A DNA stretch of 64,000 nt from Effrenium voratum (lineage: Eukaryota > Sar > Dinophyceae > Suessiales > Symbiodiniaceae). The DNA lies in NCBI GenBank assembly GCA_963377175.1, contig CAUJNA010002990.1:695682-759681 (forward strand). Reading direction: 5' to 3'. A model generated the notes under the pieces. That model saw only the letters and a list, made by a program, of their open reading frames with translations. It ran no database searches and had not been told where the DNA came from. The position numbers were made by a program, and so were the translations under genes. Positions 1 to 64,000 of this stretch are shown in pieces (within the stretch, counting starts at the first letter, position 1; every line of letters starts with the position of its first letter).

Positions 1-451
1 CTCCCACGCTGGCCACGCGTGCCGGCCTTGACTCTTCTTTCTCGAGCTGCTTTTCCATGGGAGGAGCCATGAAGTAAGTCGCATGAAGTCGACGCTCCTA
101 AGGGGGGAAACAAGTGACAATAATGAAGGCTTCCCCAAAAAAGCGGTTCCTGGTGGACTCATTGCGGACGCCAAAACTTGGCACGGACCAAGGCACCAAC
201 CGCAACCCACAAGCATGCAAGCTGGTTGCGCCTGTGCTGGACATCACACGCGTAATCCCAAAGGCGGGCACTCACGCAGCCGTTCCCCTCCCCACAGCAC
301 TCCACCCATCCCCTATACAGAAGCAGAAGAAGTGGAGCCTACTGGCGATTGATCGTGGTGTGTGGGTGTTTGCCACGGTGCATCAAACAAGACCTGTATT
401 GATCGCCCCACTCTGCCAAAGTCCCGCGAGCATCACCATTGCCAAGCCCCA

Positions 452-490
452 TTCCGCCCCACCCCACCCCACCCCACCCCACCCCAGCAA
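452..490. repeat. CCCCA-rich simple repeat
   Basis: Tandem CCCCA units create proline/histidine-rich (plus) and glycine/tryptophan-rich (minus) shadow frames. No other function is evident. Confidence 0.7.
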
Positions 491-3400
491 ACCCCAAAAA
501 TAGCAATATTCCGCGGGGGCGTGTTCAACAACTCCAGCAGAAACAGCCAGCACAAAACCACCAACCGCTGACCACGAACCAACGACAAAACCACATGGGC
601 AGCGCGAAAAACCCATTGAGTTTTGGCTCTACAAGAATCACCAGGTGGTACCACTACTTTCACGTGCTGGGCGCTCACGTGTTCAAAATCCACCCAATTT
701 AAAAAAAAAAAAAAAAACGGCGAAGAAAAGAAAACCATCAACGGCAAATCAGCAAAAAGCAGCAAGCAACATTGGTCGGCTTGGGCTGGTTGGTGACTGG
801 TACATTGGCAAGGCCGCACCGTTTTCTTCTGGCAAAAGCCTGGGAGCAGCAGCCAACACAAGCGACACCAAGCAGCAGCGCTGACGACTGGACCTCTGTG
901 GCCAAGGGTTTGTTACAGGTGGCTTCGGAAAATGTCCTGTTGAGTCACAAAGTCACTGGTGTGTGGCAATGAAACTGCTCCCCTTTGGAAGTCCGAAAAA
1001 CTTGACATTGAACAGGGCTCAACCCAATGACTTCTCCCAACAACTCGAACTGGCAAAGCAATCGTCAACTCCACAAAGGGGAAACAGACCAGACCTTGCA
1101 CGAATTAGTCGGTGGTTTGTCCAGTCCTACGTTCATAGGTCCATTCTTGAGTGCGGTTGCTCCAGTTCACCGGTCGATGTGCCGGGGCATCGGACGTCAT
1201 CGCCTTGGGCCATGGCCGTCAAGACTCCCCGTCGGAATCCCTCGAAGGCTTCTCTTTCCGTGGGGCGCGAGGTGTGACGCCCTCAAAGGGAAACCTAGGG
1301 GGTTGCTTAACCAAAAGGGGATTGAACATAGCCGACCGTACATAGCCATATGAGCCACGGACAACACACGCAGCTCCCCCCCATAGACTGGTGCTGTACA
1401 TGAAATGATGATTGCCCATATGTCGCATCAAAACTTATGTGGGCCATGGTCATTTGTTCCTCCAAAAAAGAATCCTTGTGGTTCCCTAAGTTCCCGAGAT
1501 GACCATCTCCGTCAACCCCATGGTGAGGGCGGGTATCTTGACCCTTGGGCACATGTGAGCCATGGTCAAATAGATGAAAGTTCCCTGTGGGCATGGCAAG
1601 AATCGTCAGCACCCATGAACTTCGCGCAAAACTTCGCGAACCCGCCATGTTTCAAAATTGACCACCTGCTGAAGCAACCCCAGTGCTTCAGGTTTCAACC
1701 CGTTGAAACACTCCTGGCCAACAGAAATCCGTCTTTGAGAAGGCCCAGGGCAGTGTTTGCCATCCTCACAATGAACATTGACCCTGGCTCAAATATGAGC
1801 ACCCGTTAAAACTGCGGAGAGAGGGCTCGCTCAGCTCTTTGCGCTGTCTCACCCCAGATTCGTGAACCTATCATTCTAGGAACCATTCTTGCTTCTGTTC
1901 ATTTTAGTAGGGGGCTGTTGCAGCCACCAAGTTCTAATTATTTTTCGAGGAAAAAAAGCGTTTCACTTGTGTTTTGCTGGTTTTCTGAATTAGAAGGATC
2001 CCCGGAAAGAATGGGGAAGTTGCTCTTAGAATCATGTTCCGCCCCTATGAACCCATGCTATCCTCGGCTCTGGCGACCTGCGAAGCGACCCACTCCGCGC
2101 GGAAGAAAAAAAAAAGACGAGCGAGCGCCTCCCATCGGCACATCGCCACCATCTGCCCTGGGCGAAAAGGAAACGGCCCCGGGGTGAGGCCCGCTGCCCA
2201 CATCTGTTGGATGGGCAATACTTCATAAATGGGCTTGTCTCAAATATGAAAATCCCTTGGCTTCCCCTCAAAACCAACACAAATGGGTACTCCAACCTCA
2301 TGCGAAACTGCTTCAACAGATCGTAACGGTGCCCCGCCTTGAAGGACTTCAAAGCAAGAAAAAAAAGAAAAAGAAAAAAACGATGGCTGAGCACAAGCGA
2401 TGGCCATCTTTAGGGCCGTTCAATACAAGCGGAGTTGGGCGAACTTCACTGGATATTTCGTGGGGGTAAACTGTTCACTTGTTGTGCCCCTTGTCTGGAG
2501 CGCAAACTCAAAGGAGAGGCGGCTGGAAGGCTCCCAAGAGCAGAAACGAGCCTTCCGAGTCACATGAGGTCGCATGTGTCGCATGTGTAGAAAAGAGAGC
2601 CATTACATTCACTGCAACCTAAACCCATCTCATCTTCCCATATCCTCTCACTTCCCAAGAGTAGTAGAAAGGGGCAAAAAGTGAAGAACATGGCTCTGCG
2701 TTCTTTCCCTCGTGCCCGAAAGAGCGTGCCGTCCGCTTCTTCTCTCTATCTCACTCACCCATGCCAAAATGAAAACAATTGGTGATAGGAAGAGAAGGGC
2801 AGCAAAACGTCTCACTTTGCTCCGGAGATTCCCTCGACATTTGACGCGGCAAAGACCCGGTGGCTTGCTTAGGAAGGCCCCGCACGAGCCTGGTTGCGTG
2901 TGAAGACTTGGATTTGTTTTCGGAGATGACCAGAGAATATTTCTCGTTACTTACCTGGGGGAATCGAAAGAGACCAGGGGGTTCTGAACGGCGGTGCGAT
3001 TTCTGGATTTCGCAACCGTCCACAGTCGGTTCTGTTGAGCTTCATGATAGGATTCCCTAGAATATCAGGTGTAAGTCGAGGTATCATGATTATGTTTCTC
3101 CCGCCATGCACTGGCTGCAGTCTCAGGGACTCATACCAATGAATCGTTGTGACGTGTCGTTGCCTTGCACATGATTTCTATTGCATCTTCAAAACCCAGC
3201 AAAATTCTAGCGGAACGCCTTTTGGGGTGACTCCTTTTTTGGGCTCCAAGACTTTTTGTAGGGAGAACTCTGCCAGGATGGACTCTTCGTCCCAACGGGT
3301 GTGTGCAGGGTGGTTGCCCCAAAAGGTGATATGCAGATCCCCTCTCTAATGGGACCCCCTATAGATTTAACAGGTGTTCGTCCTGAGTTCCCAAGTGCGA

Positions 3401-5710
3401 GGCTCCAACTTGGATGCAAGTGCTATGCTCCAACTTGGATGGGAGCGCACGTTGACGTTGTCAAATAACTTCGACTTCATGACCATGGAAACCAGCACCC
3501 TTGATAGTTGAGCTTGCAGGGAGCCCTCTGAAAAACAGCAGAAAGAATAGCACCACTTGAGGTCGGGGATCATCAATTCATCCTTGCAGCACTGTCCGCT
3601 ACATCGTGTGCGTTTTGGAGTACCTGTAAGGCTCGGGCATGTTGGGCGAACGTCGCGGCCCAGCGCGAACCAAAGTCCCTCTAGGACAAAACCGGGCGAT
3701 GCAGTCGCAACAAAGTGAATCATGGAACGAGCGAAGCAGAATGCCTTGCTGACCTTGATGTGGGTGCTTTTGCTTTTGGAAACCCCCGGAAATCAATCTC
3801 TGTTGCGGGGAACTTCCTAGTTTTCAGACACATAAGAAGCGCATGAAGGATAGACAACCATATCTGTCATGTCATATTTGCCAGGGGAACACCAGGACAC
3901 GTGTAGAACTATTCCCCCAGGCCCCCTACTCCAATTACTTGTAATCAAAGTCAGAGAGCCTTCTCTTGTAATTCGACTGACTAAAACAGGAGGTATCCTG
4001 GTTTTTCGAACTGTCGAGGAAGACGTGTATTTGGAAGGGGGGGATCCATTGCATGTCAAAGGCATGGATGAATAGAAAAACTAAACGGTACAAACCCGAT
4101 TGTTGCTTCATTCGGTCGGAAACCAAATCCCTGGATGTTTAACTAATGGATTGAACATGGGGGACCTTTTTTCACTGGTGCAAGCGAACTGATCCTCTCG
4201 AATCATTCGGTGGGGTGCGAAGTAACTTCTGTCCAGCAACACGCCAACTCCATCAACTCCTGGTGCGGAGCTAGGGTCTTGGAACTCAGCGAATCCAAGC
4301 GCCCTGTCAGCTTCCTTCTTTGTAAGGCGCACTCAAGTCCTAATTGGGTGTCTTAAAACTGAGGGCTCTGCGTGTTTTTCATCTACAGGGAAGAAAACCC
4401 ACCTTCCACCAGGGCCCATGTCGAACAGGTTCCCCTTTTCGCCGGGGTACTGCCCAACCTCCCCACAGGATCCTAAACCTCCCGTTGATTTCAGAGAGGA
4501 ACTGTGACAAATCCTCCCCGCTCCTTCGCTCCCATGATCTTTGATCTTTTTCTCCGCCTGGCTCAAACCTGGGCCTTGTAACCCTGGAGAGCCGCGTGCG
4601 GCGTGCGCGCGCCGAGCTCGGCAATTCAAAGGTGCCCCTCTTGGCTTCTTCCCCCCGTCCCTTTGGCCCTTGAAATGTAAATCCAGCCAACCCATTTTCG
4701 GCGCGTCCCTGTGAAACCCCAAAAAGGCCTCGGAGTCACAAAAAAAGCAAGGCCTGAGTCACAAAAAAAAAAAAGAGCACCTTTTGAAAAGGGAAACCCC
4801 ATCGGATTTTAAAAAAAAAATGACCAGGGAAGCTCGAAAAGCCAGAAGCAAACGAAGAGGAGTCGACGGGACTTCCCGGTTTCCCGAGCCCCTCGGAGCA
4901 CCAGGGGTTCTTGTTTTCGCCTTTCGGCCTTCGAGGAGTTTGTGTCATTGGCCCTTCGACCAGCTTCTGTGCAATGGGAACCCAGGATTCCTCAACTGAT
5001 TCTCATTGGATTCTGTTGATGGATTTGTTTTTATTTATTTTTTTATGTTGATTCGGGGAATCCGGATCAAGTGAGGGACACCCACCATTCACCATTCCCT
5101 CAGATTGGTTTCCTGAGTGCACAGGCCAGATCCGATCCCAGATTTGGATTCTCAACAGCCTCTCGGGTCAAAAGACGAAAAGCTTCGGCAGATGAGATGC
5201 CGCGCATGGTCTACGATGCGGGTTTCACCCGCGAGGCTGACCGACGGGACTCAGACATTCAACATTCAGCTCTCGTTATCCACCCACTAGCTTGACCGAG
5301 AAGTTGCTCTTCTCACAGTTGCACCATCAAAAGCACCTTGGGCTAATTGGTACTCAGCTTCCCCCTAATTGGTGGTTGGGATTGGTTGCTTTAAGGAGGG
5401 GTTCAAATCCCCAAACCACCAATTCAAACCACCAACTAGAGGACGCTGAGATACCCTCATCATCCAACCCCGTCTCCAAAAAATTAATAAAGCCTTCGGA
5501 TGGATCCAAGCCTACAGTTGCCACGGGGGAAAGAAAAAAAAACTCCACTTTTTGGAAGCTCGTTCGTGTTCCTTTCGATAACTTTTTTGGTGGTCCAAAC
5601 CCATGGTTCTTGGTGGCAACGTTGAGCCGCACTTGCTTTGGCCCCTTTGGGAGTCCTAGATTTAGATAGATTGATTTAGATAGATATACATACATATTAC
5701 ATGTGTATAT

Positions 5711-5748
5711 ATGTGGTGAGTGTGTGTGTGTGTGTGCGTGTGTGTGCT
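5711..5748. repeat. (GT)n microsatellite
   Basis: An alternating GT tract with one GC interruption, preceded by an AT-rich stretch of TATA/TACA steps. Confidence 0.85.
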
Positions 5749-8734
5749 GATATCCGCAATAGTCCCTACCACAAACCAACAAGGGCAAACCCAAAACCGG
5801 TAGCCTGCAGAGGCTAAAAGGGGCCAACCGAAGCCGGAGAAAACCTGTGAGCCCGTAAGAAAAGAGGGCACGTCCAAAAATGGTTTGCACCCTAGATTGG
5901 CCGGAAGTTTCTTTGGGGGGTGCCTGGTTGGCGGCACTTCAGACGTCACTGAGCGAGACGGAGAAGTCGGTCAAAATGATGCTTGGCCTCCCCAAATTGC
6001 CGCCAACCCGGCAATTCCGGGTGTCAGTTTGGGAAAAAGCGCTCGATGGGCTTCCCAAATTTGCTTTCATCATCTCAGTCCCGTCCGTCCACTGGCGGGG
6101 GGCCGCGATCGACTCGCAGCAAACCGTCTTGGACGGGCCGCTCGAGATTGCTCTCCGCCCAAGGGAAGCAAAAGGATCTGGCTGAAGAGTTCACCTCAAA
6201 ATACATGGCTGCTCAAATGACGGAATCCCCACAATGGCAGCTTGGTAAATGGAAGCAAAAACTAAAACCTGCCTAACTCTTGCACTTTATTTTGAGCCAC
6301 ACCTACATCCCTAAGAAAGAAGCCATTCTTAGGTCCGAAATCTGTCACCCACATGAAACCCGGCAGCCCAAAACCCGCAGGCAGGTTGATGGCGATAGAA
6401 CAGCGGAGGATTGCCTTCTCTCTAGCCAAGGCCCCAAGTGCTTGGCCAGACAGCCTGGTCCGGCTCAGCTTGGCTCCCCGAACCGCGCGGATTGCGTGGT
6501 TCGGGGGCCTCCTCACATGTCTGCCACTGAGGCGAACGCCTCGCATTGAGGGAAGAGACCCGGGCAGACGCTTGGGCAAGGCCGAAAATCTCAGACATTG
6601 GTTGCCCCACCCTCACAGAAACAGGGAGAGCTACTTACTCGAAAGGAAAAGCGGTCCTTTTTAATGACACACACTAGAGTTAGGACCCAAATGAAAGAAC
6701 TTCACTGCTTGACGCCGCTTGACAGGTTCATACCCGAACATCTCGAATCCGAAGGACAGGGAGTTCGGCAACCGGTCCAAATTAACATGAAACCTGACAG
6801 GGGGGTCCTGGACTACAATTCCTTTTGAAGGGCTGTCATTTATTGTTGGGAGGGCAAGTTGAACGATAAAACCCAGCTTTGGAACCCCTAAAGAGCATGT
6901 TCCTTAGAATCTTGCTCCTAACGGTACGAAGTTGACACAGACCTAAATGGCGAGTGCGAGGCCGGGAAAACACGCAAAGCTCCAACTTTTCGGGCCAGTG
7001 TCACGGCTCTGGCGTCGGAATTTCTGTTTTTTTTTTTTATGTCACAGGCCATCAGTTCTCCGGAAGAAAATGGTGCGCTTTCCGACGCTGCCCACGTCCC
7101 CCCCAATTGCTCCTGAGACTTCCGGACATGTACTGGACATATGCGTTTCTTTTATCTTCCGGGTTTTGAGGGTGCCCTTTTCGGCTTGGCTAGGGGAACC
7201 AAAAACAAAGCGCCATTTTGGGGTCCAACATCCCTACTTTGACACAAAGCCCGATCGATGCTAGGCGTCACGATCCAAAGACCTGGGAGTCGTCAAGGCC
7301 TTCAATGAGCTTCATAGGTCAGCTTGACTTACTGCAGAAAGCTCCAGGAAGCAAGAAGAGACAAACTCCCGTCACCTTGGACCCAACTCGGGGGTACGTT
7401 CAGATTCCGTCTCACTTCCTGCGTGGATTGGCCAGAACAAGTCTGAGTCTTTTTCTTTGCCACTAAAATGGTCTTCTCAAAATAGGAAGTTCGCTAGGCT
7501 TCGTGCTCAGTCTACCCACATTGGAGGGGACACCAGTCACAAGGCGCTGGGAAACCAACCGCTTGCTCGTTCACCTTAGGATGACATTGTCATACTGCCT
7601 GGTGGTCTAAAGGAAAATCACAGGCCCATAACGAAACTCAAAGCCCTCAAACTGCTTGGCCACTTGCTCGCGCTTCTTTGCTTCAGGCTCGTCCTATTCC
7701 GCAGGTCCTTGTGTTCCCTTCAAACGCGGCTTGCGGTTTAGCTCTTTGACTTTGAGCCACGCCCAAATGGGTATGAGTCAAAACTAAACTACCACAGGCA
7801 AAACCCAAACCAAACGGGTGATGTTCCAATCCCGCGAGATCAAAAAACGCACCCAAAACGCCCAACCCACCGCGCCTCGCGCTCGCGGTCCCGACCCTTT
7901 TGGGGCGCGACCTCGCCCTTGAAGCCGCCTGACAGCGAGGGATGTCCAGCGGAGAACAGACCCACCATTTGCTGCTAGAAACACATGGGTGGCTCATCTT
8001 TTCTTGGCGGTACCCCTTTGAAGGCCAAAAGGAAAACCCACCATTTTGACAGGGGGTCCCCTACCAAGAAGACAAACTCATAAGTTCAAAACAGGATATA
8101 TATTTTTGCGAATCCACACGGGGTGAAACCTCAAAGGCCCGTGGGGAGCGAACGGGTTCCAATTTGTGTGAGTACAACATCAAGTTTGGCCGTCCTCCTG
8201 GACACCCCCACCCCGGACACCCTTTGGCGTCTCTTCGCAAAAACCTCTTCGATCGATCTCAAAACTTTTTGCAGACCGGAAATGCTCACTTCCCGAGTAA
8301 GGGACCCTGATCATGCAACTGTTGGGGGTTTCAGTTTCATGACCAGCCCAAGCAAAAGGGTGTTTTGCACATGGAACATGTTTCCCGCGGCCCAGCTTTC
8401 CCCAAACTTGGGTCGGCCCCTTGCAAATGCTTAGGCGCTACAGAAACCAGGTGTTCGGATCAATCCGAAAGCGCGTCCCCAGAAAGAGCGGGGGCCTTCA
8501 AGGAAATTTGACGTAGCAAGTGCTATGCCATGTGGACTGCGGCTTGCCAACAATGGGGCCAAATGGAAATGCACGGGTACCTCCATTTTCGCGTACTCGA
8601 AATAAGCCAATTACAAAAAAGCGGGGCCGGTTTTGTGACATTCCCCAACAGCTGAAAGCTATGGGGTCTTTGCCTACATAGCTCTGGGATGGGTTGGGGC
8701 AGCTTTCAGGGATCTCTTTTGACCCATCCAACCG

Positions 8735-8890
8735 CCCCACCCCCCCTCTCATTGACACCACCCCACCCCCCTCATCAGCCGACCCCTTCCCCCCAGCCGA
8801 CCCCACCAGACCCACCAGACCCGAGCCACACCCCCACCCCACCCCACCAGCCACCCCACCCCACCCCACCAGCCATGCCGCCCCCGCCCC
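8735..8890. repeat. C-rich CCCCACC low-complexity tract
   Basis: A pyrimidine-rich, strongly strand-biased stretch of CCCCACC and CCAGCC units. Apparent proteins here are Pro/His-rich on plus and Gly/Trp-rich on minus and are not credible. Confidence 0.7.
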
Positions 8891-9048
8891 ATGCCGCGCC
8901 CGGCTGGATGAAGCGCTCGCCCTTGCACACGTCGCAGCGCCCGGTGCCCGCCACGAAGTCCCGGAGGAGGCTGCCGTCCCCGGAGCCCCCGCACTGCCTG
9001 CGGCCACCGGAGCCGGGATCGGGCGATCAGGGCCTTGGGATCGGGATC

Positions 9049-9066
9049 GGGGGGGGGGGGGGGGGG
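9049..9066. repeat. 18-G homopolymer
   Basis: An uninterrupted G run, a possible G-quadruplex former and a likely place for assembly length error. Confidence 0.9.
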
Positions 9067-9234
9067 CAAACCCGGCGGCGGAATGGGGCCTGAGTGCTGC
9101 GACACGGCAAGGCTCCTAGCGAAACAGAGTGAGAGAGAGAGAAGAGAGAAAGAAAGAAAAAGAACAGCGCAAGAGAACTATAGTTTTTATATGTCTAAAA
9201 GTGTCCGACCACCAGATTTGCCGGTTCTATGTTA

Positions 9235-9285
9235 GGAGCAGGAGCAGTAGCAGTAGCAGTAGCAGCTGCAGTTGCAGTTGTAGCA
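9235..9285. repeat. AGC/AGT trinucleotide repeat
   Basis: Imperfect AGC, AGT and TGC triplets in tandem. The serine/cysteine-rich translation is a consequence of the repeat. Confidence 0.8.
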
Positions 9286-10865
9286 AAGAGCATCTGAACG
9301 GATGCATAGAAAGACACGTCGTGTTTTTCAATTTGATATTTTTACGGATTTATAAATGCAACAACTGCACATGTGAGTAATAGAAGCCAAAGCCCATCTT
9401 CAAAAGAAGATTGGAGATGGCGCGGGTCACACTCACCAAATGGGAGTGAAACAAGAGCCCAACTCCTGCCATAGACAAAAACTATAGTCAATGGAAGCCG
9501 TCTACTATCATGATTGGTGGAAAGACGGGGTCAACTTACTGGGTTGAGTTCCAGCAAATACTGCGGAATCCAAAAATCCCGCTTTGTGAAACCCTTTAAA
9601 AAATGAAACCATTTAAACAAAAACCAATGGTTTCTTGGTCTTTTCCCTGGGGAATCAGATCCTTGCGCTTCTTAGCTGATGCGAATTGGAGTTCGCAACC
9701 CCGCGCCCGAGGTAATTATACCGCGCGCCCAGGCCCGTCGGTGCCTGCAGCCTCTTGGCCGCCTCCCCTGTTGGATTGGCATGTGCCTGGCATGGGGAAA
9801 CCAAAAACCCTACCCGGGCCAATGGGAACCAAAGCCCAAGCCCGGGCCAACCGAAGAAAAAAGCCGAAGAACTACAGCTGGACCGCCAAGTTTGCGGCTT
9901 CTGAGACATGCAGCGATTCGATTGAAATACTGCTTAAGGTGTGGCAAAAGAAAGCTGCAAAGATGAAGGCAGCTGACGCTTGGAAGACCAGGCCCATCAA
10001 AAAACTGGGTGGCAAAGCCTTCCCAGAGCGCCCTCCCAAAAACAAACGTAGAACCTGCACAGGGCTTGTCCTTTGCAGGGGAATTCTCTGCAGGTTCTGC
10101 GCTCGTTTCTTGGGCGGGTACGTTTTGGGACAGGAGAGCCAAGGGCCAGAAGACCGAGACTCGACCAAAATTTAGGCACCGGAGGTGACATGCCCTGAAC
10201 CTAAGCAATGCGCCAAACAACCCATTTCCCCCGGAGAAAGGCGAGGATTGAATCTGTAAACTCTGAAGCTGGCTACATGACCCTTCAATTGTTCAAGTCT
10301 TGCTGTTGGAGCTTCAAGGGTAGGGGACTAGCGCTTGTCTCCTGGTTTACAGGCCAAAAACAACACAGGTTGGATGGGAAAAGGGGGGCGGGGGGTGAGG
10401 GGGGGGGGGAAAGATGGGTTTGGATCGAAAACCAATCTGTGCGCGATTCCTCAGATTCGGCCTGGCGAGTCTGGTCGGAAACGCGCACTCGCTTGGGTCC
10501 GCGAAAAAAAACTGGCCAACACTGGCTGCACCTATATCTTAGACCTCCAGTAGCCATGACAAAAGGCAAGCTTTGGTAGTGGCCCCCTCCAAAAGAAAGG
10601 AAAAGGGGCTGGGTGGAAGGTATTCGAGTTCAATAGCTTCAGTCCGAGGGATCGGCCGAAAAACCTGCGATTGATCCGGTGTTGGGGGAAGTCGACCAAC
10701 GAATTAAACATCTTACCTTGGGGTAATAACATTTCCACGATCCAGGCGCACGTCCCGAGTTCAACGATTTTGCCTTGACTTCCCCGCCTGTGCCCGACCC
10801 TGGGGGACAGGAAGAGCACGTCCACCGATCCCTCACCCTGAACGATGCGCGGTGCTTCTGCTGAT

Positions 10866-11042
10866 GCTGCTACTACTACTACTACTACTACAACTACAAC
10901 TACAACTACAACTACAACTACAACTACAACTACAACTATTACTACTACTGGCCATCTACCACCACCTCCACCACCACCACCACCACCACTACTACCACTA
11001 CTACTGCCACTGCCGCTGCCGCTGCCGCTGCCACTACTACAA
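10866..11042. repeat. Compound CTA/CAA/CAC trinucleotide repeat
   Basis: Successive blocks of CTA, then CTACAA, then CAC, then TGC/CCG-like triplets, about 175 bp in all. Frames across it give homopolymeric Thr, Leu/Gln, His or Val and are not genes. Confidence 0.9.
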
Positions 11043-11883
11043 GTGGGGGGCTGGGGTGACAAGGTTGGGCGGAAGTATGCAAGTTAGACATAAACTTGAA
11101 GCATATAAGGGAGGAAAGCCGTTGGGGTTGGGGATACAATTTGGCAAAGGGAAGGTTCATCCAATGCTGACACACCCCAACTGTTGCAATTTCTGAAGTC
11201 AAGAAATTCAGAGGGAAGTATTACCTGCCATCTTGAGACTGTGGAGAAAAAGCAAGAAGAAGAAAAGGTTGCGCTCGAGAGCTTAAAACTGAAATGTGGC
11301 GGGAAGCCCACGAAATACGAGAGTCAACCGTTACATTGAGCCAACATGTTGGTAGGAAGTATGAAAGTTCAAAGTCGTGTTGAAGCATATAAGGAAGTAA
11401 AGCGACCAGATTTGGGGCTGGAGCTTGAACATGTCACGGGGCATCTAATGACAAAGGAAAGCTCGGAGACGAGGTCTGGTGCTAAAACCCTGGTACGGCG
11501 AGGACCGTACAACTGGGCACACCCGACCATGAAGCATTCGCGCAAAGAGCGTCCCACACCGACTTAATTGAACCGTGTCTTGGGGAGGCCGCGGGGAGAA
11601 ACAAATGGGGGAGAAGAGCAGGGAGAGCAGGGGGGGAGAGAGAGCAGGGAGCAGAGCGGAGGGAAGTGTGGGGAAAGAAGCGGCCACTAAATGAGTGGGA
11701 AGAAGAGCGGAGAGAACAGCGAAGCGGCGAATCAGGCGGTCGAACCCCTGGTTTGGGGGGTGCGGAAGATCAAAGGGTATGGAACGGACAGAAGAAAAGT
11801 ACTCAAGGTAGCCACCGAAAGGCTACCTTTCGTGAAAAATAATACTAGCTCATTACTATTTGCCCAGGTACATCTACTGGAGT

Positions 11884-12007
<124 letters not shown>

Positions 12008-12018
12008 GATTGTGAGGT

Positions 12019-12566
12019 GCGTGAGTGAGTGAGTGAGTGAGTGAAGTGAGAGAGTGAGAGAGTGAGCGAGTGAGAGATGAGAGAGTGGGAGTGAGAGAGT
12101 GAAGAGAGTGAGAGAGTTGAGAGGAGATGAGAGCGAGAGGTGAGAGAGTGAGAGAGTGAGAGAGTGAGAGAGTGAGAGAGATGAGAGAGAGTGAGGAGAG
12201 AGAGCTGAGTGAGCGAGTGAGAGAGTGTGTGAGTGAGTGGAGTGAGTGATGAGTGAGTGCGTGCGTGAGCGAGTATGTTGTGAGGTGAGTGAGTGCGTGA
12301 GTGATGTGAGTGAGTGAGTGAGTGAGAGTGAGTGAGTGAGAGTGAGTGAGTGAGAGTAAGTGAGAGAGTGAGTGAGTGAGTGAGTGAGTGAGTGAGTGAG
12401 TGAGTGAGTGAGTGAGTGAGTGAGTGAGAGAGTGAGTGAGTGAGTGAGTGAGTGAGTGAGTGAGTGAGTGAGTGAGTGAGTGAGTGAGTGAGTGAGTGAG
12501 TGAGTGAGTGAGTGAGTGAGTGAGTGAGTGAGTGAGTGAGTGAGTGAGTGACAGAGTGAGAGAGTG
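12019..12566. repeat. (TGAG)n tetranucleotide satellite
   Basis: Imperfect at first, with TGAGAGAG variants, then nearly pure TGAG from about 12361 to 12550. Two minus-strand frames of about 250 codons reading Ser-Leu-Thr-His repeats are artefacts. The array abuts the LTR end at 12567, so copy 1 copia appears to have inserted into or beside this microsatellite. Confidence 0.95.
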
Positions 12567-12863
12567 TGTCGAGAGACGGCAAGGTGACGTCCCGTGGGAC
12601 GCTATGCACCGAACCCTCAAGCTGTAATACCAACCACGTAGAAAGGTGTATACGGACGATGCCGTTATAGCCGAACCCGTGTAAACGTTGTAAGGGAGAA
12701 GGAATGATAGTTACAACAGTAGTCCTGACAAATGCAGCGCAAGCGAAGTGTTTTCGCTCTCAATGCCGATCACGTATGTATGCAGTCACACATCAGATCT
12801 TGAACCTCAATTGTGTCTTGAGCCAAATGGCGATCAATGGAACTTGGGAAGCAACACCAACAA
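12567..12863 (-). mobile_element. Copia LTR, distal 297 bp (split by YR element)
   Basis: This is the reverse complement of 31637-31931 with few differences. Identity ends at ...TCGACA on one side, where the TGAG satellite begins, and at the TTGTTG core on the other, where the YR element begins. The missing first 58 bp lie at 24540-24597 beyond the YR element, so together they rebuild one LTR of about 347 bp. It contains a core resembling the dinoflagellate spliced leader at 12817-12832. Confidence 0.9.
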
Positions 12864-13111
12864 CAAACCGCTCCAGAGAGTACGACGGCAACCAGCGTCG
12901 GTCGATTTATTTTCACCGCACTGCCTCAAGTGGGTGGGATCGTACCTGTTGGTCGATCTGTTTCAATCTCTGGAGTCGGTGTGCGTGTCTCTCAGACACC
13001 ACTGACTCGAAAGTAAAGGACAACAAAATAAAAGGTAAGCAAATGCAAGTGCATGCAAACCCAAAATGTTGTACAGCAGAGTTTCGAAGAGGGAGTGGAC
13101 GTTCTCCCGTC
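12858..13111 (-). repeat. YR element terminal repeat B2
   Basis: About 254 bp, nearly identical to 13330-13583 (B1), with one difference noted near 13020/13492. The outer end carries the CAACAA core and joins LTR sequence, forming the downstream element/target junction. Confidence 0.9.
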
Positions 13112-13183
13112 CTCTCACTCGATGCTATAAATGCAGACCGACAGGTACTGAGGGCGTGCAGTGAAAACTGGTGAGGGTGGGTG
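13112..13183. other. 72-bp spacer between A2 and B2
   Basis: Unique within this window. It separates A2 from B2, whereas B1 and A2 abut at the core. It contains TATAAAT on the plus strand, with no evidence that this is a promoter. Confidence 0.5.
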
Positions 13184-13335
13184 GGAAAGAAAAATTTGGC
13201 TAATTCGCCAAAATGGCGAACGGAGCATGAATCAAGCAGTGTCATCCTGCAGGCACTCAAGGTTCGAATCTGAGTGTGATTCAAATGCCTTCCGCTATCG
13301 GTTGTTACTTTTAACACAAGTGTTAACCGCAACAA
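13184..13335 (-). repeat. YR element repeat A2
   Basis: About 152 bp, matching A1 at 24394-24545 and the copy at about 48054-48205. It abuts B1 through the CAACAA core at 13330-13335, a junction equivalent to that of a circular intermediate. It holds inverted repeats at 13204-13220 and 13314-13329 and a three-stem fold at 13229-13282. Confidence 0.9.
13229..13282. other. Three-stem tRNA-like fold in A repeat
   Basis: An outer stem GAATCA/TGATTC (13229-13234 with 13277-13282) encloses GCAG/CTGC with a 7-nt loop (13236-13250) and CACTCA/TGAGTG (13254-13259 with 13271-13276) around GGTTCGAATC. The last string resembles a tRNA T-loop or Pol III B box. It recurs at 24439-24492 and 48099-48152. 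There is no D-arm and no normal acceptor length, so it is not called as a tRNA. Confidence 0.5.
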
Positions 13336-13583
13336 CAAACCGCTCCAGAGAGTACGACGGCAACCAGCGTCGGTCGATTTATTTTCACCGCACTGCCTCA
13401 AGTGGGTGGGATCGTACCTGTTGGTCGATCTGTTTCAATCTCTGGAGTCGGTGTGCGTGTCTCTCAGACACCACTGACTCGAAAGTAAAGTACAACAAAA
13501 TAAAAGGTAAGCAAATGCAAGTGCATGCAAACCCAAAATGTTGTACAGCAGAGTTTCGAAGAGGGAGTGGACGTTCTCCCGTC
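13330..13583 (-). repeat. YR element repeat B1
   Basis: Internal copy of B2. It follows the RT-RNase H frame after about 130 bp of untranslated sequence and runs directly into A2. The B1-A2 junction at 13330-13335 keeps the 6-bp core. Confidence 0.9.
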
Positions 13584-13717
13584 GTAGGTCAACTCCCGTC
13601 GAAGGTGAAGCCGAAGGCGAACGACCTAGACAAAAGGCACGTTGAAGGCATCCTTACATCGATCAAGTCTCCTTACTGTGGACAAGATTCTCACGGGACG
13701 TGGAAGTCAAGTCGGGT

Positions 13718-16700
13718 TCAGGAGGAATGATTCCTGTGGAACTGTTGGAGTTCCTTTATGTCGTCAAATCCGACGGCATGGGCGAACTCAATATCGCCAA
13801 TGATTTTGCACGTCCGTTTATGTAGAGCGTGCATGGGGGGTTCCAGAATCTGCCAGTGGTGCTTCGAGGCAAGGGACATGTCATGTCGACTGAAGGGGTC
13901 GGCTATATTAGCATGTGTGGGCACACGGGCAATATGCAACTGCAATTGCTGTCGGTTGTGCCATGTCCAATGTGCACCGAGCAGGCAGTTTAGTGGTTGG
14001 TGTTTCCCAACTCCCCGTCTGATGGCGTGTTTGGCCGCTTCGTTGTCGCACAACTGGAGGTATGTGTCAGTGATCCATGGTCGAAAGATCACAGGAGCGA
14101 TCAACGCGGCCCATGCCTCGAGGAAATAAATGGCGTTGGTGCCAGTACTCACTTGTTGGAGTAAGTTAGGGGGTAGTGCGCCCGAGACCACGCGGGTCCT
14201 TTGTGCCTGTGGGCTGAACAGCACCGCTGCCCATCCGTTGTCGTGCGACCAATCGGGTGGCAGACAATCCTGATCCCCTGCGTCCTTGACACGCCAGACC
14301 GTCTCGCCCTGCCGGCAGAACGCGTCGGTGTATATGATTGAAAGGTCTCTGGGCCTGGTGGACAGTGGGACGCTGCGGGGTGAGCTATGTTGCAGGATAT
14401 TCAGGAGGCACAGAATGGCAGCTCGAGTTGGTTTGTCGATCCGGTCGGAAGTGCTGTGTGCTTTGTGGTATAGGGCGGCTAACGCCGATCGCCCTACTCG
14501 ACCGAACAGGTGTCCGGTGACAAAGTTGCACTTGCCGGCAGTGCGTCGGGCGGTGTCGTTCGACATACCTCCCTGTTCGAGACACTGAAGCAGGGTGTGT
14601 GACAGTGTACGGACTCGGTCTGGGCACGGTCGAAGGGTTGCGTGTGTTGCCGACAGGTCGACATAAACCCCTTGTATTTTGTGAGAGGGCGCCGGTGGTT
14701 GTTCCTTGGATGTCTTCATATGAAATCCAAGTAGTGAGTTGAGCTTGCTGAATGAGGAGAAGGAACTGGTCGCGATGTGACTGGGTTGTATGGCCCCGTA
14801 GTCGTCAACGTAGTGCAGGGCAGGTGTGAGTGTTAGTACGCGGGCGAGTGCTGTGAGTGCATCGCCGAAGCGGTTGTAGCCCCAGACGCTGGCAGCGGAG
14901 CCGAACAGGAGCACGTGGTGGTGCCAGAGAGTTGGGCCGTCGGGTGTGATGAGTAGCACGTATGCTACCTCCGGTTGTGCGAGGGGCAGTTGACGGTAGG
15001 CGCCGTCGTGGTCGTGTCCCCACACATGTAGCGGGTGTGCGTCGTCGTGATATTGTCTCGCACATTGGATGTAGTGGTCGGGTGTGTGATGGTAGGGTTG
15101 ATCGTGCATAGAGCACGTCTGGTTGTGGCCGCTGCGGCGCCAGTCTTCTCCTCTCCGGACTTTGGGTTTTCCGTCCGATCCGGTCTGTTGTATGCTGAAT
15201 GCGACTGCCACAATGGGATCGCGATGTGGGATAGGAAGGAGCCGGCTGGTGTGGGGGAAAAGGTGCAGGGGTACTGTGCGAGAGGTCCAATGAGTCGGTG
15301 CCTCGAAGGGGCCGGCCATACGTCCTTGGGCCACTTCCCCCGCGATTTCGGTGGCCATAAGAGTCCAGTGGTCGTCGATCTTGTGTTGTTGTAATTTGCG
15401 CTGGATGTAGGCTTTGTTGAATGACCTGAGTTCTGCAAGGTCACATGGGTCCAGGTATTTGTGGTCGTGGCGAATGTGCCAATTGACTCCGGGTCGCAGA
15501 GGCCCCAGGAGGTCGAAGCCTAGAGAGAGTTCCTCGTGCAGGAGTTGTGCCTGTGGGTAGTTAAGCAAATGTAGCAAGTGTGTCATGAGTGGTACCTGAG
15601 TGATCATCTTCGGTTGTCGATAGGCTCGCTGGCAGTGTGGGGGCAGCTGTTCGAACCATGCAAGTGTATCTGTAGTCAGGTCATCGCGAAGGTCCGCGAT
15701 GTCGAGTAACACGTTGTGCTGTAGTTGTGGCAGTTGTGGTATGGTCCTTTGCATTGCGATGGCCCACAAAATGGTCGGGTCGCAGTGCTGGGGCTGTTGC
15801 AGCGAGGTAGCGTGGTGTTTGGCCCAGGTCAAGTGGTCCTGCCAGTCGTTCTGTGGCATATGTAGCGTTTCCGATGCTCTCGGAGGTGGTCCCCATGGTC
15901 GTGGGTTGTGAAGCCAGAGGTCGACCATCATTCCGAGGGATCCGCGACGTACCCGCTGCGTGGGCGGGGGAATTCCGAAGGCTGGCTGTAGTAGCAAAAG
16001 GAATAGGATCCACATGGCTGTGGGCACATGCCAGGAGTTTCCCAGCATGGTGTTCCTGGTCCGGTCGGTGTTGTGTGGTCCCGTCCAGCCGCGCGGGAAT
16101 CCCATCATTGCTTCGCGGTGCTCGGGTGTTGCGACTTGCCAGTCGTGTCCGTGTTTCCGGACCAGGTATTTCTGTTGGTATTGCCACGGGGCGAATTGTT
16201 TGTGGTCGGCTTGCCACCGTTGCCATGTGTCGTCTGGTAGTTGTTGGCTGCGTGGTGGTGGGCGGCCTTCGTCCGTACTGGCCTGGGTGGTAAGGCAGTG
16301 GAAGAGTTGTCCGTGTGTTAGTACACTCGGCGGGTCGAAGTCCCGGATGTGACAGTCTGGTTGTAGTTCGGCTGCAATGGGATTGAAGAGCACCGGTGGG
16401 AACAGCTGAGTGTCGAGGGAGAGTTGCCAAGGTGTATGCCTGCTCAATGTGGCAGGCAAGGATTCCCAATCGACCGAGGCCCACCAGATTCTGGGACGAG
16501 AGATGATTTGGCCGTCGGCCGCGTCGATCAGGACTGGGCGTAGGCCCATGGAGTGGGACAGCTGGTCGAAGTCGTCGCGTACCTCGGGGTGAGGCACGAC
16601 ATTCTCTAGCAGGGTGAGCGATTGATGTGGCCATCTGTTCTGAATGTCGTCGCGGATGGAGAGTGCGGTGTCGAAGAGGCTGCCCTGTGAGCCGGCCCGG

Positions 16701-17071
16701 CCCGGTTGGTGTTGTTTAATGTTGGAGTAGTCCTTGCACGGTGGGCCACCGGTGAAGAGGATAATGTGTCTCTCGTGATTGGGTATGTCCTGGATGATCG
16801 CAGCCAGTTGTTCGATGTCAAAATCTTCTACGGCGCCCATGTGCGTCGTGGGGAAGAGTGAATGAGGTAGCTGATTGCAGGACTGATCGGTTTCCCACCG
16901 GAAACAGTGGGAGACGTTGGCGCCCAGTTGGTGCAGGGCAAGTGACACTGTGCCGATCCCGTCGAAAACTGAGATCAGGATAATGGGCTTGTGTTGTATG
17001 AGTTGTCTGGTAAGATGGAGGCAACGCGCCGGGTCGGCTCCAGGGGACTGGTCCCCTGGGCCGTGCTGTCC
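13718..17071 (-). CDS. C5 cytosine methyltransferase-reverse transcriptase-RNase H polyprotein
   Basis: Pol-type polyprotein of the YR element. The frame is open from the Gag stop at 17072 with no ATG before the first catalytic motif, so it is probably made by read-through of UAG. The first GTG at 16948 would cut motif I. An N-terminal C5-MTase shows motif I (F-D-G-I-G, 16966-16952), motif IV GGPPCKDYS with the catalytic Cys, motif VI ENV, and motif VIII S-R-P-R. The RT follows, with motif A-like HDHDGAYRQL and motif C YVDDYG (near 14800). RNase H acidic residues lie in IIYTDAF, FLEAW, CDNEA and the DIRS/Ty3-like NIADPFSR. RT and RNase H would copy the element RNA. The MTase may methylate element or host DNA, as described for other retrotransposon DNMTs. 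Confidence 0.85.
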   Translation of the reverse strand, partial: GQHGPGDQSPGADPARCLHLTRQLIQHKPIILISVFDGIGTVSLALHQLGANVSHCFRWETDQSCNQLPHSLFPTTHMGAVEDFDIEQLAAIIQDIPNHERHIILFTGGPPCKDYSNIKQHQPGRAGSQGSLFDTALSIRDDIQNRWPHQSLTLLENVVPHPEVRDDFDQLSHSMGLRPVLIDAADGQIISRPRIWWASVDWESLPATLSRHTPWQLSLDTQLFPPVLFNPIAAELQPDCHIRDFDPPSVLTHGQLFHCLTTQASTDEGRPPPRSQQLPDDTWQRWQADHKQFAPWQYQQKYLVRKHGHDWQVATPEHREAMMGFPRGWTGPHNTDRTRNTMLGNSWHVPTAMWILFLLLLQPAFGIPPPTQRVRRGSLGMMVDLWLHNPRPWGPPPRASETLHMPQNDWQDHLTWAKHHATSLQQPQHCDPTILWAIAMQRTIPQLPQLQHNVLLDIADLRDDLTTDTLAWFEQLPPHCQRAYRQPKMITQVPLMTHLLHLLNYPQAQLLHEELSLGFDLLGPLRPGVNWHIRHDHKYLDPCDLAELRSFNKAYIQRKLQQHKIDDHWTLMATEIAGEVAQGRMAGPFEAPTHWTSRTVPLHLFPHTSRLLPIPHRDPIVAVAFSIQQTGSDGKPKVRRGEDWRRSGHNQTCSMHDQPYHHTPDHYIQCARQYHDDAHPLHVWGHDHDGAYRQLPLAQPEVAYVLLITPDGPTLWHHHVLLFGSAASVWGYNRFGDALTALARVLTLTPALHYVDDYGAIQPSHIATSSFSSFSKLNSLLGFHMKTSKEQPPAPSHKIQGVYVDLSATHATLRPCPDRVRTLSHTLLQCLEQGGMSNDTARRTAGKCNFVTGHLFGRVGRSALAALYHKAHSTSDRIDKPTRAAILCLLNILQHSSPRSVPLSTRPRDLSIIYTDAFCRQGETVWRVKDAGDQDCLPPDWSHDNGWAAVLFSPQAQRTRVVSGALPPNLLQQVSTGTNAIYFLEAWAALIAPVIFRPWITDTYLQLCDNEAAKHAIRRGVGKHQPLNCLLGAHWTWHNRQQLQLHIARVPTHANIADPFSRHDMSLASKHHWQILEPPMHALHKRTCKIIGDIEFAHAVGFDDIKELQQFHRNHSS

Positions 17072-17074
17072 CTA
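17040..17074 (-). promoter_or_regulatory. Predicted UAG read-through signal between Gag and Pol
   Basis: The Gag stop is TAG (17072-17074), with the downstream frame identical to Gag. After a 12-nt spacer comes a GC-rich hairpin, CCAGGGGA-CCAG-TCCCCTGG, at 17059-17040 (8-bp stem, 4-nt loop). UAG followed by G and a nearby stable structure is the layout of gammaretroviral Gag-Pol read-through. A pseudoknot was not identified. Confidence 0.65.
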
Positions 17075-18316
17075 ACGCGCCTTGTTTTTCCCGTGGGATT
17101 TGGTGCCTTTCTTGCCTTTCCCGGACCCCTTCTTTCCTTTGGGTGTGTCGCCCTTGAACGAGGGTCCTGGGGTTGTAGGCATCGAGGGGATGGCGGGGTT
17201 GGCGAATTGGGTTGGTCCCCAGGTCGCGTATGGCTGGTTGTTGTATGGGTACGAAGTGGTCTGGTACCCTTTGTTGCCCCAGGTGTGCTTGCCTCTGCCC
17301 TTGGGTTGCCGATACTGGTTACTGTTGTTCTGTGGACGTCGGGTCTCTGTCCGTGGTTGTTTCTTGGCTGGTTGCGAAAGGATGTCGTTCATCGTGGTCG
17401 TGTCGGCCAGTAGTTCCTTGGTAGCTTTGCTGAAGGTGGCCCCCGACCGCATCTTCATGGCCAGTTGCCATGTGAAGGTTTCCCAGGAGTCTTTGACTTG
17501 GAGCAAGCGCTGCTGGTGTTGACGGGTGATGCGGCAGAATTTGTCAATGAATTCGTTGATGTCGGTTTCGTCCCCGATCTGGATGAAGGTCCATGCCCAT
17601 CGAATGGCCTCCAACCCGTCGAGAATCATCATCAGGTTCTGTGGGTCCCAGTCTCTGGGCGTGGTTTCGACCAGCGTGTTGTTGGAATCGAGCGTGAGGG
17701 TCCGTTCGCTCTTACGGTCCTTGGCTGAATTGTTGATTGTGCCCATGGCTGTGAATGTCCGTTGGGTGAGAATCTCTCCCAACGATGGGGCGGTGTAATG
17801 CTTGCTCTTGTGATGTTCGTGCCACATGCGAGCGATGGCGCGGTCGGCTCCGAGGATGACCTCCTCTGGGAACTTGCGGTTGTTGCCGTTGATTGTCTGT
17901 GTATTGTATTGGCGTAGGAGTTCCGCGTACACGCCCTGTGGGAGTTCCTTGGGAACTTTGGGATCCGCGGCTGGGGCGGTTTGTGTCCCTGGTGTCGTTT
18001 GTGACGGTTGGGTGTGGAGAGGAGCTGGTACAGGGGGCTGTGCATTGCGACAGCGTACCCAGGCTGCCGTGAGTGATGCCGTGGTACCGAGGACCAAGTC
18101 GTTGGTGCCAAGGTGCATGGTCTGTTGTGGGTCGCCGAATTGGACTGCTATCGTGAAACGGGTTACCCACGTGCTCAGTGCGTCGCCATCGGCGAACATG
18201 TGGGCGAGAGCGTCAACTGACCGCACCCGTATGTGGTGAAGGTATGATCTTAACACCTCGTCATGTGCGAATCCCGCTTCGGTCAGGATGTCATCAAGTG
18301 AAGGGGGAGCCGCCAT
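17072..18316 (-). CDS. Gag-like protein of YR element
   Basis: A 414-residue protein ending in UAG directly before the MTase-RT frame. The N-terminal two-thirds has helical, capsid-like composition but no motif I can name. The C-terminal quarter is disordered and rich in Lys, Gly, Gln, Asn and Tyr, with repeated GKGKK-type clusters, as expected of a nucleic-acid-binding tail lacking zinc knuckles. Position and tail support a Gag role, and sequence alone does not prove it. The start ATG lies 30 nt downstream of a CCATTTTAGGCCCC motif that the recombinase gene shares at the same distance. Confidence 0.65.
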   Translation of the reverse strand: MAAPPSLDDILTEAGFAHDEVLRSYLHHIRVRSVDALAHMFADGDALSTWVTRFTIAVQFGDPQQTMHLGTNDLVLGTTASLTAAWVRCRNAQPPVPAPLHTQPSQTTPGTQTAPAADPKVPKELPQGVYAELLRQYNTQTINGNNRKFPEEVILGADRAIARMWHEHHKSKHYTAPSLGEILTQRTFTAMGTINNSAKDRKSERTLTLDSNNTLVETTPRDWDPQNLMMILDGLEAIRWAWTFIQIGDETDINEFIDKFCRITRQHQQRLLQVKDSWETFTWQLAMKMRSGATFSKATKELLADTTTMNDILSQPAKKQPRTETRRPQNNSNQYRQPKGRGKHTWGNKGYQTTSYPYNNQPYATWGPTQFANPAIPSMPTTPGPSFKGDTPKGKKGSGKGKKGTKSHGKNKAR

Positions 18317-18345
18317 GTGTTCGCGGGCACATTGGATGTGCCGTT

Positions 18346-18359
18346 GGGGCCTAAAATGG
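18346..18359 (-). promoter_or_regulatory. Leader motif CCATTTTAGGCCCC
   Basis: It starts 30 nt upstream of the Gag ATG. The recombinase gene has CCATTTTTGGCCCC (20072-20085) at exactly the same distance. Both resemble the CCATTTTGGCTC core of the dinoflagellate spliced leader. Confidence 0.45.
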
Positions 18360-18521
18360 AGCCTAATTCAGCGCGGTGGACTCAGGAATCAAAGTGTCAT
18401 CCAAGCTGGGTTACCAAGGCCGTTCCTTAGAGGGGGGGGTGAGAACAAAGGGAAAAGGGAAGGGGGGCCCCCCAAAAGGAAGTAGCAACGACCGGCGATC
18501 CCGCTTTTCAGGCTCCTGGTA

Positions 18522-20042
18522 TCAATCGCCTAGGTCTGAGAGCTCATCGAGGTCGGCCTGTGTGGCGAACTTGAAGCAGGATCCGCACAGGTTGTTGGTC
18601 GGCTTGGTGCGGATCTTCTTGTAGCGGCCGGTGGCATACCTCCATCCGCATTGCGTGGTCCACATAGCTGAGTTGATGCAGTCCTCGTCAGTTGCTGGCA
18701 GATGTGCCTTGTTGGAGTCGGTGTTGACGACCCAAAAGGTGTTATGCAACACGGCAATGTGCCGTTTGACCACGTCCTCGATTTGGTGTTGGAGTTCCTT
18801 CTGGGAATGCGCCACTGGTGGTCGATCGAGGTTGGACTCCTGGATGTAGCGGGCCACTGCTTCGGATCCCCATCGGCCGACGAGTTGTACGGTCTCCTTG
18901 TTGTAGCCCAGTCGTGTCAGGAACTGGGCGCCCGACACTCGGCATACGTGTTCATGGAACCGCTGTCGCAAGGTGCCGCTGGGATCGGTCCGGGTAAGGA
19001 TAGTTCCGGTGAGTCCGATGACCTTGCGGAAGAGCTCGATGACGTCTGCCTTGGGGATGGCTTGTCCGTCTGGTCCGGGGAACAGTGGGTAGTCGCCCGG
19101 TGGAGTGCGTCCCAGGTGTCGATGTAGTCGTCGCATGTGACGTTGTGCTGCATGATGTGGGCACAGTCGGGACAGTGCTGGACAGGTGCACGGATGAGAT
19201 CTGGTCACGCACATGCCAGTTATGTCGTTCTTCTGGATGGGGAGTGTGAGGTATGTGCGCTTACCCAGCGCTGTCTGTTGGGTCCACAGATGGTGTACCT
19301 GTGCTGAGGCGACTTCGAGTCCCCGAAGTAGCCACCAGCAGCCGATGATGGTGACGTCGCGGGCGTAGGCGATGGAGTCAAGGCCGTCGTCCTGGTCCAC
19401 GGGGAACTGATCGGCCGACAGGAGCTCGAGTTGGAAGGAGTCCTTAAACGGTGTGGGTCCTTGTGCCCGTCGGATCGACCGGCTGACGTCGGTGATGGCC
19501 TGCTCGATGTCGGCTGCGGGGTCTTCGCCCGTAAGTCGTCGGTGTTCCTGTCGAGCCTGCGTGTAGTAGTTCTGGAAGGAGCGGTATCCTCCGGCTTTGA
19601 AGGATGCCCCCGCCGCCTTGACGAGTTTCACGGTGAGTGGGGCAGGTGGCATGTCCCAGGAATTCGCAATCTGGCACCAAGTCTTCCAGCGTGCTAATCT
19701 GGGGTCTCGGCTGGAGGGTGCGTATGTCTCGTCTTCTAGGAGTTGTAGGGCCTGCTCGCGTGAGGTAGGCGCTCCCGCCGCAATGGCTCTGTTGAGAGAG
19801 CCGTGTCGTGTGGTGTGATATGGTTGGATGTCGCGCCGGACCGGGGGCATGTAGTCAAGGACCAGTTGGTCGTCGCCCAGGAGTCGATTGATCAGGTCGT
19901 GTGGCACGCCGATCCGCACCAATGCAGCCCGGTCCATGTTGCGGAATGTCGCCAAGTCGTCTATTCCGGCTAGGGCAACGAGCGGGGCGATCGCCAGCAA
20001 GGACCGCTGGTGTAGCCATGCTCGAATGTCACGGAACGTCAT
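18522..20042 (-). CDS. Tyrosine recombinase
   Basis: A 506-residue site-specific recombinase, expected to insert the element's circular DNA through a 3'-phosphotyrosine intermediate. Visible catalytic residues are Arg240 (LLRGLE), Lys271 as a candidate beta-hairpin lysine, His365-x-x-Arg368 (HVCR), Trp391 in GRWGSEAVARYI and nucleophile Tyr399. A Cys/His cluster at about 278-297 (C-T-C...C-P-H-H) and another near the C-terminus look zinc-binding. The N-terminal about 200 residues fit a core-binding domain. Its likely substrate is visible here: the CAACAA/TTGTTG core at 12858, 13330, 24540 and, unoccupied, at 31637. It lies upstream of Gag and Pol, an unusual position. Confidence 0.88.
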   Translation of the reverse strand: MTFRDIRAWLHQRSLLAIAPLVALAGIDDLATFRNMDRAALVRIGVPHDLINRLLGDDQLVLDYMPPVRRDIQPYHTTRHGSLNRAIAAGAPTSREQALQLLEDETYAPSSRDPRLARWKTWCQIANSWDMPPAPLTVKLVKAAGASFKAGGYRSFQNYYTQARQEHRRLTGEDPAADIEQAITDVSRSIRRAQGPTPFKDSFQLELLSADQFPVDQDDGLDSIAYARDVTIIGCWWLLRGLEVASAQVHHLWTQQTALGKRTYLTLPIQKNDITGMCVTRSHPCTCPALSRLCPHHAAQRHMRRLHRHLGRTPPGDYPLFPGPDGQAIPKADVIELFRKVIGLTGTILTRTDPSGTLRQRFHEHVCRVSGAQFLTRLGYNKETVQLVGRWGSEAVARYIQESNLDRPPVAHSQKELQHQIEDVVKRHIAVLHNTFWVVNTDSNKAHLPATDEDCINSAMWTTQCGWRYATGRYKKIRTKPTNNLCGSCFKFATQADLDELSDLGD

Positions 20043-20375
20043 CTCGGGGTGATCTGTATCAAGGGCCGAGAGGGGCCAAAAATGGCTATGTAAAATGTAT
20101 CAAAGGTTTGCCACACGTGGAGACAAAAGCACAATGCAAACAATCAAGGTGAGCAAAAGTTCGGGGGGATTTAGGGGTGTTTGGCTTCAAACACATGGTG
20201 CGCCTTTTGCTCTTTGCACGGGTGTCCTGACGTACTGCCAAACGAGGTTGCACTTCGGCGGCAGGTTCAGGAAGATGGGTCGTGCGAAGGCAACCGCGTT
20301 GGTCGGACCCTCCGGGCTCGCGCGGGACACGGACGCCCTTCGGGTCGTAGTGGTTGCGGTGCTGGTCGAGGTCCG
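20043..20375. other. Intergenic leader of the recombinase gene
   Basis: 333 bp without a credible gene. It holds the spliced-leader-like motif at 20072-20085 (sense TAGCCATTTTTGGCCCC) starting 30 nt before the recombinase ATG. The remainder shows nothing I can identify. Confidence 0.5.
20072..20085 (-). promoter_or_regulatory. Leader motif CCATTTTTGGCCCC
   Basis: It starts 30 nt upstream of the recombinase ATG. Extended to TAGCCATTTTTGGC it matches the dinoflagellate spliced leader TAGCCATTTTGGC except for one extra T. Confidence 0.45.
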
Positions 20376-22145
20376 TCACAGGGCGCTCAAGTGGTTGAGA
20401 CGGTCCGCCCCCTCGAGGTCTTGGCAGGTCCAGAGCTTGAGGCGGCAAAAGCACAGCCCCATCACTCTGGCGAGGTCCGAGGACTCAAGGATGCGGGTGG
20501 AACTGGGGTCGTAGCGATAGCGCCGCATGTCGTAGAAGGGCGTGGCGGGTTGGTGGCGTTGTCGCTTCTGGCTGGGGAGCAGGTCGACTCGGAGTGGCTT
20601 GATGCGTCCCAGGTTGCGCTGGGCGACTTGCTCCAGCTTCTCTTGGGTCCAGAAGGTCCTGTGCATGTATGGCAGTTTCTGAGCCGTCTGCATGTTGTTC
20701 ATGATCATGTCGGCCAGATAGGCGCGGGGGTCCTTGGCTTGTCGCAGGTCGGATGCGATCTCGTTGATGTGGACCTTCATCTGTTGGATGAGCTTGCCGG
20801 TCGTGTCCTCCTCCCAGCGAAGAAGGTAGAGCATGTAGCGCCGGTCGTCGTCGCCGGTGATGGCCTCTGCCAATTGGTCTGTCTCGTGTGCTCCAGCGGT
20901 GGCGCGTACCACGAGGCACTTCTGGGCCGGCACGAAGCGTTCTGTGTCGTCTTGGCCAGCTGCGGTCAGGGCCTCCCCTCGGGATGCGGCTTTGGCGTCA
21001 CTGTAGGTTTTCCAGGGGTGGTATTGCTGGAGGCACTCGGGACAGAAGAACTGGCCGTGCTCGGTGATGTTGGCGGTGGCGCGCAGCCAATGTGACGAAT
21101 GTACCACCGCTTTGCACGACTGACGTCGGCAGATAAAGTGCTCGTCGGTGGACGGGAGGACGCGGGTGATGAAATCGGTGAGGTGTGTGGGATAGTCGTC
21201 AGAGTCCAAGAACTCAAGGAGGGTCCCGGTGCTGTTTGCGCGCAATGCCTCGGTGAGGTGCTGCCTCTCCCATTTGTGGAACATGAGGAATAGGTCTCGT
21301 CGGTCCTCGGGTGCCAGGTTGATGAGGTCGAGGCACATGGTTTCGGCGAGGAACTTGGAGTGGTCGCTGATGAGGCGGCGCAGGTGGTTGTTGGAGGTTC
21401 CGGGGTGGATCTCGCGCAAGGAGTCCATCATGTCCATGTGGGTGTTCGTGCGGATGGTGCCGACGGCCTTGTTGGTCATGTAGTCCAAGCGGCGTCGCCA
21501 TGCTCGTCGGCACAGCTTGCTGAACACCTCGAGGGTGAATGGCCGGCGGTTCTTCACGTCGAGGGCTGGTACCCTGATCCAGCGGCGGTTGACCTGGTCC
21601 CACCTGTGCACGGTGATGTAGGCGTCGTGAGCGTCGTCCGTCTCTGGCACCGCAATCTGTAAGGTCGGTGGGGCGATGGTATGGTCGCTGATCATGGCCG
21701 CGAGGTCGGGGTGCTCTGCGATGGTGTTGTACGGTGCGTGTTCTGCAATCAGGGAGTTCGGGTCGGCCAGGAGCTCCTCGAACTGGAACCACGGCACGCT
21801 GCTGGTGTCGCAGGTAGCGCACCCGTAGCACGCCCCGACCCACTTGTTTCGCCAGTCGGTTTCCTCTGAGAAGCAGAGGGGCATGATGTACTGGGATTGG
21901 TATGGGATCTGGCAGAACGAGCACTGCAGTGTGGCTGGTGTTGGATTCAGGTTGTGCCAGTCCAGCAGCAGGTAGCGTGTCCGTGTGTCCGGCTCGGTGT
22001 TGGTCGACTCCATGAAGAGGTCGATCGCGTCCGTGGTGGAGAGGCGGGGATTCTCGGTGCGGAAGGTCTGGAACCTCGAGAGGACGCCGGTGTTGTAGGA
22101 CCGCAGGAGGAGCTCGCAGACTGCGTCGGTCTCGCGAAGTGCCAT
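20376..22145 (-). CDS. ORF B, Cys-rich protein of unknown function
   Basis: A 589-residue protein I do not recognise. Two putative zinc sites are visible: C75-x2-C78 with C106-x2-C109-x2-C112, and later a CRRQSC...CPEC pattern followed by QQYH. It is otherwise mixed alpha/beta in character, with many His, Trp and Asp, and has no signal peptide or membrane segment. A second copy at 44001-46056 keeps the frame despite a 135-bp in-frame duplication, suggesting recent coding constraint. It lies between ORF A and the recombinase, all in one direction. It could be a nucleic-acid-binding cofactor of the element; that is a guess from the zinc sites. Confidence 0.6.
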   Translation of the reverse strand: MALRETDAVCELLLRSYNTGVLSRFQTFRTENPRLSTTDAIDLFMESTNTEPDTRTRYLLLDWHNLNPTPATLQCSFCQIPYQSQYIMPLCFSEETDWRNKWVGACYGCATCDTSSVPWFQFEELLADPNSLIAEHAPYNTIAEHPDLAAMISDHTIAPPTLQIAVPETDDAHDAYITVHRWDQVNRRWIRVPALDVKNRRPFTLEVFSKLCRRAWRRRLDYMTNKAVGTIRTNTHMDMMDSLREIHPGTSNNHLRRLISDHSKFLAETMCLDLINLAPEDRRDLFLMFHKWERQHLTEALRANSTGTLLEFLDSDDYPTHLTDFITRVLPSTDEHFICRRQSCKAVVHSSHWLRATANITEHGQFFCPECLQQYHPWKTYSDAKAASRGEALTAAGQDDTERFVPAQKCLVVRATAGAHETDQLAEAITGDDDRRYMLYLLRWEEDTTGKLIQQMKVHINEIASDLRQAKDPRAYLADMIMNNMQTAQKLPYMHRTFWTQEKLEQVAQRNLGRIKPLRVDLLPSQKRQRHQPATPFYDMRRYRYDPSSTRILESSDLARVMGLCFCRLKLWTCQDLEGADRLNHLSAL

Positions 22146-22897
22146 GTTGTGCGAAGGGGGTGCGATATCGGATACACAAAAGCCAGCCTGAAAATTCCTT
22201 CGGAATTGGAGGTGGCGCTTGCCGAACTCACGCAGGAGTCGGTAGTGTGCCGGGTGTGAGTCAAAGGGGGGGGGGTTGGTCGGGCCAGGGGGGTGTGTCT
22301 AGGTGACTCGGGTCCAAGGATGGCCCGTTGATGGGGGGGATCTGTACGACGCGCCACACCGGCACAAACGTCGTGTTAGATGACACGCCACACCGGCACA
22401 AATGTCATCCCGAGGGGTGGAGCTGTCCCGTAGGACCAACTCCCTGCGGTGTGAAGGTGACCGGGGTCGGCCAGTTTGTCATCAGGGATCCGACCCGAAG
22501 AAACCGAGGGTAATCCACAGGGGATCCGAAGTGGGGTGAAAGACCGGTCGGGTTCGGGGCAGGCGAGTGGGGATTGGTCACCGCAGTATGGGCCTCAGCA
22601 GTGGGTCGGTTTGTCAAGGGGTATCCTCTCGAATCAAACAGGGGGGACGAAGAGGGTCGACCCGGGCTCGAGGCTCTCAGCGCTTTTGCGCGGTCCGAAG
22701 ATGGATCTCTCTTCGGGAAAAGGGGCCTCAGGCGGTCGCCTAGGCATGGGTGTCACCTGTGCGGTATGAGGGTCATCGCCCTATTGCTGGCCCACCATCG
22801 CACGGGACATGGACTTGGTGGGTCAACTTAGGGTGGCGGGTTTGGAGACTCCTCGGTGCCGCCTGGTCAGTAGCGGGAGTCCTGGCTCTGCTCAGTC
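22146..22897. other. Intergenic region between ORF A and ORF B
   Basis: 752 bp without a credible gene, GC-rich, and nearly identical at 46057-46553. Its one clear structure is the pair of covarying hairpins at 22346-22408. The rest is G-rich, with short frames on both strands. Confidence 0.6.
22346..22408. repeat. Pair of tandem hairpins with compensatory stem changes
   Basis: Two 29-bp units, at 22346-22374 and 22380-22408. Each has a 6-bp stem around the same 17-nt loop (CGCCACACCGGCACAAA). Stem 1 is ACGACG/CGTCGT and stem 2 is ATGACA/TGTCAT. They differ at two positions, and both arms change together so that pairing is kept. The same pair is present at 46001-46063. Confidence 0.75.
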
Positions 22898-24364
22898 TTA
22901 GAGCTCCCGGTTGAAGCGCAGGTGTCCGTCGGGGCCGAGCAGGATGCCCTCGATGGTCGCCATGGTGCGTTGTTCGGGGGTCAGGAAATTGGAAATTGTC
23001 TCAATGATGGTCTCCCCGAAGGTGATTGCCATGTTGTCCACAAAAGGGTCTCGCCGGGAGGCGCGACAGAGCTGCCTCCCGAAGGTAAGCCAGGAACAGG
23101 TCAGTTGTTGTAGCATGTGCTGCCGGTTGGCGCTGTTGAGCAGCTGGAGTTGTTGGTGAACGTGTTGCTGGATAATCCAGCGCAGCAGGCTCCTGAGAGG
23201 TGTGACCTGCGTAGTTGGTTCCACGGGTACAAGAAAAAGGCCCCCGAAGTCATTGCCGTACACATTGGTGGGGGTGCGCGAGAAGATGCCGTAGTTGGTC
23301 AGGTGCCATTGCAAGCCGATGTGGTCGAGGACGGAGGGGAATTCCGGTAGCAGTTCCGGATTGATCAGGAAGGTGGCATCTTCGTGTACCCGCGCGCGGA
23401 TGTGTCCGGCCCGCTGGGTTGACAGCAGGCCTTGTGTGCTGTCGTCACGGTCGATGCCTGGCGGCTGGAGCCACTGGACTAAGTCGTGATGTTGGTTGGA
23501 TGGTGTGGGGGGTGCCGCCTTGGATGGTGTGGTGGGTTGCGGGCGTGGTGAAGGCATGTGGTGCGGGACGGGCCCGGTCGATGTGGTGGTCGCCTCCGGG
23601 AATCGGGCCTGTCTGGGAGTGTCGCGAGCCGTGGGTGTCGCGAAGTTGACGGTCCGCGGTGGTGTCATAGCTCGGGAGTATCCCGGTTGTGTGGAGCGGC
23701 CTCGCTGCTGTCGGGGGGTGTTGTTCCGTTGGCGAGACGGGTTCAATGTGCTTGGCGGGCCACGTGGTACCGCGTATGGCATCTGGTAGGTGCACGGATC
23801 GGGGTACCGAACGTTCATGTGGTGAATGGGCGTGTTCCACTCGCCGTGAAGGTGGTCGCGGAGGATTTCAAAGGCCTCCCGCCTGGACACGAAGCGCCAT
23901 TCACGGTGGGCTGTGTCATAGTGGATGCCCACGCCGGTGTTGGGTCTGGCATGGTGCACGAAGCGCAGCCAGGCAAGAAGGTCACCATGCAGGACTGAGT
24001 CGCTGTGAACATGGCGGCATTCGGCACCACTGTCGCAAAAGCCTTCTGGATGCCGGGCCTGTTGTCGAAGATGTCGGTAACAGATGTGGTCTCGCGGCAT
24101 CCAACGCGCATCAACGAACTCCGGATGCAAAAAGGCGCACTGGTGGGCAGAGGCAGGTGCACGTCCCCTGCAGCCGGAATGGTTGATGAACTGGTTGCAG
24201 ACCTGATTGCCCTGCAAGATGTTGCCCGGACCGACCGCCTCGGGCAGGATCGAAAGATGGTCTTGAAGGGCCCGGTACAGTCGTTCATAATCCGGGTCGA
24301 GCTCGGTCATTTCCATGAGCTGGTACTCCTCCACGATGGATGCGAAATTCGCTGGAGCAGTCAT
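22898..24364 (-). CDS. ORF A, CCCH zinc-finger protein of YR element
   Basis: A 488-residue protein and the first gene of the element. Near residues 55-130 it has two CCCH-like clusters: C-x7-C-x10-C-x3-H (CNQFINHSGC...CAFLH) and C-x14-C-x5-C-x3-H (ending CRHVH). A Pro/Thr/Arg-rich disordered middle and a helical C-terminal third follow. CCCH fingers commonly bind RNA, so it may bind element RNA as a second Gag-like protein; this is inference. The ATG at 24364 is preferred because it follows repeat A1 by only about 30 bp and is conserved at 48019 in the second copy. The true family is unknown to me. Confidence 0.6.
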   Translation of the reverse strand: MTAPANFASIVEEYQLMEMTELDPDYERLYRALQDHLSILPEAVGPGNILQGNQVCNQFINHSGCRGRAPASAHQCAFLHPEFVDARWMPRDHICYRHLRQQARHPEGFCDSGAECRHVHSDSVLHGDLLAWLRFVHHARPNTGVGIHYDTAHREWRFVSRREAFEILRDHLHGEWNTPIHHMNVRYPDPCTYQMPYAVPRGPPSTLNPSRQRNNTPRQQRGRSTQPGYSRAMTPPRTVNFATPTARDTPRQARFPEATTTSTGPVPHHMPSPRPQPTTPSKAAPPTPSNQHHDLVQWLQPPGIDRDDSTQGLLSTQRAGHIRARVHEDATFLINPELLPEFPSVLDHIGLQWHLTNYGIFSRTPTNVYGNDFGGLFLVPVEPTTQVTPLRSLLRWIIQQHVHQQLQLLNSANRQHMLQQLTCSWLTFGRQLCRASRRDPFVDNMAITFGETIIETISNFLTPEQRTMATIEGILLGPDGHLRFNREL

Positions 24365-24393
24365 GGCGGTCGAGCAGGCAGGGCAGGTAGGTC

Positions 24394-24545
24394 GGAAAGA
24401 AAAATTTGGCTAATTCGCCAAAATGGCGAACGGAGCATGAATCAAGCAGTGTCATCCTGCAGGCACTCAAGGTTCGAATCTGAGTGTGATTCAAATGCCT
24501 TCCGCTATCGGTTGTTACTTTTAACACAAGTGTTAACCGCAACAA
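24394..24545 (-). repeat. YR element repeat A1 (5' terminus)
   Basis: About 152 bp, matching A2. Its outer end, ...TTAACAC-AA-GTGTTAA-CCG, runs into the CAACAA core (24540-24545) and then LTR sequence. It contains TTCGCCA-AAA-TGGCGAA (24414-24430), whose complement includes GCCATTTTGGC. Confidence 0.9.
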
Positions 24546-24597
24546 GGACCTCAGAACAGCTACCCAATTTCGGCACGGGGCCTAGAGGGTTTTAACA
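24540..24597 (-). mobile_element. Copia 3' LTR, proximal 58 bp (copy 1)
   Basis: On the minus strand it starts TGTTAAAACC and matches 31585-31642 exactly through the TTGTTG core, after which the YR element begins. It is preceded by purine-rich AAATGGGGGA (24598-24607), a plausible polypurine tract. The rest of this LTR is at 12567-12863. Confidence 0.92.
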
Positions 24598-25222
24598 TCC
24601 CCCATTTGGGTCGCATTGTTCATCATGCGGTCCAAACACCACAAAACGTTCCACTGGCCACGGCTTCAACTACGAAATCGCGTCGTGCATTCTTTTACTT
24701 GCTATCACTACACCGTTCATTCGCTGTGAAACATGCCGGGTTCGATTGTACGAAAAGTGAAACATTCATCCTCCAATCGAAGCACACATCCATATGCAGG
24801 AGTATATAATACACAATCGTCACGTCATTTTACCACCAATGAACAATCCAGCTGCCGCATTTGCGCATCGCGCAGCTGTCATCCATAAATGGGTTGGCCG
24901 AAAAAGTCCACCAGAGGCGCCTGCTCGCAATCGGTCTGCATATTTCCGGCAAAGAAACATCGGTGAGTAATCAATGCAAATTATAGCCATTCCAGATACC
25001 ATGGACAATGCATAAATAATGAAAAGATATCATCTATAAGGTAATAGTTCCATCCATGAATATCCAGAGCGTCATAGTCATCGGAATATGTAACCATGTA
25101 CACACCCAATCATCTTGGACACATGAATATAAATCATGACATAAGTCGTTCCACCGAAACAGTGTCGATGTGACGCAAGTAACAGATGGGGACTGACCCA
25201 CATCGTACCGCAATCAGCATCT
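24598..25222 (-). other. 3' UTR of copy 1 copia
   Basis: About 625 bp between the stop of the Tpt1-like frame and the 3' LTR, AT-richer than the coding part and conserved at 48258-48882. It contains the recurring 11-mer (sense GGGTCAGTCCC) at 25189-25199 and ends in a polypurine tract. No gene is seen. Confidence 0.7.
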
Positions 25223-27970
25223 TCACGAAGCATACCTGTCCCCAATGGACAGCCTATGGGTACGTCGGCGGAACTCCTCGTCCAAGTTCTTCTGGGCTTC
25301 TCGTGCCCGGACACACTTCTTGTTGTAGTCCTCTGGCAACCAGTGCCCTTTCCGAAGGCACCAATCCAGCAGGGGTGTGTCGCATTTGTTCGGGTCGATG
25401 GCCGAGATGATGGCGCTCACGTTGACCGTGTAACCATTCTTGCCAAGGTTTAGGCCATCCCTCACGAATGATATATACTTACAGTTGAAAGCTAGTGCAA
25501 AACATCTGAAAATAATATCACCCACCGGGTGCACTCGGTCCTTGACCAGGAGCTTCATTTCTTCCTTGGTGACATCGAGGATTCTCGCTGCAATCCACAG
25601 CTTGTAGAATGTGTAAAGTCCCTCGCATTTGCACACCATCATACGAATATATTCGTCACGCTCCTCAACCGATCGGAAGGCTCTTGTCCGAACATTCTCC
25701 GATTGAGAAATCTTCGTTATTGTTGATGGCAAAAGTATACCTTCCTGATCATGCTCGGTGATGTTGGGGTACCTCTTGAAGTCATTGTGATAAGGGCAGC
25801 CCGGCCTCCCTTCGAGTCCGGCATTCATCGTTCTCTCCTCACCACCTTCAAACATCCCCCACATCTTGGACAGCTGGAGTGCGATAAATCCTGCCATGTA
25901 CTGAGCCTCACGCGGCTCGTCAAGGCAGATCGCCATCCGTTGGGAACTTATAATGTCCCGTGACGCCAGATCGGTGTCGCGGTAATGCCAACCGCTGTCT
26001 TCTTCTTCTGACGCATAGCCGGATGTATATCCTTGCGTGTCCATGTCGTCATCTTCTCCCGGAACTTCCTCCGCTTCGTCTTCATCCTCCTGTGCTGCCG
26101 CATCGTGGTTAGCTTCTTCCTGTGCACGCCTGGCATCTCCAGAGACGTTGGGGTTTTGGTTGTCCTCCTCGTCATCGGATTTGATGTGAATGTAGTATCT
26201 TCCGATGGAGATCAGTTGTGCCTCGCACTCCAGGCATAAGCAGAAGCAGGTGGGGATCGCGGTCGCACATGATGGACATATCCGGCACCTCAGTCCTTCC
26301 CATGTCTCATCATTCAGGATGACGACTTTGCTGATTTCGTCCCGGACCTCGTTGACCTGTGCATTGAACTCTTCCATCTTGTTGTTTCGATAGAGTTCGC
26401 AGGCACGATTAACCATGTCAACGATGTAGTGCAGATTATCGGCACCTGTCTCAGTCTCCGGCATCCTCTCGCTGATCTTTGCGACGTTCTGGAGGAACAT
26501 CGCAGCCGACTCTTGGGAAGAGTTGACAAAGCCAGGGCAGATCTCGTTCTCCACACACTTCGAGTACGCCCTCTTGATGTCAGCGTACTCCAGGCGCTTC
26601 CCTCCATTGCTTTTGCCAATCCAAATGGACTTGACCTCATAGAACGGGATCACGTCAAAGACCATGAAAGTCCCATTAGCCGCGACTCCAGCCCCATACC
26701 GCGCGAGGGTTGCACTGGGAATGTAGATGATCGCAATCGGATCCCCTCTCCTCACGTTCCGTAGCGTTGTCTTCGTCGCCACGTTCATCTCATCCCATGG
26801 AGCAAACGCCCCGAAGTGCAGTGCTAGCCTGTTGCCGCCATCGATTCCGCCGGGGACTAACCCACAGCGTACGATGCTTGGCAGGTTTTCCACATACGTC
26901 ACATGGAATGCTCCTCCGAGAGAATCACCCATTCTTGCGGAATACCTATTCGCCAGTGCGGATGAGCTCATGAATCCAAAATCACTGTGACCGGTTGTGA
27001 CTCGGATGCACCAAGGTCTGTACCATCCATCGCATCTGTTGAACATCCTGTCGATGTCGTCCCGATCCACGCCAGCCTTGGTCATTTCCTCCCTGGCTGC
27101 CCTCGTGTCGTTCGGGTTCATGATGCTCGGAAACCTTGCTGCCAAAACCTGGAATCTCGATTTTCTGCTTCCGGATTCCTGCCACTTGATCACCTCCATG
27201 ATGCCCATGTATCGTTTCGCTCTCGTGGTGTATGGTGGGAATATGTCGTTGTTCCGGTCGTCAATGACAGCATCAATGTCGACCCATCCACCCTCGTCGC
27301 ACCTGAAAGCACTTCCTCGGCAATTGCCGATCTTGTGTCGAAGGACTCTGCATAGGTCGTGAGATAGCTGGTTTGCTTGGTCCCTTGTAGTAAATACCGA
27401 GCGATCATCACCAAACCTGCATAGTGGAGCACCGTCGAAAGGAGCAATGCAGAAGTTGACACTCTTGCCAAGTTGCATCACGTCCACTTGCTCAAGGATT
27501 GCACCTTTGGGAAAGTATTTGGGGTCAACGATGGACGCATACGCCCATGGCAAGTGCACATCACTCACATCGCCATACTTCGGGATGTAGCACGGGATGG
27601 TGTCGCATCCCATCTCAAGCGTCTTCTTGAATGTCCTGCTGTCCCCGCACGGGTTGTAGGTGAGGTCGACGCCACCACATTGTAGCTCTCCTCCCTCAGC
27701 CGTGTCAGCCATCTCCACCAAATTAATAGTGTAGCTGTACATCTCAATTGTTTCTTTCCCTGCTTGTCCCCCTTTCTTTCTTTCCTTGGACGTTGATGAG
27801 GACGGTTCCTCCGTATCCCCCATGTCTTCATCAGATGAAACAGGGTCACTGCTGAGTAGCTCACGGAGCACCTTCATCGCCTTCTCATTTCCAGCAGCCT
27901 CCTCAATGTCCTTGCAGTCGCCGTCGTGGGCCAGGTTCGCGCACTTCTTACAGATCCCCATATCTCCCAT
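25223..27970 (-). CDS. Tpt1/KptA-like RNA 2'-phosphotransferase domain protein (copia accessory, copy 1)
   Basis: A 915-residue frame and the C-terminal part of the giant polyprotein. Residues about 200-450 match the Tpt1/KptA fold by motif: LSHDLCRVLRH (Arg211-His212) with DEGGWVDID, then IRVTTGHS (Arg323, His328), HVTYVENLPSIVRCGLVPGG, and VRRGDPIAIIYI (Arg407/408) leading to FMVFDVIPF. These cover the R-H-R-R residues essential in yeast Tpt1, which moves an RNA 2'-phosphate to NAD+. Flanking parts are an N-terminal Cys pair (CKKC), a Cys-rich zinc-like cluster after the domain (CRICPSC...CLEC), a strongly acidic linker, and an unrecognised C-terminal domain. Possible roles are RNA end repair or ADP-ribosylation during the element's life cycle; this is inference. 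A 1-bp indel separates it from the upstream frame. Confidence 0.78.
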   Translation of the reverse strand: MGDMGICKKCANLAHDGDCKDIEEAAGNEKAMKVLRELLSSDPVSSDEDMGDTEEPSSSTSKERKKGGQAGKETIEMYSYTINLVEMADTAEGGELQCGGVDLTYNPCGDSRTFKKTLEMGCDTIPCYIPKYGDVSDVHLPWAYASIVDPKYFPKGAILEQVDVMQLGKSVNFCIAPFDGAPLCRFGDDRSVFTTRDQANQLSHDLCRVLRHKIGNCRGSAFRCDEGGWVDIDAVIDDRNNDIFPPYTTRAKRYMGIMEVIKWQESGSRKSRFQVLAARFPSIMNPNDTRAAREEMTKAGVDRDDIDRMFNRCDGWYRPWCIRVTTGHSDFGFMSSSALANRYSARMGDSLGGAFHVTYVENLPSIVRCGLVPGGIDGGNRLALHFGAFAPWDEMNVATKTTLRNVRRGDPIAIIYIPSATLARYGAGVAANGTFMVFDVIPFYEVKSIWIGKSNGGKRLEYADIKRAYSKCVENEICPGFVNSSQESAAMFLQNVAKISERMPETETGADNLHYIVDMVNRACELYRNNKMEEFNAQVNEVRDEISKVVILNDETWEGLRCRICPSCATAIPTCFCLCLECEAQLISIGRYYIHIKSDDEEDNQNPNVSGDARRAQEEANHDAAAQEDEDEAEEVPGEDDDMDTQGYTSGYASEEEDSGWHYRDTDLASRDIISSQRMAICLDEPREAQYMAGFIALQLSKMWGMFEGGEERTMNAGLEGRPGCPYHNDFKRYPNITEHDQEGILLPSTITKISQSENVRTRAFRSVEERDEYIRMMVCKCEGLYTFYKLWIAARILDVTKEEMKLLVKDRVHPVGDIIFRCFALAFNCKYISFVRDGLNLGKNGYTVNVSAIISAIDPNKCDTPLLDWCLRKGHWLPEDYNKKCVRAREAQKNLDEEFRRRTHRLSIGDRYAS

Positions 27971-28503
27971 GCACTCTCCATTGACTCCAGGAATCCTAGT
28001 GCCGCTCTCCGCCCGTCGATCACTCGCTGCTTCTTGTCTTCCTTCTCAGCATTGGTTTGAGAACTTCGACTCGGGTCTGGTGCTTGACCAAGACCCTCAT
28101 CTTCGCCCTCCGTGGCCTTTCTCTTGGAACCTTGTGCAGAGGGCTCGGTGATCAGGGATCGTGGATGTCTGGGCTTGACCTTGTTCATGATGTCAAGCAC
28201 CTCCTTCGTGGGCACGCCGAGCTGTGCGGACGGTCTGTTCCGCTTTCTGTTCTGGCCCGTCGTGTGGGTCACGTTCCCAGCGAGGTGTCGCACTATTGAC
28301 TGCTCGAACTCCCTCTTGATCTTCCATGCATCCTTCCACAGTGGCAGTTCGTGCTGGAAGTACGACATCACCTCAAAGAATCCCAACACCATCTCGACGA
28401 CGTCTCCCAAGGATTCCTCGTTCGTGGTTTGTCCCAGGAGTTCATACAATCGTTCCTTGGTCGAGCACACTCTTGATCCAGGACGAATATGCCACATTGC
28501 CAA
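27874..28503 (-). pseudogene. Copia accessory region fragment (copy 1)
   Basis: A 209-residue fragment continuous in copy 3 with both neighbours. It includes a basic, Ser/Lys-rich disordered linker (KRKATEGEDEGLG...) before the Tpt1-like part. Relative to copy 3 there is a 1-bp insertion near 28448 and a 1-bp deletion near 27975. No domain is recognised. Confidence 0.65.
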
Positions 28504-29443
28504 GATCCTTGCCTATCAAGAAGATGGACATCCTCTCCTCGACTCCCTCGGAATTCTTGCACACGATCACATCCCGGGATGCGCACAATTGCTTCCCGTG
28601 ACCGTTGTTGTAGAACTGCGCTGCTTGATCCACAGTCATGCTCACGAATCCCACGTGAGAAAGCTCCTTCTTCAGCCTTGAATACACGAGCTCCCGTATG
28701 ATCGTGATCATGGCCTGTATGTTGTTGACGTCCACCATGAGGTTTTGAAGGTCGGGGATTGCCACCACGCATTCCGCGAAGAGGCGCGTGTACATTTTCT
28801 TCCCCTCGATAGACATTGCAATACCGTTCGTGTCCGCGTTCCAGTTCGCGCAACAGTTCACGCAAGAAGAGGGATTGTACTTCGAATTCGGTCCGAGCAC
28901 CTTCGACTTGCTCATCTGCATCTCTTTAGCGCAAAGTTCGCAGATAAACTTGCTGAGCTCCGTGACCGTATACCATCGAAGACGTGGATCACCGACATCG
29001 GCTTTCCCAAAAGCATCCTGCTCGCCGTGTCCTTCATCTTGCTGCTCTTGTTTCCTCTTCGATTGTGCAGTGAAGGTCGGCTTGTACTCGAACTTCACCT
29101 TCGATTCCTCCATGTTCTTCGGGACGTTGAACCGAAGGTCGGGCTCGTTTAAGCACGTCTCCTCCAGCTCACGCACAAACGCGTTGCTTGGTGCGACCGC
29201 ATCGATGGATTTCTCAATCAGCAGTCGCTTCAAGAGGAAATGTTGCAAGTTCGAGCTCCCAGGGATCTTGTAGTTCTTTCCTGTGAGCGCATGGATCACG
29301 CGCCACAGGCGATCGTTCTCGGTCACCAGCGCGCCTGCCGCCTTGCAGATCTCGCTAACCTTATTGGCGATCGTCCCAAGTCCCCTCTTCCACCATGGAA
29401 AGCAACATCGCGATTCACGCACACCACGACCAGGCCCTTGCAT
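28442..29443 (-). pseudogene. Copia accessory region fragment with Cys clusters (copy 1)
   Basis: 333 residues, of which the first about 20 are out of frame (1-bp deletion near 29385). The conserved part has a charged linker and then CELCAKE...CVNCC, a likely zinc-binding site, followed by a mixed alpha/beta stretch with no assignable fold. Copy 3 (48883-52965) joins this to the Tpt1-like domain in one frame. Confidence 0.65.
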
Positions 29444-30306
29444 GTGTTGACGAGGTCAGATATCGCCTTCTGTAGGGAGTCGATGATGGGGTTGGCGGTC
29501 ACCTGCCATCCGCATCCTCTCATGCACACCCAATCATATAGCGACATCCAAATGTGCACCGACATTGGTGAGTCATCCATGTCTCGCCTCCGCCGTTCAG
29601 CGATGAGCTTATCCAGCTTCTGCAATCGGGAGATGATATTCAACGTGTCGTTGGGTGAGGAGACTTGCTCACTCGACCCATAGTATGATCTCTCCTCGAT
29701 ATTTGTCCATCCCTGTTCGTTGACCATCATCTGGAAGGTCTTCGTGCTCCCTTTCGAGTTGACGGCCCTCAGGGGCCAATCCAGGACCAAGAAGCTCTTC
29801 TTGTGGATCATCATGTCGCGAATCGTCGCCTCGCCAATGGGGCTCCTCTTCTGCCTATTGATAATCCGGTTCAACTGTCCAGGTGCGTTGTCCGGGTTCT
29901 TCTCCGCCTGAATCAACGCGTTGATGGCTTTGGCGCCCGGAAGGCGTCCAGTAATCAAGCATCCTGTTTGGGCACACAAGAAAGCATACAGCTGTAGCCA
30001 TGCCGCATTTCCCTTCCCAACATAGGAAAGAATGATCTTCTCCGCGCTGGTCTTCTCCTCGAAGTGCAATAGCGAAGAGGTCAGGCATCTCAGCATACAC
30101 TCCCAATATGTTGCGTTCTTGCCTTCTGCAAGACACGGCCCAAATACAGTTTGTATGATTGGGTACCCCGTATTGTTGTCTATGTTGAATTTCACATTGA
30201 CAGTCGCGCCGCCCAAAGTGGTACCCCCTTCGAATGAAGTGTAGGTATCGTGTCCAGCAGTTGGGTTGATAATTACCCATCTGTCGTCGTCACCGCCAGA
30301 GTTCAT
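29323..30306 (-). pseudogene. Copia accessory region fragment, NSGGDDDRW module (copy 1)
   Basis: 327 residues beginning at a Met that is internal in copies 2 and 3. Mostly alpha-helical, with no recognised domain. The 11-mer GGGTCAGTCCC lies just upstream at 30389-30399 (+ strand complement), in the linker before this module. The last about 15 residues are frameshifted. Confidence 0.65.
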
Positions 30307-30480
30307 TCGGAAAATGGAGTCGATGATCTCGTTGTCGATCTTGACAGCATCGCTGGCTTGCGACCCCCCACTTGGAGCTCCCGGCTGGGGGACTGACCCA
30401 CCAGCGGTTTGACTCCTTTGCCCGGAGCTTGATGCCGACTTCTGCTGTCGCTCCGTCTTCCGTGGCGGCTCCGTCTTCGA

Positions 30481-31584
30481 TTAGCCCATCACCCACCATG
30501 TCGGCTCTTCCCCAACCACGAAATCCTCGGGGTACTTCTCCAGTTCCCTCTCGATTTCATGAATCGTGCAGTATTTATTCTGGAAGAATTCGATCATGAC
30601 GTCCTTCTCGGCCTTCTTCTCGATCTCCTTCATCCAGCTTACCCACTTGCGCCGATCTTGGTTCTCAGCGGCCCTGTCAGCCGCGTGCGGTGCCAAACTG
30701 ATGGAGTTGATGTTCATCGCAGGCAGCTTCGACTCATAGATCATATCGATGCACCACAGGAAATCCCTGGCGTACTCGATCTCCCGGGCGAGATCGTTCA
30801 GCTCCCTTTTGTCTGGGCGGAAATAAGCTGTATACGACTGATCTTTGGAGTCCTTCTCACCGAGCAATGGCTGCAATCTCCTCATAATGAACGATACGCA
30901 CATGAGTGAATTGACCGCCCCGATGCACGCATCTGAGATGTCACTGGGGGTTGACCCACAGATCATCCAGCGCAACAGATTGTTCTGGCTGGCATTCTCA
31001 TCCCTCCTCATTGCATATGCGGTCTTCATCGATGCCTGCAGCTCATTCTGGTAGACCAACCCAAGGTCCCAATTCTTCTGGTAGTCGTCCTTGGAACCAC
31101 GACCGTAGGAGTCGATCTTGGGAGCCTTGATCACGCTCAACGTGAACACTTTCCCCCAGTTTCGATCTCTGTACTTTGCAATTCTCCGATCGTGCCTCTC
31201 TAACTCTGCAGTCGTCTGGAACTCCTCGGAGCTCCTCCACCTTCTCGATGACGATGCCCTAGATGACTCGTCGCTGATGAATTCTTTGTATACCTCCCCA
31301 ACCGGGGTGTCCTGGTGGAATGCAGCTTTGAACGACCGTTCATCGTTGTCCTCGGCCACGCCTAATGCGAGATCCCAGATGTTCGCGATTGACCTCAACA
31401 TATCCGCCCCTTCTATGCAATACTTGGTTACGTCGAGCAACTCGGGGTTCTTCGCTAGCATCGTTGCCTCACCGCAAAGTTGGTTCAGCGCCGACACTAT
31501 CTTCTTTCCCTTGCTGCAGAATTCCCTCCATCCAAGCATACATTCGTCGGCAGAAAGCTGTCCGAAAACTTTGCTGATGAACTC
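30481..31584 (-). pseudogene. Copia accessory region, N-terminal module (copy 1, truncated)
   Basis: The frame continues beyond the first Met at 31539 up to 31584, where the LTR of copy 2 interrupts it. It ends at a stop (TCA to TAA) at 30481, while copy 3 reads on as SSKTEPPRK. The module is helical and charged (MLGWREFCSKGKKI...), with no recognised homology. The same sequence is complete at 42209-43900 (copy 2) and 53300-55525 (copy 3). Confidence 0.7.
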
Positions 31585-31931
31585 TGTTAAAACCCTCTAG
31601 GCCCCGTGCCGAAATTGGGTAGCTGTTCTGAGGTCCTTGTTGGTGTTGCTTCCCAAGTTCCATTGATCGCCATTTGGCTCAGGACACAATTGAGGTTCAA
31701 GATCTGATGTGTGACTGCGCACATACGTGACGGGCATTAAGAGCAAAACAACTGCTTGCGCTGCATTCGTCAGGACCACTGTCGTAACTATCATTCCTTC
31801 TTCCATACAACGTTTACACGGGTTCGGCTATAACGGCATCGTCCGTATACACCTTTCTACGTGGTTGGTATTAAAGCTTGAGGGTTCGGTGCACAGCGTC
31901 CCACGGGACGTCACCTTGCCGTCTCTTGACA
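31585..31931 (+). mobile_element. Intact copia LTR (5' LTR of copy 2)
   Basis: 347 bp with terminal TGT...ACA. The left edge is set by the break in copy 1 coding sequence. The right edge is set because the minus-strand LTR at 12567 loses similarity at the same base. It contains the uninterrupted YR target core TTGTTG at 31637-31642 and a spliced-leader-like string, CCATTTGGCTCAGG (31670-31683). An LTR should hold promoter and polyadenylation signals, but none can be pointed to with confidence. Confidence 0.93.
31637..31642 (+). other. Empty YR attachment core (TTGTTG) in LTR
   Basis: The flanks GGTCC and GTGTTGC are exactly the two half-sites found at the outer ends of the YR insertion (24545 side and 12858 side). 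This is therefore the pre-integration site. Confidence 0.85.
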
Positions 31932-31944
31932 GGTTATCAGCCGT
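31932..31944 (+). other. Putative primer-binding site
   Basis: GGTTATCAGCCGT directly follows the LTR. Its complement contains CUGAUAA, the form of a tRNA anticodon loop with GAU, which would mean half-tRNA priming as in Drosophila copia. It also loosely resembles the plant copia site TGGTATCAGAGC. The tRNA identity is uncertain. Confidence 0.5.
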
Positions 31945-32029
31945 AACTACAAGCTCTACACTGGACTGGGAGACAGCTGGTTTATTGCGGGTACAGGGAC
32001 AATAAAGGAACGATAAAATACACAGTACA

Positions 32030-33220
32030 ATGGCGTCTTCGGCGAGCCCAAGTACTGCAACTTTTGGGAACAGCAGCTCAGAGGGATCCAATGGATTGAT
32101 GGCTCTTCCTGCGGTGATGGATATGGTTGCAGATTCACAGGATGAACCTGGGAGCGGAGGTTCCGCTCTATTCAGCGACATATCTACTCCCACAAGATCA
32201 TGGAAGCAGATCGATGTTCATCAGGAGTCGAAGAAAAGAGAAACCCCACCGAGAAGATCATCATCTTCGCCTGCGACGCCACGGACGTCGCAGAAGGGCG
32301 TGAGATCGACATCGAAGGGTGGGAGGTCAAAATCACCCACCAGTGCAGATTTTCGCGCCGTGATCAAAGAGAAGAATAAGATGGAGGTGGAGATCGGGGA
32401 ATATCAGAAGACACTTGATGAGATGTCGGCAGCAATGGCGAATCTTAACCAAGAAGATTATGGAAGCACCATCCGGATCCAGGAGCTGGAAAGACGATGC
32501 GAGATTGCCAGCAAGCAGTCGGGACATCTAGTGAGTCACCACCAACACCATATGGCTGAGGCATGGCGCAAGTTTGAGGAAGAAGCCCAACAGATGCGCA
32601 AGGTGGAAATGAACGCATTTCAGTACGGGGAGAAGAAAGACATGGAGTCGAATATTATGATGCAACAGATGAGGCAAGCTGAAGGAACTATCATGGAGCA
32701 GAAGCGGGAGATGGCATTGATGAGATCCTACATGGCAAGCGAGAAGTCGGCCGCGCAGGAATCAGCTATACGTGCAAATCAGATACACCGTGAGGCTTCA
32801 CAACAGATATCAGCTTATCAGCAACAGATCAGAGGCATAGAATCTTCTACATCTATCGAGAAGTTCAACGAGGAGGAGATTGTCCAAAGTCTGAAATCAC
32901 AGTTGGAGCATGCACTCGTCAAGCGCCCCGAGACGTACTCTTTGGAGGACTCCAGGGAACTGCTGATGACGAGGCTGAATGACGTTACAGTATTTGCAGA
33001 ACAGGAATCGAAGAGAGCAGATTGCTTGCTTCGCGAAAAAGAAGAGATCGTCAAACAGTATGAGTCCGACGTGTCGATGAAGGACCAGATGATTGCTGTC
33101 GAAGGTGGTCATCGTCAGGATGCGATCTTGGAATTAGCCCAGGTCAAAGAAGAGAAACAAGAGGAACGGTGCACGATGGACGATAACAAAAAAGGAAAGA
33201 GAATAAATGAAAATAAATAA
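32030..33220 (+). CDS. Coiled-coil protein upstream of Gag
   Basis: A 396-residue frame starting 98 bp after the LTR. The N-terminal about 110 residues are Ser/Thr/Pro-rich and basic. From about residue 110 to the end the sequence is dominated by Glu, Gln, Lys, Arg, Met and heptad-like Leu/Ile spacing (for example MEVEIGEYQKTLDEM), a long coiled coil. It ends in a Lys/Asn-rich tail. No catalytic motif is seen. It could be a structural partner of Gag or the N-terminal part of a longer Gag, since the following Gag frame is offset and begins only about 130 bp later. The equivalent in copy 3 lies outside the window. Confidence 0.65.
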   Translation: MASSASPSTATFGNSSSEGSNGLMALPAVMDMVADSQDEPGSGGSALFSDISTPTRSWKQIDVHQESKKRETPPRRSSSSPATPRTSQKGVRSTSKGGRSKSPTSADFRAVIKEKNKMEVEIGEYQKTLDEMSAAMANLNQEDYGSTIRIQELERRCEIASKQSGHLVSHHQHHMAEAWRKFEEEAQQMRKVEMNAFQYGEKKDMESNIMMQQMRQAEGTIMEQKREMALMRSYMASEKSAAQESAIRANQIHREASQQISAYQQQIRGIESSTSIEKFNEEEIVQSLKSQLEHALVKRPETYSLEDSRELLMTRLNDVTVFAEQESKRADCLLREKEEIVKQYESDVSMKDQMIAVEGGHRQDAILELAQVKEEKQEERCTMDDNKKGKRINENK

Positions 33221-33348
33221 GAAAAAATACGAAAGAAGAAGACAACACGACCCCGCAGACGCCCGTCGGTACAGCCGAACGCAGCGGCAAGCGTACCATG
33301 GTCGCTTGCCCGCACCGTGCCTGACCGACTGCCGTACCCACGACGTCG

Positions 33349-33975
33349 ATGCCAGCCAAACAGGGCCACACAGCGGACCTACGCGTGCGACGCTCAACCA
33401 GAAGACGCGTTAATGTAACGACACCTCGATGCAGACCCCTCCCACGCCCACACAAACGATCACAAGTCGTAGGGACTACACACCACACAAACACAGAGGA
33501 ACTACGTGCACCCAAGAAGCTGGAGACACAGGAAGCCTCCAGCAGCAAAGATGGACATCGTGAACGAGCAGTAGTGAAACGCGCTGAGGGAGGAACCCAG
33601 GCTAATTCAAATAGGATAGACAAGAAGGTGGCTGGGTCAGTCCCGTCATCGTCTTTGAATCAAATCCCTAATTCGTCGCTGATGCCAGGTTCGATCCTCT
33701 TTCCGTCTTTCGGTGATCCAATGATCGATGTACACCTATCCCAGATGCAAGGGATTGTTGGGCATGTCCCACAATCCACTACTACGACTGGTGGTGGTGA
33801 TGGGGGGAAAAACAACGGTACTACGCCCCCATTGGATTACGGTGGATTCCCGCCCAATGGGAATGGGCAGGGAGCGGGTCGACGTCAGTTGAGCCTCGCT
33901 GGTGGCGGAGGAGGACCTCCGGATGATCCACCCGATGATGAGGATGAGGATGACGACGACGAAGGAGATGAGTAA
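33349..33975 (+). pseudogene. Gag N-terminal part (copy 2)
   Basis: 208 residues: an Arg-rich, disordered start, the 11-mer GGGTCAGTCCC at 33634-33644 (AGSVPSSS), a Gly-rich stretch, then Pro/Asp and a long Asp/Glu run. It ends at TAA (33973) where copy 3 has GAA and continues. The start codon is uncertain because no copy covers the region upstream in frame. Confidence 0.6.
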
Positions 33976-34140
33976 GACGAGGAAGAAGAAGAGGAAGAAG
34001 ACGATCGGACACGGAGGAGACGAAGGAGATCGAGAGATAACCGAGAGATCAAGAATGATCGACCGAGAATCTCGAGGAAAGAGGCCGAGAGAGTATCTAT
34101 ACCGGCCTGGCCAAAGATCCATCAACTTGACACCTGGAAG

Positions 34141-34512
34141 ATGCAACTGCTGATGAATGTTCTGAGCGCATGTGCAGCTCCAGATACCGACGCATGGACG
34201 AAATGGCTGGAGCAGGCTCTTGGGTTGAACCCAGACCTGGATTTGCTTAGCGATTCAGGTGGCGACAGATTTGCTACGATAGATATTAAGATGGCCATGG
34301 GCATGCAGAACATGCTGAAACAAGCACCTGACGAAGCCAAGGACGTATACCTCGATGCTACCCGACACTCTGAACTACGACATCAACAAGGGGTGATCGT
34401 GAAGGGACGAGAGTTGGTGGCATTAGTTATGCAATCATTCAGAACTTCCGATAGAACGGATCTTGTCTACCACATCGAGCATTTATTCAACCTTGACTTT
34501 CCTGGCGACTAG
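34141..34512 (+). pseudogene. Gag core (copy 2)
   Basis: Continuation of Gag in the same frame, which is open from 33976. It resembles the copia Gag core in position and helical composition (WKMQLLMNVL... to VYHIEHLFNLDF). It ends at TAG (34510), where copy 3 has AAG. Confidence 0.7.
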
Positions 34513-34515
34513 AAC

Positions 34516-36087
34516 TTGGTCATGTTCAGGAACAAATGGTATGATTTGCTGCTGAAGATGAGGAGCGAGGACAGACCCAGTAAGCTGGCTCTCAGAGACA
34601 TCCTTTACAGGAAGATCAAAGGGAGCAAGAAGATGGTGTTCGGCCTCAATGCCTACCATAGACTACCGGACAAGCATCCTCAGAAGACGTATGAATTCTT
34701 ATTGGCGTTAATCGACTATCAGATCAAGGCAGATCGGGAAGACCTGATGCTCGACATGAAGGAGAAATCGGTCAAGTCGATGATGAAGTCAGGCGGGAAG
34801 GATGCGGCTCCGGCAACTGGCAAACAGGAGAACCAGGGTGGCAAGGGCAGAAAGGGGAAACCCGGTGGACCTGATGCCGCTCCTGTGCTCCCAAAAGCCA
34901 AGGCAAAGGGCCACGCTGGCAAGAACTGCAAGTCCGACGGTGCCAGCGACAGAGGCAAGAGTCCGGGCGGAAGCAAGGATAACCCCTGCTGGTACCACTT
35001 CAAATCGGCGAAGGGGTGCGTGAAAGGGAATGAATGCACTTTTTCCCACAGCAAGAAGACGGAGCACAAGTTGGAGAGTATGTCCAAAGGGAAAGGAAAG
35101 GGCAAGTCCAAGTCCAGATCATCGTCACCAAAGAGAGATGATGGAGCATGCTTCGCGTTTCAGAAGGGGAAGTGCGATAAGGGAAGCGCTTGCAAGTATA
35201 GGCATGAGCTCATCAAGAACAATTCAGCTCCAGCAACGTCAAATGACAAGGCGCAAGCCAAGTCGAAGGCTGCCACCAAAGCCGCAGCGCCTGCCATTGC
35301 GAGTAGGGCCATCGCAATGCCTGCGATAGTCCTGAAACAATCGGCTCCTGCGGGGAAGGTAAGCTTCAAGAAGGACGTTGATCATGTCGAACCGGACGAA
35401 GCCGAGACTGTCTACCACGAGCACGATGACGACGCGATGAGCGAATCATCGAGATGGTCTGGCGAGTCCGAGATCCCCGAGAAAATGGTGTGGTTCAAGG
35501 AAGTGCTCGACTTCGACGAGAATGGGGAGATCACCTACCTCGAAGACGAGAGAAGGCAATGGGAACGAAAAGGGGAATGGTACGGTTATGAGGACAATGA
35601 GAATGAGCCTTATCAGTACGTGTACGTCGATGAGAAGAAGTTCAAAAGCAGTGATCATCGTGAATTATCAGCCTACCACGTCCAACGATCATTGATACGT
35701 GCGAAGATACTGAGAGAAGTGGTGGATGATGTATATAAGAAGCACTACTTCCCGGTGACCAAGGAGAGCAGCATAATGTTCGAGTATGATCGGAACAATG
35801 ACGAGATCAAGGAATCGGCTGTCGACTGGAAGAAACAGCATGGTATGCCGAAGAACGTTTTCGCCATGTCAACGTGCATCAGCAAACGGGTGAAATGGTT
35901 GATGGACACCGGATGTGGTCATGATCTCATAGGAAGAGCCAAGGCGAAGAGCCTGGGTGTCGACATCGTGAAAGATGACGACGAGATCGTGTTCCAGACC
36001 GCGAATGGTTCCACTTCCACATCTGATGTGGCCAAGATAGTCGTGGACGAGTTGGACGAGACTGTCGAGCCGCATGTATTGGATTAG
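34516..36087 (+). pseudogene. Gag C-terminal part with CCCH fingers, and aspartic protease (copy 2)
   Basis: 523 residues. After the end of the Gag core come two CCCH zinc fingers: C158-x9-C168-x5-C174-x3-H178 and C212-x7-C220-x5-C226-x3-H230. They are separated by a Lys/Ser-rich linker and preceded by a Lys/Gly/Ala-rich disordered stretch. They stand where ordinary copia Gag has a CCHC knuckle. The retroviral-type protease active site D464-T-G (WLMDTGCGHDLIG) follows. The frame ends in TAG at 36085, where copy 3 reads GAG (HVLDETPTVLS). Confidence 0.82.
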
Positions 36088-36099
36088 ACACCCACGGTA

Positions 36100-36704
36100 T
36101 TGTCAGTGGGGAGGAGATGCATGAAGATGGGTTATGCATTTCACTGGATGCCTGGTAAACTACCTTTCATGGTTACGCCAAAGCAGGGATTCGTGCACTT
36201 GCAGGTCAAGGACGACATCCCGTACCTAGTGAGTGATGGTAAACTTCGGAGTAACAGGCATCGCCCTACGATAGACGACCTCAAGGAGCCCTTTTCGGAA
36301 GTATTGGCGATGGTAACGAACGACGAGGCAGATCAGGGAGGTGACGATGAGAACGACGTCACACCCGCCGCTGTCGGTGAGTCCGCAGAGGCCGAGGGCG
36401 AACACCACGACGGGCATTCGACTTCGGGCCACCCGGAGGAGCCGGTCCGGTACGTCCGCCTCCCGTGGCTGAGGAAATACCTGTAGATGTTGGGTCAGTC
36501 CCGCATCGACATGGTGATGCCGAAGCTCACGAGGAAGAGGTTGATGAAGATGATCCAGATGCCGGAATCGAAGTAGACGTATACGAAGGATCATCAATAA
36601 AGAGGAAAGTGGGAGTCCTCAAGAAGGACGCTAACTCCATAGCTCATTTGCTTACACACAGATACCGAAATCCCTTCTGCGAATCATGCGCAAGGCAAAG
36701 ATGA
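36100..36704 (+). pseudogene. Protease-integrase linker and integrase HHCC finger (copy 2)
   Basis: Two overlapping frames (36100-36486 and 36465-36704) caused by a 1-bp deletion near 36414. The second ends at 36704 after another deletion near 36691. The linker is acidic and carries GGGTCAGTCCC (36492-36502, peptide GSVP). The end, SIAHLLTHRYRNPFCESC, is the N-terminal HHCC zinc finger of a copia integrase (H-x3-H...C-x2-C). Confidence 0.75.
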
Positions 36705-39700
36705 GACACTTCAGATCACGAACGGGAGCATTCAAAAGAGAAGTGAAGACGTTCGGTGACCTGGTGACGTTCGACTTCGTGACGGCATCAGGAGATCATG
36801 AAGTGGAAGGTAGGTATGCGCTCATCATCCGGGACATATATACCGGAATTATCATGGCTTATCCCACCGCGAGAAGAGACACTGACTCAGTCGTCAGGGC
36901 TATTAAGCACTTCTGCGGGAGGAGGAAAATCAAGCAGGTATATTCGGATGACGGCCCGGAACTGATCAATGCGTGCGTGGAGCTGAAGCTGAACCACGAC
37001 CTATCGCTGCCTGGACGGCCGCAGAACAATTCCCTTGCTGAAAGAACAAATCAATTCATAATTGACCAGACTTCGGCTTGTCTAGTACATGCCGGTCTAC
37101 CCACGTGTTATTGGGTGCAAGCCATCACCACTCTGTGCCATCACATGAACATCGAAGAGGTGAACGGATCGAGTGCATGGATGAGGCTGCATGGCGAGGA
37201 GTTCAAGGGCGAGAAGATACCTTTTGGTGCGCTAGTGGACTTCAAGCCGAGCGAAGCACGAGGGGGAACGAGGGAGAAGTTCGAGCCGAGAGGGGAAACT
37301 GGTATATTTGCTGGATATGTGTTGAGCACCGGTATGCATTGGGCAAACAAGTATCGTGCTTGGGCACTTACTGCATTTGCGGGTGCAGAGCTGAACAACA
37401 AGAAGGCAAAGGTTCCACCTCGGTTGAGAATGCCACATCAGACGGAGAGGATGATTCTGAAATCTCCTCTGACATTCCCAATACAACAGAAGTACCAGGT
37501 TGCCAACGAGACCTTGGAAGGGATAGAGATGTCTATCGATGCAATCGGTCTGGATGCGCGTGACCGCCTGATCGAAGATGAGGACTACGAGCCTGAATTG
37601 CTGCAGAGTGACGAGAAGCGACTGCTTGACGATGAGGTCGATCAGATCGCTGGTCTACTGCTCGACGATGGCCCGGAGGTAATCGCCGGAGATCGGGGGG
37701 ATCATGCAGGAGAAGGAGATGCTAGACCGAGCTCTTCAAAAGGGAAGGGAGATGGACACCCTAAGGGCGATGAGAAGGTTGTAAAGTCCGACCTTCCACA
37801 CGTGTCAGTTGGGCTACCCGGGGATGGTATCACGTACGTCAACGACGATGGCAAGGAGGTTAAGATCGACAAGGCCGGGAGACCGTATCCTGTCGGGAAG
37901 GACGGATTCAGGCTAATGAAGACATCGAGACCTCCGGAGTTCACTCCTGAAGAATGGAAGATGATGAGTAAATATTACACCAAGGAAGAGAAGGCCGAGG
38001 TGAAGGGCGGTGGCAAAAGGAAAGAGGAAGAACCCAAGAGTAAAGAGTCTGATATTTCCGCGCCGGCAGAGGCACGGACATTACAGATGCCCGGTGGTAA
38101 GAGAATTCGAGCGATGCTTCGGAACCGCTGGGGTGGAATAGAATGGCAGTACAATTGGGGATTGCGGAAGAACATATCAAAGATCAAGAACCCAATGGAT
38201 GGGAAGCACTTGGCTGAGCTTGAATGGGTCAGGATTGTTGATAATCCTGTCGACGGGGTGGTTGTTCTCATGGATTCCAAACAGTCCCAAGACGTCATGA
38301 GACGAAACGTTCAGCTTGAGAAAGAATTTGAGTGTCTGGTGGTAATTTATGCCTGGCAGTTCAAGTCTGAGGAGCGATCAAAGTCGACTCCAAACTGGAC
38401 GAAGGCGGTTGCATCAGTCATTGAGAGTCATAAAGACGAAGCTGAGACAGCATCGGGGACGGATCCATCGGTCGACGAATCGACGGACCTCACCTGGTAT
38501 GAATGGGAGGAGTCTGCTGAGGTAGTTTCTGGAAAAGTGCCACTCGCAATGCCTGCGATAGGCGAAGACGGTGAAGCCAAGAAGTACCCATCGATGCCGT
38601 GCGTGACTTCTGAGCGACTACAGCACAGAGAGAAAGCTGTGAAAGTTGTACGATTCTTCGACGCTTTAGTATCCAGGCCGGTAGGCCGGAAAGAGATGTT
38701 GACCAACCCTGATGCATTGGCATCAATGAAGAAAGAGTGGTCGGGATTAATCGACCAGGGGGTCTTCGATCTTGGCGCGGTGCGTGAATATGACGCTGTA
38801 GCCAGAGAAGCAAAAGCGAAGGGGGAGGAAATACACATGGCTCGCGCACATGGCATTTGCGATGAAAAGCACTCACAGTTGCCTGTTGGTGATCCTAAGA
38901 GGAAGTTCAAGGGTAGAGGCGTGTTGCTGGGGAACCAAGTGAAGAACCAAAGCGTTGAGGCTGCGATGTTTCAAGATTTGGGGAACTCCCCTGCTTCATT
39001 TGAAGCCTCGCGTTGGGCGGATTTTCTGGGTTGTCATGATGGCTGGGATGTGCAGATGGCCGACGCGGTTCAGGCGTATATACAGGCCACCTTGAGAGGC
39101 ACGCCGTGTTGGATTGAATTGCCACCGGAGGCCGTGCCAAGTGAATGCAAATGGGATAAGTACAGAAGACCAGTCGGCCCGTTGAGGAAGGCGCTGTACG
39201 GACACCCAGATGCGGGAACATTTTGGGAGCAGCACTGCGATGAGTCGGTGCGTGCCGTTGGTTTTGAGCCCATCGGCGAAGAATGGCCTTCAGTGTACAT
39301 TCACGAAAAGCTCCAGCTTGTTCTGGTTGTGTATGTCGACGACTTCAAAATGGCAGGGCCGCAGAAGAACCTAGCCCAAGGGTGGAGCATGTTGCGTACA
39401 CGTTTGAAGATTGAGCCCGAGACTGGACTTGACATGTACCTTGGTTGCAATCAAAGCAAGGGAAACGTCACTCTCGGGAACGGACACCGAGTAACAACGG
39501 TGACCTATGACATGGAACAGTTCCTACGTTCCTGTGTCGACCGCTATCATGAAGTGGCGGGCGACGTGAAGTTGAATAAGGTTGTCACCCCTGAGTTGCA
39601 TGAAGAAACAAAGAATCACGTCTCACGGAAGCCTGCCAGAGAGGGGCCGTCAGTCGTGTGTAATTGGTGTAACAATCTTGTGCCCACCGACGGTTCTGCC

Positions 39701-39982
39701 ACAGTGCCGGACCAACGGGGAGGGACTCCTGAGTTGGCCATGAAGGAGCCCGTGCGTGGACACCTTGCTCCGCATGCCGCTAGCGTACTGATGACGTTGC
39801 TGTACGGTGCGCGGATTGCTCGCTTCGATTTGTTGCGGCAAGTGAATCGCCTAGCACGGAACGTGCATAGGTGGACTGACTCCGATGATCGGGGTTTGCA
39901 TCACTTGATGTGCTATGTGCATCATACTAAACATTGGCGCATGGTCGGTTGGGTTGGAGACCCTATGGACGATGTGCACTAG
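36686..39982 (+). CDS. Copia integrase-reverse transcriptase (copy 2)
   Basis: 1,098 residues. The integrase catalytic core has Asp30 (VTFDFVTA), Asp88 (YSDDGPE) and Glu119 (NSLAERTNQ). The second-to-third spacing is about 30, a little under the usual 35. A long acidic/basic linker follows, then RT with motif A region VQMADAVQAYIQA, the copia-like LRKALYGHPDAG, and YVDDF at about 883-887. Near the end are a CNWCNN pattern and the connection to RNase H. It ends at TAG (39980) where copy 3 has TTG, so this copy cannot give RT-RNase H unless the stop is read through. It copies element RNA and inserts the cDNA. Confidence 0.9.
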   Translation: MRKAKMRHFRSRTGAFKREVKTFGDLVTFDFVTASGDHEVEGRYALIIRDIYTGIIMAYPTARRDTDSVVRAIKHFCGRRKIKQVYSDDGPELINACVELKLNHDLSLPGRPQNNSLAERTNQFIIDQTSACLVHAGLPTCYWVQAITTLCHHMNIEEVNGSSAWMRLHGEEFKGEKIPFGALVDFKPSEARGGTREKFEPRGETGIFAGYVLSTGMHWANKYRAWALTAFAGAELNNKKAKVPPRLRMPHQTERMILKSPLTFPIQQKYQVANETLEGIEMSIDAIGLDARDRLIEDEDYEPELLQSDEKRLLDDEVDQIAGLLLDDGPEVIAGDRGDHAGEGDARPSSSKGKGDGHPKGDEKVVKSDLPHVSVGLPGDGITYVNDDGKEVKIDKAGRPYPVGKDGFRLMKTSRPPEFTPEEWKMMSKYYTKEEKAEVKGGGKRKEEEPKSKESDISAPAEARTLQMPGGKRIRAMLRNRWGGIEWQYNWGLRKNISKIKNPMDGKHLAELEWVRIVDNPVDGVVVLMDSKQSQDVMRRNVQLEKEFECLVVIYAWQFKSEERSKSTPNWTKAVASVIESHKDEAETASGTDPSVDESTDLTWYEWEESAEVVSGKVPLAMPAIGEDGEAKKYPSMPCVTSERLQHREKAVKVVRFFDALVSRPVGRKEMLTNPDALASMKKEWSGLIDQGVFDLGAVREYDAVAREAKAKGEEIHMARAHGICDEKHSQLPVGDPKRKFKGRGVLLGNQVKNQSVEAAMFQDLGNSPASFEASRWADFLGCHDGWDVQMADAVQAYIQATLRGTPCWIELPPEAVPSECKWDKYRRPVGPLRKALYGHPDAGTFWEQHCDESVRAVGFEPIGEEWPSVYIHEKLQLVLVVYVDDFKMAGPQKNLAQGWSMLRTRLKIEPETGLDMYLGCNQSKGNVTLGNGHRVTTVTYDMEQFLRSCVDRYHEVAGDVKLNKVVTPELHEETKNHVSRKPAREGPSVVCNWCNNLVPTDGSATVPDQRGGTPELAMKEPVRGHLAPHAASVLMTLLYGARIARFDLLRQVNRLARNVHRWTDSDDRGLHHLMCYVHHTKHWRMVGWVGDPMDDVH

Positions 39983-39985
39983 GCC

Positions 39986-42900
39986 TTGTATGCGGATGCT
40001 GACTTTGCGGGATGCATTGACTCGCTGCGTTCCACCTCCGGTGGACACTTGAATATACAAGGGCCTAATACCCGGTTTCCGTTGTCTGGCAGCTCTAAAA
40101 GACAGGGTTGTGTGAGTCACTCCACTCCAGAGGCCGAGATTGTTGCGGCCGACGTTGCCATGAGATCGATGGGTATGCCCGCTCTCAAGCTGGTAGAGCG
40201 GATTCTCAAGAAGTCACCGAACTTTGTGGTCTATGACGATAATAAGGCTATGATCGGTGTCGTGCGATCGGGGAGGAACCCCACGATGCGCCACCTTGAG
40301 AGAAGCCATGGTGTTATCATTTCGTGGATGCATGAGATGTTCACACGTGATTACATGTACTTGGCGTATGAGGTCACCGACAGGATGGCGGCCGATATTT
40401 ACACCAAGGCGTTCAATGATGGGCGCAAATGGAAACATGCATGTTTGCAGATTGGTCTACTTGACCCGAGCTTGCTGTCAGACCCGGATACCCTCAAGGC
40501 GCTCACACCCACGTGTGATCCCATAAAGGGGACCATGCAGACCGCTTCGGGGACAGTTGACGGAGTTCCAACATTTCCGTACACACACATAACGATCATG
40601 CCCCCGGACCTATGGTGGTCTGGATTAACATCTAAAGAGGGATTGCATGAGCATGAAGGACATGATCCGGTTGTTGTTGCCAAGGGACCCAGATTGATGC
40701 GGGTAAAACCTCCACTCGCGGTTATGACACCGTTTGGGAGCAAGTGGCTTCGTTCCACTTGGTTTCTGAAGAATGGGTCGTGGCTCAAAGTTGAGGATAG
40801 AGTTGACCCGGGGCTACAATGTGTGCGAATTGATGGTTGGGTTGAACGCGCAGTTTGGCAGTTTCATCCCGTACCGGTTGCTGCACCGGCGCGGGAACGG
40901 TCTCCACGACCACGACCAATTCACGTCGGGTCCGGGGATGTTGACATGCAGTCCGTGCTGGCCGCATTTGTTGAAGAACTGTCGCACGAGCGCATAGAGT
41001 TGAAGTGTGTTAACGACCTTGCTTTGGAAACGTTGCTCCGATTGAAATTGCTCATGCGTTGTCTGCATATCAATCACGAGCAGCTTGTCCCTGGTCGTTG
41101 TTTTGTTCCGTATCGCATTGCGGTGAAGCACAAGCCACAGATAGCGCCGGGTATTGAACTCGCGATGGTCAAACATGACGGTGGTGTGCTTCGCGCTCCT
41201 GTTCATGTCTCGCTTCCTGGTATGAGAACTCGCACAGTCGTCACTCTTTACAGTGTTGACTTGGCTCGGCCCATCGTGCTGATGGCATGTTCCGAACCAC
41301 GCAACTGGTTCACTGCTCTTGCCCGCCATGACGGGCCGCAGGTTGTCACCATAACCCTGGTTGATGACTTACTGAGCGAGTACGGGGGGAGAATCGCCAG
41401 ACATGTGCTTACAAAACCTTCCGATTTGTTGTTCTTCGCCGGGCCTTGCACGGGGGGATCATCATGGGCACGCCTCAACAAGACTCGCGGAATTGACACC
41501 GCAGAGAAAATCGAGGCCAAACAAAGAGAATTTTGGAGATTGTTTGAACGGTTCGTTGAGATTAAACGACATGCCATGACAAAACGAGCTGCGATTTTGT
41601 TTGAGTTGCCTGGAAGTTGTGATTATTGGAAAGATGAGAGACTGCATGAGGTCGTGCATGATGGGACTAGTCACGAGTTTGATGGGTGTCGCTATGGCTT
41701 GAAACAAAGATATTCAAAGAAACCCATGCCAATCAAGAAACCATGGAGAGTTGTCTCATGGAACTTTGAACTTGGTGGCTCGTTGTCTAAGAAATGCAAT
41801 GGAAACCATGAGCATGGACCTTGTGCTAGTCGTGAAACCAAAGAAACCCAGTTGTACACGTCAATAATTGTGGGTGTGATCCTTCGCCGTTTTCGTGCTC
41901 GAGCAAGGTGCCTCAAACCGGCACCGTTGAAACTCGCTCTTGCTTGCATTACGCGAAGGAGATCGCGGAAGCACCAAGCTACTGCGAGCGAAATCTGCAC
42001 CACCCCAACTGCACAACCGAGGAGCTGGGCCAGTCCCGAACCTCTGGTGCATACGGGGAGCTGGGTCAGTCCCGAACCCCAAGATTCAAGAAGGAGCTGG
42101 ACGAGTTCGTCACCTCAATCTGAAGCTGGGATCGTATTGGGACAATTCCGTGGCTTCATTTGCAGCTGCTTATTTTGGGTTTTCCTGGTTCTGGAGAATA
42201 TCATCAAGATGACTGCCAATCCGAATGTCGTCAATACGAATGAATTCGTCTGCGTGCCTGTCGGGAAATCTAGGCAAGCGGCAATCTTCTTGGGAAATTT
42301 GGTGAAGAACGCCATCGAGGATGGCAAGAGGATGCCCAAGAGGATGGAGATGAACAGCGACCTGGGTATGTGCGTGAAGTGGATCGAGGACATAGGCGTC
42401 CCCGCCATTTATGCATACTCTGCGTACTACTCTGCCAAGGGCCGCGGGATGATGAAAGGTGAAGGGCAGTCTATGAGGGTTGCCTTAGAGTTCATCAGCA
42501 AAGTTTTCGGACAGCTTTCTGCCGAAGAATGCATGCTTGGATGGAGGGAATTCTGCAGCAAGGGAAAGAAGATTGTGTCGGCACTGAACCAACTTTGCGG
42601 TGAGGCGACGATGCTGGCGAAGAACCCCGAGTTGCTCAACGTAACCAAGTACTGCATGGAAGGGGCGGATATGTTGAGATCAATCGCGAACATCTGGGAT
42701 CTCGCACAAGGCGTGGCCGAGGACAACGATGAACGGTCGTTCAAAGCAGCATTCCACCAGAACACCCCGGTTGGGGAGGTGTACAAAGAATTCATCAGCG
42801 ACGAGTCATCTAGGGCATCGTCATCGAGAAGGTGGAGGAGCTCTGAGGAGTTCCAGACAACTGCAGAGTTTGAGAGGCACGACCGGAGAATCGCAAGATA

Positions 42901-43900
42901 CAGAGATCGAAACTGGGGGAAAGTGTTCACGTTGAGCGTGATCAAGGCTCCCAAGATCGACTCCTACGGTCGTGGTTCCAAGGACTACTACCAGAAGAAT
43001 TGGGACCTTGGGTTGGTCTACCAGAATGAGCTGCAGGCATCGATGAAGAACCTCGCATATGCACTGAGGAGGGATGAGAATGCCAGCCAGAACAACCTAT
43101 TGCGCTGGATGATCTGTGGGTCAACCCCCAGTGACATCTCTGATGCGTGCATCGGGGCGGTCAATTCGCTCATGTGCGTATCGTTCAGCATGAGGAGATT
43201 GCAGCCATTGCTCGGTGAGAAGGACTCCAAAGATCAGTCGTATACAGCTTATTTCCGTCCAGACAAAAGGGAGCTGAACGATCTCTACCGGGAGATTGAA
43301 TACGCCAGGGATTTCCTGTGGTGCATCGATATGATCTATGAGTCGAAGCTGCCTGCGATGAACATCAACTCCATCAGTTTGGCACCGCACGCGGCTGACA
43401 GGGCCGCTGAGAACCAAGATCGGCGCAAGTGGGTAAGCTGGATGAAGGAGATCGAGAAAAAGGCCGAGAAGGACGTCATGATCGAATTCTTCCAGAATAA
43501 ATACTGCACGATTCATGAAGTCGAGAGGGAACTGGAGAAGTACCCCGAGGATTTCGTGGTTGGGGAAGAGCCGACATGGTGGGTGATGGGCTCATCGAAG
43601 ACGGAGCCGCCACGGAAGACGGAGCGACAGCAGAAGTCGGCATCAAGCTCCGGACAAAGGAGTCAAACCGCTGGTGGGCCAGTCCCCCAGCCGGGAGCTC
43701 CAAGTGGGGGGTCGCAAGCCAGCGATGCTGTCAAGATCGATAACGAGATCATCGACTCCATTTTCCGAATGAACTCTGGCGGTGACGACGACAGATGGGT
43801 AATTATCAACCCAACTGCTGGACACGATACCTACACTTCTTTCGAAGGGGGTACCACTTTGGGCGGAGCGACTGTCAATGTGAAATTCAACATAGACAAC
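39986..43900 (+). CDS. RNase H, methyltransferase-like module and accessory protein (copy 2, truncated)
   Basis: About 1,305 codons before the N gap. Residues 1-150 are a copia RNase H (ADADFAG, HSTPEAEIVAAD, DDNKAMIG, ADIYTKAF). Residues about 430-640 look like a diverged C5-methyltransferase: FFAGPCTGGSSW (Cys488, like motif IV) and ILFELPGSCDYW (Glu540, like motif VI), then CRYGLKQRY. A linker with two GGGYCAGTCCC repeats (SWASPEP, SWVSPEP) and a short hydrophobic stretch (FICSCLFWVFLVL) precede Met742 (42209), which may start the accessory protein. The accessory part is long, helical and unrecognised. A methyltransferase fold is probable, activity uncertain. Translation past 43900 runs into N and is not real. 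Confidence 0.78.
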
Positions 43901-44000
43901 NNNNNNNNNNNNNNNNNNNNNNNNNNNNNNNNNNNNNNNNNNNNNNNNNNNNNNNNNNNNNNNNNNNNNNNNNNNNNNNNNNNNNNNNNNNNNNNNNNNN
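43901..44000. other. Assembly gap (100 N)
   Basis: Exactly 100 N, probably a placeholder of unknown true size. The left flank is copia accessory sequence (plus strand). The right flank is YR-element ORF B (minus strand). Frames that read across it are artefacts. Confidence 0.99.
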
Positions 44001-46056
44001 ACTCAAGGATGCGGGTGGAACTGGGGTCGTAGCGATAGCGCCGCATGTCGTAGATGGGCGTGGCGGGTTGGTGGCGTTGTCGCTTCTGGCTGGGGAGCAG
44101 GTCGACTCGGAGTGGCTTGATGCGTCCCAGGTTGCGCTGGGCGACTTGCTCCAGCGTCTCTTGGGTCCAGAAGGTCCTGTGCATGTATGGCAGTTTCTGA
44201 GCCGTCTGCATGTTGTTCATGATCATGTCGGCCAGATAGGCGCGGGGGTCCTTGGCTTGTCGCAGGTCGGATGCGATCTCGTTGATGTGGACCTTCATCT
44301 GTTGGATGAGCTTGCCGGTCGTGTCCTCCTCCCAGCGAAGAAGGTAGAGCATGTAGCGCCGGTCGTCGTCGCCGGTGATGGCCTCTGCCAATTGGTCTGT
44401 CTCGTGTGCTCCAGCGGTGGCGCGTACCACGAGGCACTTCTGGGCCGGCACGAAGCGTTCCTCCTCCCAGCGAAGAAGGTAGAGCATGTAGCGCCGGTCG
44501 TCGTCGCCGGTGATGGCCTCTGCCAATTGGTCCGTCTCGTGTGCTCCAGCGGTGGCGCGTACCACGAGGCACTTCTGGGCCGGCACAAAGCGTTCTGTGT
44601 CGTCTTGGCCGGCTGCGGTCAGGGCCTCCCCTCGGGATGCGGCTTTGGCGTCACTGTAGGTTTTCCAGGGGTGGTATTGCTGGAGGCACTCGGGACAGAA
44701 GAACTGGCCGTGCTCGGTGATGTTGGCGGTGGCGCGCAGCCAATGTGACGAATGTACCACCGCTTTGCACGACTGACGTCGGCAGATAAAGTGCTCGTCG
44801 GTGGACGGGAGGACGCGGGTGATGAAATCGGTGAGGTGTGTGGGATAGTCGTCAGAGTCCAAGAACTCAAGGAGGGTCCCGGTGCTGTTTGCGCGCAATG
44901 CCTCGGTGAGGTGCTGCCTCTCCCATTTGTGGAACATGAGGAATAGGTCTCGTCGGTCCTCGGGTGCCAGGTTGATGAGGTCGAGGCACATGGTTTCGGC
45001 GAGGACCTTGGAGTGGTCGCTGATGAGGCGGCGAAGGTGGTTGTTGGAGGTTCCGGGGTGGATCTCGCGCAAGGAGTCCATCATGTCCGTGTGGGTGTTC
45101 GTGCGGATGGTGCCGACGGCCTTGTTGGTCATGTAGTCCAAGCGGCGTCGCCATGCTCGTCGGCACAGCTTGCTGAACACCTCGAGGGTGAATGGCCGGC
45201 GGTTCTTCACGTCGAGGGCTGGTACCCTGATCCAGCGGCGGTTGACCTGGTCCCACCTGTGCACGGTGATGTAGGCGTCGTGAGCGTCGTCCGTCTCTGG
45301 CACCGCAATCTGTAAGGTCGGTGGGGCGATGGTATGGTCACTGATCATGGCCGCGAGGTCGGGGTGCTCTGCGATGGTGTTGTACGGTGCGTGTTCTGCA
45401 ATCAGGGAGTTCGGGTCGGCCAGGAGCTCCTCGAACTGGAACCATGGCACGCTACTGGTGTCGCAGGTAGCGCACCCGTAGCACGCCCCGACCCACTTGT
45501 TTCGCCAGTCGGTTTCCTCTGAGAAGCAGAGGGGCATGAGGTACTGGGATTGGTATGGGATCTGGCAGAACGAGCACTGCAGTGTGGCTGGTGTTGGATT
45601 CAGGTTGTGCCAGTCCAGCAGCAGGTAGCGTGTCCGTGTGTCCGGCTCGGTGTTGGTCGACTCCATGAAGAGGTCGATCGCGTCCGTGGTGGAGAGGCGG
45701 GGATTCTCGGTGCGGAAGGTCTGGAACCTCGAGAGGACGCCGGTGTTGTAGGACCGCAGGAGGAGCTCGCAGACTGCGTCGGTCTCGCGAAGTGCCATGT
45801 TGTGCGAAGGGGGTGCGATATCGGATACACAAAAGCCAGCCTGAAAATTCCTTCGGAATTGGAGGTGGCGCTTGCCGAACTCACGCAGGAGTCGGTAGTG
45901 TGCCGGGTGTGAGTCAAAAGGGGGGGGGGGTTGGTCGGGCCAGGGGGGTGTGTCTAGGTGACTCGGGTCCAAGGATGGCCCGTTGATGGGGGGGATCCGT
46001 ACGACGCGCCACACCGGCACAAACGTCGTGTTAGATGACACGCCACACCGGCACAA
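44001..46056 (-). CDS. ORF B (second copy, truncated, with internal duplication)
   Basis: Same protein as at 20376-22145. The initiator ATG equivalent lies at 45798; the frame is open further upstream to 46056, which is probably not translated. It differs by a 135-bp (45-residue) tandem in-frame duplication at 44326-44595 covering ERFVPAQKC...LYLLRWEE. The C-terminus is cut by the gap. The Cys clusters are kept. Confidence 0.65.
44326..44595. repeat. 135-bp in-frame tandem duplication
   Basis: Units 44326-44460 and 44461-44595 are nearly identical, and only one unit exists in the first YR element (near 20808-20942). The reading frame is kept. Confidence 0.85.
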
Positions 46057-46063
46057 ATGTCAT
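46001..46063. repeat. Covarying hairpin pair (second YR copy)
   Basis: The same two hairpins as 22346-22408, unchanged, at 46001-46029 and 46035-46063, within the ORF A-ORF B intergenic region (46057-46553 is otherwise featureless). Confidence 0.75.
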
Positions 46064-46553
46064 CCCGAGGGGTGGAGCTGTCCCGTAGGACCAACTCCCT
46101 GCGGTGTGAAGGTGACCGGGGTCGGCCAGTTTGTCATCAGGGATCCGACCCGAAGAAACCGAGGGTAATCCACAGGGGATCCGAAGTGGGGTGAAAGACC
46201 GGTCGGGTTCGGGGCAGGCGAGTGGGGATTGGTCACCGCAGTATGGGCCTCAGCAGTGGGTCGGTTTGTCAAGGGGTATCCTCTCGAATCAAACAGGGGG
46301 CACGAAGAGGGTCGACCCGGGCTCGAGGCTCTCAGCGCTTTTGCGCGGTCCGAAGATGGATCTCTCTTCGGGAAAAGGGGGCCTCAGGCGGTCGCCTAGG
46401 CATGGGTGTCACCTGTGCGGTATGAGGGACATCGCCCTATTGCTGGCCCACCATCGCACGGGACATGGACTTGGTGGGTCAACTTAGGGTGGCGGGTTTG
46501 GAGACTCCTCGGTGCCGCCTGGTCAGTAGCGGGAGTCCTGGCTCTGCTCAGGC

Positions 46554-48019
46554 TTAGAGCTCCCGGTTGAAGCGCAGGTGTCCGTCGGGGCCGAGCAGGA
46601 TGCCCTCGATGGTCGCCATGGTGCGTTGTTCGGGGGTCAGGAAATTGGAAATTGTCTCAATGATGGTCTCCCCGAAGGTGATTGCCATGTTGTCCACAAA
46701 AGGGTCTCGCCGGGAGGCGCGACAGAGCGGCCTCCCGAAGGTAAGCCAGGAACAGGTCAGTTGTTGTAGCATGTGCTGCCGGTTGGCGCTGTTGAGCAGC
46801 TGGAGTTGTTGGTGAACGTGTTGCTGGATAATCCAGCGCAGCAGGCTCCTGAGAGGTGTGACCTGCGTAGTTGGTTCCACGGGTACAAGAAAAGGCCCCC
46901 GAAGTCATTGCCGTACACATTGGTGGGGGTGCGCGAGAAGATGCCGTAGTTGGTCAGGTGCCATTGCAAGCCGATGTGGTCGAGGACGGAGGGGAATTCC
47001 GGTAGCAGTTCCGGATTGATCAGGAAGGTGGCATCTTCGTGTACCCGCGCGCGGATGTGTCCGGCCCGCTGGGTTGACAGCAGGCCTTGTGTGCTGTCGT
47101 CACGGTCGATGCCTGGCGGCTGGAGCCACTGGACTAAGTCGTGATGTTGGTTGGATGGTGTGGGGGGTGCCGCCTTGGATGGTGTGGTGGGTTGCGGGCG
47201 TGGTGAAGGCATGTGGTGCGGGTCGGGCCCGGTCGATGTGGTGGTCGCCTCCGGGAATCGGGCCTGTCTGGGAGTGTCGCGAGCCGTGGGTGTCGCGAAG
47301 TTGACGGTCCGCGGTGGTGTCATAGCTCGGGAGTATCCCGGTTGTGTGGAGCGGCCTCGCTGCTGTCGGGGGGTGTTGTTCCGTTGGCGAGACGGGTTCA
47401 ATGTGCTTGGCGGGCCACGTGGTACCGCGTATGGCATCTGGTAGGTGCACGGATCGGGGTACCGAACGTTCATGTGGTGAATGGGCGTGTTCCACTCGCC
47501 GTGAAGGTGGTCGCGGAGGATTTCAAAGGCCTCCCGCCTGGACACGAAGCGCCATTCACGGTGGGCTGTGTCATAGTGGATGCCCACGCCGGGGTTGGGT
47601 CTGGCATGGTGCACGAAGCGCAGCCAGGCAAGAAGGTCACCATGCAGGACTGAGTCGCTGTGAACATGGCGGCATTCGGCACCACTGTCGCAAAAGCCTT
47701 CTGGATGCCGGGCCTTTTGTCGAAGATGTCGGTAACAGATGTTGTCTCGCGGCATCCAACGCGCATCAACGAACTCCGGATGCAAAAAGGCGCACTGGTG
47801 GGCAGAGGCAGGTGCACGTCCCCTGCAGCCGGAATGGTTGATGAACTGGTTGCAGACCTGATTGCCCTGCAAGATGTTGCCCGGACCGACCGCCTCGGGC
47901 AGGATCGAAAGATGGTCCTGAAGGGCCCGGTACAGTCGTTCATAATCCGGGTCGAGCTCGGTCATTTCCATGAGCTGGTACTCCTCCACGATGGATGCGA
48001 AATTCGCTGGAGCAGTCAT
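46554..48019 (-). pseudogene. ORF A (second copy, frameshifted)
   Basis: Same CCCH protein as at 22898-24364, with ATG at 48019. A 1-bp shortening of an A run near 46890 (AAAA against AAAAA) splits it into 46757-48019 and 46554-46880. A 5-bp difference in the leader near 48056 opens the frame upstream to 48205, but that extension is absent from the first copy and unlikely to be used. Confidence 0.65.
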
Positions 48020-48053
48020 GGCGGTCGAGCAGGCAGGGCAGGTAGGTCGGAAA

Positions 48054-48205
48054 GAAAAGAAAAATTTGGCTAATTCGCCAAAATGGCGAACGGAGCATGA
48101 ATCAAGCAGTGTCATCCTGCAGGCACTCAAGGTTCGAATCTGAGTGTGATTCAAATGCCTTCCGCTATCGGTTGTTACTTTTAACACAAGTGTTAACCGC
48201 AACAA
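48054..48205 (-). repeat. YR element repeat A1 (second copy)
   Basis: Matches 24394-24545, including both inverted repeats, the three-stem fold (48099-48152) and the CAACAA core. Confidence 0.9.
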
Positions 48206-48257
48206 GGACCTCAGAACAGCTACCCAATTTCGGCACGGGGCCTAGAGGGTTTTAACA

Positions 48258-48882
48258 TACCCCATTTGGGTCGCATTGTTCATCATGCGGTCCAAACACC
48301 ACAAAACGTTCCACTGGCCACGGCTTCAACTACGAAATCGCGTCGTGCATTCTTTTACTTGCTATCACTACACCGTTCATTCGCTGTGAAACATGCCGGG
48401 TTCGATTGTACGAAAAGTGAAACATTCATCCTCCAATCGAAGCACACATCCATATGCAGGTGTATATAATACACAATCGTCACGTCATTTGACCACCAAC
48501 GAACAATCCAGCTGCCGCATTTGCGCATCGCGCAGCTGTCATCCATAAATGGGTTGGCCACAAATGTCCACCATGCGCGCCCGCTTGTGATCGGTCTGCA
48601 TATCTCCGGCAAAGAAACATCGGTGAGTAATCAATGCAAATCATAGCCATTCCAGATACCATGGACAATGCATAAATAATGAAAAGATATCATCTATAAG
48701 GTAATAGTTCCATCCATGAATATCCAGAACGTCATAGTCATCGGAATATGTAACCATGTACACACCCAATCATCTTGGACACATGAAAATAAATCATGAC
48801 ATAAGTCGTTCCACCGAAACAGTGTCGATGTGACGCAAGTAACAGATGGGGACTGACCCACATCGTACCGCAATCAGCATCT
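48258..48882 (-). other. 3' UTR of copy 3 copia
   Basis: About 625 bp, homologous to 24598-25222, with a patch of clustered differences around 48490-48605. It contains the 11-mer at 48849-48859 and polypurine-like AAATGGGGTA beside the LTR. No gene is seen. Confidence 0.7.
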
Positions 48883-51800
48883 TCACGAAGCATACCTGTC
48901 CCCAATGGACAGCCTATGGGTACGTCGGCGGAACTCCTCGTCCAAGTTCTTCTGGGCTTCTCGTGCCCGGACACACTTCTTGTTGTAGTCCTCTGGCAAC
49001 CAGTGCCCTTTCCGAAGGCACCAATCCAGCAGGGGTGTGTCGCATTTGTTCGGGTCGATGGCCGAGATGATGGCGCTCACGTTGACCGTGTAACCATTCT
49101 TGCCAAGGTTTAGGCCATCCCTCACGAATGATATATACTTACAGTTGAAAGCTAGTGCAAAACATCTGAAAATAATATCACCCACCGGGTGCACTCGGTC
49201 CTTGACCAGGAGCTTCATTTCTTCCTTGGTGACATCGAGGATTCTCGCTGCAATCCACAGCTTGTAGAATGTGTAAAGTCCCTCGCATTTGCACACCATC
49301 ATACGAATATATTCGTCACGCTCCTCAACCGATCGGAAGGCTCTTGTCCGAACATTCTCCGATTGAGAAATCTTCGTTATTGTTGATGGCAAAAGTATAC
49401 CTTCCTGATCATGCTCGGTGATGTTGGGGTACCTCTTGAAGTCATTGTGATAAGGGCAGCCCGGCCTCCCTTCGAGTCCGGCATTCATCGTTCTCTCCTC
49501 ACCACCTTCAAACATCCCCCACATCTTGGACAGCTGGAGTGCGATAAATCCTGCCATGTACTGAGCCTCACGCGGCTCGTCAAGGCAGATCGCCATCCGT
49601 TGGGAACTTATAATGTCCCGTGACGCCAGATCGGTGTCGCGGTAATGCCAACCGCTGTCTTCTTCTTCTGACGCATAGCCGGATGTATATCCTTGCGTGT
49701 CCATGTCGTCATCTTCTCCCGGAACTTCCTCCGCTTCGTCTTCATCCTCCTGTGCTGCCGCATCGTGGTTAGCTTCTTCCTGTGCACGCCTGGCATCTCC
49801 AGAGACGTTGGGGTTTTGGTTGTCCTCCTCGTCATCGGATTTGATGTGAATGTAGTATCTTCCGATGGAGATCAGTTGTGCCTCGCACTCCAGGCATAAG
49901 CAGAAGCAGGTGGGGATCGCGGTCGCACATGATGGACATATCCGGCACCTCAGTCCTTCCCATGTCTCGTCATTCAGGATGACGACTTTGCTGATTTCGT
50001 CCCGGACCTCGTTGACCTGTGCGTTGAACTCTTCCATCTTGTTGATTCGATAGAGTTCGCAGGCACGATTAACCATGTCAACGATGTAGTGCAGATTATC
50101 GGCACCTGTCTCAGTCTCCGGCATCCTCTCGCTGATCTTTGCGACGTTCTGGAGGAACATCGCAGCCGACTCTTGGGAAGAGTTGACAAAGCCAGGGCAG
50201 ATCTCGTTCTCCACACACTTCGAGTACGCCCTCTTGATGTCAGCGTACTCCAGGCGCTTCCCTCCGTTGCTTTTGCCAATCCAAATGGACTTGACCTCAT
50301 AGAACGGGATCACGTCAAAGACCATGAAAGTCCCATTAGCCGCGACTCCAGCCCCATACCGCGCGAGGGTTGCACTGGGAATATAGATGATCGCAATCGG
50401 ATCCCCTCTCCTCACGTTCCGTAGCGTTGTCTTCGTCGCCACGTTCATCTCATCCCATGGAGCAAACGCCCCGAAGTGCAGTGCTAGCCTGTTGCCGCCA
50501 TCGATTCCGCCGGGGACTAACCCACAGCGTACGATGCTTGGCAGGTTTTCCACATACGTCACATGGAATGCTCCTCCGAGAGAATCACCCATTCTTGCGG
50601 AATACCTATTCGCCAGTGCGGATGAGCTCATGAATCCAAAATCACTGTGACCAGTTGTGACTCGGATGCACCAAGGTCTGTACCATCCATCGCATCTGTT
50701 GAACATCCTGTCGATGTCGTCCCGATCCACGCCAGCTTCGGTCATTTCCTCCCTGGCTGCCCTCGTGTCGTTCGGGTTCATGATGCTCGGAAACCTTGCT
50801 GCCAAAACCTGGAATCTCGATTTTCTGCTTCCGGATTCCTGCCACTTGATCACCTCCATGATGCCCATGTATCGTTTCGCTCTCGTGGTGTATGGTGGGA
50901 ATATGTCGTTGTTCCGGTCGTCAATGACAGCATCAATGTCGACCCATCCACCCTCGTCGCACCTGAAAGCACTTCCTCGGCAATTGCCGATCTTGTGTCG
51001 AAGGACTCTGCATAGGTCGTGAGATAGCTGGTTTGCTTGGTCCCTTGTAGTAAATACCGAGCGATCATCACCAATCCTGCATAGTGGAGCACCGTCGAAA
51101 GGAGCAATGCAGAAGTTGACACTCTTGCCAAGCTGCATCACGTCCACTTGCTCAAGGATTGCACCTTTGGGAAAGTATTTGGGGTCAACGATGGACGCGT
51201 ACGCCCATGGCAAGTGCACATCACTCACATCGCCATACTTCGGGATGTAGCACGGGATGGTGTCGCATCCCATCTCAAGCGTCTTCTTGAATGTCCTGTT
51301 GTCCCCGCACGGGTTGTAGGTGAGGTCGACGCCACCACATTGTAGCTCTCCTCCCTCAGCCGTGTCAGCCATCTCCACCAAATTAATAGTGTAGCTGTAC
51401 ATCTCAATTGTTTCTTTCCCTGCTTGTCCCCCTTTCTTTCTTTCCTTGGACGTTGATGAGGACGGTTCCTCCGTATCCCCCATGTCTTCATCAGATGAAA
51501 CAGGGTCACTGCTGAGTAGCTCACGGAGCACCTTCATCGCCTTCTCATTTCCAGCAGCCTCCTCAATGTCCTTGCAGTCGCCGTCGTGGGCCAGGTTCGC
51601 GCACTTCTTGCAGATCCCCATATCTCCCATGCACTTCTCCATTGACTCCAGGAATCCTAGTGCCGCTCTCCGCCCGTCGATCACTCGCTGCTTCTTGTCT
51701 TCCTTCTCAGCATTGGTTTGAGAACTTCGACTCGGGTCTGGTGCTTGACCAAGACCCTCATCTTCGCCCTCCGTGGCCTTTCTCTTGGACCCTTGTGCAG

Positions 51801-52965
51801 AGGGCTCGGTGATCAGGGATCGTGGATGTCTGGGCTTGACCTTGTTCATGATGTCAAGCACCTCCTTCGTGGGCACGCCGAGCTGTGCGGACGGTCTGTT
51901 CCGCTTTCTGTTCTGGCCCGTCGTGTGGGTCACGTTCCCAGCGAGGTGTCGCACTATTGACTGCTCGAACTCCCTCTTGATCTTCCATGCATCCTTCCAC
52001 AGTGGCAGTTCGTGCTGGAAGTACGACATCACCTCAAAGAATCCCAACACCATCTCGACGACGTCTCCCAAGGATTCCTCGTTCGTGGTTTGTCCCAGGA
52101 GTTCATACATCGTTCCTTGGTCGAGCACACTCTTGATCCAGGACGAATATGCCACATTGCCAAGATCCTTGCCTATCAAGAAGATGGACATCCTCTCCTC
52201 GACTCCCTCGGAATTCTTGCACACGATCACATCCCGGGATGCGCACAATTGCTTCCCGTGACCGTTGTTGTAGAACTGCGCTGCTTGATCCACAGTCATG
52301 CTCACGAATCCCACGTGGGAAAGCTCCTTCTTCAGCTTTGAATACACGAGCTCCCGTATGATCGTGATCATGGCCTGTATGTTGTTGACGTCCACCATGA
52401 GGTTTTGAAGGTCGGGGATTGCCACCACGCATTCCGCGAAGAGGCGCGTGTACATTTTCTTCCCCTCGATAGACCTTGCAATACCGTTCGTGTCCGCGTT
52501 CCAGTTCGCGCAACAGTTCACGCAAGAAGAGGGATTGTACTTCGAGTTCGGTCCGAGCACCTTCGACTTGCTCATCTGCATCTCTTTAGCGCAAAGTTCG
52601 CAGATAAACTTGCTGAGCTCCGTGACCGTATACCATCGAAGACGTGGATCACCGACATCGGCTTTCCCAAAAGCATCCTGCTCGCCGTGTCCTTCATCTT
52701 GTTGCTCTTGTTTCCTCTTCGATTGTGCAGTGAAGGTCGGCTTGTACTCGAACTTCACCTTCGATTCCTCCATGTTCTTCGGGACGTTGAACCGAAGGTC
52801 GGGCTCGTTTATGCACGTCTCCTCCAGCTCACGCACAAACGCGTTGCTTGGTGCGACCGCATCGATGGATTTCTCAATCAGCAGTCGCTTCAGAGGAAAT
52901 GTTGCAAGTTCGAGCTCCCAGGGATCTTGTAGTTCTTTCCTGTGAGCGCATGGACCACGCGCCAC
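48883..52965 (-). CDS. Accessory Cys-rich region fused to Tpt1/KptA-like 2'-phosphotransferase (copy 3)
   Basis: 1,360 residues in one frame, the best evidence that the Tpt1-like domain belongs to the copia polyprotein. The order is a charged linker, the CELCAKE...CVNCC cluster, an unknown alpha/beta region, a basic disordered linker, CKKC, the Tpt1-like domain (LSHDLCRVLRH, DEGGWVDID, IRVTTGHS, GLVPGG, VRRGDPIAIIYI), the CRICPSC...CLEC cluster, an acidic stretch and the C-terminal domain. It differs from copy 1 by only scattered substitutions, and all Tpt1 catalytic positions are kept. The first about 25 residues come from a shifted frame. Confidence 0.8.
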   Translation of the reverse strand: MARGPCAHRKELQDPWELELATFPLKRLLIEKSIDAVAPSNAFVRELEETCINEPDLRFNVPKNMEESKVKFEYKPTFTAQSKRKQEQQDEGHGEQDAFGKADVGDPRLRWYTVTELSKFICELCAKEMQMSKSKVLGPNSKYNPSSCVNCCANWNADTNGIARSIEGKKMYTRLFAECVVAIPDLQNLMVDVNNIQAMITIIRELVYSKLKKELSHVGFVSMTVDQAAQFYNNGHGKQLCASRDVIVCKNSEGVEERMSIFLIGKDLGNVAYSSWIKSVLDQGTMYELLGQTTNEESLGDVVEMVLGFFEVMSYFQHELPLWKDAWKIKREFEQSIVRHLAGNVTHTTGQNRKRNRPSAQLGVPTKEVLDIMNKVKPRHPRSLITEPSAQGSKRKATEGEDEGLGQAPDPSRSSQTNAEKEDKKQRVIDGRRAALGFLESMEKCMGDMGICKKCANLAHDGDCKDIEEAAGNEKAMKVLRELLSSDPVSSDEDMGDTEEPSSSTSKERKKGGQAGKETIEMYSYTINLVEMADTAEGGELQCGGVDLTYNPCGDNRTFKKTLEMGCDTIPCYIPKYGDVSDVHLPWAYASIVDPKYFPKGAILEQVDVMQLGKSVNFCIAPFDGAPLCRIGDDRSVFTTRDQANQLSHDLCRVLRHKIGNCRGSAFRCDEGGWVDIDAVIDDRNNDIFPPYTTRAKRYMGIMEVIKWQESGSRKSRFQVLAARFPSIMNPNDTRAAREEMTEAGVDRDDIDRMFNRCDGWYRPWCIRVTTGHSDFGFMSSSALANRYSARMGDSLGGAFHVTYVENLPSIVRCGLVPGGIDGGNRLALHFGAFAPWDEMNVATKTTLRNVRRGDPIAIIYIPSATLARYGAGVAANGTFMVFDVIPFYEVKSIWIGKSNGGKRLEYADIKRAYSKCVENEICPGFVNSSQESAAMFLQNVAKISERMPETETGADNLHYIVDMVNRACELYRINKMEEFNAQVNEVRDEISKVVILNDETWEGLRCRICPSCATAIPTCFCLCLECEAQLISIGRYYIHIKSDDEEDNQNPNVSGDARRAQEEANHDAAAQEDEDEAEEVPGEDDDMDTQGYTSGYASEEEDSGWHYRDTDLASRDIISSQRMAICLDEPREAQYMAGFIALQLSKMWGMFEGGEERTMNAGLEGRPGCPYHNDFKRYPNITEHDQEGILLPSTITKISQSENVRTRAFRSVEERDEYIRMMVCKCEGLYTFYKLWIAARILDVTKEEMKLLVKDRVHPVGDIIFRCFALAFNCKYISFVRDGLNLGKNGYTVNVSAIISAIDPNKCDTPLLDWCLRKGHWLPEDYNKKCVRAREAQKNLDEEFRRRTHRLSIGDRYAS

Positions 52966-53303
52966 AGGCGATCGTTCTCGGTCACCAGCGCGCCTGCCGC
53001 CTTGCAGATCTCGCTAACCTTGTTGGCGATCGTCCCCAAGTCCCCTCTTCCACCATGGAAAGCAACATCGCGATTCACGCACACCACGACCAGGCCCTTG
53101 CATGTGTTGACGAGGTCAGATATCGCCTTCTGTAGGGAGTCGATGATGGGGTTGGCGGTCACCTGCCATCCGCATCCTCTCATGCACACCCAATCATATA
53201 GCGACATCCAGATGTGCACCGACATTGGTGAGTCATCCATGTCTCGCCTCCGCCGTTCAGCGATGAGCTTATCCAGCTTCTGCAATCGGGAGATGATATT
53301 CAA
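52890..53303 (-). pseudogene. Accessory region fragment (copy 3)
   Basis: 137 residues bridging two 1-bp indels (near 53312 and 52893). Equivalent to the C-terminal part of 29323-30306 and the start of 28442-29443. Helical, no domain recognised. Confidence 0.65.
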
Positions 53304-56300
53304 CGTGTCGTTGGTGAGGAGACTTGCTCACTCGACCCATAGTATGATCTCTCCTCGATGTTTGTCCATCCCTGTTCGTTGACCATCATCTGGAAGGTCT
53401 TCGTGCTCCCTTTCGAGTTGACGGCCCTCAGGGGCCAATCCAGGACCAAGAAGCTCTTCTTGTGGATCATCATGTCGCGAATCGTCGCCTCGCCAATGGG
53501 GCTCCTCTTCTGCCTATTGATAATCCGGTTCAACTGTCCAGGTGCGTTGTCCGGGTTCTTCTCCGCCTGAATCAACGCGTTGATGGCTTTGGCGCCCGGA
53601 AGGCGTCCAGTAATCAAGCATCCTGTTTGGGCACACAAGAAAGCATACAGCTGTAGCCATGCCGCATTTCCCTTCCCAACATAGGAAAGAATGATCTTCT
53701 CCGCGCTGGTCTTCTCCTCGAAGTGCAATAGCGAAGAGGTCAGGCATCTCAGCATACACTCCCAATATGTTGCGTTCTTGCCTTCTGCAAGACACGGCCC
53801 AAATACAGTTTGTATGATTGGGTACCCCGTATTGTTGTCTATGTTGAATTTCACATTGACAGTCGCGCCGCCCAAAGTGGTACCCCCTTCGAATGAAGTG
53901 TAGGTATCGTGTCCAGCAGTTGGGTTGATAATTACCCATCTGTCGTCGTCACCGCCAGAGTTCATTCGGAAAATGGAGTCGATGATCTCGTTGTCGATCT
54001 TGACAGCATCGCTGGCTTGCGACCCCCCACTTGGAGCTCCCGGCTGGGGGACTGACCCACCAGCGGTTTGACTCCTTTGCCCGGAGCTTGATGCCGACTT
54101 CTGCTGTCGCTCCGTCTTCCGCGGCGGCTCCGTCTTCGATGAGCCCATCACCCACCATGTCGGCTCTTCCCCAACCACGAAATCCTCGGGGTACTTCTCC
54201 AGTTCCCTCTCGATTTCATGAATCGTGCAGTATTTATTCTGGAAGAATTCGATCATGACGTCCTTCTCGGCCTTCTTCTCGATCTCCTTCATCCAGCTTA
54301 CCCACTTGCGCCGATCTTGGTTCTCAGCGGCCCTGTCAGCCGCGTGCGGTGCCAAACTGATGGAGTTGATGTTCATCGCAGGCAGCTTCGACTCATAGAT
54401 CATATCGATGCACCATAGGAAATCCCTGGCGTACTCAATCTCCCGGTAGAGATCGTTCAGCTCCCTTTTGTCTGGACGGAAATAAGCTGTATACGACTGA
54501 TCTTTGGAGTCCTTCTCACCGAGCAATGGCTGCAATCTCCTCATGATGAACGATACGCACATGAGCGAATTGACCGCCCCGATGCACGCATCAGAGATGT
54601 CACTGGGGGTTGACCCACAGATCATCCAGCGCAATAGGTTGTTCTGGCTGGCATTCTCATCCCTCCTCAGTGCATATGCGAGGTTCTTCATCGATGCCTG
54701 CAGCTCATTCTGGTAGACCAACCCAAGGTCCCAATTCTTCTGGTAGTCGTCCTTGGAACCACGACCGTAGGAGTCGATCTTGGGAGCCTTGATCACGCTC
54801 AACGTGAACACTTTCCCCCAGTTTCGATCTCTGTACTTTGCAATTCTCCGATCGTGCCTCTCAAACTCTGCAGTCGTCTGGAACTCCTCGGAGCTCCTCC
54901 ACCTTCTCGATGACGATGCCCTAGATGACTCGTCGCTGATGAATTCTTTGTACACCTCCCCAACCGGGGTGTCCTGGTGGAATGCAGCTTTGAACGACCG
55001 TTCATCGTTGTCCTCGGCCACGCCTAGTGCGAGATCCCAGATGTTCGCGATTGATCTCAACATATCCGCCCCTTCCATGCAGTACTTGGTTACGTTGAGC
55101 AACTCGGGGTTCTTCGCCAGCATCGTTGCCTCACCGCAAAGTTGGTTCAGCGCCGACACGATCTTCTTTCCCTTGCTGCAGAATTCCCTCCATCCAAGCA
55201 TACATTCGTCGGCAGAAAGCTGTCCGAAAACTTTGCTGATGAACTCTAAGGCAACCCTCATAGACTGCCCTTCACCTTTCATCATCCCGCGGCCCTTGGC
55301 AGAGTAGTACGCAGAGTATGCATAAATAGCGGGGACGCCTATGTCCTCGATCCACTTCACGCACATACCCAGGTCGCTGCTCATCTCCATCCTCTTGGGT
55401 ATCCTCTTGCCTTCCTCGATGGCGTTCTTCACCAAATTTCCCAAGAAGATTGCTGCTTGCCTAGATTTCCCAACAGGCACGCAGAAGAACTCATTTGCAT
55501 TGACGACATTCGGATTGGCAGTCATCTTGATGATATTCTCCAGACCCAGGAAAATCCAAAATAAGCAGCTGCAAATGAAGCCACGGAATTGTCCCAATGC
55601 GATCCCAGCTTCAGATTGAGGTGACGAACTCGTCCAGCTCCTCCTTGAAGCTTGGGGTTCGGGACTGACCCAGCTCCCCGTATGCACCAGAGGTTCGGGA
55701 CTGACCCAGCACCTCGGTTGTGCAGTTGGGGTGGTGCAGATTTCGCTCGCAGTAGCTTGGTGCTTCCGCGATCTCCTTCGCGTAATGCAAGCAAGAGCGA
55801 GTTTCAACGGTGCCGGTTTGAGGCACCTTGCTCGAGCACGAAAACGGCGAAGGATCACACCCACAATTATTGACGTGTACAACTGGGTTTCTTTGGTTTC
55901 ACGACCAGCACAAGGTCCATGCTCATGGTTTCCATTGCATTTCTTAGACAACGAGCCACCAAGTTCAAAGTTCCATGAGACAACTCTCCATGGTTTCTTG
56001 ATTGGCATGGGTTTCTTTGCATATCTTTGTTTCAAGCCATAGCGACACCCATCAAACTCGTGACTAGTCCCATCATGCACGACCTCATGCAGTCTCTCAT
56101 CTTTCCAATAATCACAACTTCCAGGCAACTCAAACAAAATCGCAGCTCGTTTTGTCATGGCATGCCGTTTAATTTCAACGAACCGTTCAAATAATCTCCA
56201 AAATTCTCTTTGTTTGGCCTCGATTTTCTCTGCGGTGTCAATGCCGCGAGTCTTGTTGAGGCGTGCCCATGATGATCCCCCCGTGCAAGGCCCGGCGAAG

Positions 56301-56458
56301 AACAACAAATCGGAAGGTTTGGTAAGCACATGTCTGGCGATTCTCCCCCCGTACTCGCTCAGTAAGTCATCAACCAGAGTTATGGTGACAACCTGCGGCC
56401 CGTCATGGCGGGCAAGAGCAGTGAACCAGTTACGAGGTTCGGAACATGCCATCAGCAC
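53300..56458 (-). CDS. Methyltransferase-like module and accessory protein (copy 3)
   Basis: 1,052 residues. The first about 210 are the diverged methyltransferase-like module (LLFFAGPCTGGSSW, ILFELPGSCDYW, CRYGLKQRY). Next is a Ser/Pro/Trp linker with two GGGTCAGTCCC copies (55661-55671 and 55697-55707, + strand complement), a hydrophobic segment, and Met at 55525 starting TANPNVVNANEF. Two helical accessory modules follow, separated by another 11-mer (54048-54058). Position 55240 preserves the sequence into which copy 2 inserted within copy 1. The accessory function is unknown. Confidence 0.75.
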   Translation of the reverse strand: MLMACSEPRNWFTALARHDGPQVVTITLVDDLLSEYGGRIARHVLTKPSDLLFFAGPCTGGSSWARLNKTRGIDTAEKIEAKQREFWRLFERFVEIKRHAMTKRAAILFELPGSCDYWKDERLHEVVHDGTSHEFDGCRYGLKQRYAKKPMPIKKPWRVVSWNFELGGSLSKKCNGNHEHGPCAGRETKETQLYTSIIVGVILRRFRARARCLKPAPLKLALACITRRRSRKHQATASEICTTPTAQPRCWVSPEPLVHTGSWVSPEPQASRRSWTSSSPQSEAGIALGQFRGFICSCLFWIFLGLENIIKMTANPNVVNANEFFCVPVGKSRQAAIFLGNLVKNAIEEGKRIPKRMEMSSDLGMCVKWIEDIGVPAIYAYSAYYSAKGRGMMKGEGQSMRVALEFISKVFGQLSADECMLGWREFCSKGKKIVSALNQLCGEATMLAKNPELLNVTKYCMEGADMLRSIANIWDLALGVAEDNDERSFKAAFHQDTPVGEVYKEFISDESSRASSSRRWRSSEEFQTTAEFERHDRRIAKYRDRNWGKVFTLSVIKAPKIDSYGRGSKDDYQKNWDLGLVYQNELQASMKNLAYALRRDENASQNNLLRWMICGSTPSDISDACIGAVNSLMCVSFIMRRLQPLLGEKDSKDQSYTAYFRPDKRELNDLYREIEYARDFLWCIDMIYESKLPAMNINSISLAPHAADRAAENQDRRKWVSWMKEIEKKAEKDVMIEFFQNKYCTIHEIERELEKYPEDFVVGEEPTWWVMGSSKTEPPRKTERQQKSASSSGQRSQTAGGSVPQPGAPSGGSQASDAVKIDNEIIDSIFRMNSGGDDDRWVIINPTAGHDTYTSFEGGTTLGGATVNVKFNIDNNTGYPIIQTVFGPCLAEGKNATYWECMLRCLTSSLLHFEEKTSAEKIILSYVGKGNAAWLQLYAFLCAQTGCLITGRLPGAKAINALIQAEKNPDNAPGQLNRIINRQKRSPIGEATIRDMMIHKKSFLVLDWPLRAVNSKGSTKTFQMMVNEQGWTNIEERSYYGSSEQVSSPTTR

Positions 56459-57624
56459 GATGGCCGAGCCAAGTCAACACTGTAAAGAGTGACGACTGTG
56501 CGAGTTCTCATACCAGGAAGCGAGACATGAACAGGAGCGCGAAGCACACCACCGTCGTGTTTGACCATCGCGAGTTCAATACCCGGCGCTAACTGTGGCT
56601 TGTGCTTCACCGCAATGCGATACGGAACAAAACAACGACCAGGGACAAGCTGCTCGTGATTGATATGCAGACAACGCATGAGCAATTTCAATCGGAGCAA
56701 CGTTTCCAAAGCAAGGTCGTTAACACACTTCAACTCTATGCGCTCGTTCGACAGTTCTTCAACAAATGCGGCCAGCACGGACTGCATGTCAACATCCCCG
56801 GACCCGACGTGAATTGGTCGTGGTCGTGGAGACCGTTCCCGCGCCGGTGCAGCGACCGGTACGGGATGAAACTGCCAAACTGCGCGTTCAACCCAACCAT
56901 CAATTCGCACACATTGTAGCCCCGGGTCAACTCTATCCTCAACTTTGAGCCATGACCCATTCTTCAGAAACCAAGTGGAACGAAGCCACTTGCTCCCAAA
57001 CGGTGTCATAACCGCGAGTGGAGGTTTCACACGCATCAATCTGGGTCCCTTGGCAACAACAACCGGATCATGTCCTTCATGCTCATGCAATCCCTCTTTA
57101 GATGTTAATCCAGACCACCATAGGTCCGGGGGCATGATCGGAATGTGTGTGTACGGAAATGTTGGAACTCCGTCAACTGTCCCCGAAGCGGTCTGCATGG
57201 TCCCCTTTATGGGATCACACGTGGGTGTGAGCGCCTTGAGGGTATCCGGGTCAGACAGCAAGCTCGGGTCAAGTAGACCAATCTGCAAACATGCATGTTT
57301 CCATTTGCGCCCATCATTGAACGCCTTGGTGTAAATATCGGCCGCCATCCTGTCGGTGACCTCATACGCCAAGTACATGTAATCACGTGTGAACATCTCA
57401 TGCATCCACGAAATGCTAACACCATGGCTTCTCTCAAGGTGGCGCATCGTGGGGTTTCTCCCCGATCGCACGACACCGATCATAGCCTTGTTATCGTCAT
57501 AGAACACAAAGTTCGGTGACTTCTTGAGAATCCGCTCTACCACTTGAGAGCGGGCATACCCATCGATCTCATGGCAACATCGGCCGCAACAATCTCGGCC
57601 TCGGGAGTGGAGTGACTCACACAA
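56452..57624 (-). pseudogene. RNase H C-terminal part and spacer (copy 3)
   Basis: 390 residues. The RNase H end (DDNKAMIG, ADIYTKAF) is followed by about 300 residues of spacer rich in short beta-like segments, leading to the methyltransferase-like module. Frameshifts at both ends (near 57540 and 56458) relative to copy 2. Confidence 0.75.
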
Positions 57625-58523
57625 CCCTGTCTTTTAGAGCTGCCAGACAACGGAAACCGGGTATTAGGCCCTTGTATATTCAAGTGTCCACCGGAGGTGG
57701 AACGCAGCGAGTCAATGCATCCCGCAAAGTCAGCGTCCGCATACAAGGCCAAGTGCACATCGTCCATAGGGTCTCCAACCCAACCGACCATGCGCCAATG
57801 TTTGGTATGATGCACATAGCACATCAAGTGATGCAAACCCCGATCATCGGAGTCAGTCCACCTATGCACGTTCCGTGCTAGGCGATTCACTTGCCGCAAC
57901 AAATCGAAGCGAGCAATCCGCGCACCGTACAGCAACTTCATCAGTACGCTAGCGGCATGCGGAGCAAGGTGTCCACGCACGGGCTCCTTCATGGCCAACT
58001 CAGGAGTCCCTCCCCGTTGGTCCGGCACTGTGGCAGAACCGTCGGTGGGCACAAGATTGTTACACCAATTGCACACGACTGACGGCCCCTCTCTGGCAGG
58101 CTTCCGTGAGACGTGATTCTTTGTTTCTTCATGCAACTCAGGGGTGACAACCTTATTCAACTTCACGTCGCCCGCCACTTCAAGATAGCGGTCGACACAG
58201 GAACGTAGGAACTGTTCCATGTCATAGGTCACCGTTGTTACTCGGTGTCCGTTCCCGAGAGTGATGTTTCCCTTGCTTTGATTGCAACCAAGGTACATGT
58301 CAAGTCCAGTCTCGGGCTCAATCTTCAAACGTGTACGCAACATGCTCCACCCTTGGGCAAGGTTCTTCTGCTGGCCCTGCCATTTTGAAGTCGTCGACAT
58401 ACACAACCAGAACAAGCTGGAGCTTTTCATGAATGTACACTGAAGGCCATTCTTCGCCGATGGGCTCAAAACCAACGGCACGCACCGACTCATCGCAGTG
58501 CTGCTCCCAAAATGTTCCCGCAT
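57537..58523 (-). pseudogene. RT C-terminal part and RNase H N-terminal part (copy 3)
   Basis: 328 residues; the first about 40 are frameshifted. It contains the thumb/connection (LDMYLGCNQSKG) and RNase H ADADFAG...STPEAEIVAAD. It reads through the position that is TAG in copy 2 (VHLALYADADF), showing that stop to be a mutation. Confidence 0.8.
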
Positions 58524-61500
58524 CTGGGTGTCCGTAAAGCGCCTTCCTCAACGGGACGACTGGTCTTCTGTACTTATCCCATTTGCATTCACTTGGCACG
58601 GCCTCCGGTGGCAATTCAATCCAACACGGCGTGCCTCTCAAGGTGGCCTGTATATACGCCTGAACAGCGTCGGCCATCTGCACATCCCAGCCATCATGAC
58701 AACCCAGAAAATCCGCCCAACGCGAGGCTTCAAATGAAGCAGGGGAGTTCCCCAAATCTTGAAACATCGCAGCCTCAAAGCTTTGGTTCTTCACTTGGTT
58801 CCCCAGCAACACGCCTCTACCCTTGAACTTCCTCTTAGGATCACCAACAGGCAACTGTGAGTGCTTTTCAACGCAAATGCCATGTGCGCGAGCCATGTGT
58901 ATTTCCTCCCCCTTCGCTTTTGCTTCTCTGGCTACAGCGTCATATTCACGCACCGCGCCAAGATCGAAGACCCCCTGGTCGATTAATCCCGACCACTCTT
59001 TCTTCATTGATGCCAATGCATCAGGGTTGGTCAACATCTCTTTCCGGCCTACCGGCCTGGATACTAAAGCGTCGAAGAATCGTACAACTTTCACAGCTTT
59101 CTCTCTGTGCTGTATTCGCTCAGAAGTCACGCACGGCATCGATGGGTACTTTTTGGCTTCACCGTCCTCGCCTATCGCAGGCATTGCGAGTGGCACTTTT
59201 CCAGAAACTATCTCAGCAGACTCCTCCCATTCATACCAGGTGAGGTCCGTCGATTCGTCGACCGATGGATCCGTCCCCGATGCTGTCTCAGCTTCGTCTT
59301 TATGACTCTCCATGACTGATGCAACCGCCTTCGTCCAGTTTGGAGTCGACTTTGATCGCTCCTCAGACTTGAACTTCCAGGCATAAATTACCACCAGACA
59401 CTCAAATTCTTTCTCAAGCTGAACGTTTCGTCTCATGACGTCTTGGGACTGTTTGGAATCCATGAGAACAACCACCCCGTCGACAGGATTAACAACAATC
59501 CTGACCCATTCAAGCTCAGCCAAGTGCTTCCCATCCATTGGGTTCTTGATCTTTGATATGTTCTTCCGCAATCCCCAATTGTACTGCCATTCTACTCCAC
59601 CCCAGCGGTTCCGAAGCATCGCTCGAATTCTCTTACCACCGGGCATCTGTAATGTCCGTGCCTCTGCCGGCGCGGAAATATCAGACTCTTTACTCTTGGG
59701 ATCTTCCTCTTTCCTTTTGCCACCGCCCTTCACTTCGGCCTTCTCTTCCTTGGTGTAATATTTACTCATCATCTTCCATTCTTCAGGAGTGAACTCTGGA
59801 GGTCTCGATGTCTTCATTAGCCTGAATCCGTCCTTCCCGACAGGATACGGTCTCCCGGCCTTGTCGATCTTAACCTCCTTGCCATCGTCGTTGACGTACG
59901 TGATACCATCCCCGGGTAGCCCAACTGACACGTGTGGAAGGTCGGACTTCGCAACCTTCTCATCGCCCTTAGGGTGTCCATCTCCTTTCCCTTTTGAAGA
60001 GCTCGGTCTAGCATCTTCTTCTCCTGCATGATCCCCCCGATCTCCGGCGATTACCTCCGGGCCATCGTCGAGCAGTAGACCAGCGATCTGATCGACTTCA
60101 TCGTCAAGCAGTCGCTTCTCGTCACTCTGCAGCAATTCAGGCTCGTAGTCCTCATCCTCGATCAGGCGGTCACGTGCATCCAGACCGATTGCATCGATAG
60201 ACATCTCTATTCCTTCCAAAGTCTCGTTGGCAACCTTGTACTTCTGTTGTATTGGGAATGTCAGAGGAGATTTCAGGATCATCCTCTCCGTCTGATGTGG
60301 CATTCTCAACCGAGGTGGAACCTTTGCCTTCTTGATGTTCAGCTCTGCACCCGCAAATGCAGTAAGTGCCCAAGCACGATACTTGTTTGCCCAATGCATA
60401 CCGGTGCTCAACACATATCCAGCAAATATACCAGTTTCCCCTCTCGGCTCGAACTTCTCCCTCTTTCCCCCTCGTGCTTCGCTCGGCTTGAAGTCCACTA
60501 GCGCACCAAAAGGTATCTTCTCGCCCTTGAACTCCTCGCCATGCAGCCTCATCCATGCACTCGATCCGTTCACCTCTTCGATGTTCATGAGATGGCACAG
60601 AGTGGTGATGGCCTGCACCCAATAACACGTGGGTAGACCGGCATGTACTAGACAAGCCGAAGTCTGGTCAATGATGAATTGATTTGTTCTTTCAGCAAGG
60701 GAATTGTTCTGCGGCCGTCCAGGCAGCGATAGGTCGTGGTTCAGCTTCAGCTCCACGCACGCATTGATCAGTTCCGGGCCGTCATCCGAATATACCTGCT
60801 TGATTTTCCTCCTCCCGCAGAAGTGCTTGATAGCCCTGACGACTGAGTCAGTGTCTCTTCTCGCGGTGGGATAAGCCATGATAATTCCGGTATATATGTC
60901 CCGGATGATGAGCGCATACCTGCCTTCCACTTCATGATCTCCTGATGCCGTCACAAAGTCGAACGTCACCAGGTCACCGAACGTCTTCACTTCTCTTTTG
61001 AATGCTCCCGTTCGTGATCTGAAGTGTCTCATCTTTGCCTTGACGCATGATTCGCAGAAGGGATTTCGGTATCTGTGTGTAAGCAAATGAGCTATGGAGT
61101 TGGCGTCCTTCTTGAGGACTCCCACTTTCCTCTTTATTGATGATCCTTCGTACACGTCTACTTCGATTCCGGCATCTGGATCATCTTCATCAACCTCTTC
61201 CTCGTGAGCTTCGGCATCACCATGTCGATGCGGGACTGACCCAACATCTACAGGTATTTCCTCAGCCACGGGAGGCGGACGTACCGGACCGGCTCCTCCG
61301 GGTGGCCCGAAGTCGAATGCCCCGTCGTGGTGTTCGCCCTCGGCCTCTGCGGACTCACCGACAGCGGCGGGTGTGACGTCGTTCTCATCGTCACCTCCCT
61401 GATCTGCCTCGTCGTTCGTTACCATCGCCAATACTTCCGAAAAGTGCTCCTTGAGGTCGTCTATCGTAGGGCGATGCCTGTTACTCCGAAGTTTACCATC

Positions 61501-63102
61501 ACTCACTAGGTACGGGATGTCGTCCTTGACCTGCAAGTGCACGAATCCCTGCTTTGGCGTAACCATGAAAGGTAGTTTACCAGGCATCCAGTGAAATGCA
61601 TAACCCATCTTCATGCATCTCCTCCCCACTGACAATACCGTGGGTGTCTCATCCAATACATGCGGCTCGACAGTCTCGTCCAACTCGTCCACGACTATCT
61701 TGGCCACATCAGATGTGGAAGTGGAACCATTCGCGGTCTGGAACACGATCTCGTCGTCATCTTTCACGATGTCGACACCCAGGCTCTTCGCCTTGGCTCT
61801 TCCAATGAGATCATGACCACATCCGGTGTCCATCAACCATTTCACCCGTTTGCTGATGCACGTTGACATGGCGAAAACGTTCTTCGGCATACCATGCTGC
61901 TTCTTCCAGTCGACAGCCGATTCCTTGATCTCGTCCTTGTTCCGATCATACTCGAACATTATGCTGCTCTCCTTGGTCACCGGGAAGTAGTGCTTCTTAT
62001 ATACATCATCCACCACTTCTCTCAGTATCTTCGCACGTATCAATGATCGTTGGACTTGGTAGGCTGATAATTCACGATGATCACTGCTTTTGAACTTCTT
62101 CTCGTCGACGTACACGTACTGATAAGGCTCATTCTCATTGTCCTCATAACCGTACCATTCCCCTTTTCGTTCCCATTGCCTTCTCTCGTCTTCGAGGTAG
62201 GTGATCTCCCCATTCTCGTCGACGTCGAGCACTTCCTTGAACCACACCATTTTCTCGGGGATCTCGGACTCGCCAGACCATCTCGATGATTCGCTCATCG
62301 CGTCGTCATCGTGCTCGTGGTAGACAGTCTCGGCTTCGTCCGGTTCGACCTGATCAACGTCCTTCTTGAAGCTTACCTTCCCTGCAGGAGCCGATTGCTT
62401 CAGGACTATCGCGGGCATTGCGATGGCCCTCCTCGCAATGGCTGGCGCTGCGGCTTTGGCGGCAGCCTTCGACTTGGCTTGCGCCTTGTCATTTGACGTT
62501 GCTGGAGCTGAATTGTTCTTGATGAGCTCATGCCTGTACTTACAAGCGCTTCCCCTATCGCACTTCCCCTTCTGAAACGCGAAGCATGCTCCATCATCCC
62601 TCTTTGGTGACGATGATCTGGACTTGGATTTGCCCTTTCCTTTCCCCTTGGACATGCTCTCCAACTTATGCTCCGTCTTCTTGCTGTGGGAAAAAGTGCA
62701 TTCATTCCCTTTCACGCACCCCTTCGCCGATTTGAAGTGGTACCAGCAGGGGTTATCCTTGCTTCCGCCCGGACTCTTGCCTCTGTCGCTGGCACCGTCG
62801 GACTTGCCGTTCTTGCCAGCGTGGCCCTTTGCCTTGGCTTTTGGGAGCACAGGAGCGGCATCAGGTCCACCGGGTTTCCCCTTTCTGCCCTTGCCACCCT
62901 GGTTCTCCTGTTTGCCAGTTGCTGGAGCCGCATCCTTCCCGCCTGACTTCATCATCGACTTGACCGATTTCTCCTTCATGTCGAGCATCAGGTCTTCCCG
63001 ATCTGCCTTGATCTGATAGTCGATCAACGCCAATAAGAATTCATACGTCTTCTGAGGATGCTTGTCCGGTAGTCTATGGTAGGCATTGAGGCCGAACTCC
63101 AT
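58318..63102 (-). CDS. Copia Gag(C-terminal)-protease-integrase-RT polyprotein (copy 3)
   Basis: 1,594 residues in one frame. Two CCCH fingers lie at about 119-139 and 173-191, the protease DTG at about 425, the integrase HHCC finger near 670, the D,D,E core near 712, 772 and 803, a long charged linker, and RT ending at YVDDF near 1568. A 1-bp indel then shifts the frame (near 58370). The gene order PR-IN-RT identifies Ty1/copia. This copy lacks the four nonsense changes of copy 2. The PR-IN linker carries the 11-mer (61232-61242, + strand complement). Confidence 0.9.
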   Translation of the reverse strand: MEFGLNAYHRLPDKHPQKTYEFLLALIDYQIKADREDLMLDMKEKSVKSMMKSGGKDAAPATGKQENQGGKGRKGKPGGPDAAPVLPKAKAKGHAGKNGKSDGASDRGKSPGGSKDNPCWYHFKSAKGCVKGNECTFSHSKKTEHKLESMSKGKGKGKSKSRSSSPKRDDGACFAFQKGKCDRGSACKYRHELIKNNSAPATSNDKAQAKSKAAAKAAAPAIARRAIAMPAIVLKQSAPAGKVSFKKDVDQVEPDEAETVYHEHDDDAMSESSRWSGESEIPEKMVWFKEVLDVDENGEITYLEDERRQWERKGEWYGYEDNENEPYQYVYVDEKKFKSSDHRELSAYQVQRSLIRAKILREVVDDVYKKHYFPVTKESSIMFEYDRNKDEIKESAVDWKKQHGMPKNVFAMSTCISKRVKWLMDTGCGHDLIGRAKAKSLGVDIVKDDDEIVFQTANGSTSTSDVAKIVVDELDETVEPHVLDETPTVLSVGRRCMKMGYAFHWMPGKLPFMVTPKQGFVHLQVKDDIPYLVSDGKLRSNRHRPTIDDLKEHFSEVLAMVTNDEADQGGDDENDVTPAAVGESAEAEGEHHDGAFDFGPPGGAGPVRPPPVAEEIPVDVGSVPHRHGDAEAHEEEVDEDDPDAGIEVDVYEGSSIKRKVGVLKKDANSIAHLLTHRYRNPFCESCVKAKMRHFRSRTGAFKREVKTFGDLVTFDFVTASGDHEVEGRYALIIRDIYTGIIMAYPTARRDTDSVVRAIKHFCGRRKIKQVYSDDGPELINACVELKLNHDLSLPGRPQNNSLAERTNQFIIDQTSACLVHAGLPTCYWVQAITTLCHLMNIEEVNGSSAWMRLHGEEFKGEKIPFGALVDFKPSEARGGKREKFEPRGETGIFAGYVLSTGMHWANKYRAWALTAFAGAELNIKKAKVPPRLRMPHQTERMILKSPLTFPIQQKYKVANETLEGIEMSIDAIGLDARDRLIEDEDYEPELLQSDEKRLLDDEVDQIAGLLLDDGPEVIAGDRGDHAGEEDARPSSSKGKGDGHPKGDEKVAKSDLPHVSVGLPGDGITYVNDDGKEVKIDKAGRPYPVGKDGFRLMKTSRPPEFTPEEWKMMSKYYTKEEKAEVKGGGKRKEEDPKSKESDISAPAEARTLQMPGGKRIRAMLRNRWGGVEWQYNWGLRKNISKIKNPMDGKHLAELEWVRIVVNPVDGVVVLMDSKQSQDVMRRNVQLEKEFECLVVIYAWKFKSEERSKSTPNWTKAVASVMESHKDEAETASGTDPSVDESTDLTWYEWEESAEIVSGKVPLAMPAIGEDGEAKKYPSMPCVTSERIQHREKAVKVVRFFDALVSRPVGRKEMLTNPDALASMKKEWSGLIDQGVFDLGAVREYDAVAREAKAKGEEIHMARAHGICVEKHSQLPVGDPKRKFKGRGVLLGNQVKNQSFEAAMFQDLGNSPASFEASRWADFLGCHDGWDVQMADAVQAYIQATLRGTPCWIELPPEAVPSECKWDKYRRPVVPLRKALYGHPDAGTFWEQHCDESVRAVGFEPIGEEWPSVYIHEKLQLVLVVYVDDFKMAGPAEEPCPRVEHVAYTFED

Positions 63103-64000
63103 CTTCTTGCTCCCTTTGATCTTCCTGTAAAGGATGTCTCTGAGAGCAGCTTACTGGGTCTGTCCTCGCTCCTCATCTTCAGCAGCAAATCATACCATTT
63201 GTTCCTGAACATGACCAAGTTCTTGTCGCCAGGAAAGTCAAGGTTGAATAGATGCTCGATGTGGTAGACAATATCCGTTCTATCGGAAGTTCTGAATGAT
63301 TGCATAACTAATGCCACCAACTCTCGTCCCTTCACGATCACCCCTTGTTGATGTCGTAGTTCAGAGTGTCGTGTAGCATCGAGGTATACGTCCTTGGCTT
63401 CGTCAGGTGCTTGTTTCAGCATGTTCTGCATGCCCATGGCCATCTTAATATCTATCGTAGCAAATCTGTCGCCACCTGAATCGCTAAGCAAATCCAGGTC
63501 TGGGTTCAACCCAAGAGCCTGCTCCAGCCATTTCGTCCATGCGTCGGTATCTGGATCTGCACATGCGCTCAGAACATTCATCAGCAGTTGCATCTTCCAG
63601 GTGTCAAGTTGATGGATCTTTGGCCAGGCCGGAATAGATACTCTCTCGGCCTCTTTCCTCGAGATTCTCGGTCGATCATTCTTGATCTCTCGGTTATCTC
63701 TCGATCTCCTTCGTCTCCTCCGTGTCCGATCGTCTTCTTCCTCTTCTTCTTCCTCGTCTTCCTCATCTCCTTCGTCGTCGTCATCCTCATCCTCATCATC
63801 GGGTGGATCATCCGGAGGTCCTCCTCCGCCACCAGCGAGGCTCAACTGACGTCGACCCGCTCCCTGCCCATTCCCATTGGGCGGGAATCCACCGTAATCC
63901 AATGGGGGCGTAGTACCGTTGTTTCCCCCCCCATCACCACCACCAGTCGTAGTAGTGGATTGTGGGACATGCCCAACAACCCCTTGCATCTGGGATAGGT
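63024..64000 (-). CDS. Copia Gag N-terminal part (copy 3, cut by window edge)
   Basis: Open to the edge of the window; the first Met inside is at 63989 but copy 2 shows Gag begins further upstream. It has a Gly-rich stretch, a long Asp/Glu run with the basic RTRRRRRR, then the helical Gag core. It continues past the two positions that are stops in copy 2 (GAA and AAG here). A 1-bp deletion near 63150 shifts the final 40 codons. Confidence 0.75.
   Translation of the reverse strand, partial: LSQMQGVVGHVPQSTTTTGGGDGGGNNGTTPPLDYGGFPPNGNGQGAGRRQLSLAGGGGGPPDDPPDDEDEDDDDEGDEEDEEEEEEEDDRTRRRRRRSRDNREIKNDRPRISRKEAERVSIPAWPKIHQLDTWKMQLLMNVLSACADPDTDAWTKWLEQALGLNPDLDLLSDSGGDRFATIDIKMAMGMQNMLKQAPDEAKDVYLDATRHSELRHQQGVIVKGRELVALVMQSFRTSDRTDIVYHIEHLFNLDFPGDKNLVMFRNKWYDLLLKMRSEDRPSKLLSETSFTGRSKGARRWSSASMPTIDYRTSILRRRMNSYWR

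Follow-up and report, generated by a model that had tools for sequence, protein, structure and literature searches.

Tpt1 is a cellular enzyme domain that clears phosphate marks from RNA, and to our knowledge few retrotransposons keep a captured enzyme. A 64,000-nucleotide stretch of the Effrenium voratum genome (the window) raises the question of whether a Copia-type retrotransposon carries such a domain in its polyprotein and, if so, what the element could gain from it. The analysis described below shows that the window contains disrupted copies of a Copia-type LTR retrotransposon, 18 kb long, with a captured Tpt1/KptA domain in its polyprotein.

Copia copies in the window

The features of the window are collected in Table 1. 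A preliminary description had listed five Tpt1 motifs, and all are found in the right order in the frames at 48883-52965(-) and 25223-27970(-). Both copies that it reported are present, with the same LTR fragment, but they are one duplicated locus: 20806-31585 and 44459-55247 form a single direct repeat of 99% identity, which also covers the margin of a DIRS/Ngaro-like element that interrupts the same LTR at an identical site in copies A and B. This shared insertion site rules out two independent insertions in the window. The polyprotein was also said to end in Tpt1, which is incorrect, as ∼455 residues, including a Cys-rich stretch, lie C-terminal to the domain.

Reading frames in the window are broken, in copy A between 53013 and 53303 and in copy B at several places, and a 100-N gap ends the plus-strand copy ahead of its Tpt1 region. 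Pfam matches in the gag/pol frame of copy A all fall under the curated cut-offs (29.3 versus 31.6 bits for RVT_2), whereas RVT_2 in the plus-strand copy scores above that cut-off (34.8 bits). The rve match lies in the expected place upstream of RVT_2, at 19.9–20.6 bits, below its cut-off of 32.6.

Table 1. Features of the Copia copies and the adjoining element in the window
Feature	Position	Strand	Remarks
Tpt1/KptA (PF01885-like) domain, copy A	50251..51078	-	Pfam 31.9 bits; genome place C2987:745932-746759; 99% to copy B
Tetrad positions, copy A	R27/H28 ~50995-51000; R88 ~50815-50817; R197 ~50488-50490	-	
Tpt1/KptA domain, copy B	26591..27418	-	Pfam 32.8 bits; AlphaFold pLDDT 68, pTM 0.60; Foldseek and VIA matches to Tpt1
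Tpt1-bearing open frame, copy A	48886..53013	-	1376 codons between stops; holds accessory region, then Tpt1, then a C-terminal part that is acidic/Cys-rich
Upstream open frame, copy A	53303..56473	-	End of post-RNase-H module and N-terminal accessory part (MTANPNVV ~55525)
Copia gag/pol frame, copy A	58321..63150	-	CCCH finger, aspartyl protease, integrase core ~60712-60924, RVT_2 ~58375-58830; runs beyond window end
3' portion, copy B	25226..31584	-	Broken frames 25226-28045, 28445-29455, 29326-30480, 30484-31596
3' LTR start, copy B	24546..24597	-	TGTTAAAACC...; interrupted at 24545 by DIRS/Ngaro-like element; LTR resumes 12858, ends ~12567
Equivalent LTR fragment, copy A	48206..48257	-	Broken by same DIRS/Ngaro-like element
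LTR of third copy	31585..31931	+	347 bp, uninterrupted, TG...CA; PBS-like GGTTATCAGCC next
Third copy, inside copy B	31585..43900	+	LTR, gag, pol 36635-39979, RNase H and N-terminal accessory region 39983-43900
DIRS/Ngaro-like element, inserted in Copia LTR	12858..24545	-	Called by split direct repeats; C5 cytosine methylase domain; not part of Copia element

An 18-kb Copia family across the genome

A scan of the genome (1.16 Gb) gave 1849 candidates, from which 140 copies of the domain were scored. All 140 are full length and without a stop, at 99–100% identity, and six of them lie in an open frame of 5562–5563 codons. Four of these six, chosen for their long frames, had their ends fetched; each has a pair of LTRs and measures 18,083–18,090 bp end to end. 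The LTR pairs are identical (0 differences in 349) in two copies, and a 5-bp target duplication was seen in two, was absent in one and was ambiguous in one. Tpt1 thus lies inside an LTR-bounded unit in 4/4 examined copies elsewhere in the genome, which speaks against the chance adjacency that the preliminary description had considered.

The element resembles Copia LTR retrotransposons in its 349-bp LTRs, PBS- and PPT-like sites, target duplications (2/4 copies) and domain order of protease, putative integrase, RVT_2 and RNase H, the first three from Pfam matches (the integrase core below its cut-off) and RNase H by eye. It differs from them in its length (∼18.09 kb), in its 5562–5563-codon frame (6/140) and in a C-terminal addition of ∼2000 residues that contains Tpt1. 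In one copy with identical LTRs, C700, the piece encoding the putative integrase and the reverse transcriptase is stop-free in the frame of Tpt1, this frame having been examined in pieces, and RVT_2 scores 34.8 bits against a cut-off of 31.6.

A diverged Tpt1/KptA domain

The PTS_2-RNA match exceeds the curated Pfam cut-off of 26 in both window copies (Table 1), indicating more than a chance match. Among 10 related proteins scanned, four score above the cut-off (P0003, P0004, P0013 and P0030) and one below (P0027), and PTS_2-RNA found no match in the other five, several of which span little of the domain. All four residues of the Arg-His-Arg-Arg tetrad are present, as previously described, but two of them sit in motifs other than those quoted: in the copy B domain (numbering of window:26591-27418:-), R27 and H28 belong to LRH, R88 to KSRF and R197 to NRLALH. 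Alignment with 30 host-type Tpt1 proteins, with the same result in each of three MAFFT modes, shows the identical residue at R27 in 27/30, at H28 in 25/30, and at K86, R88 and R197 in 30/30; R220 has no correspondence in this alignment.

Profile–profile comparison by hhalign of the family against a 19-sequence KptA profile gave a probability of 93% (E 2.9e-7), compared to just 7% and 20% against single KptA sequences. Searches of PDB sequences with the domain (phmmer and profile) returned no Tpt1, only unrelated chains at E 0.5–1.4, and no relative turned up in IMG/VR. With E. coli KptA as the single query, a scan of prokaryote genomes gave six loci.

The AlphaFold model of the copy B domain, poor at residues 241–276 (pLDDT ∼40–47), is bilobal, with a predicted winged-helix RNA lobe and ART-type NAD lobe, and its fold matches Tpt1 by Foldseek and VIA. 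Because the input alignment included 63 cellular Tpt1 rows, this match is not independent of sequence homology; a model built from element sequences alone was poor (pLDDT 46) and was excluded from fold searches. Across protein clusters (120/133 aligned), the tetrad does not exceed many other domain positions in mean conservation, and hence protein-level conservation alone was not counted as evidence.

Compared with Tpt1/KptA proteins (PF01885; human TRPT1, yeast Tpt1, E. coli KptA), the element domain shares the order of RNA lobe then NAD lobe, the tetrad, KxR, the IRxxxGHS-, HxT- and GL-type motifs and, as predicted, the fold. It differs in being embedded in a retrotransposon polyprotein, in a long insertion between KSRF and IRVTTGHS, and in its low identity (19–29%) to the 63 cellular rows. 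By computed identity and active-site tetrad, it is a strongly diverged, intact-looking Tpt1/KptA RNA 2'-phosphotransferase domain, in line with the original assignment.

Selection on the domain

The domain was compared with 13 divergent copies, all stop-free, picked from 137 listed, 7 of which have one stop inside the domain. Values of dN/dS range from 0.087 to 0.188, with 0.141 obtained from means over 91 pairs, omitting pairs with saturated dS. All 14 compared copies retain the tetrad together with the K of KxR, while 117/276 positions vary. These data provide evidence of purifying selection on the Tpt1 domain of the Copia family.

Other Tpt1-bearing repeats

Tpt1 also occurs in a LINE ORF1 (class i), a second LTR-bounded Copia (class ii) and a helicase-like repeat (class iii), with two, two and three copies inspected, respectively, and the remaining matches classed only by score, profile range and frame length. 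The class i domain keeps the tetrad and is close to canonical Tpt1 (Pfam ∼160 bits); a reverse transcriptase frame follows the Tpt1-bearing ORF1. Its dN/dS is 0.037–0.046; the value of 0.037 in Tpt1 compares with 0.33 and 0.23 for the flanks of one pair. Of the 29 class i loci (L025–L053), 15 and 10 made up two dN/dS groups, with a stop codon skipped in L045, and L038, L051, L052 and L053 were left out.

In class ii, Tpt1 lies between 152-bp repeats in the one copy checked for terminal repeats, and the tetrad His is lost (LRG for LRH). Its pol is related to that of the window family (45% identity in RT). Class iii is given no element type, since C1681, over the piece fetched, lacks the LINE endonuclease-RT frame that lies upstream in C1241. 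BLASTP matches (E up to 0.01) between accessory ORFs of different classes fall at the Tpt1 region, and at E 0.01 the accessory region of the window family gave no match to class i or class iii. Tpt1 is carried in this genome by an abundant Copia family and by two or more further repeat families, one of quite different kind, and may therefore assist the copying of such elements.

One capture or several

A tree of 60 rows (59 different), selected from 243 proteins and from the loci, bears on how these domains were acquired. In the best tree the two Copia families cluster (87/73), the LINE version falls among eukaryotic Tpt1s (86/77) and the helicase-like class lies beside bacterial, archaeal and phage KptAs (89/82), with the Copia versions standing apart; at these class placements long branches meet, support is moderate and the bootstrap had not settled. 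It is possible, though less likely than not, that all retroelement Tpt1 domains here descend from one capture and moved between element classes by recombination. The grouping of the two Copia families, with their related pols, fits this idea, and the strongly supported branches require at most one origin of element rows; the separate placements in the best tree oppose it.

We also put forward, tentatively and as somewhat unlikely, that LINE ORF1, Copia and the helicase-like repeat captured Tpt1 independently in symbiodiniacean dinoflagellates, as a counter-measure to a host that marks, cuts or religates retroelement RNA and so leaves 2'-phosphates or phosphorylated ends. If so, dinoflagellates would have a previously unrecognized barrier to retrotransposition based on RNA damage or RNA ligation.

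Possible roles of the domain

The best overall explanation, and the one towards which we lean, is that the captured Tpt1 is a predicted NAD-dependent RNA phosphate-processing enzyme that serves the element. Tpt1 would be translated as part of the polyprotein, from which the element protease might free it. It would then use NAD+ on an RNA phosphate, either a 2'-phosphate left after cleavage and religation or a 5'-phosphate end, and could act in the element ribonucleoprotein to protect or restore the ends of element RNA, primer or cDNA during replication. Passages of two papers attribute both 2'-phosphate removal and 5'-end RNA ADP-ribosylation to the same tetrad (PMC6333775, PMC6582358). We rejected the simpler idea that a 2'-phosphate blocks reverse transcription: according to passages of PMC6456296, primer extension passed the 2'-phosphate in yeast HAC1 RNA, whereas Xrn1 stalled there, which speaks against a simple unblocking role. 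Because a LINE, a second Copia and a helicase-like repeat carry Tpt1 too, the need for it probably stems from the host, through its RNA biology or an RNA-directed defence, and not from a quirk of one element.

Alternatively, the domain could be an ADP-ribosyltransferase that acts against nucleic acid or factors of the host, as an effector of host takeover or anti-defence rather than an RNA repair enzyme. Tpt1/KptA enzymes ADP-ribosylate 5'-phosphorylated RNA in vitro via the same tetrad, as passages of PMC6582358 report, and both the strong divergence from cellular Tpt1 and the missing His of class ii would suit such a role. We nevertheless find it rather unlikely, given that every compared copy of the window family has the complete tetrad along with the K of KxR and that the strongly constrained, near-canonical LINE version fits the canonical reaction better. 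A purely structural role, in which an RNA-binding winged-helix lobe works in a nucleocapsid-like protein and catalysis is dispensable, seems improbable to us, as tetrad residues of both lobes persist in 14/14 copies amid 117 variable positions. Finally, a functionless piece of a host Tpt1 gene might be hitch-hiking in one lineage; retrotransposons are known to pick up host sequence, and both window copies derive from one duplicated locus. The low dN/dS (0.09–0.19 versus 13 divergent copies), the intact domain in 140/140 scored copies and the recurrence of Tpt1 in other element classes make this very improbable.

That several element classes in one genome retain an RNA-repair or -modifying enzyme suggests that RNA phosphates and NAD+ take part in some step of retrotransposition or of host defence. 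We found no test of such a step in the open PubMed Central literature, among the matches listed. The elements offer a handle on the roles of the widely conserved Tpt1/KptA enzymes beyond tRNA splicing, and on the success of large Copia elements in dinoflagellate genomes.

Comparison with other domain captures

Among the matches listed, we found no report in the open PubMed Central literature of Tpt1/KptA in a retrotransposon. Viral KptA domains are described, in passages of PMC9503650, from jumbo phages, sawfly nucleopolyhedroviruses, Bodo saltans mimivirus, and picorna-like virus and nidovirus polyproteins. There, too, KptA is built into a replicating element, in its genome or its polyprotein, and an RNA-processing role is proposed; unlike here, no retrotransposon is involved, the words 'retrotransposon' and 'retroelement' having no occurrence in the main text.

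SymbioLINE-Dnmt and SymbioDIRS-Dnmt3 (PMC5890265) are likewise dinoflagellate retrotransposons that captured and kept an enzyme domain, in LINE ORF1 and DIRS pol, respectively. Their enzyme, unlike ours, is a DNA methyltransferase; the passages on them contain no Tpt1 and describe the Copia superfamily there as without DNA methyltransferase. The scanned Copia frames gave no DNA_methylase match. One is present in the neighbouring DIRS/Ngaro-like element, whose C5 cytosine methylase makes it comparable to the elements in those passages.

Tpt1 and Copia domains of the window

All the Tpt1 motifs quoted in the preliminary description for two minus-strand frames, 48883-52965 (copy A) and 25223-27970 (copy B), are present in both. 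PTS_2-RNA (PF01885) was matched by Pfam in these two frames (31.9 and 32.8 bits, cut-off 26) and in none of the remaining accessory frames scanned in the window. Domains matched on the same strand, 5' of Tpt1, are CCCH fingers, an aspartyl protease, an integrase core and a reverse transcriptase of the Copia type (RVT_2). None of them reaches its Pfam cut-off in the minus copy (RVT_2, 29.3 versus 31.6 bits); in a third, plus-strand copy, truncated by a 100-N gap ahead of its Tpt1 region, RVT_2 scores 34.8 bits. A 10.2-kb inverted repeat adjoins the gap (33734-43900 versus 53834-64000, 98.4% alike). This could reflect two copies placed head to head or an artefact of scaffolding. A post-RNase-H module (FAGPCTGGSSWARLN...PIKKPWRVVSW) is seen at 39983-43900 and 53303-57633, and also, at 27% identity, in the pol of a second Copia family (class ii, below).

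Self-comparison of the window revealed a single direct repeat (20806-31585 versus 44459-55247, 99.06% over 10.8 kb). Its span includes one edge of another element, which interrupts the Copia LTR in A and B alike, following the same 52 bases; the LTR at the start of the plus copy is free of this insert. Thus, both of the copies originally described exist, but not as separate insertions: because the repeat carries the same insert at the same LTR site, the window holds one Tpt1-element insertion, and hence cannot by itself show that Tpt1 belongs to the element. A and B (48886-51630 versus 25226-27970) are separated by 9 synonymous changes and 4 non-synonymous ones, which is odd for a recent neutral duplication, the numbers being small.

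Copies across the genome

We searched the genome (1,155,904,702 bases, 3699 contigs; window, C2987:695682-759681) with the window-family Tpt1 domain and scored 140 of 1849 candidates. All 140 match across 276 residues at 99-100% identity with zero stops. The open frame around Tpt1 is 5562-5563 codons long in six of them, and each of the four for which LTR ends were retrieved lies inside an LTR pair, the units measuring 18,083 to 18,090 bp with both LTRs included. In one (contig C700), a 4-kb integrase/RT piece has zero stops in the frame of Tpt1 and matches RVT_2 (34.8 bits) and the integrase core (20.2 bits, below its cut-off). A putative integrase, RT and Tpt1 therefore share one open frame between identical LTRs in at least one copy. 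The genome copies settle that Tpt1 belongs to the Copia element.

Coordinates of LTRs, LTR-bounded copies and the neighbouring element
Feature	Position	Strand	Remarks
Uninterrupted LTR, 347 bp	31585-31931	+	Start of third copy
DIRS/Ngaro-like element	12858-24545, also 44001-48205		Assigned by A-coding-B-A-B repeats; sits in Copia LTR
Split direct repeats of DIRS/Ngaro-like element	24386-24545, 13330-13583, 13176-13335, 12858-13111		
LTR-bounded copy	C700:8593-26682		LTR differences 0/349; no target duplication
LTR-bounded copy	C3459:90444-108531		LTR differences 0/349; 5-bp target duplication GCAAG
LTR-bounded copy	C779:1868971-1887058		LTR differences 7/350; target duplication ambiguous
LTR-bounded copy	C627:105645-123727		LTR differences 9/349; 5-bp target duplication GGAAG

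At about position 85-99 of the uninterrupted LTR, the stretch GCCA-TTTGGCTCAAG is similar to the spliced leader of dinoflagellates (sequence as given in PMC6050394) but lacks one base; it also occurs at two other loci (L069, L076). Its score was reached by 23 of 2000 first-order Markov shuffles for the window LTR and by 0 of 2000 for two other LTRs. This stretch may have been left behind by trans-splicing of element RNA.

Other Tpt1-bearing repeats

A PF01885 search of the genome yielded 558 candidates; every one of the 150 that were scored passed the cut-off. These were sorted into classes by their scores, the range of the profile matched and the length of the frame. The host-type Tpt1 frame (L056) is 277 residues long and has relatives in Durusdinium, Symbiodinium, Polarella and Cladocopium.

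Class i comprises frames of up to 2062 codons, with Tpt1 scoring ∼160 bits and a complete Arg-His-Arg-Arg tetrad. Both copies examined have an RVT_1 frame downstream (46.5 bits in L068, 57.6 in L062), and one has an endonuclease match (L068, Exo_endo_phos, 26.1 bits). Judged by these matches, class i is a LINE with Tpt1 in ORF1. For one ORF1 pair, dN/dS is 0.33 before Tpt1, 0.037 in it and 0.23 after, with dS unequal between the parts (0.78, 0.85 and 0.23). A comparison of one subgroup of 15 copies with another of 10 gives 0.046 in Tpt1.

The class ii frame measures exactly 1114 codons in no fewer than 40 of the 150 hits scored, and lies 3' of Copia pol in both copies examined. Its RT is 45% identical to that of the window family; RVT_2 reached 21 bits, below the cut-off, in one copy and gave no Pfam match in the other. 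In contig C2756, 152-bp repeats, 98.7% alike, bound a unit of 11.5 kb end to end. The tetrad His is replaced (LRG). The C2756 frame (L057:3042-6383) has a C4 zinc-finger-like stretch C-terminal to Tpt1; the N-terminal part of the 1114-codon frame is hydrolase-like, SGNH-like by eye, with no Pfam match.

In class iii (three copies with ∼6.9 kb in common, e.g. L059:1023-6896), an AAA_30 helicase-like region (17.6–19.6 bits, below cut-off) is fused in frame to Tpt1 with a complete tetrad. BLASTP matches between accessory frames (i–ii, i–iii, ii–iii and ii–window) fall at the Tpt1 region, and the window family gave none to class i or iii accessory frames at E 0.01.

Origin, constraint and function

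In a tree of Tpt1 domains (60 rows), class i groups with eukaryotic Tpt1s (86/77), class iii adjoins KptAs (89/82), and the window family and class ii fall together (87/73); the tool warned of long branches meeting and of a bootstrap not yet settled. A single origin is compatible with the strongly supported branches. We nevertheless lean towards several captures of Tpt1 rather than one.

Selection was assessed from 13 divergent window-family copies, all picked without stops, against copy B. Values of dN/dS ranged from 0.087 to 0.188; over 91 pairs, mean dS was 0.70 and mean dN 0.098 (ratio 0.14), these Nei-Gojobori distances being partly saturated (dS up to 1.6). The tetrad is kept in 14 of 14 copies, with 117 of 276 positions variable, and 7 of the 137 listed copies have one stop in the domain. 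Recurrence in element classes, together with constraint, gives strong signs that the element Tpt1 is functional.

KptA domains found in phages, in a mimivirus and in polyproteins of RNA viruses have been interpreted as modules for RNA processing (PMC9503650). By analogy, we favour a role in which Tpt1 would act inside the particle, processing phosphates on element RNA or on nucleic-acid ends; alternatively, it may ADP-ribosylate host targets or be purely RNA-binding. Direct unblocking of reverse transcription is disfavoured, because a 2'-PO4 in the HAC1 RNA of yeast was read through by primer extension, while Xrn1 stalled there (our reading of PMC6456296).

Retrotransposons with a captured enzyme are known; among the matches listed from the open PubMed Central literature, none describes a retrotransposon with Tpt1. 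The nearest precedent (PMC5890265) is the capture of DNA methyltransferases, rather than Tpt1, by LINE and DIRS elements of Symbiodinium. Five frames of the DIRS/Ngaro-like element in the window were without Pfam matches to tyrosine recombinase or reverse transcriptase. This element is similar to SymbioDIRS-Dnmt3 in having a domain of the C5 cytosine methylase family, matched by Pfam at 43.2 bits.
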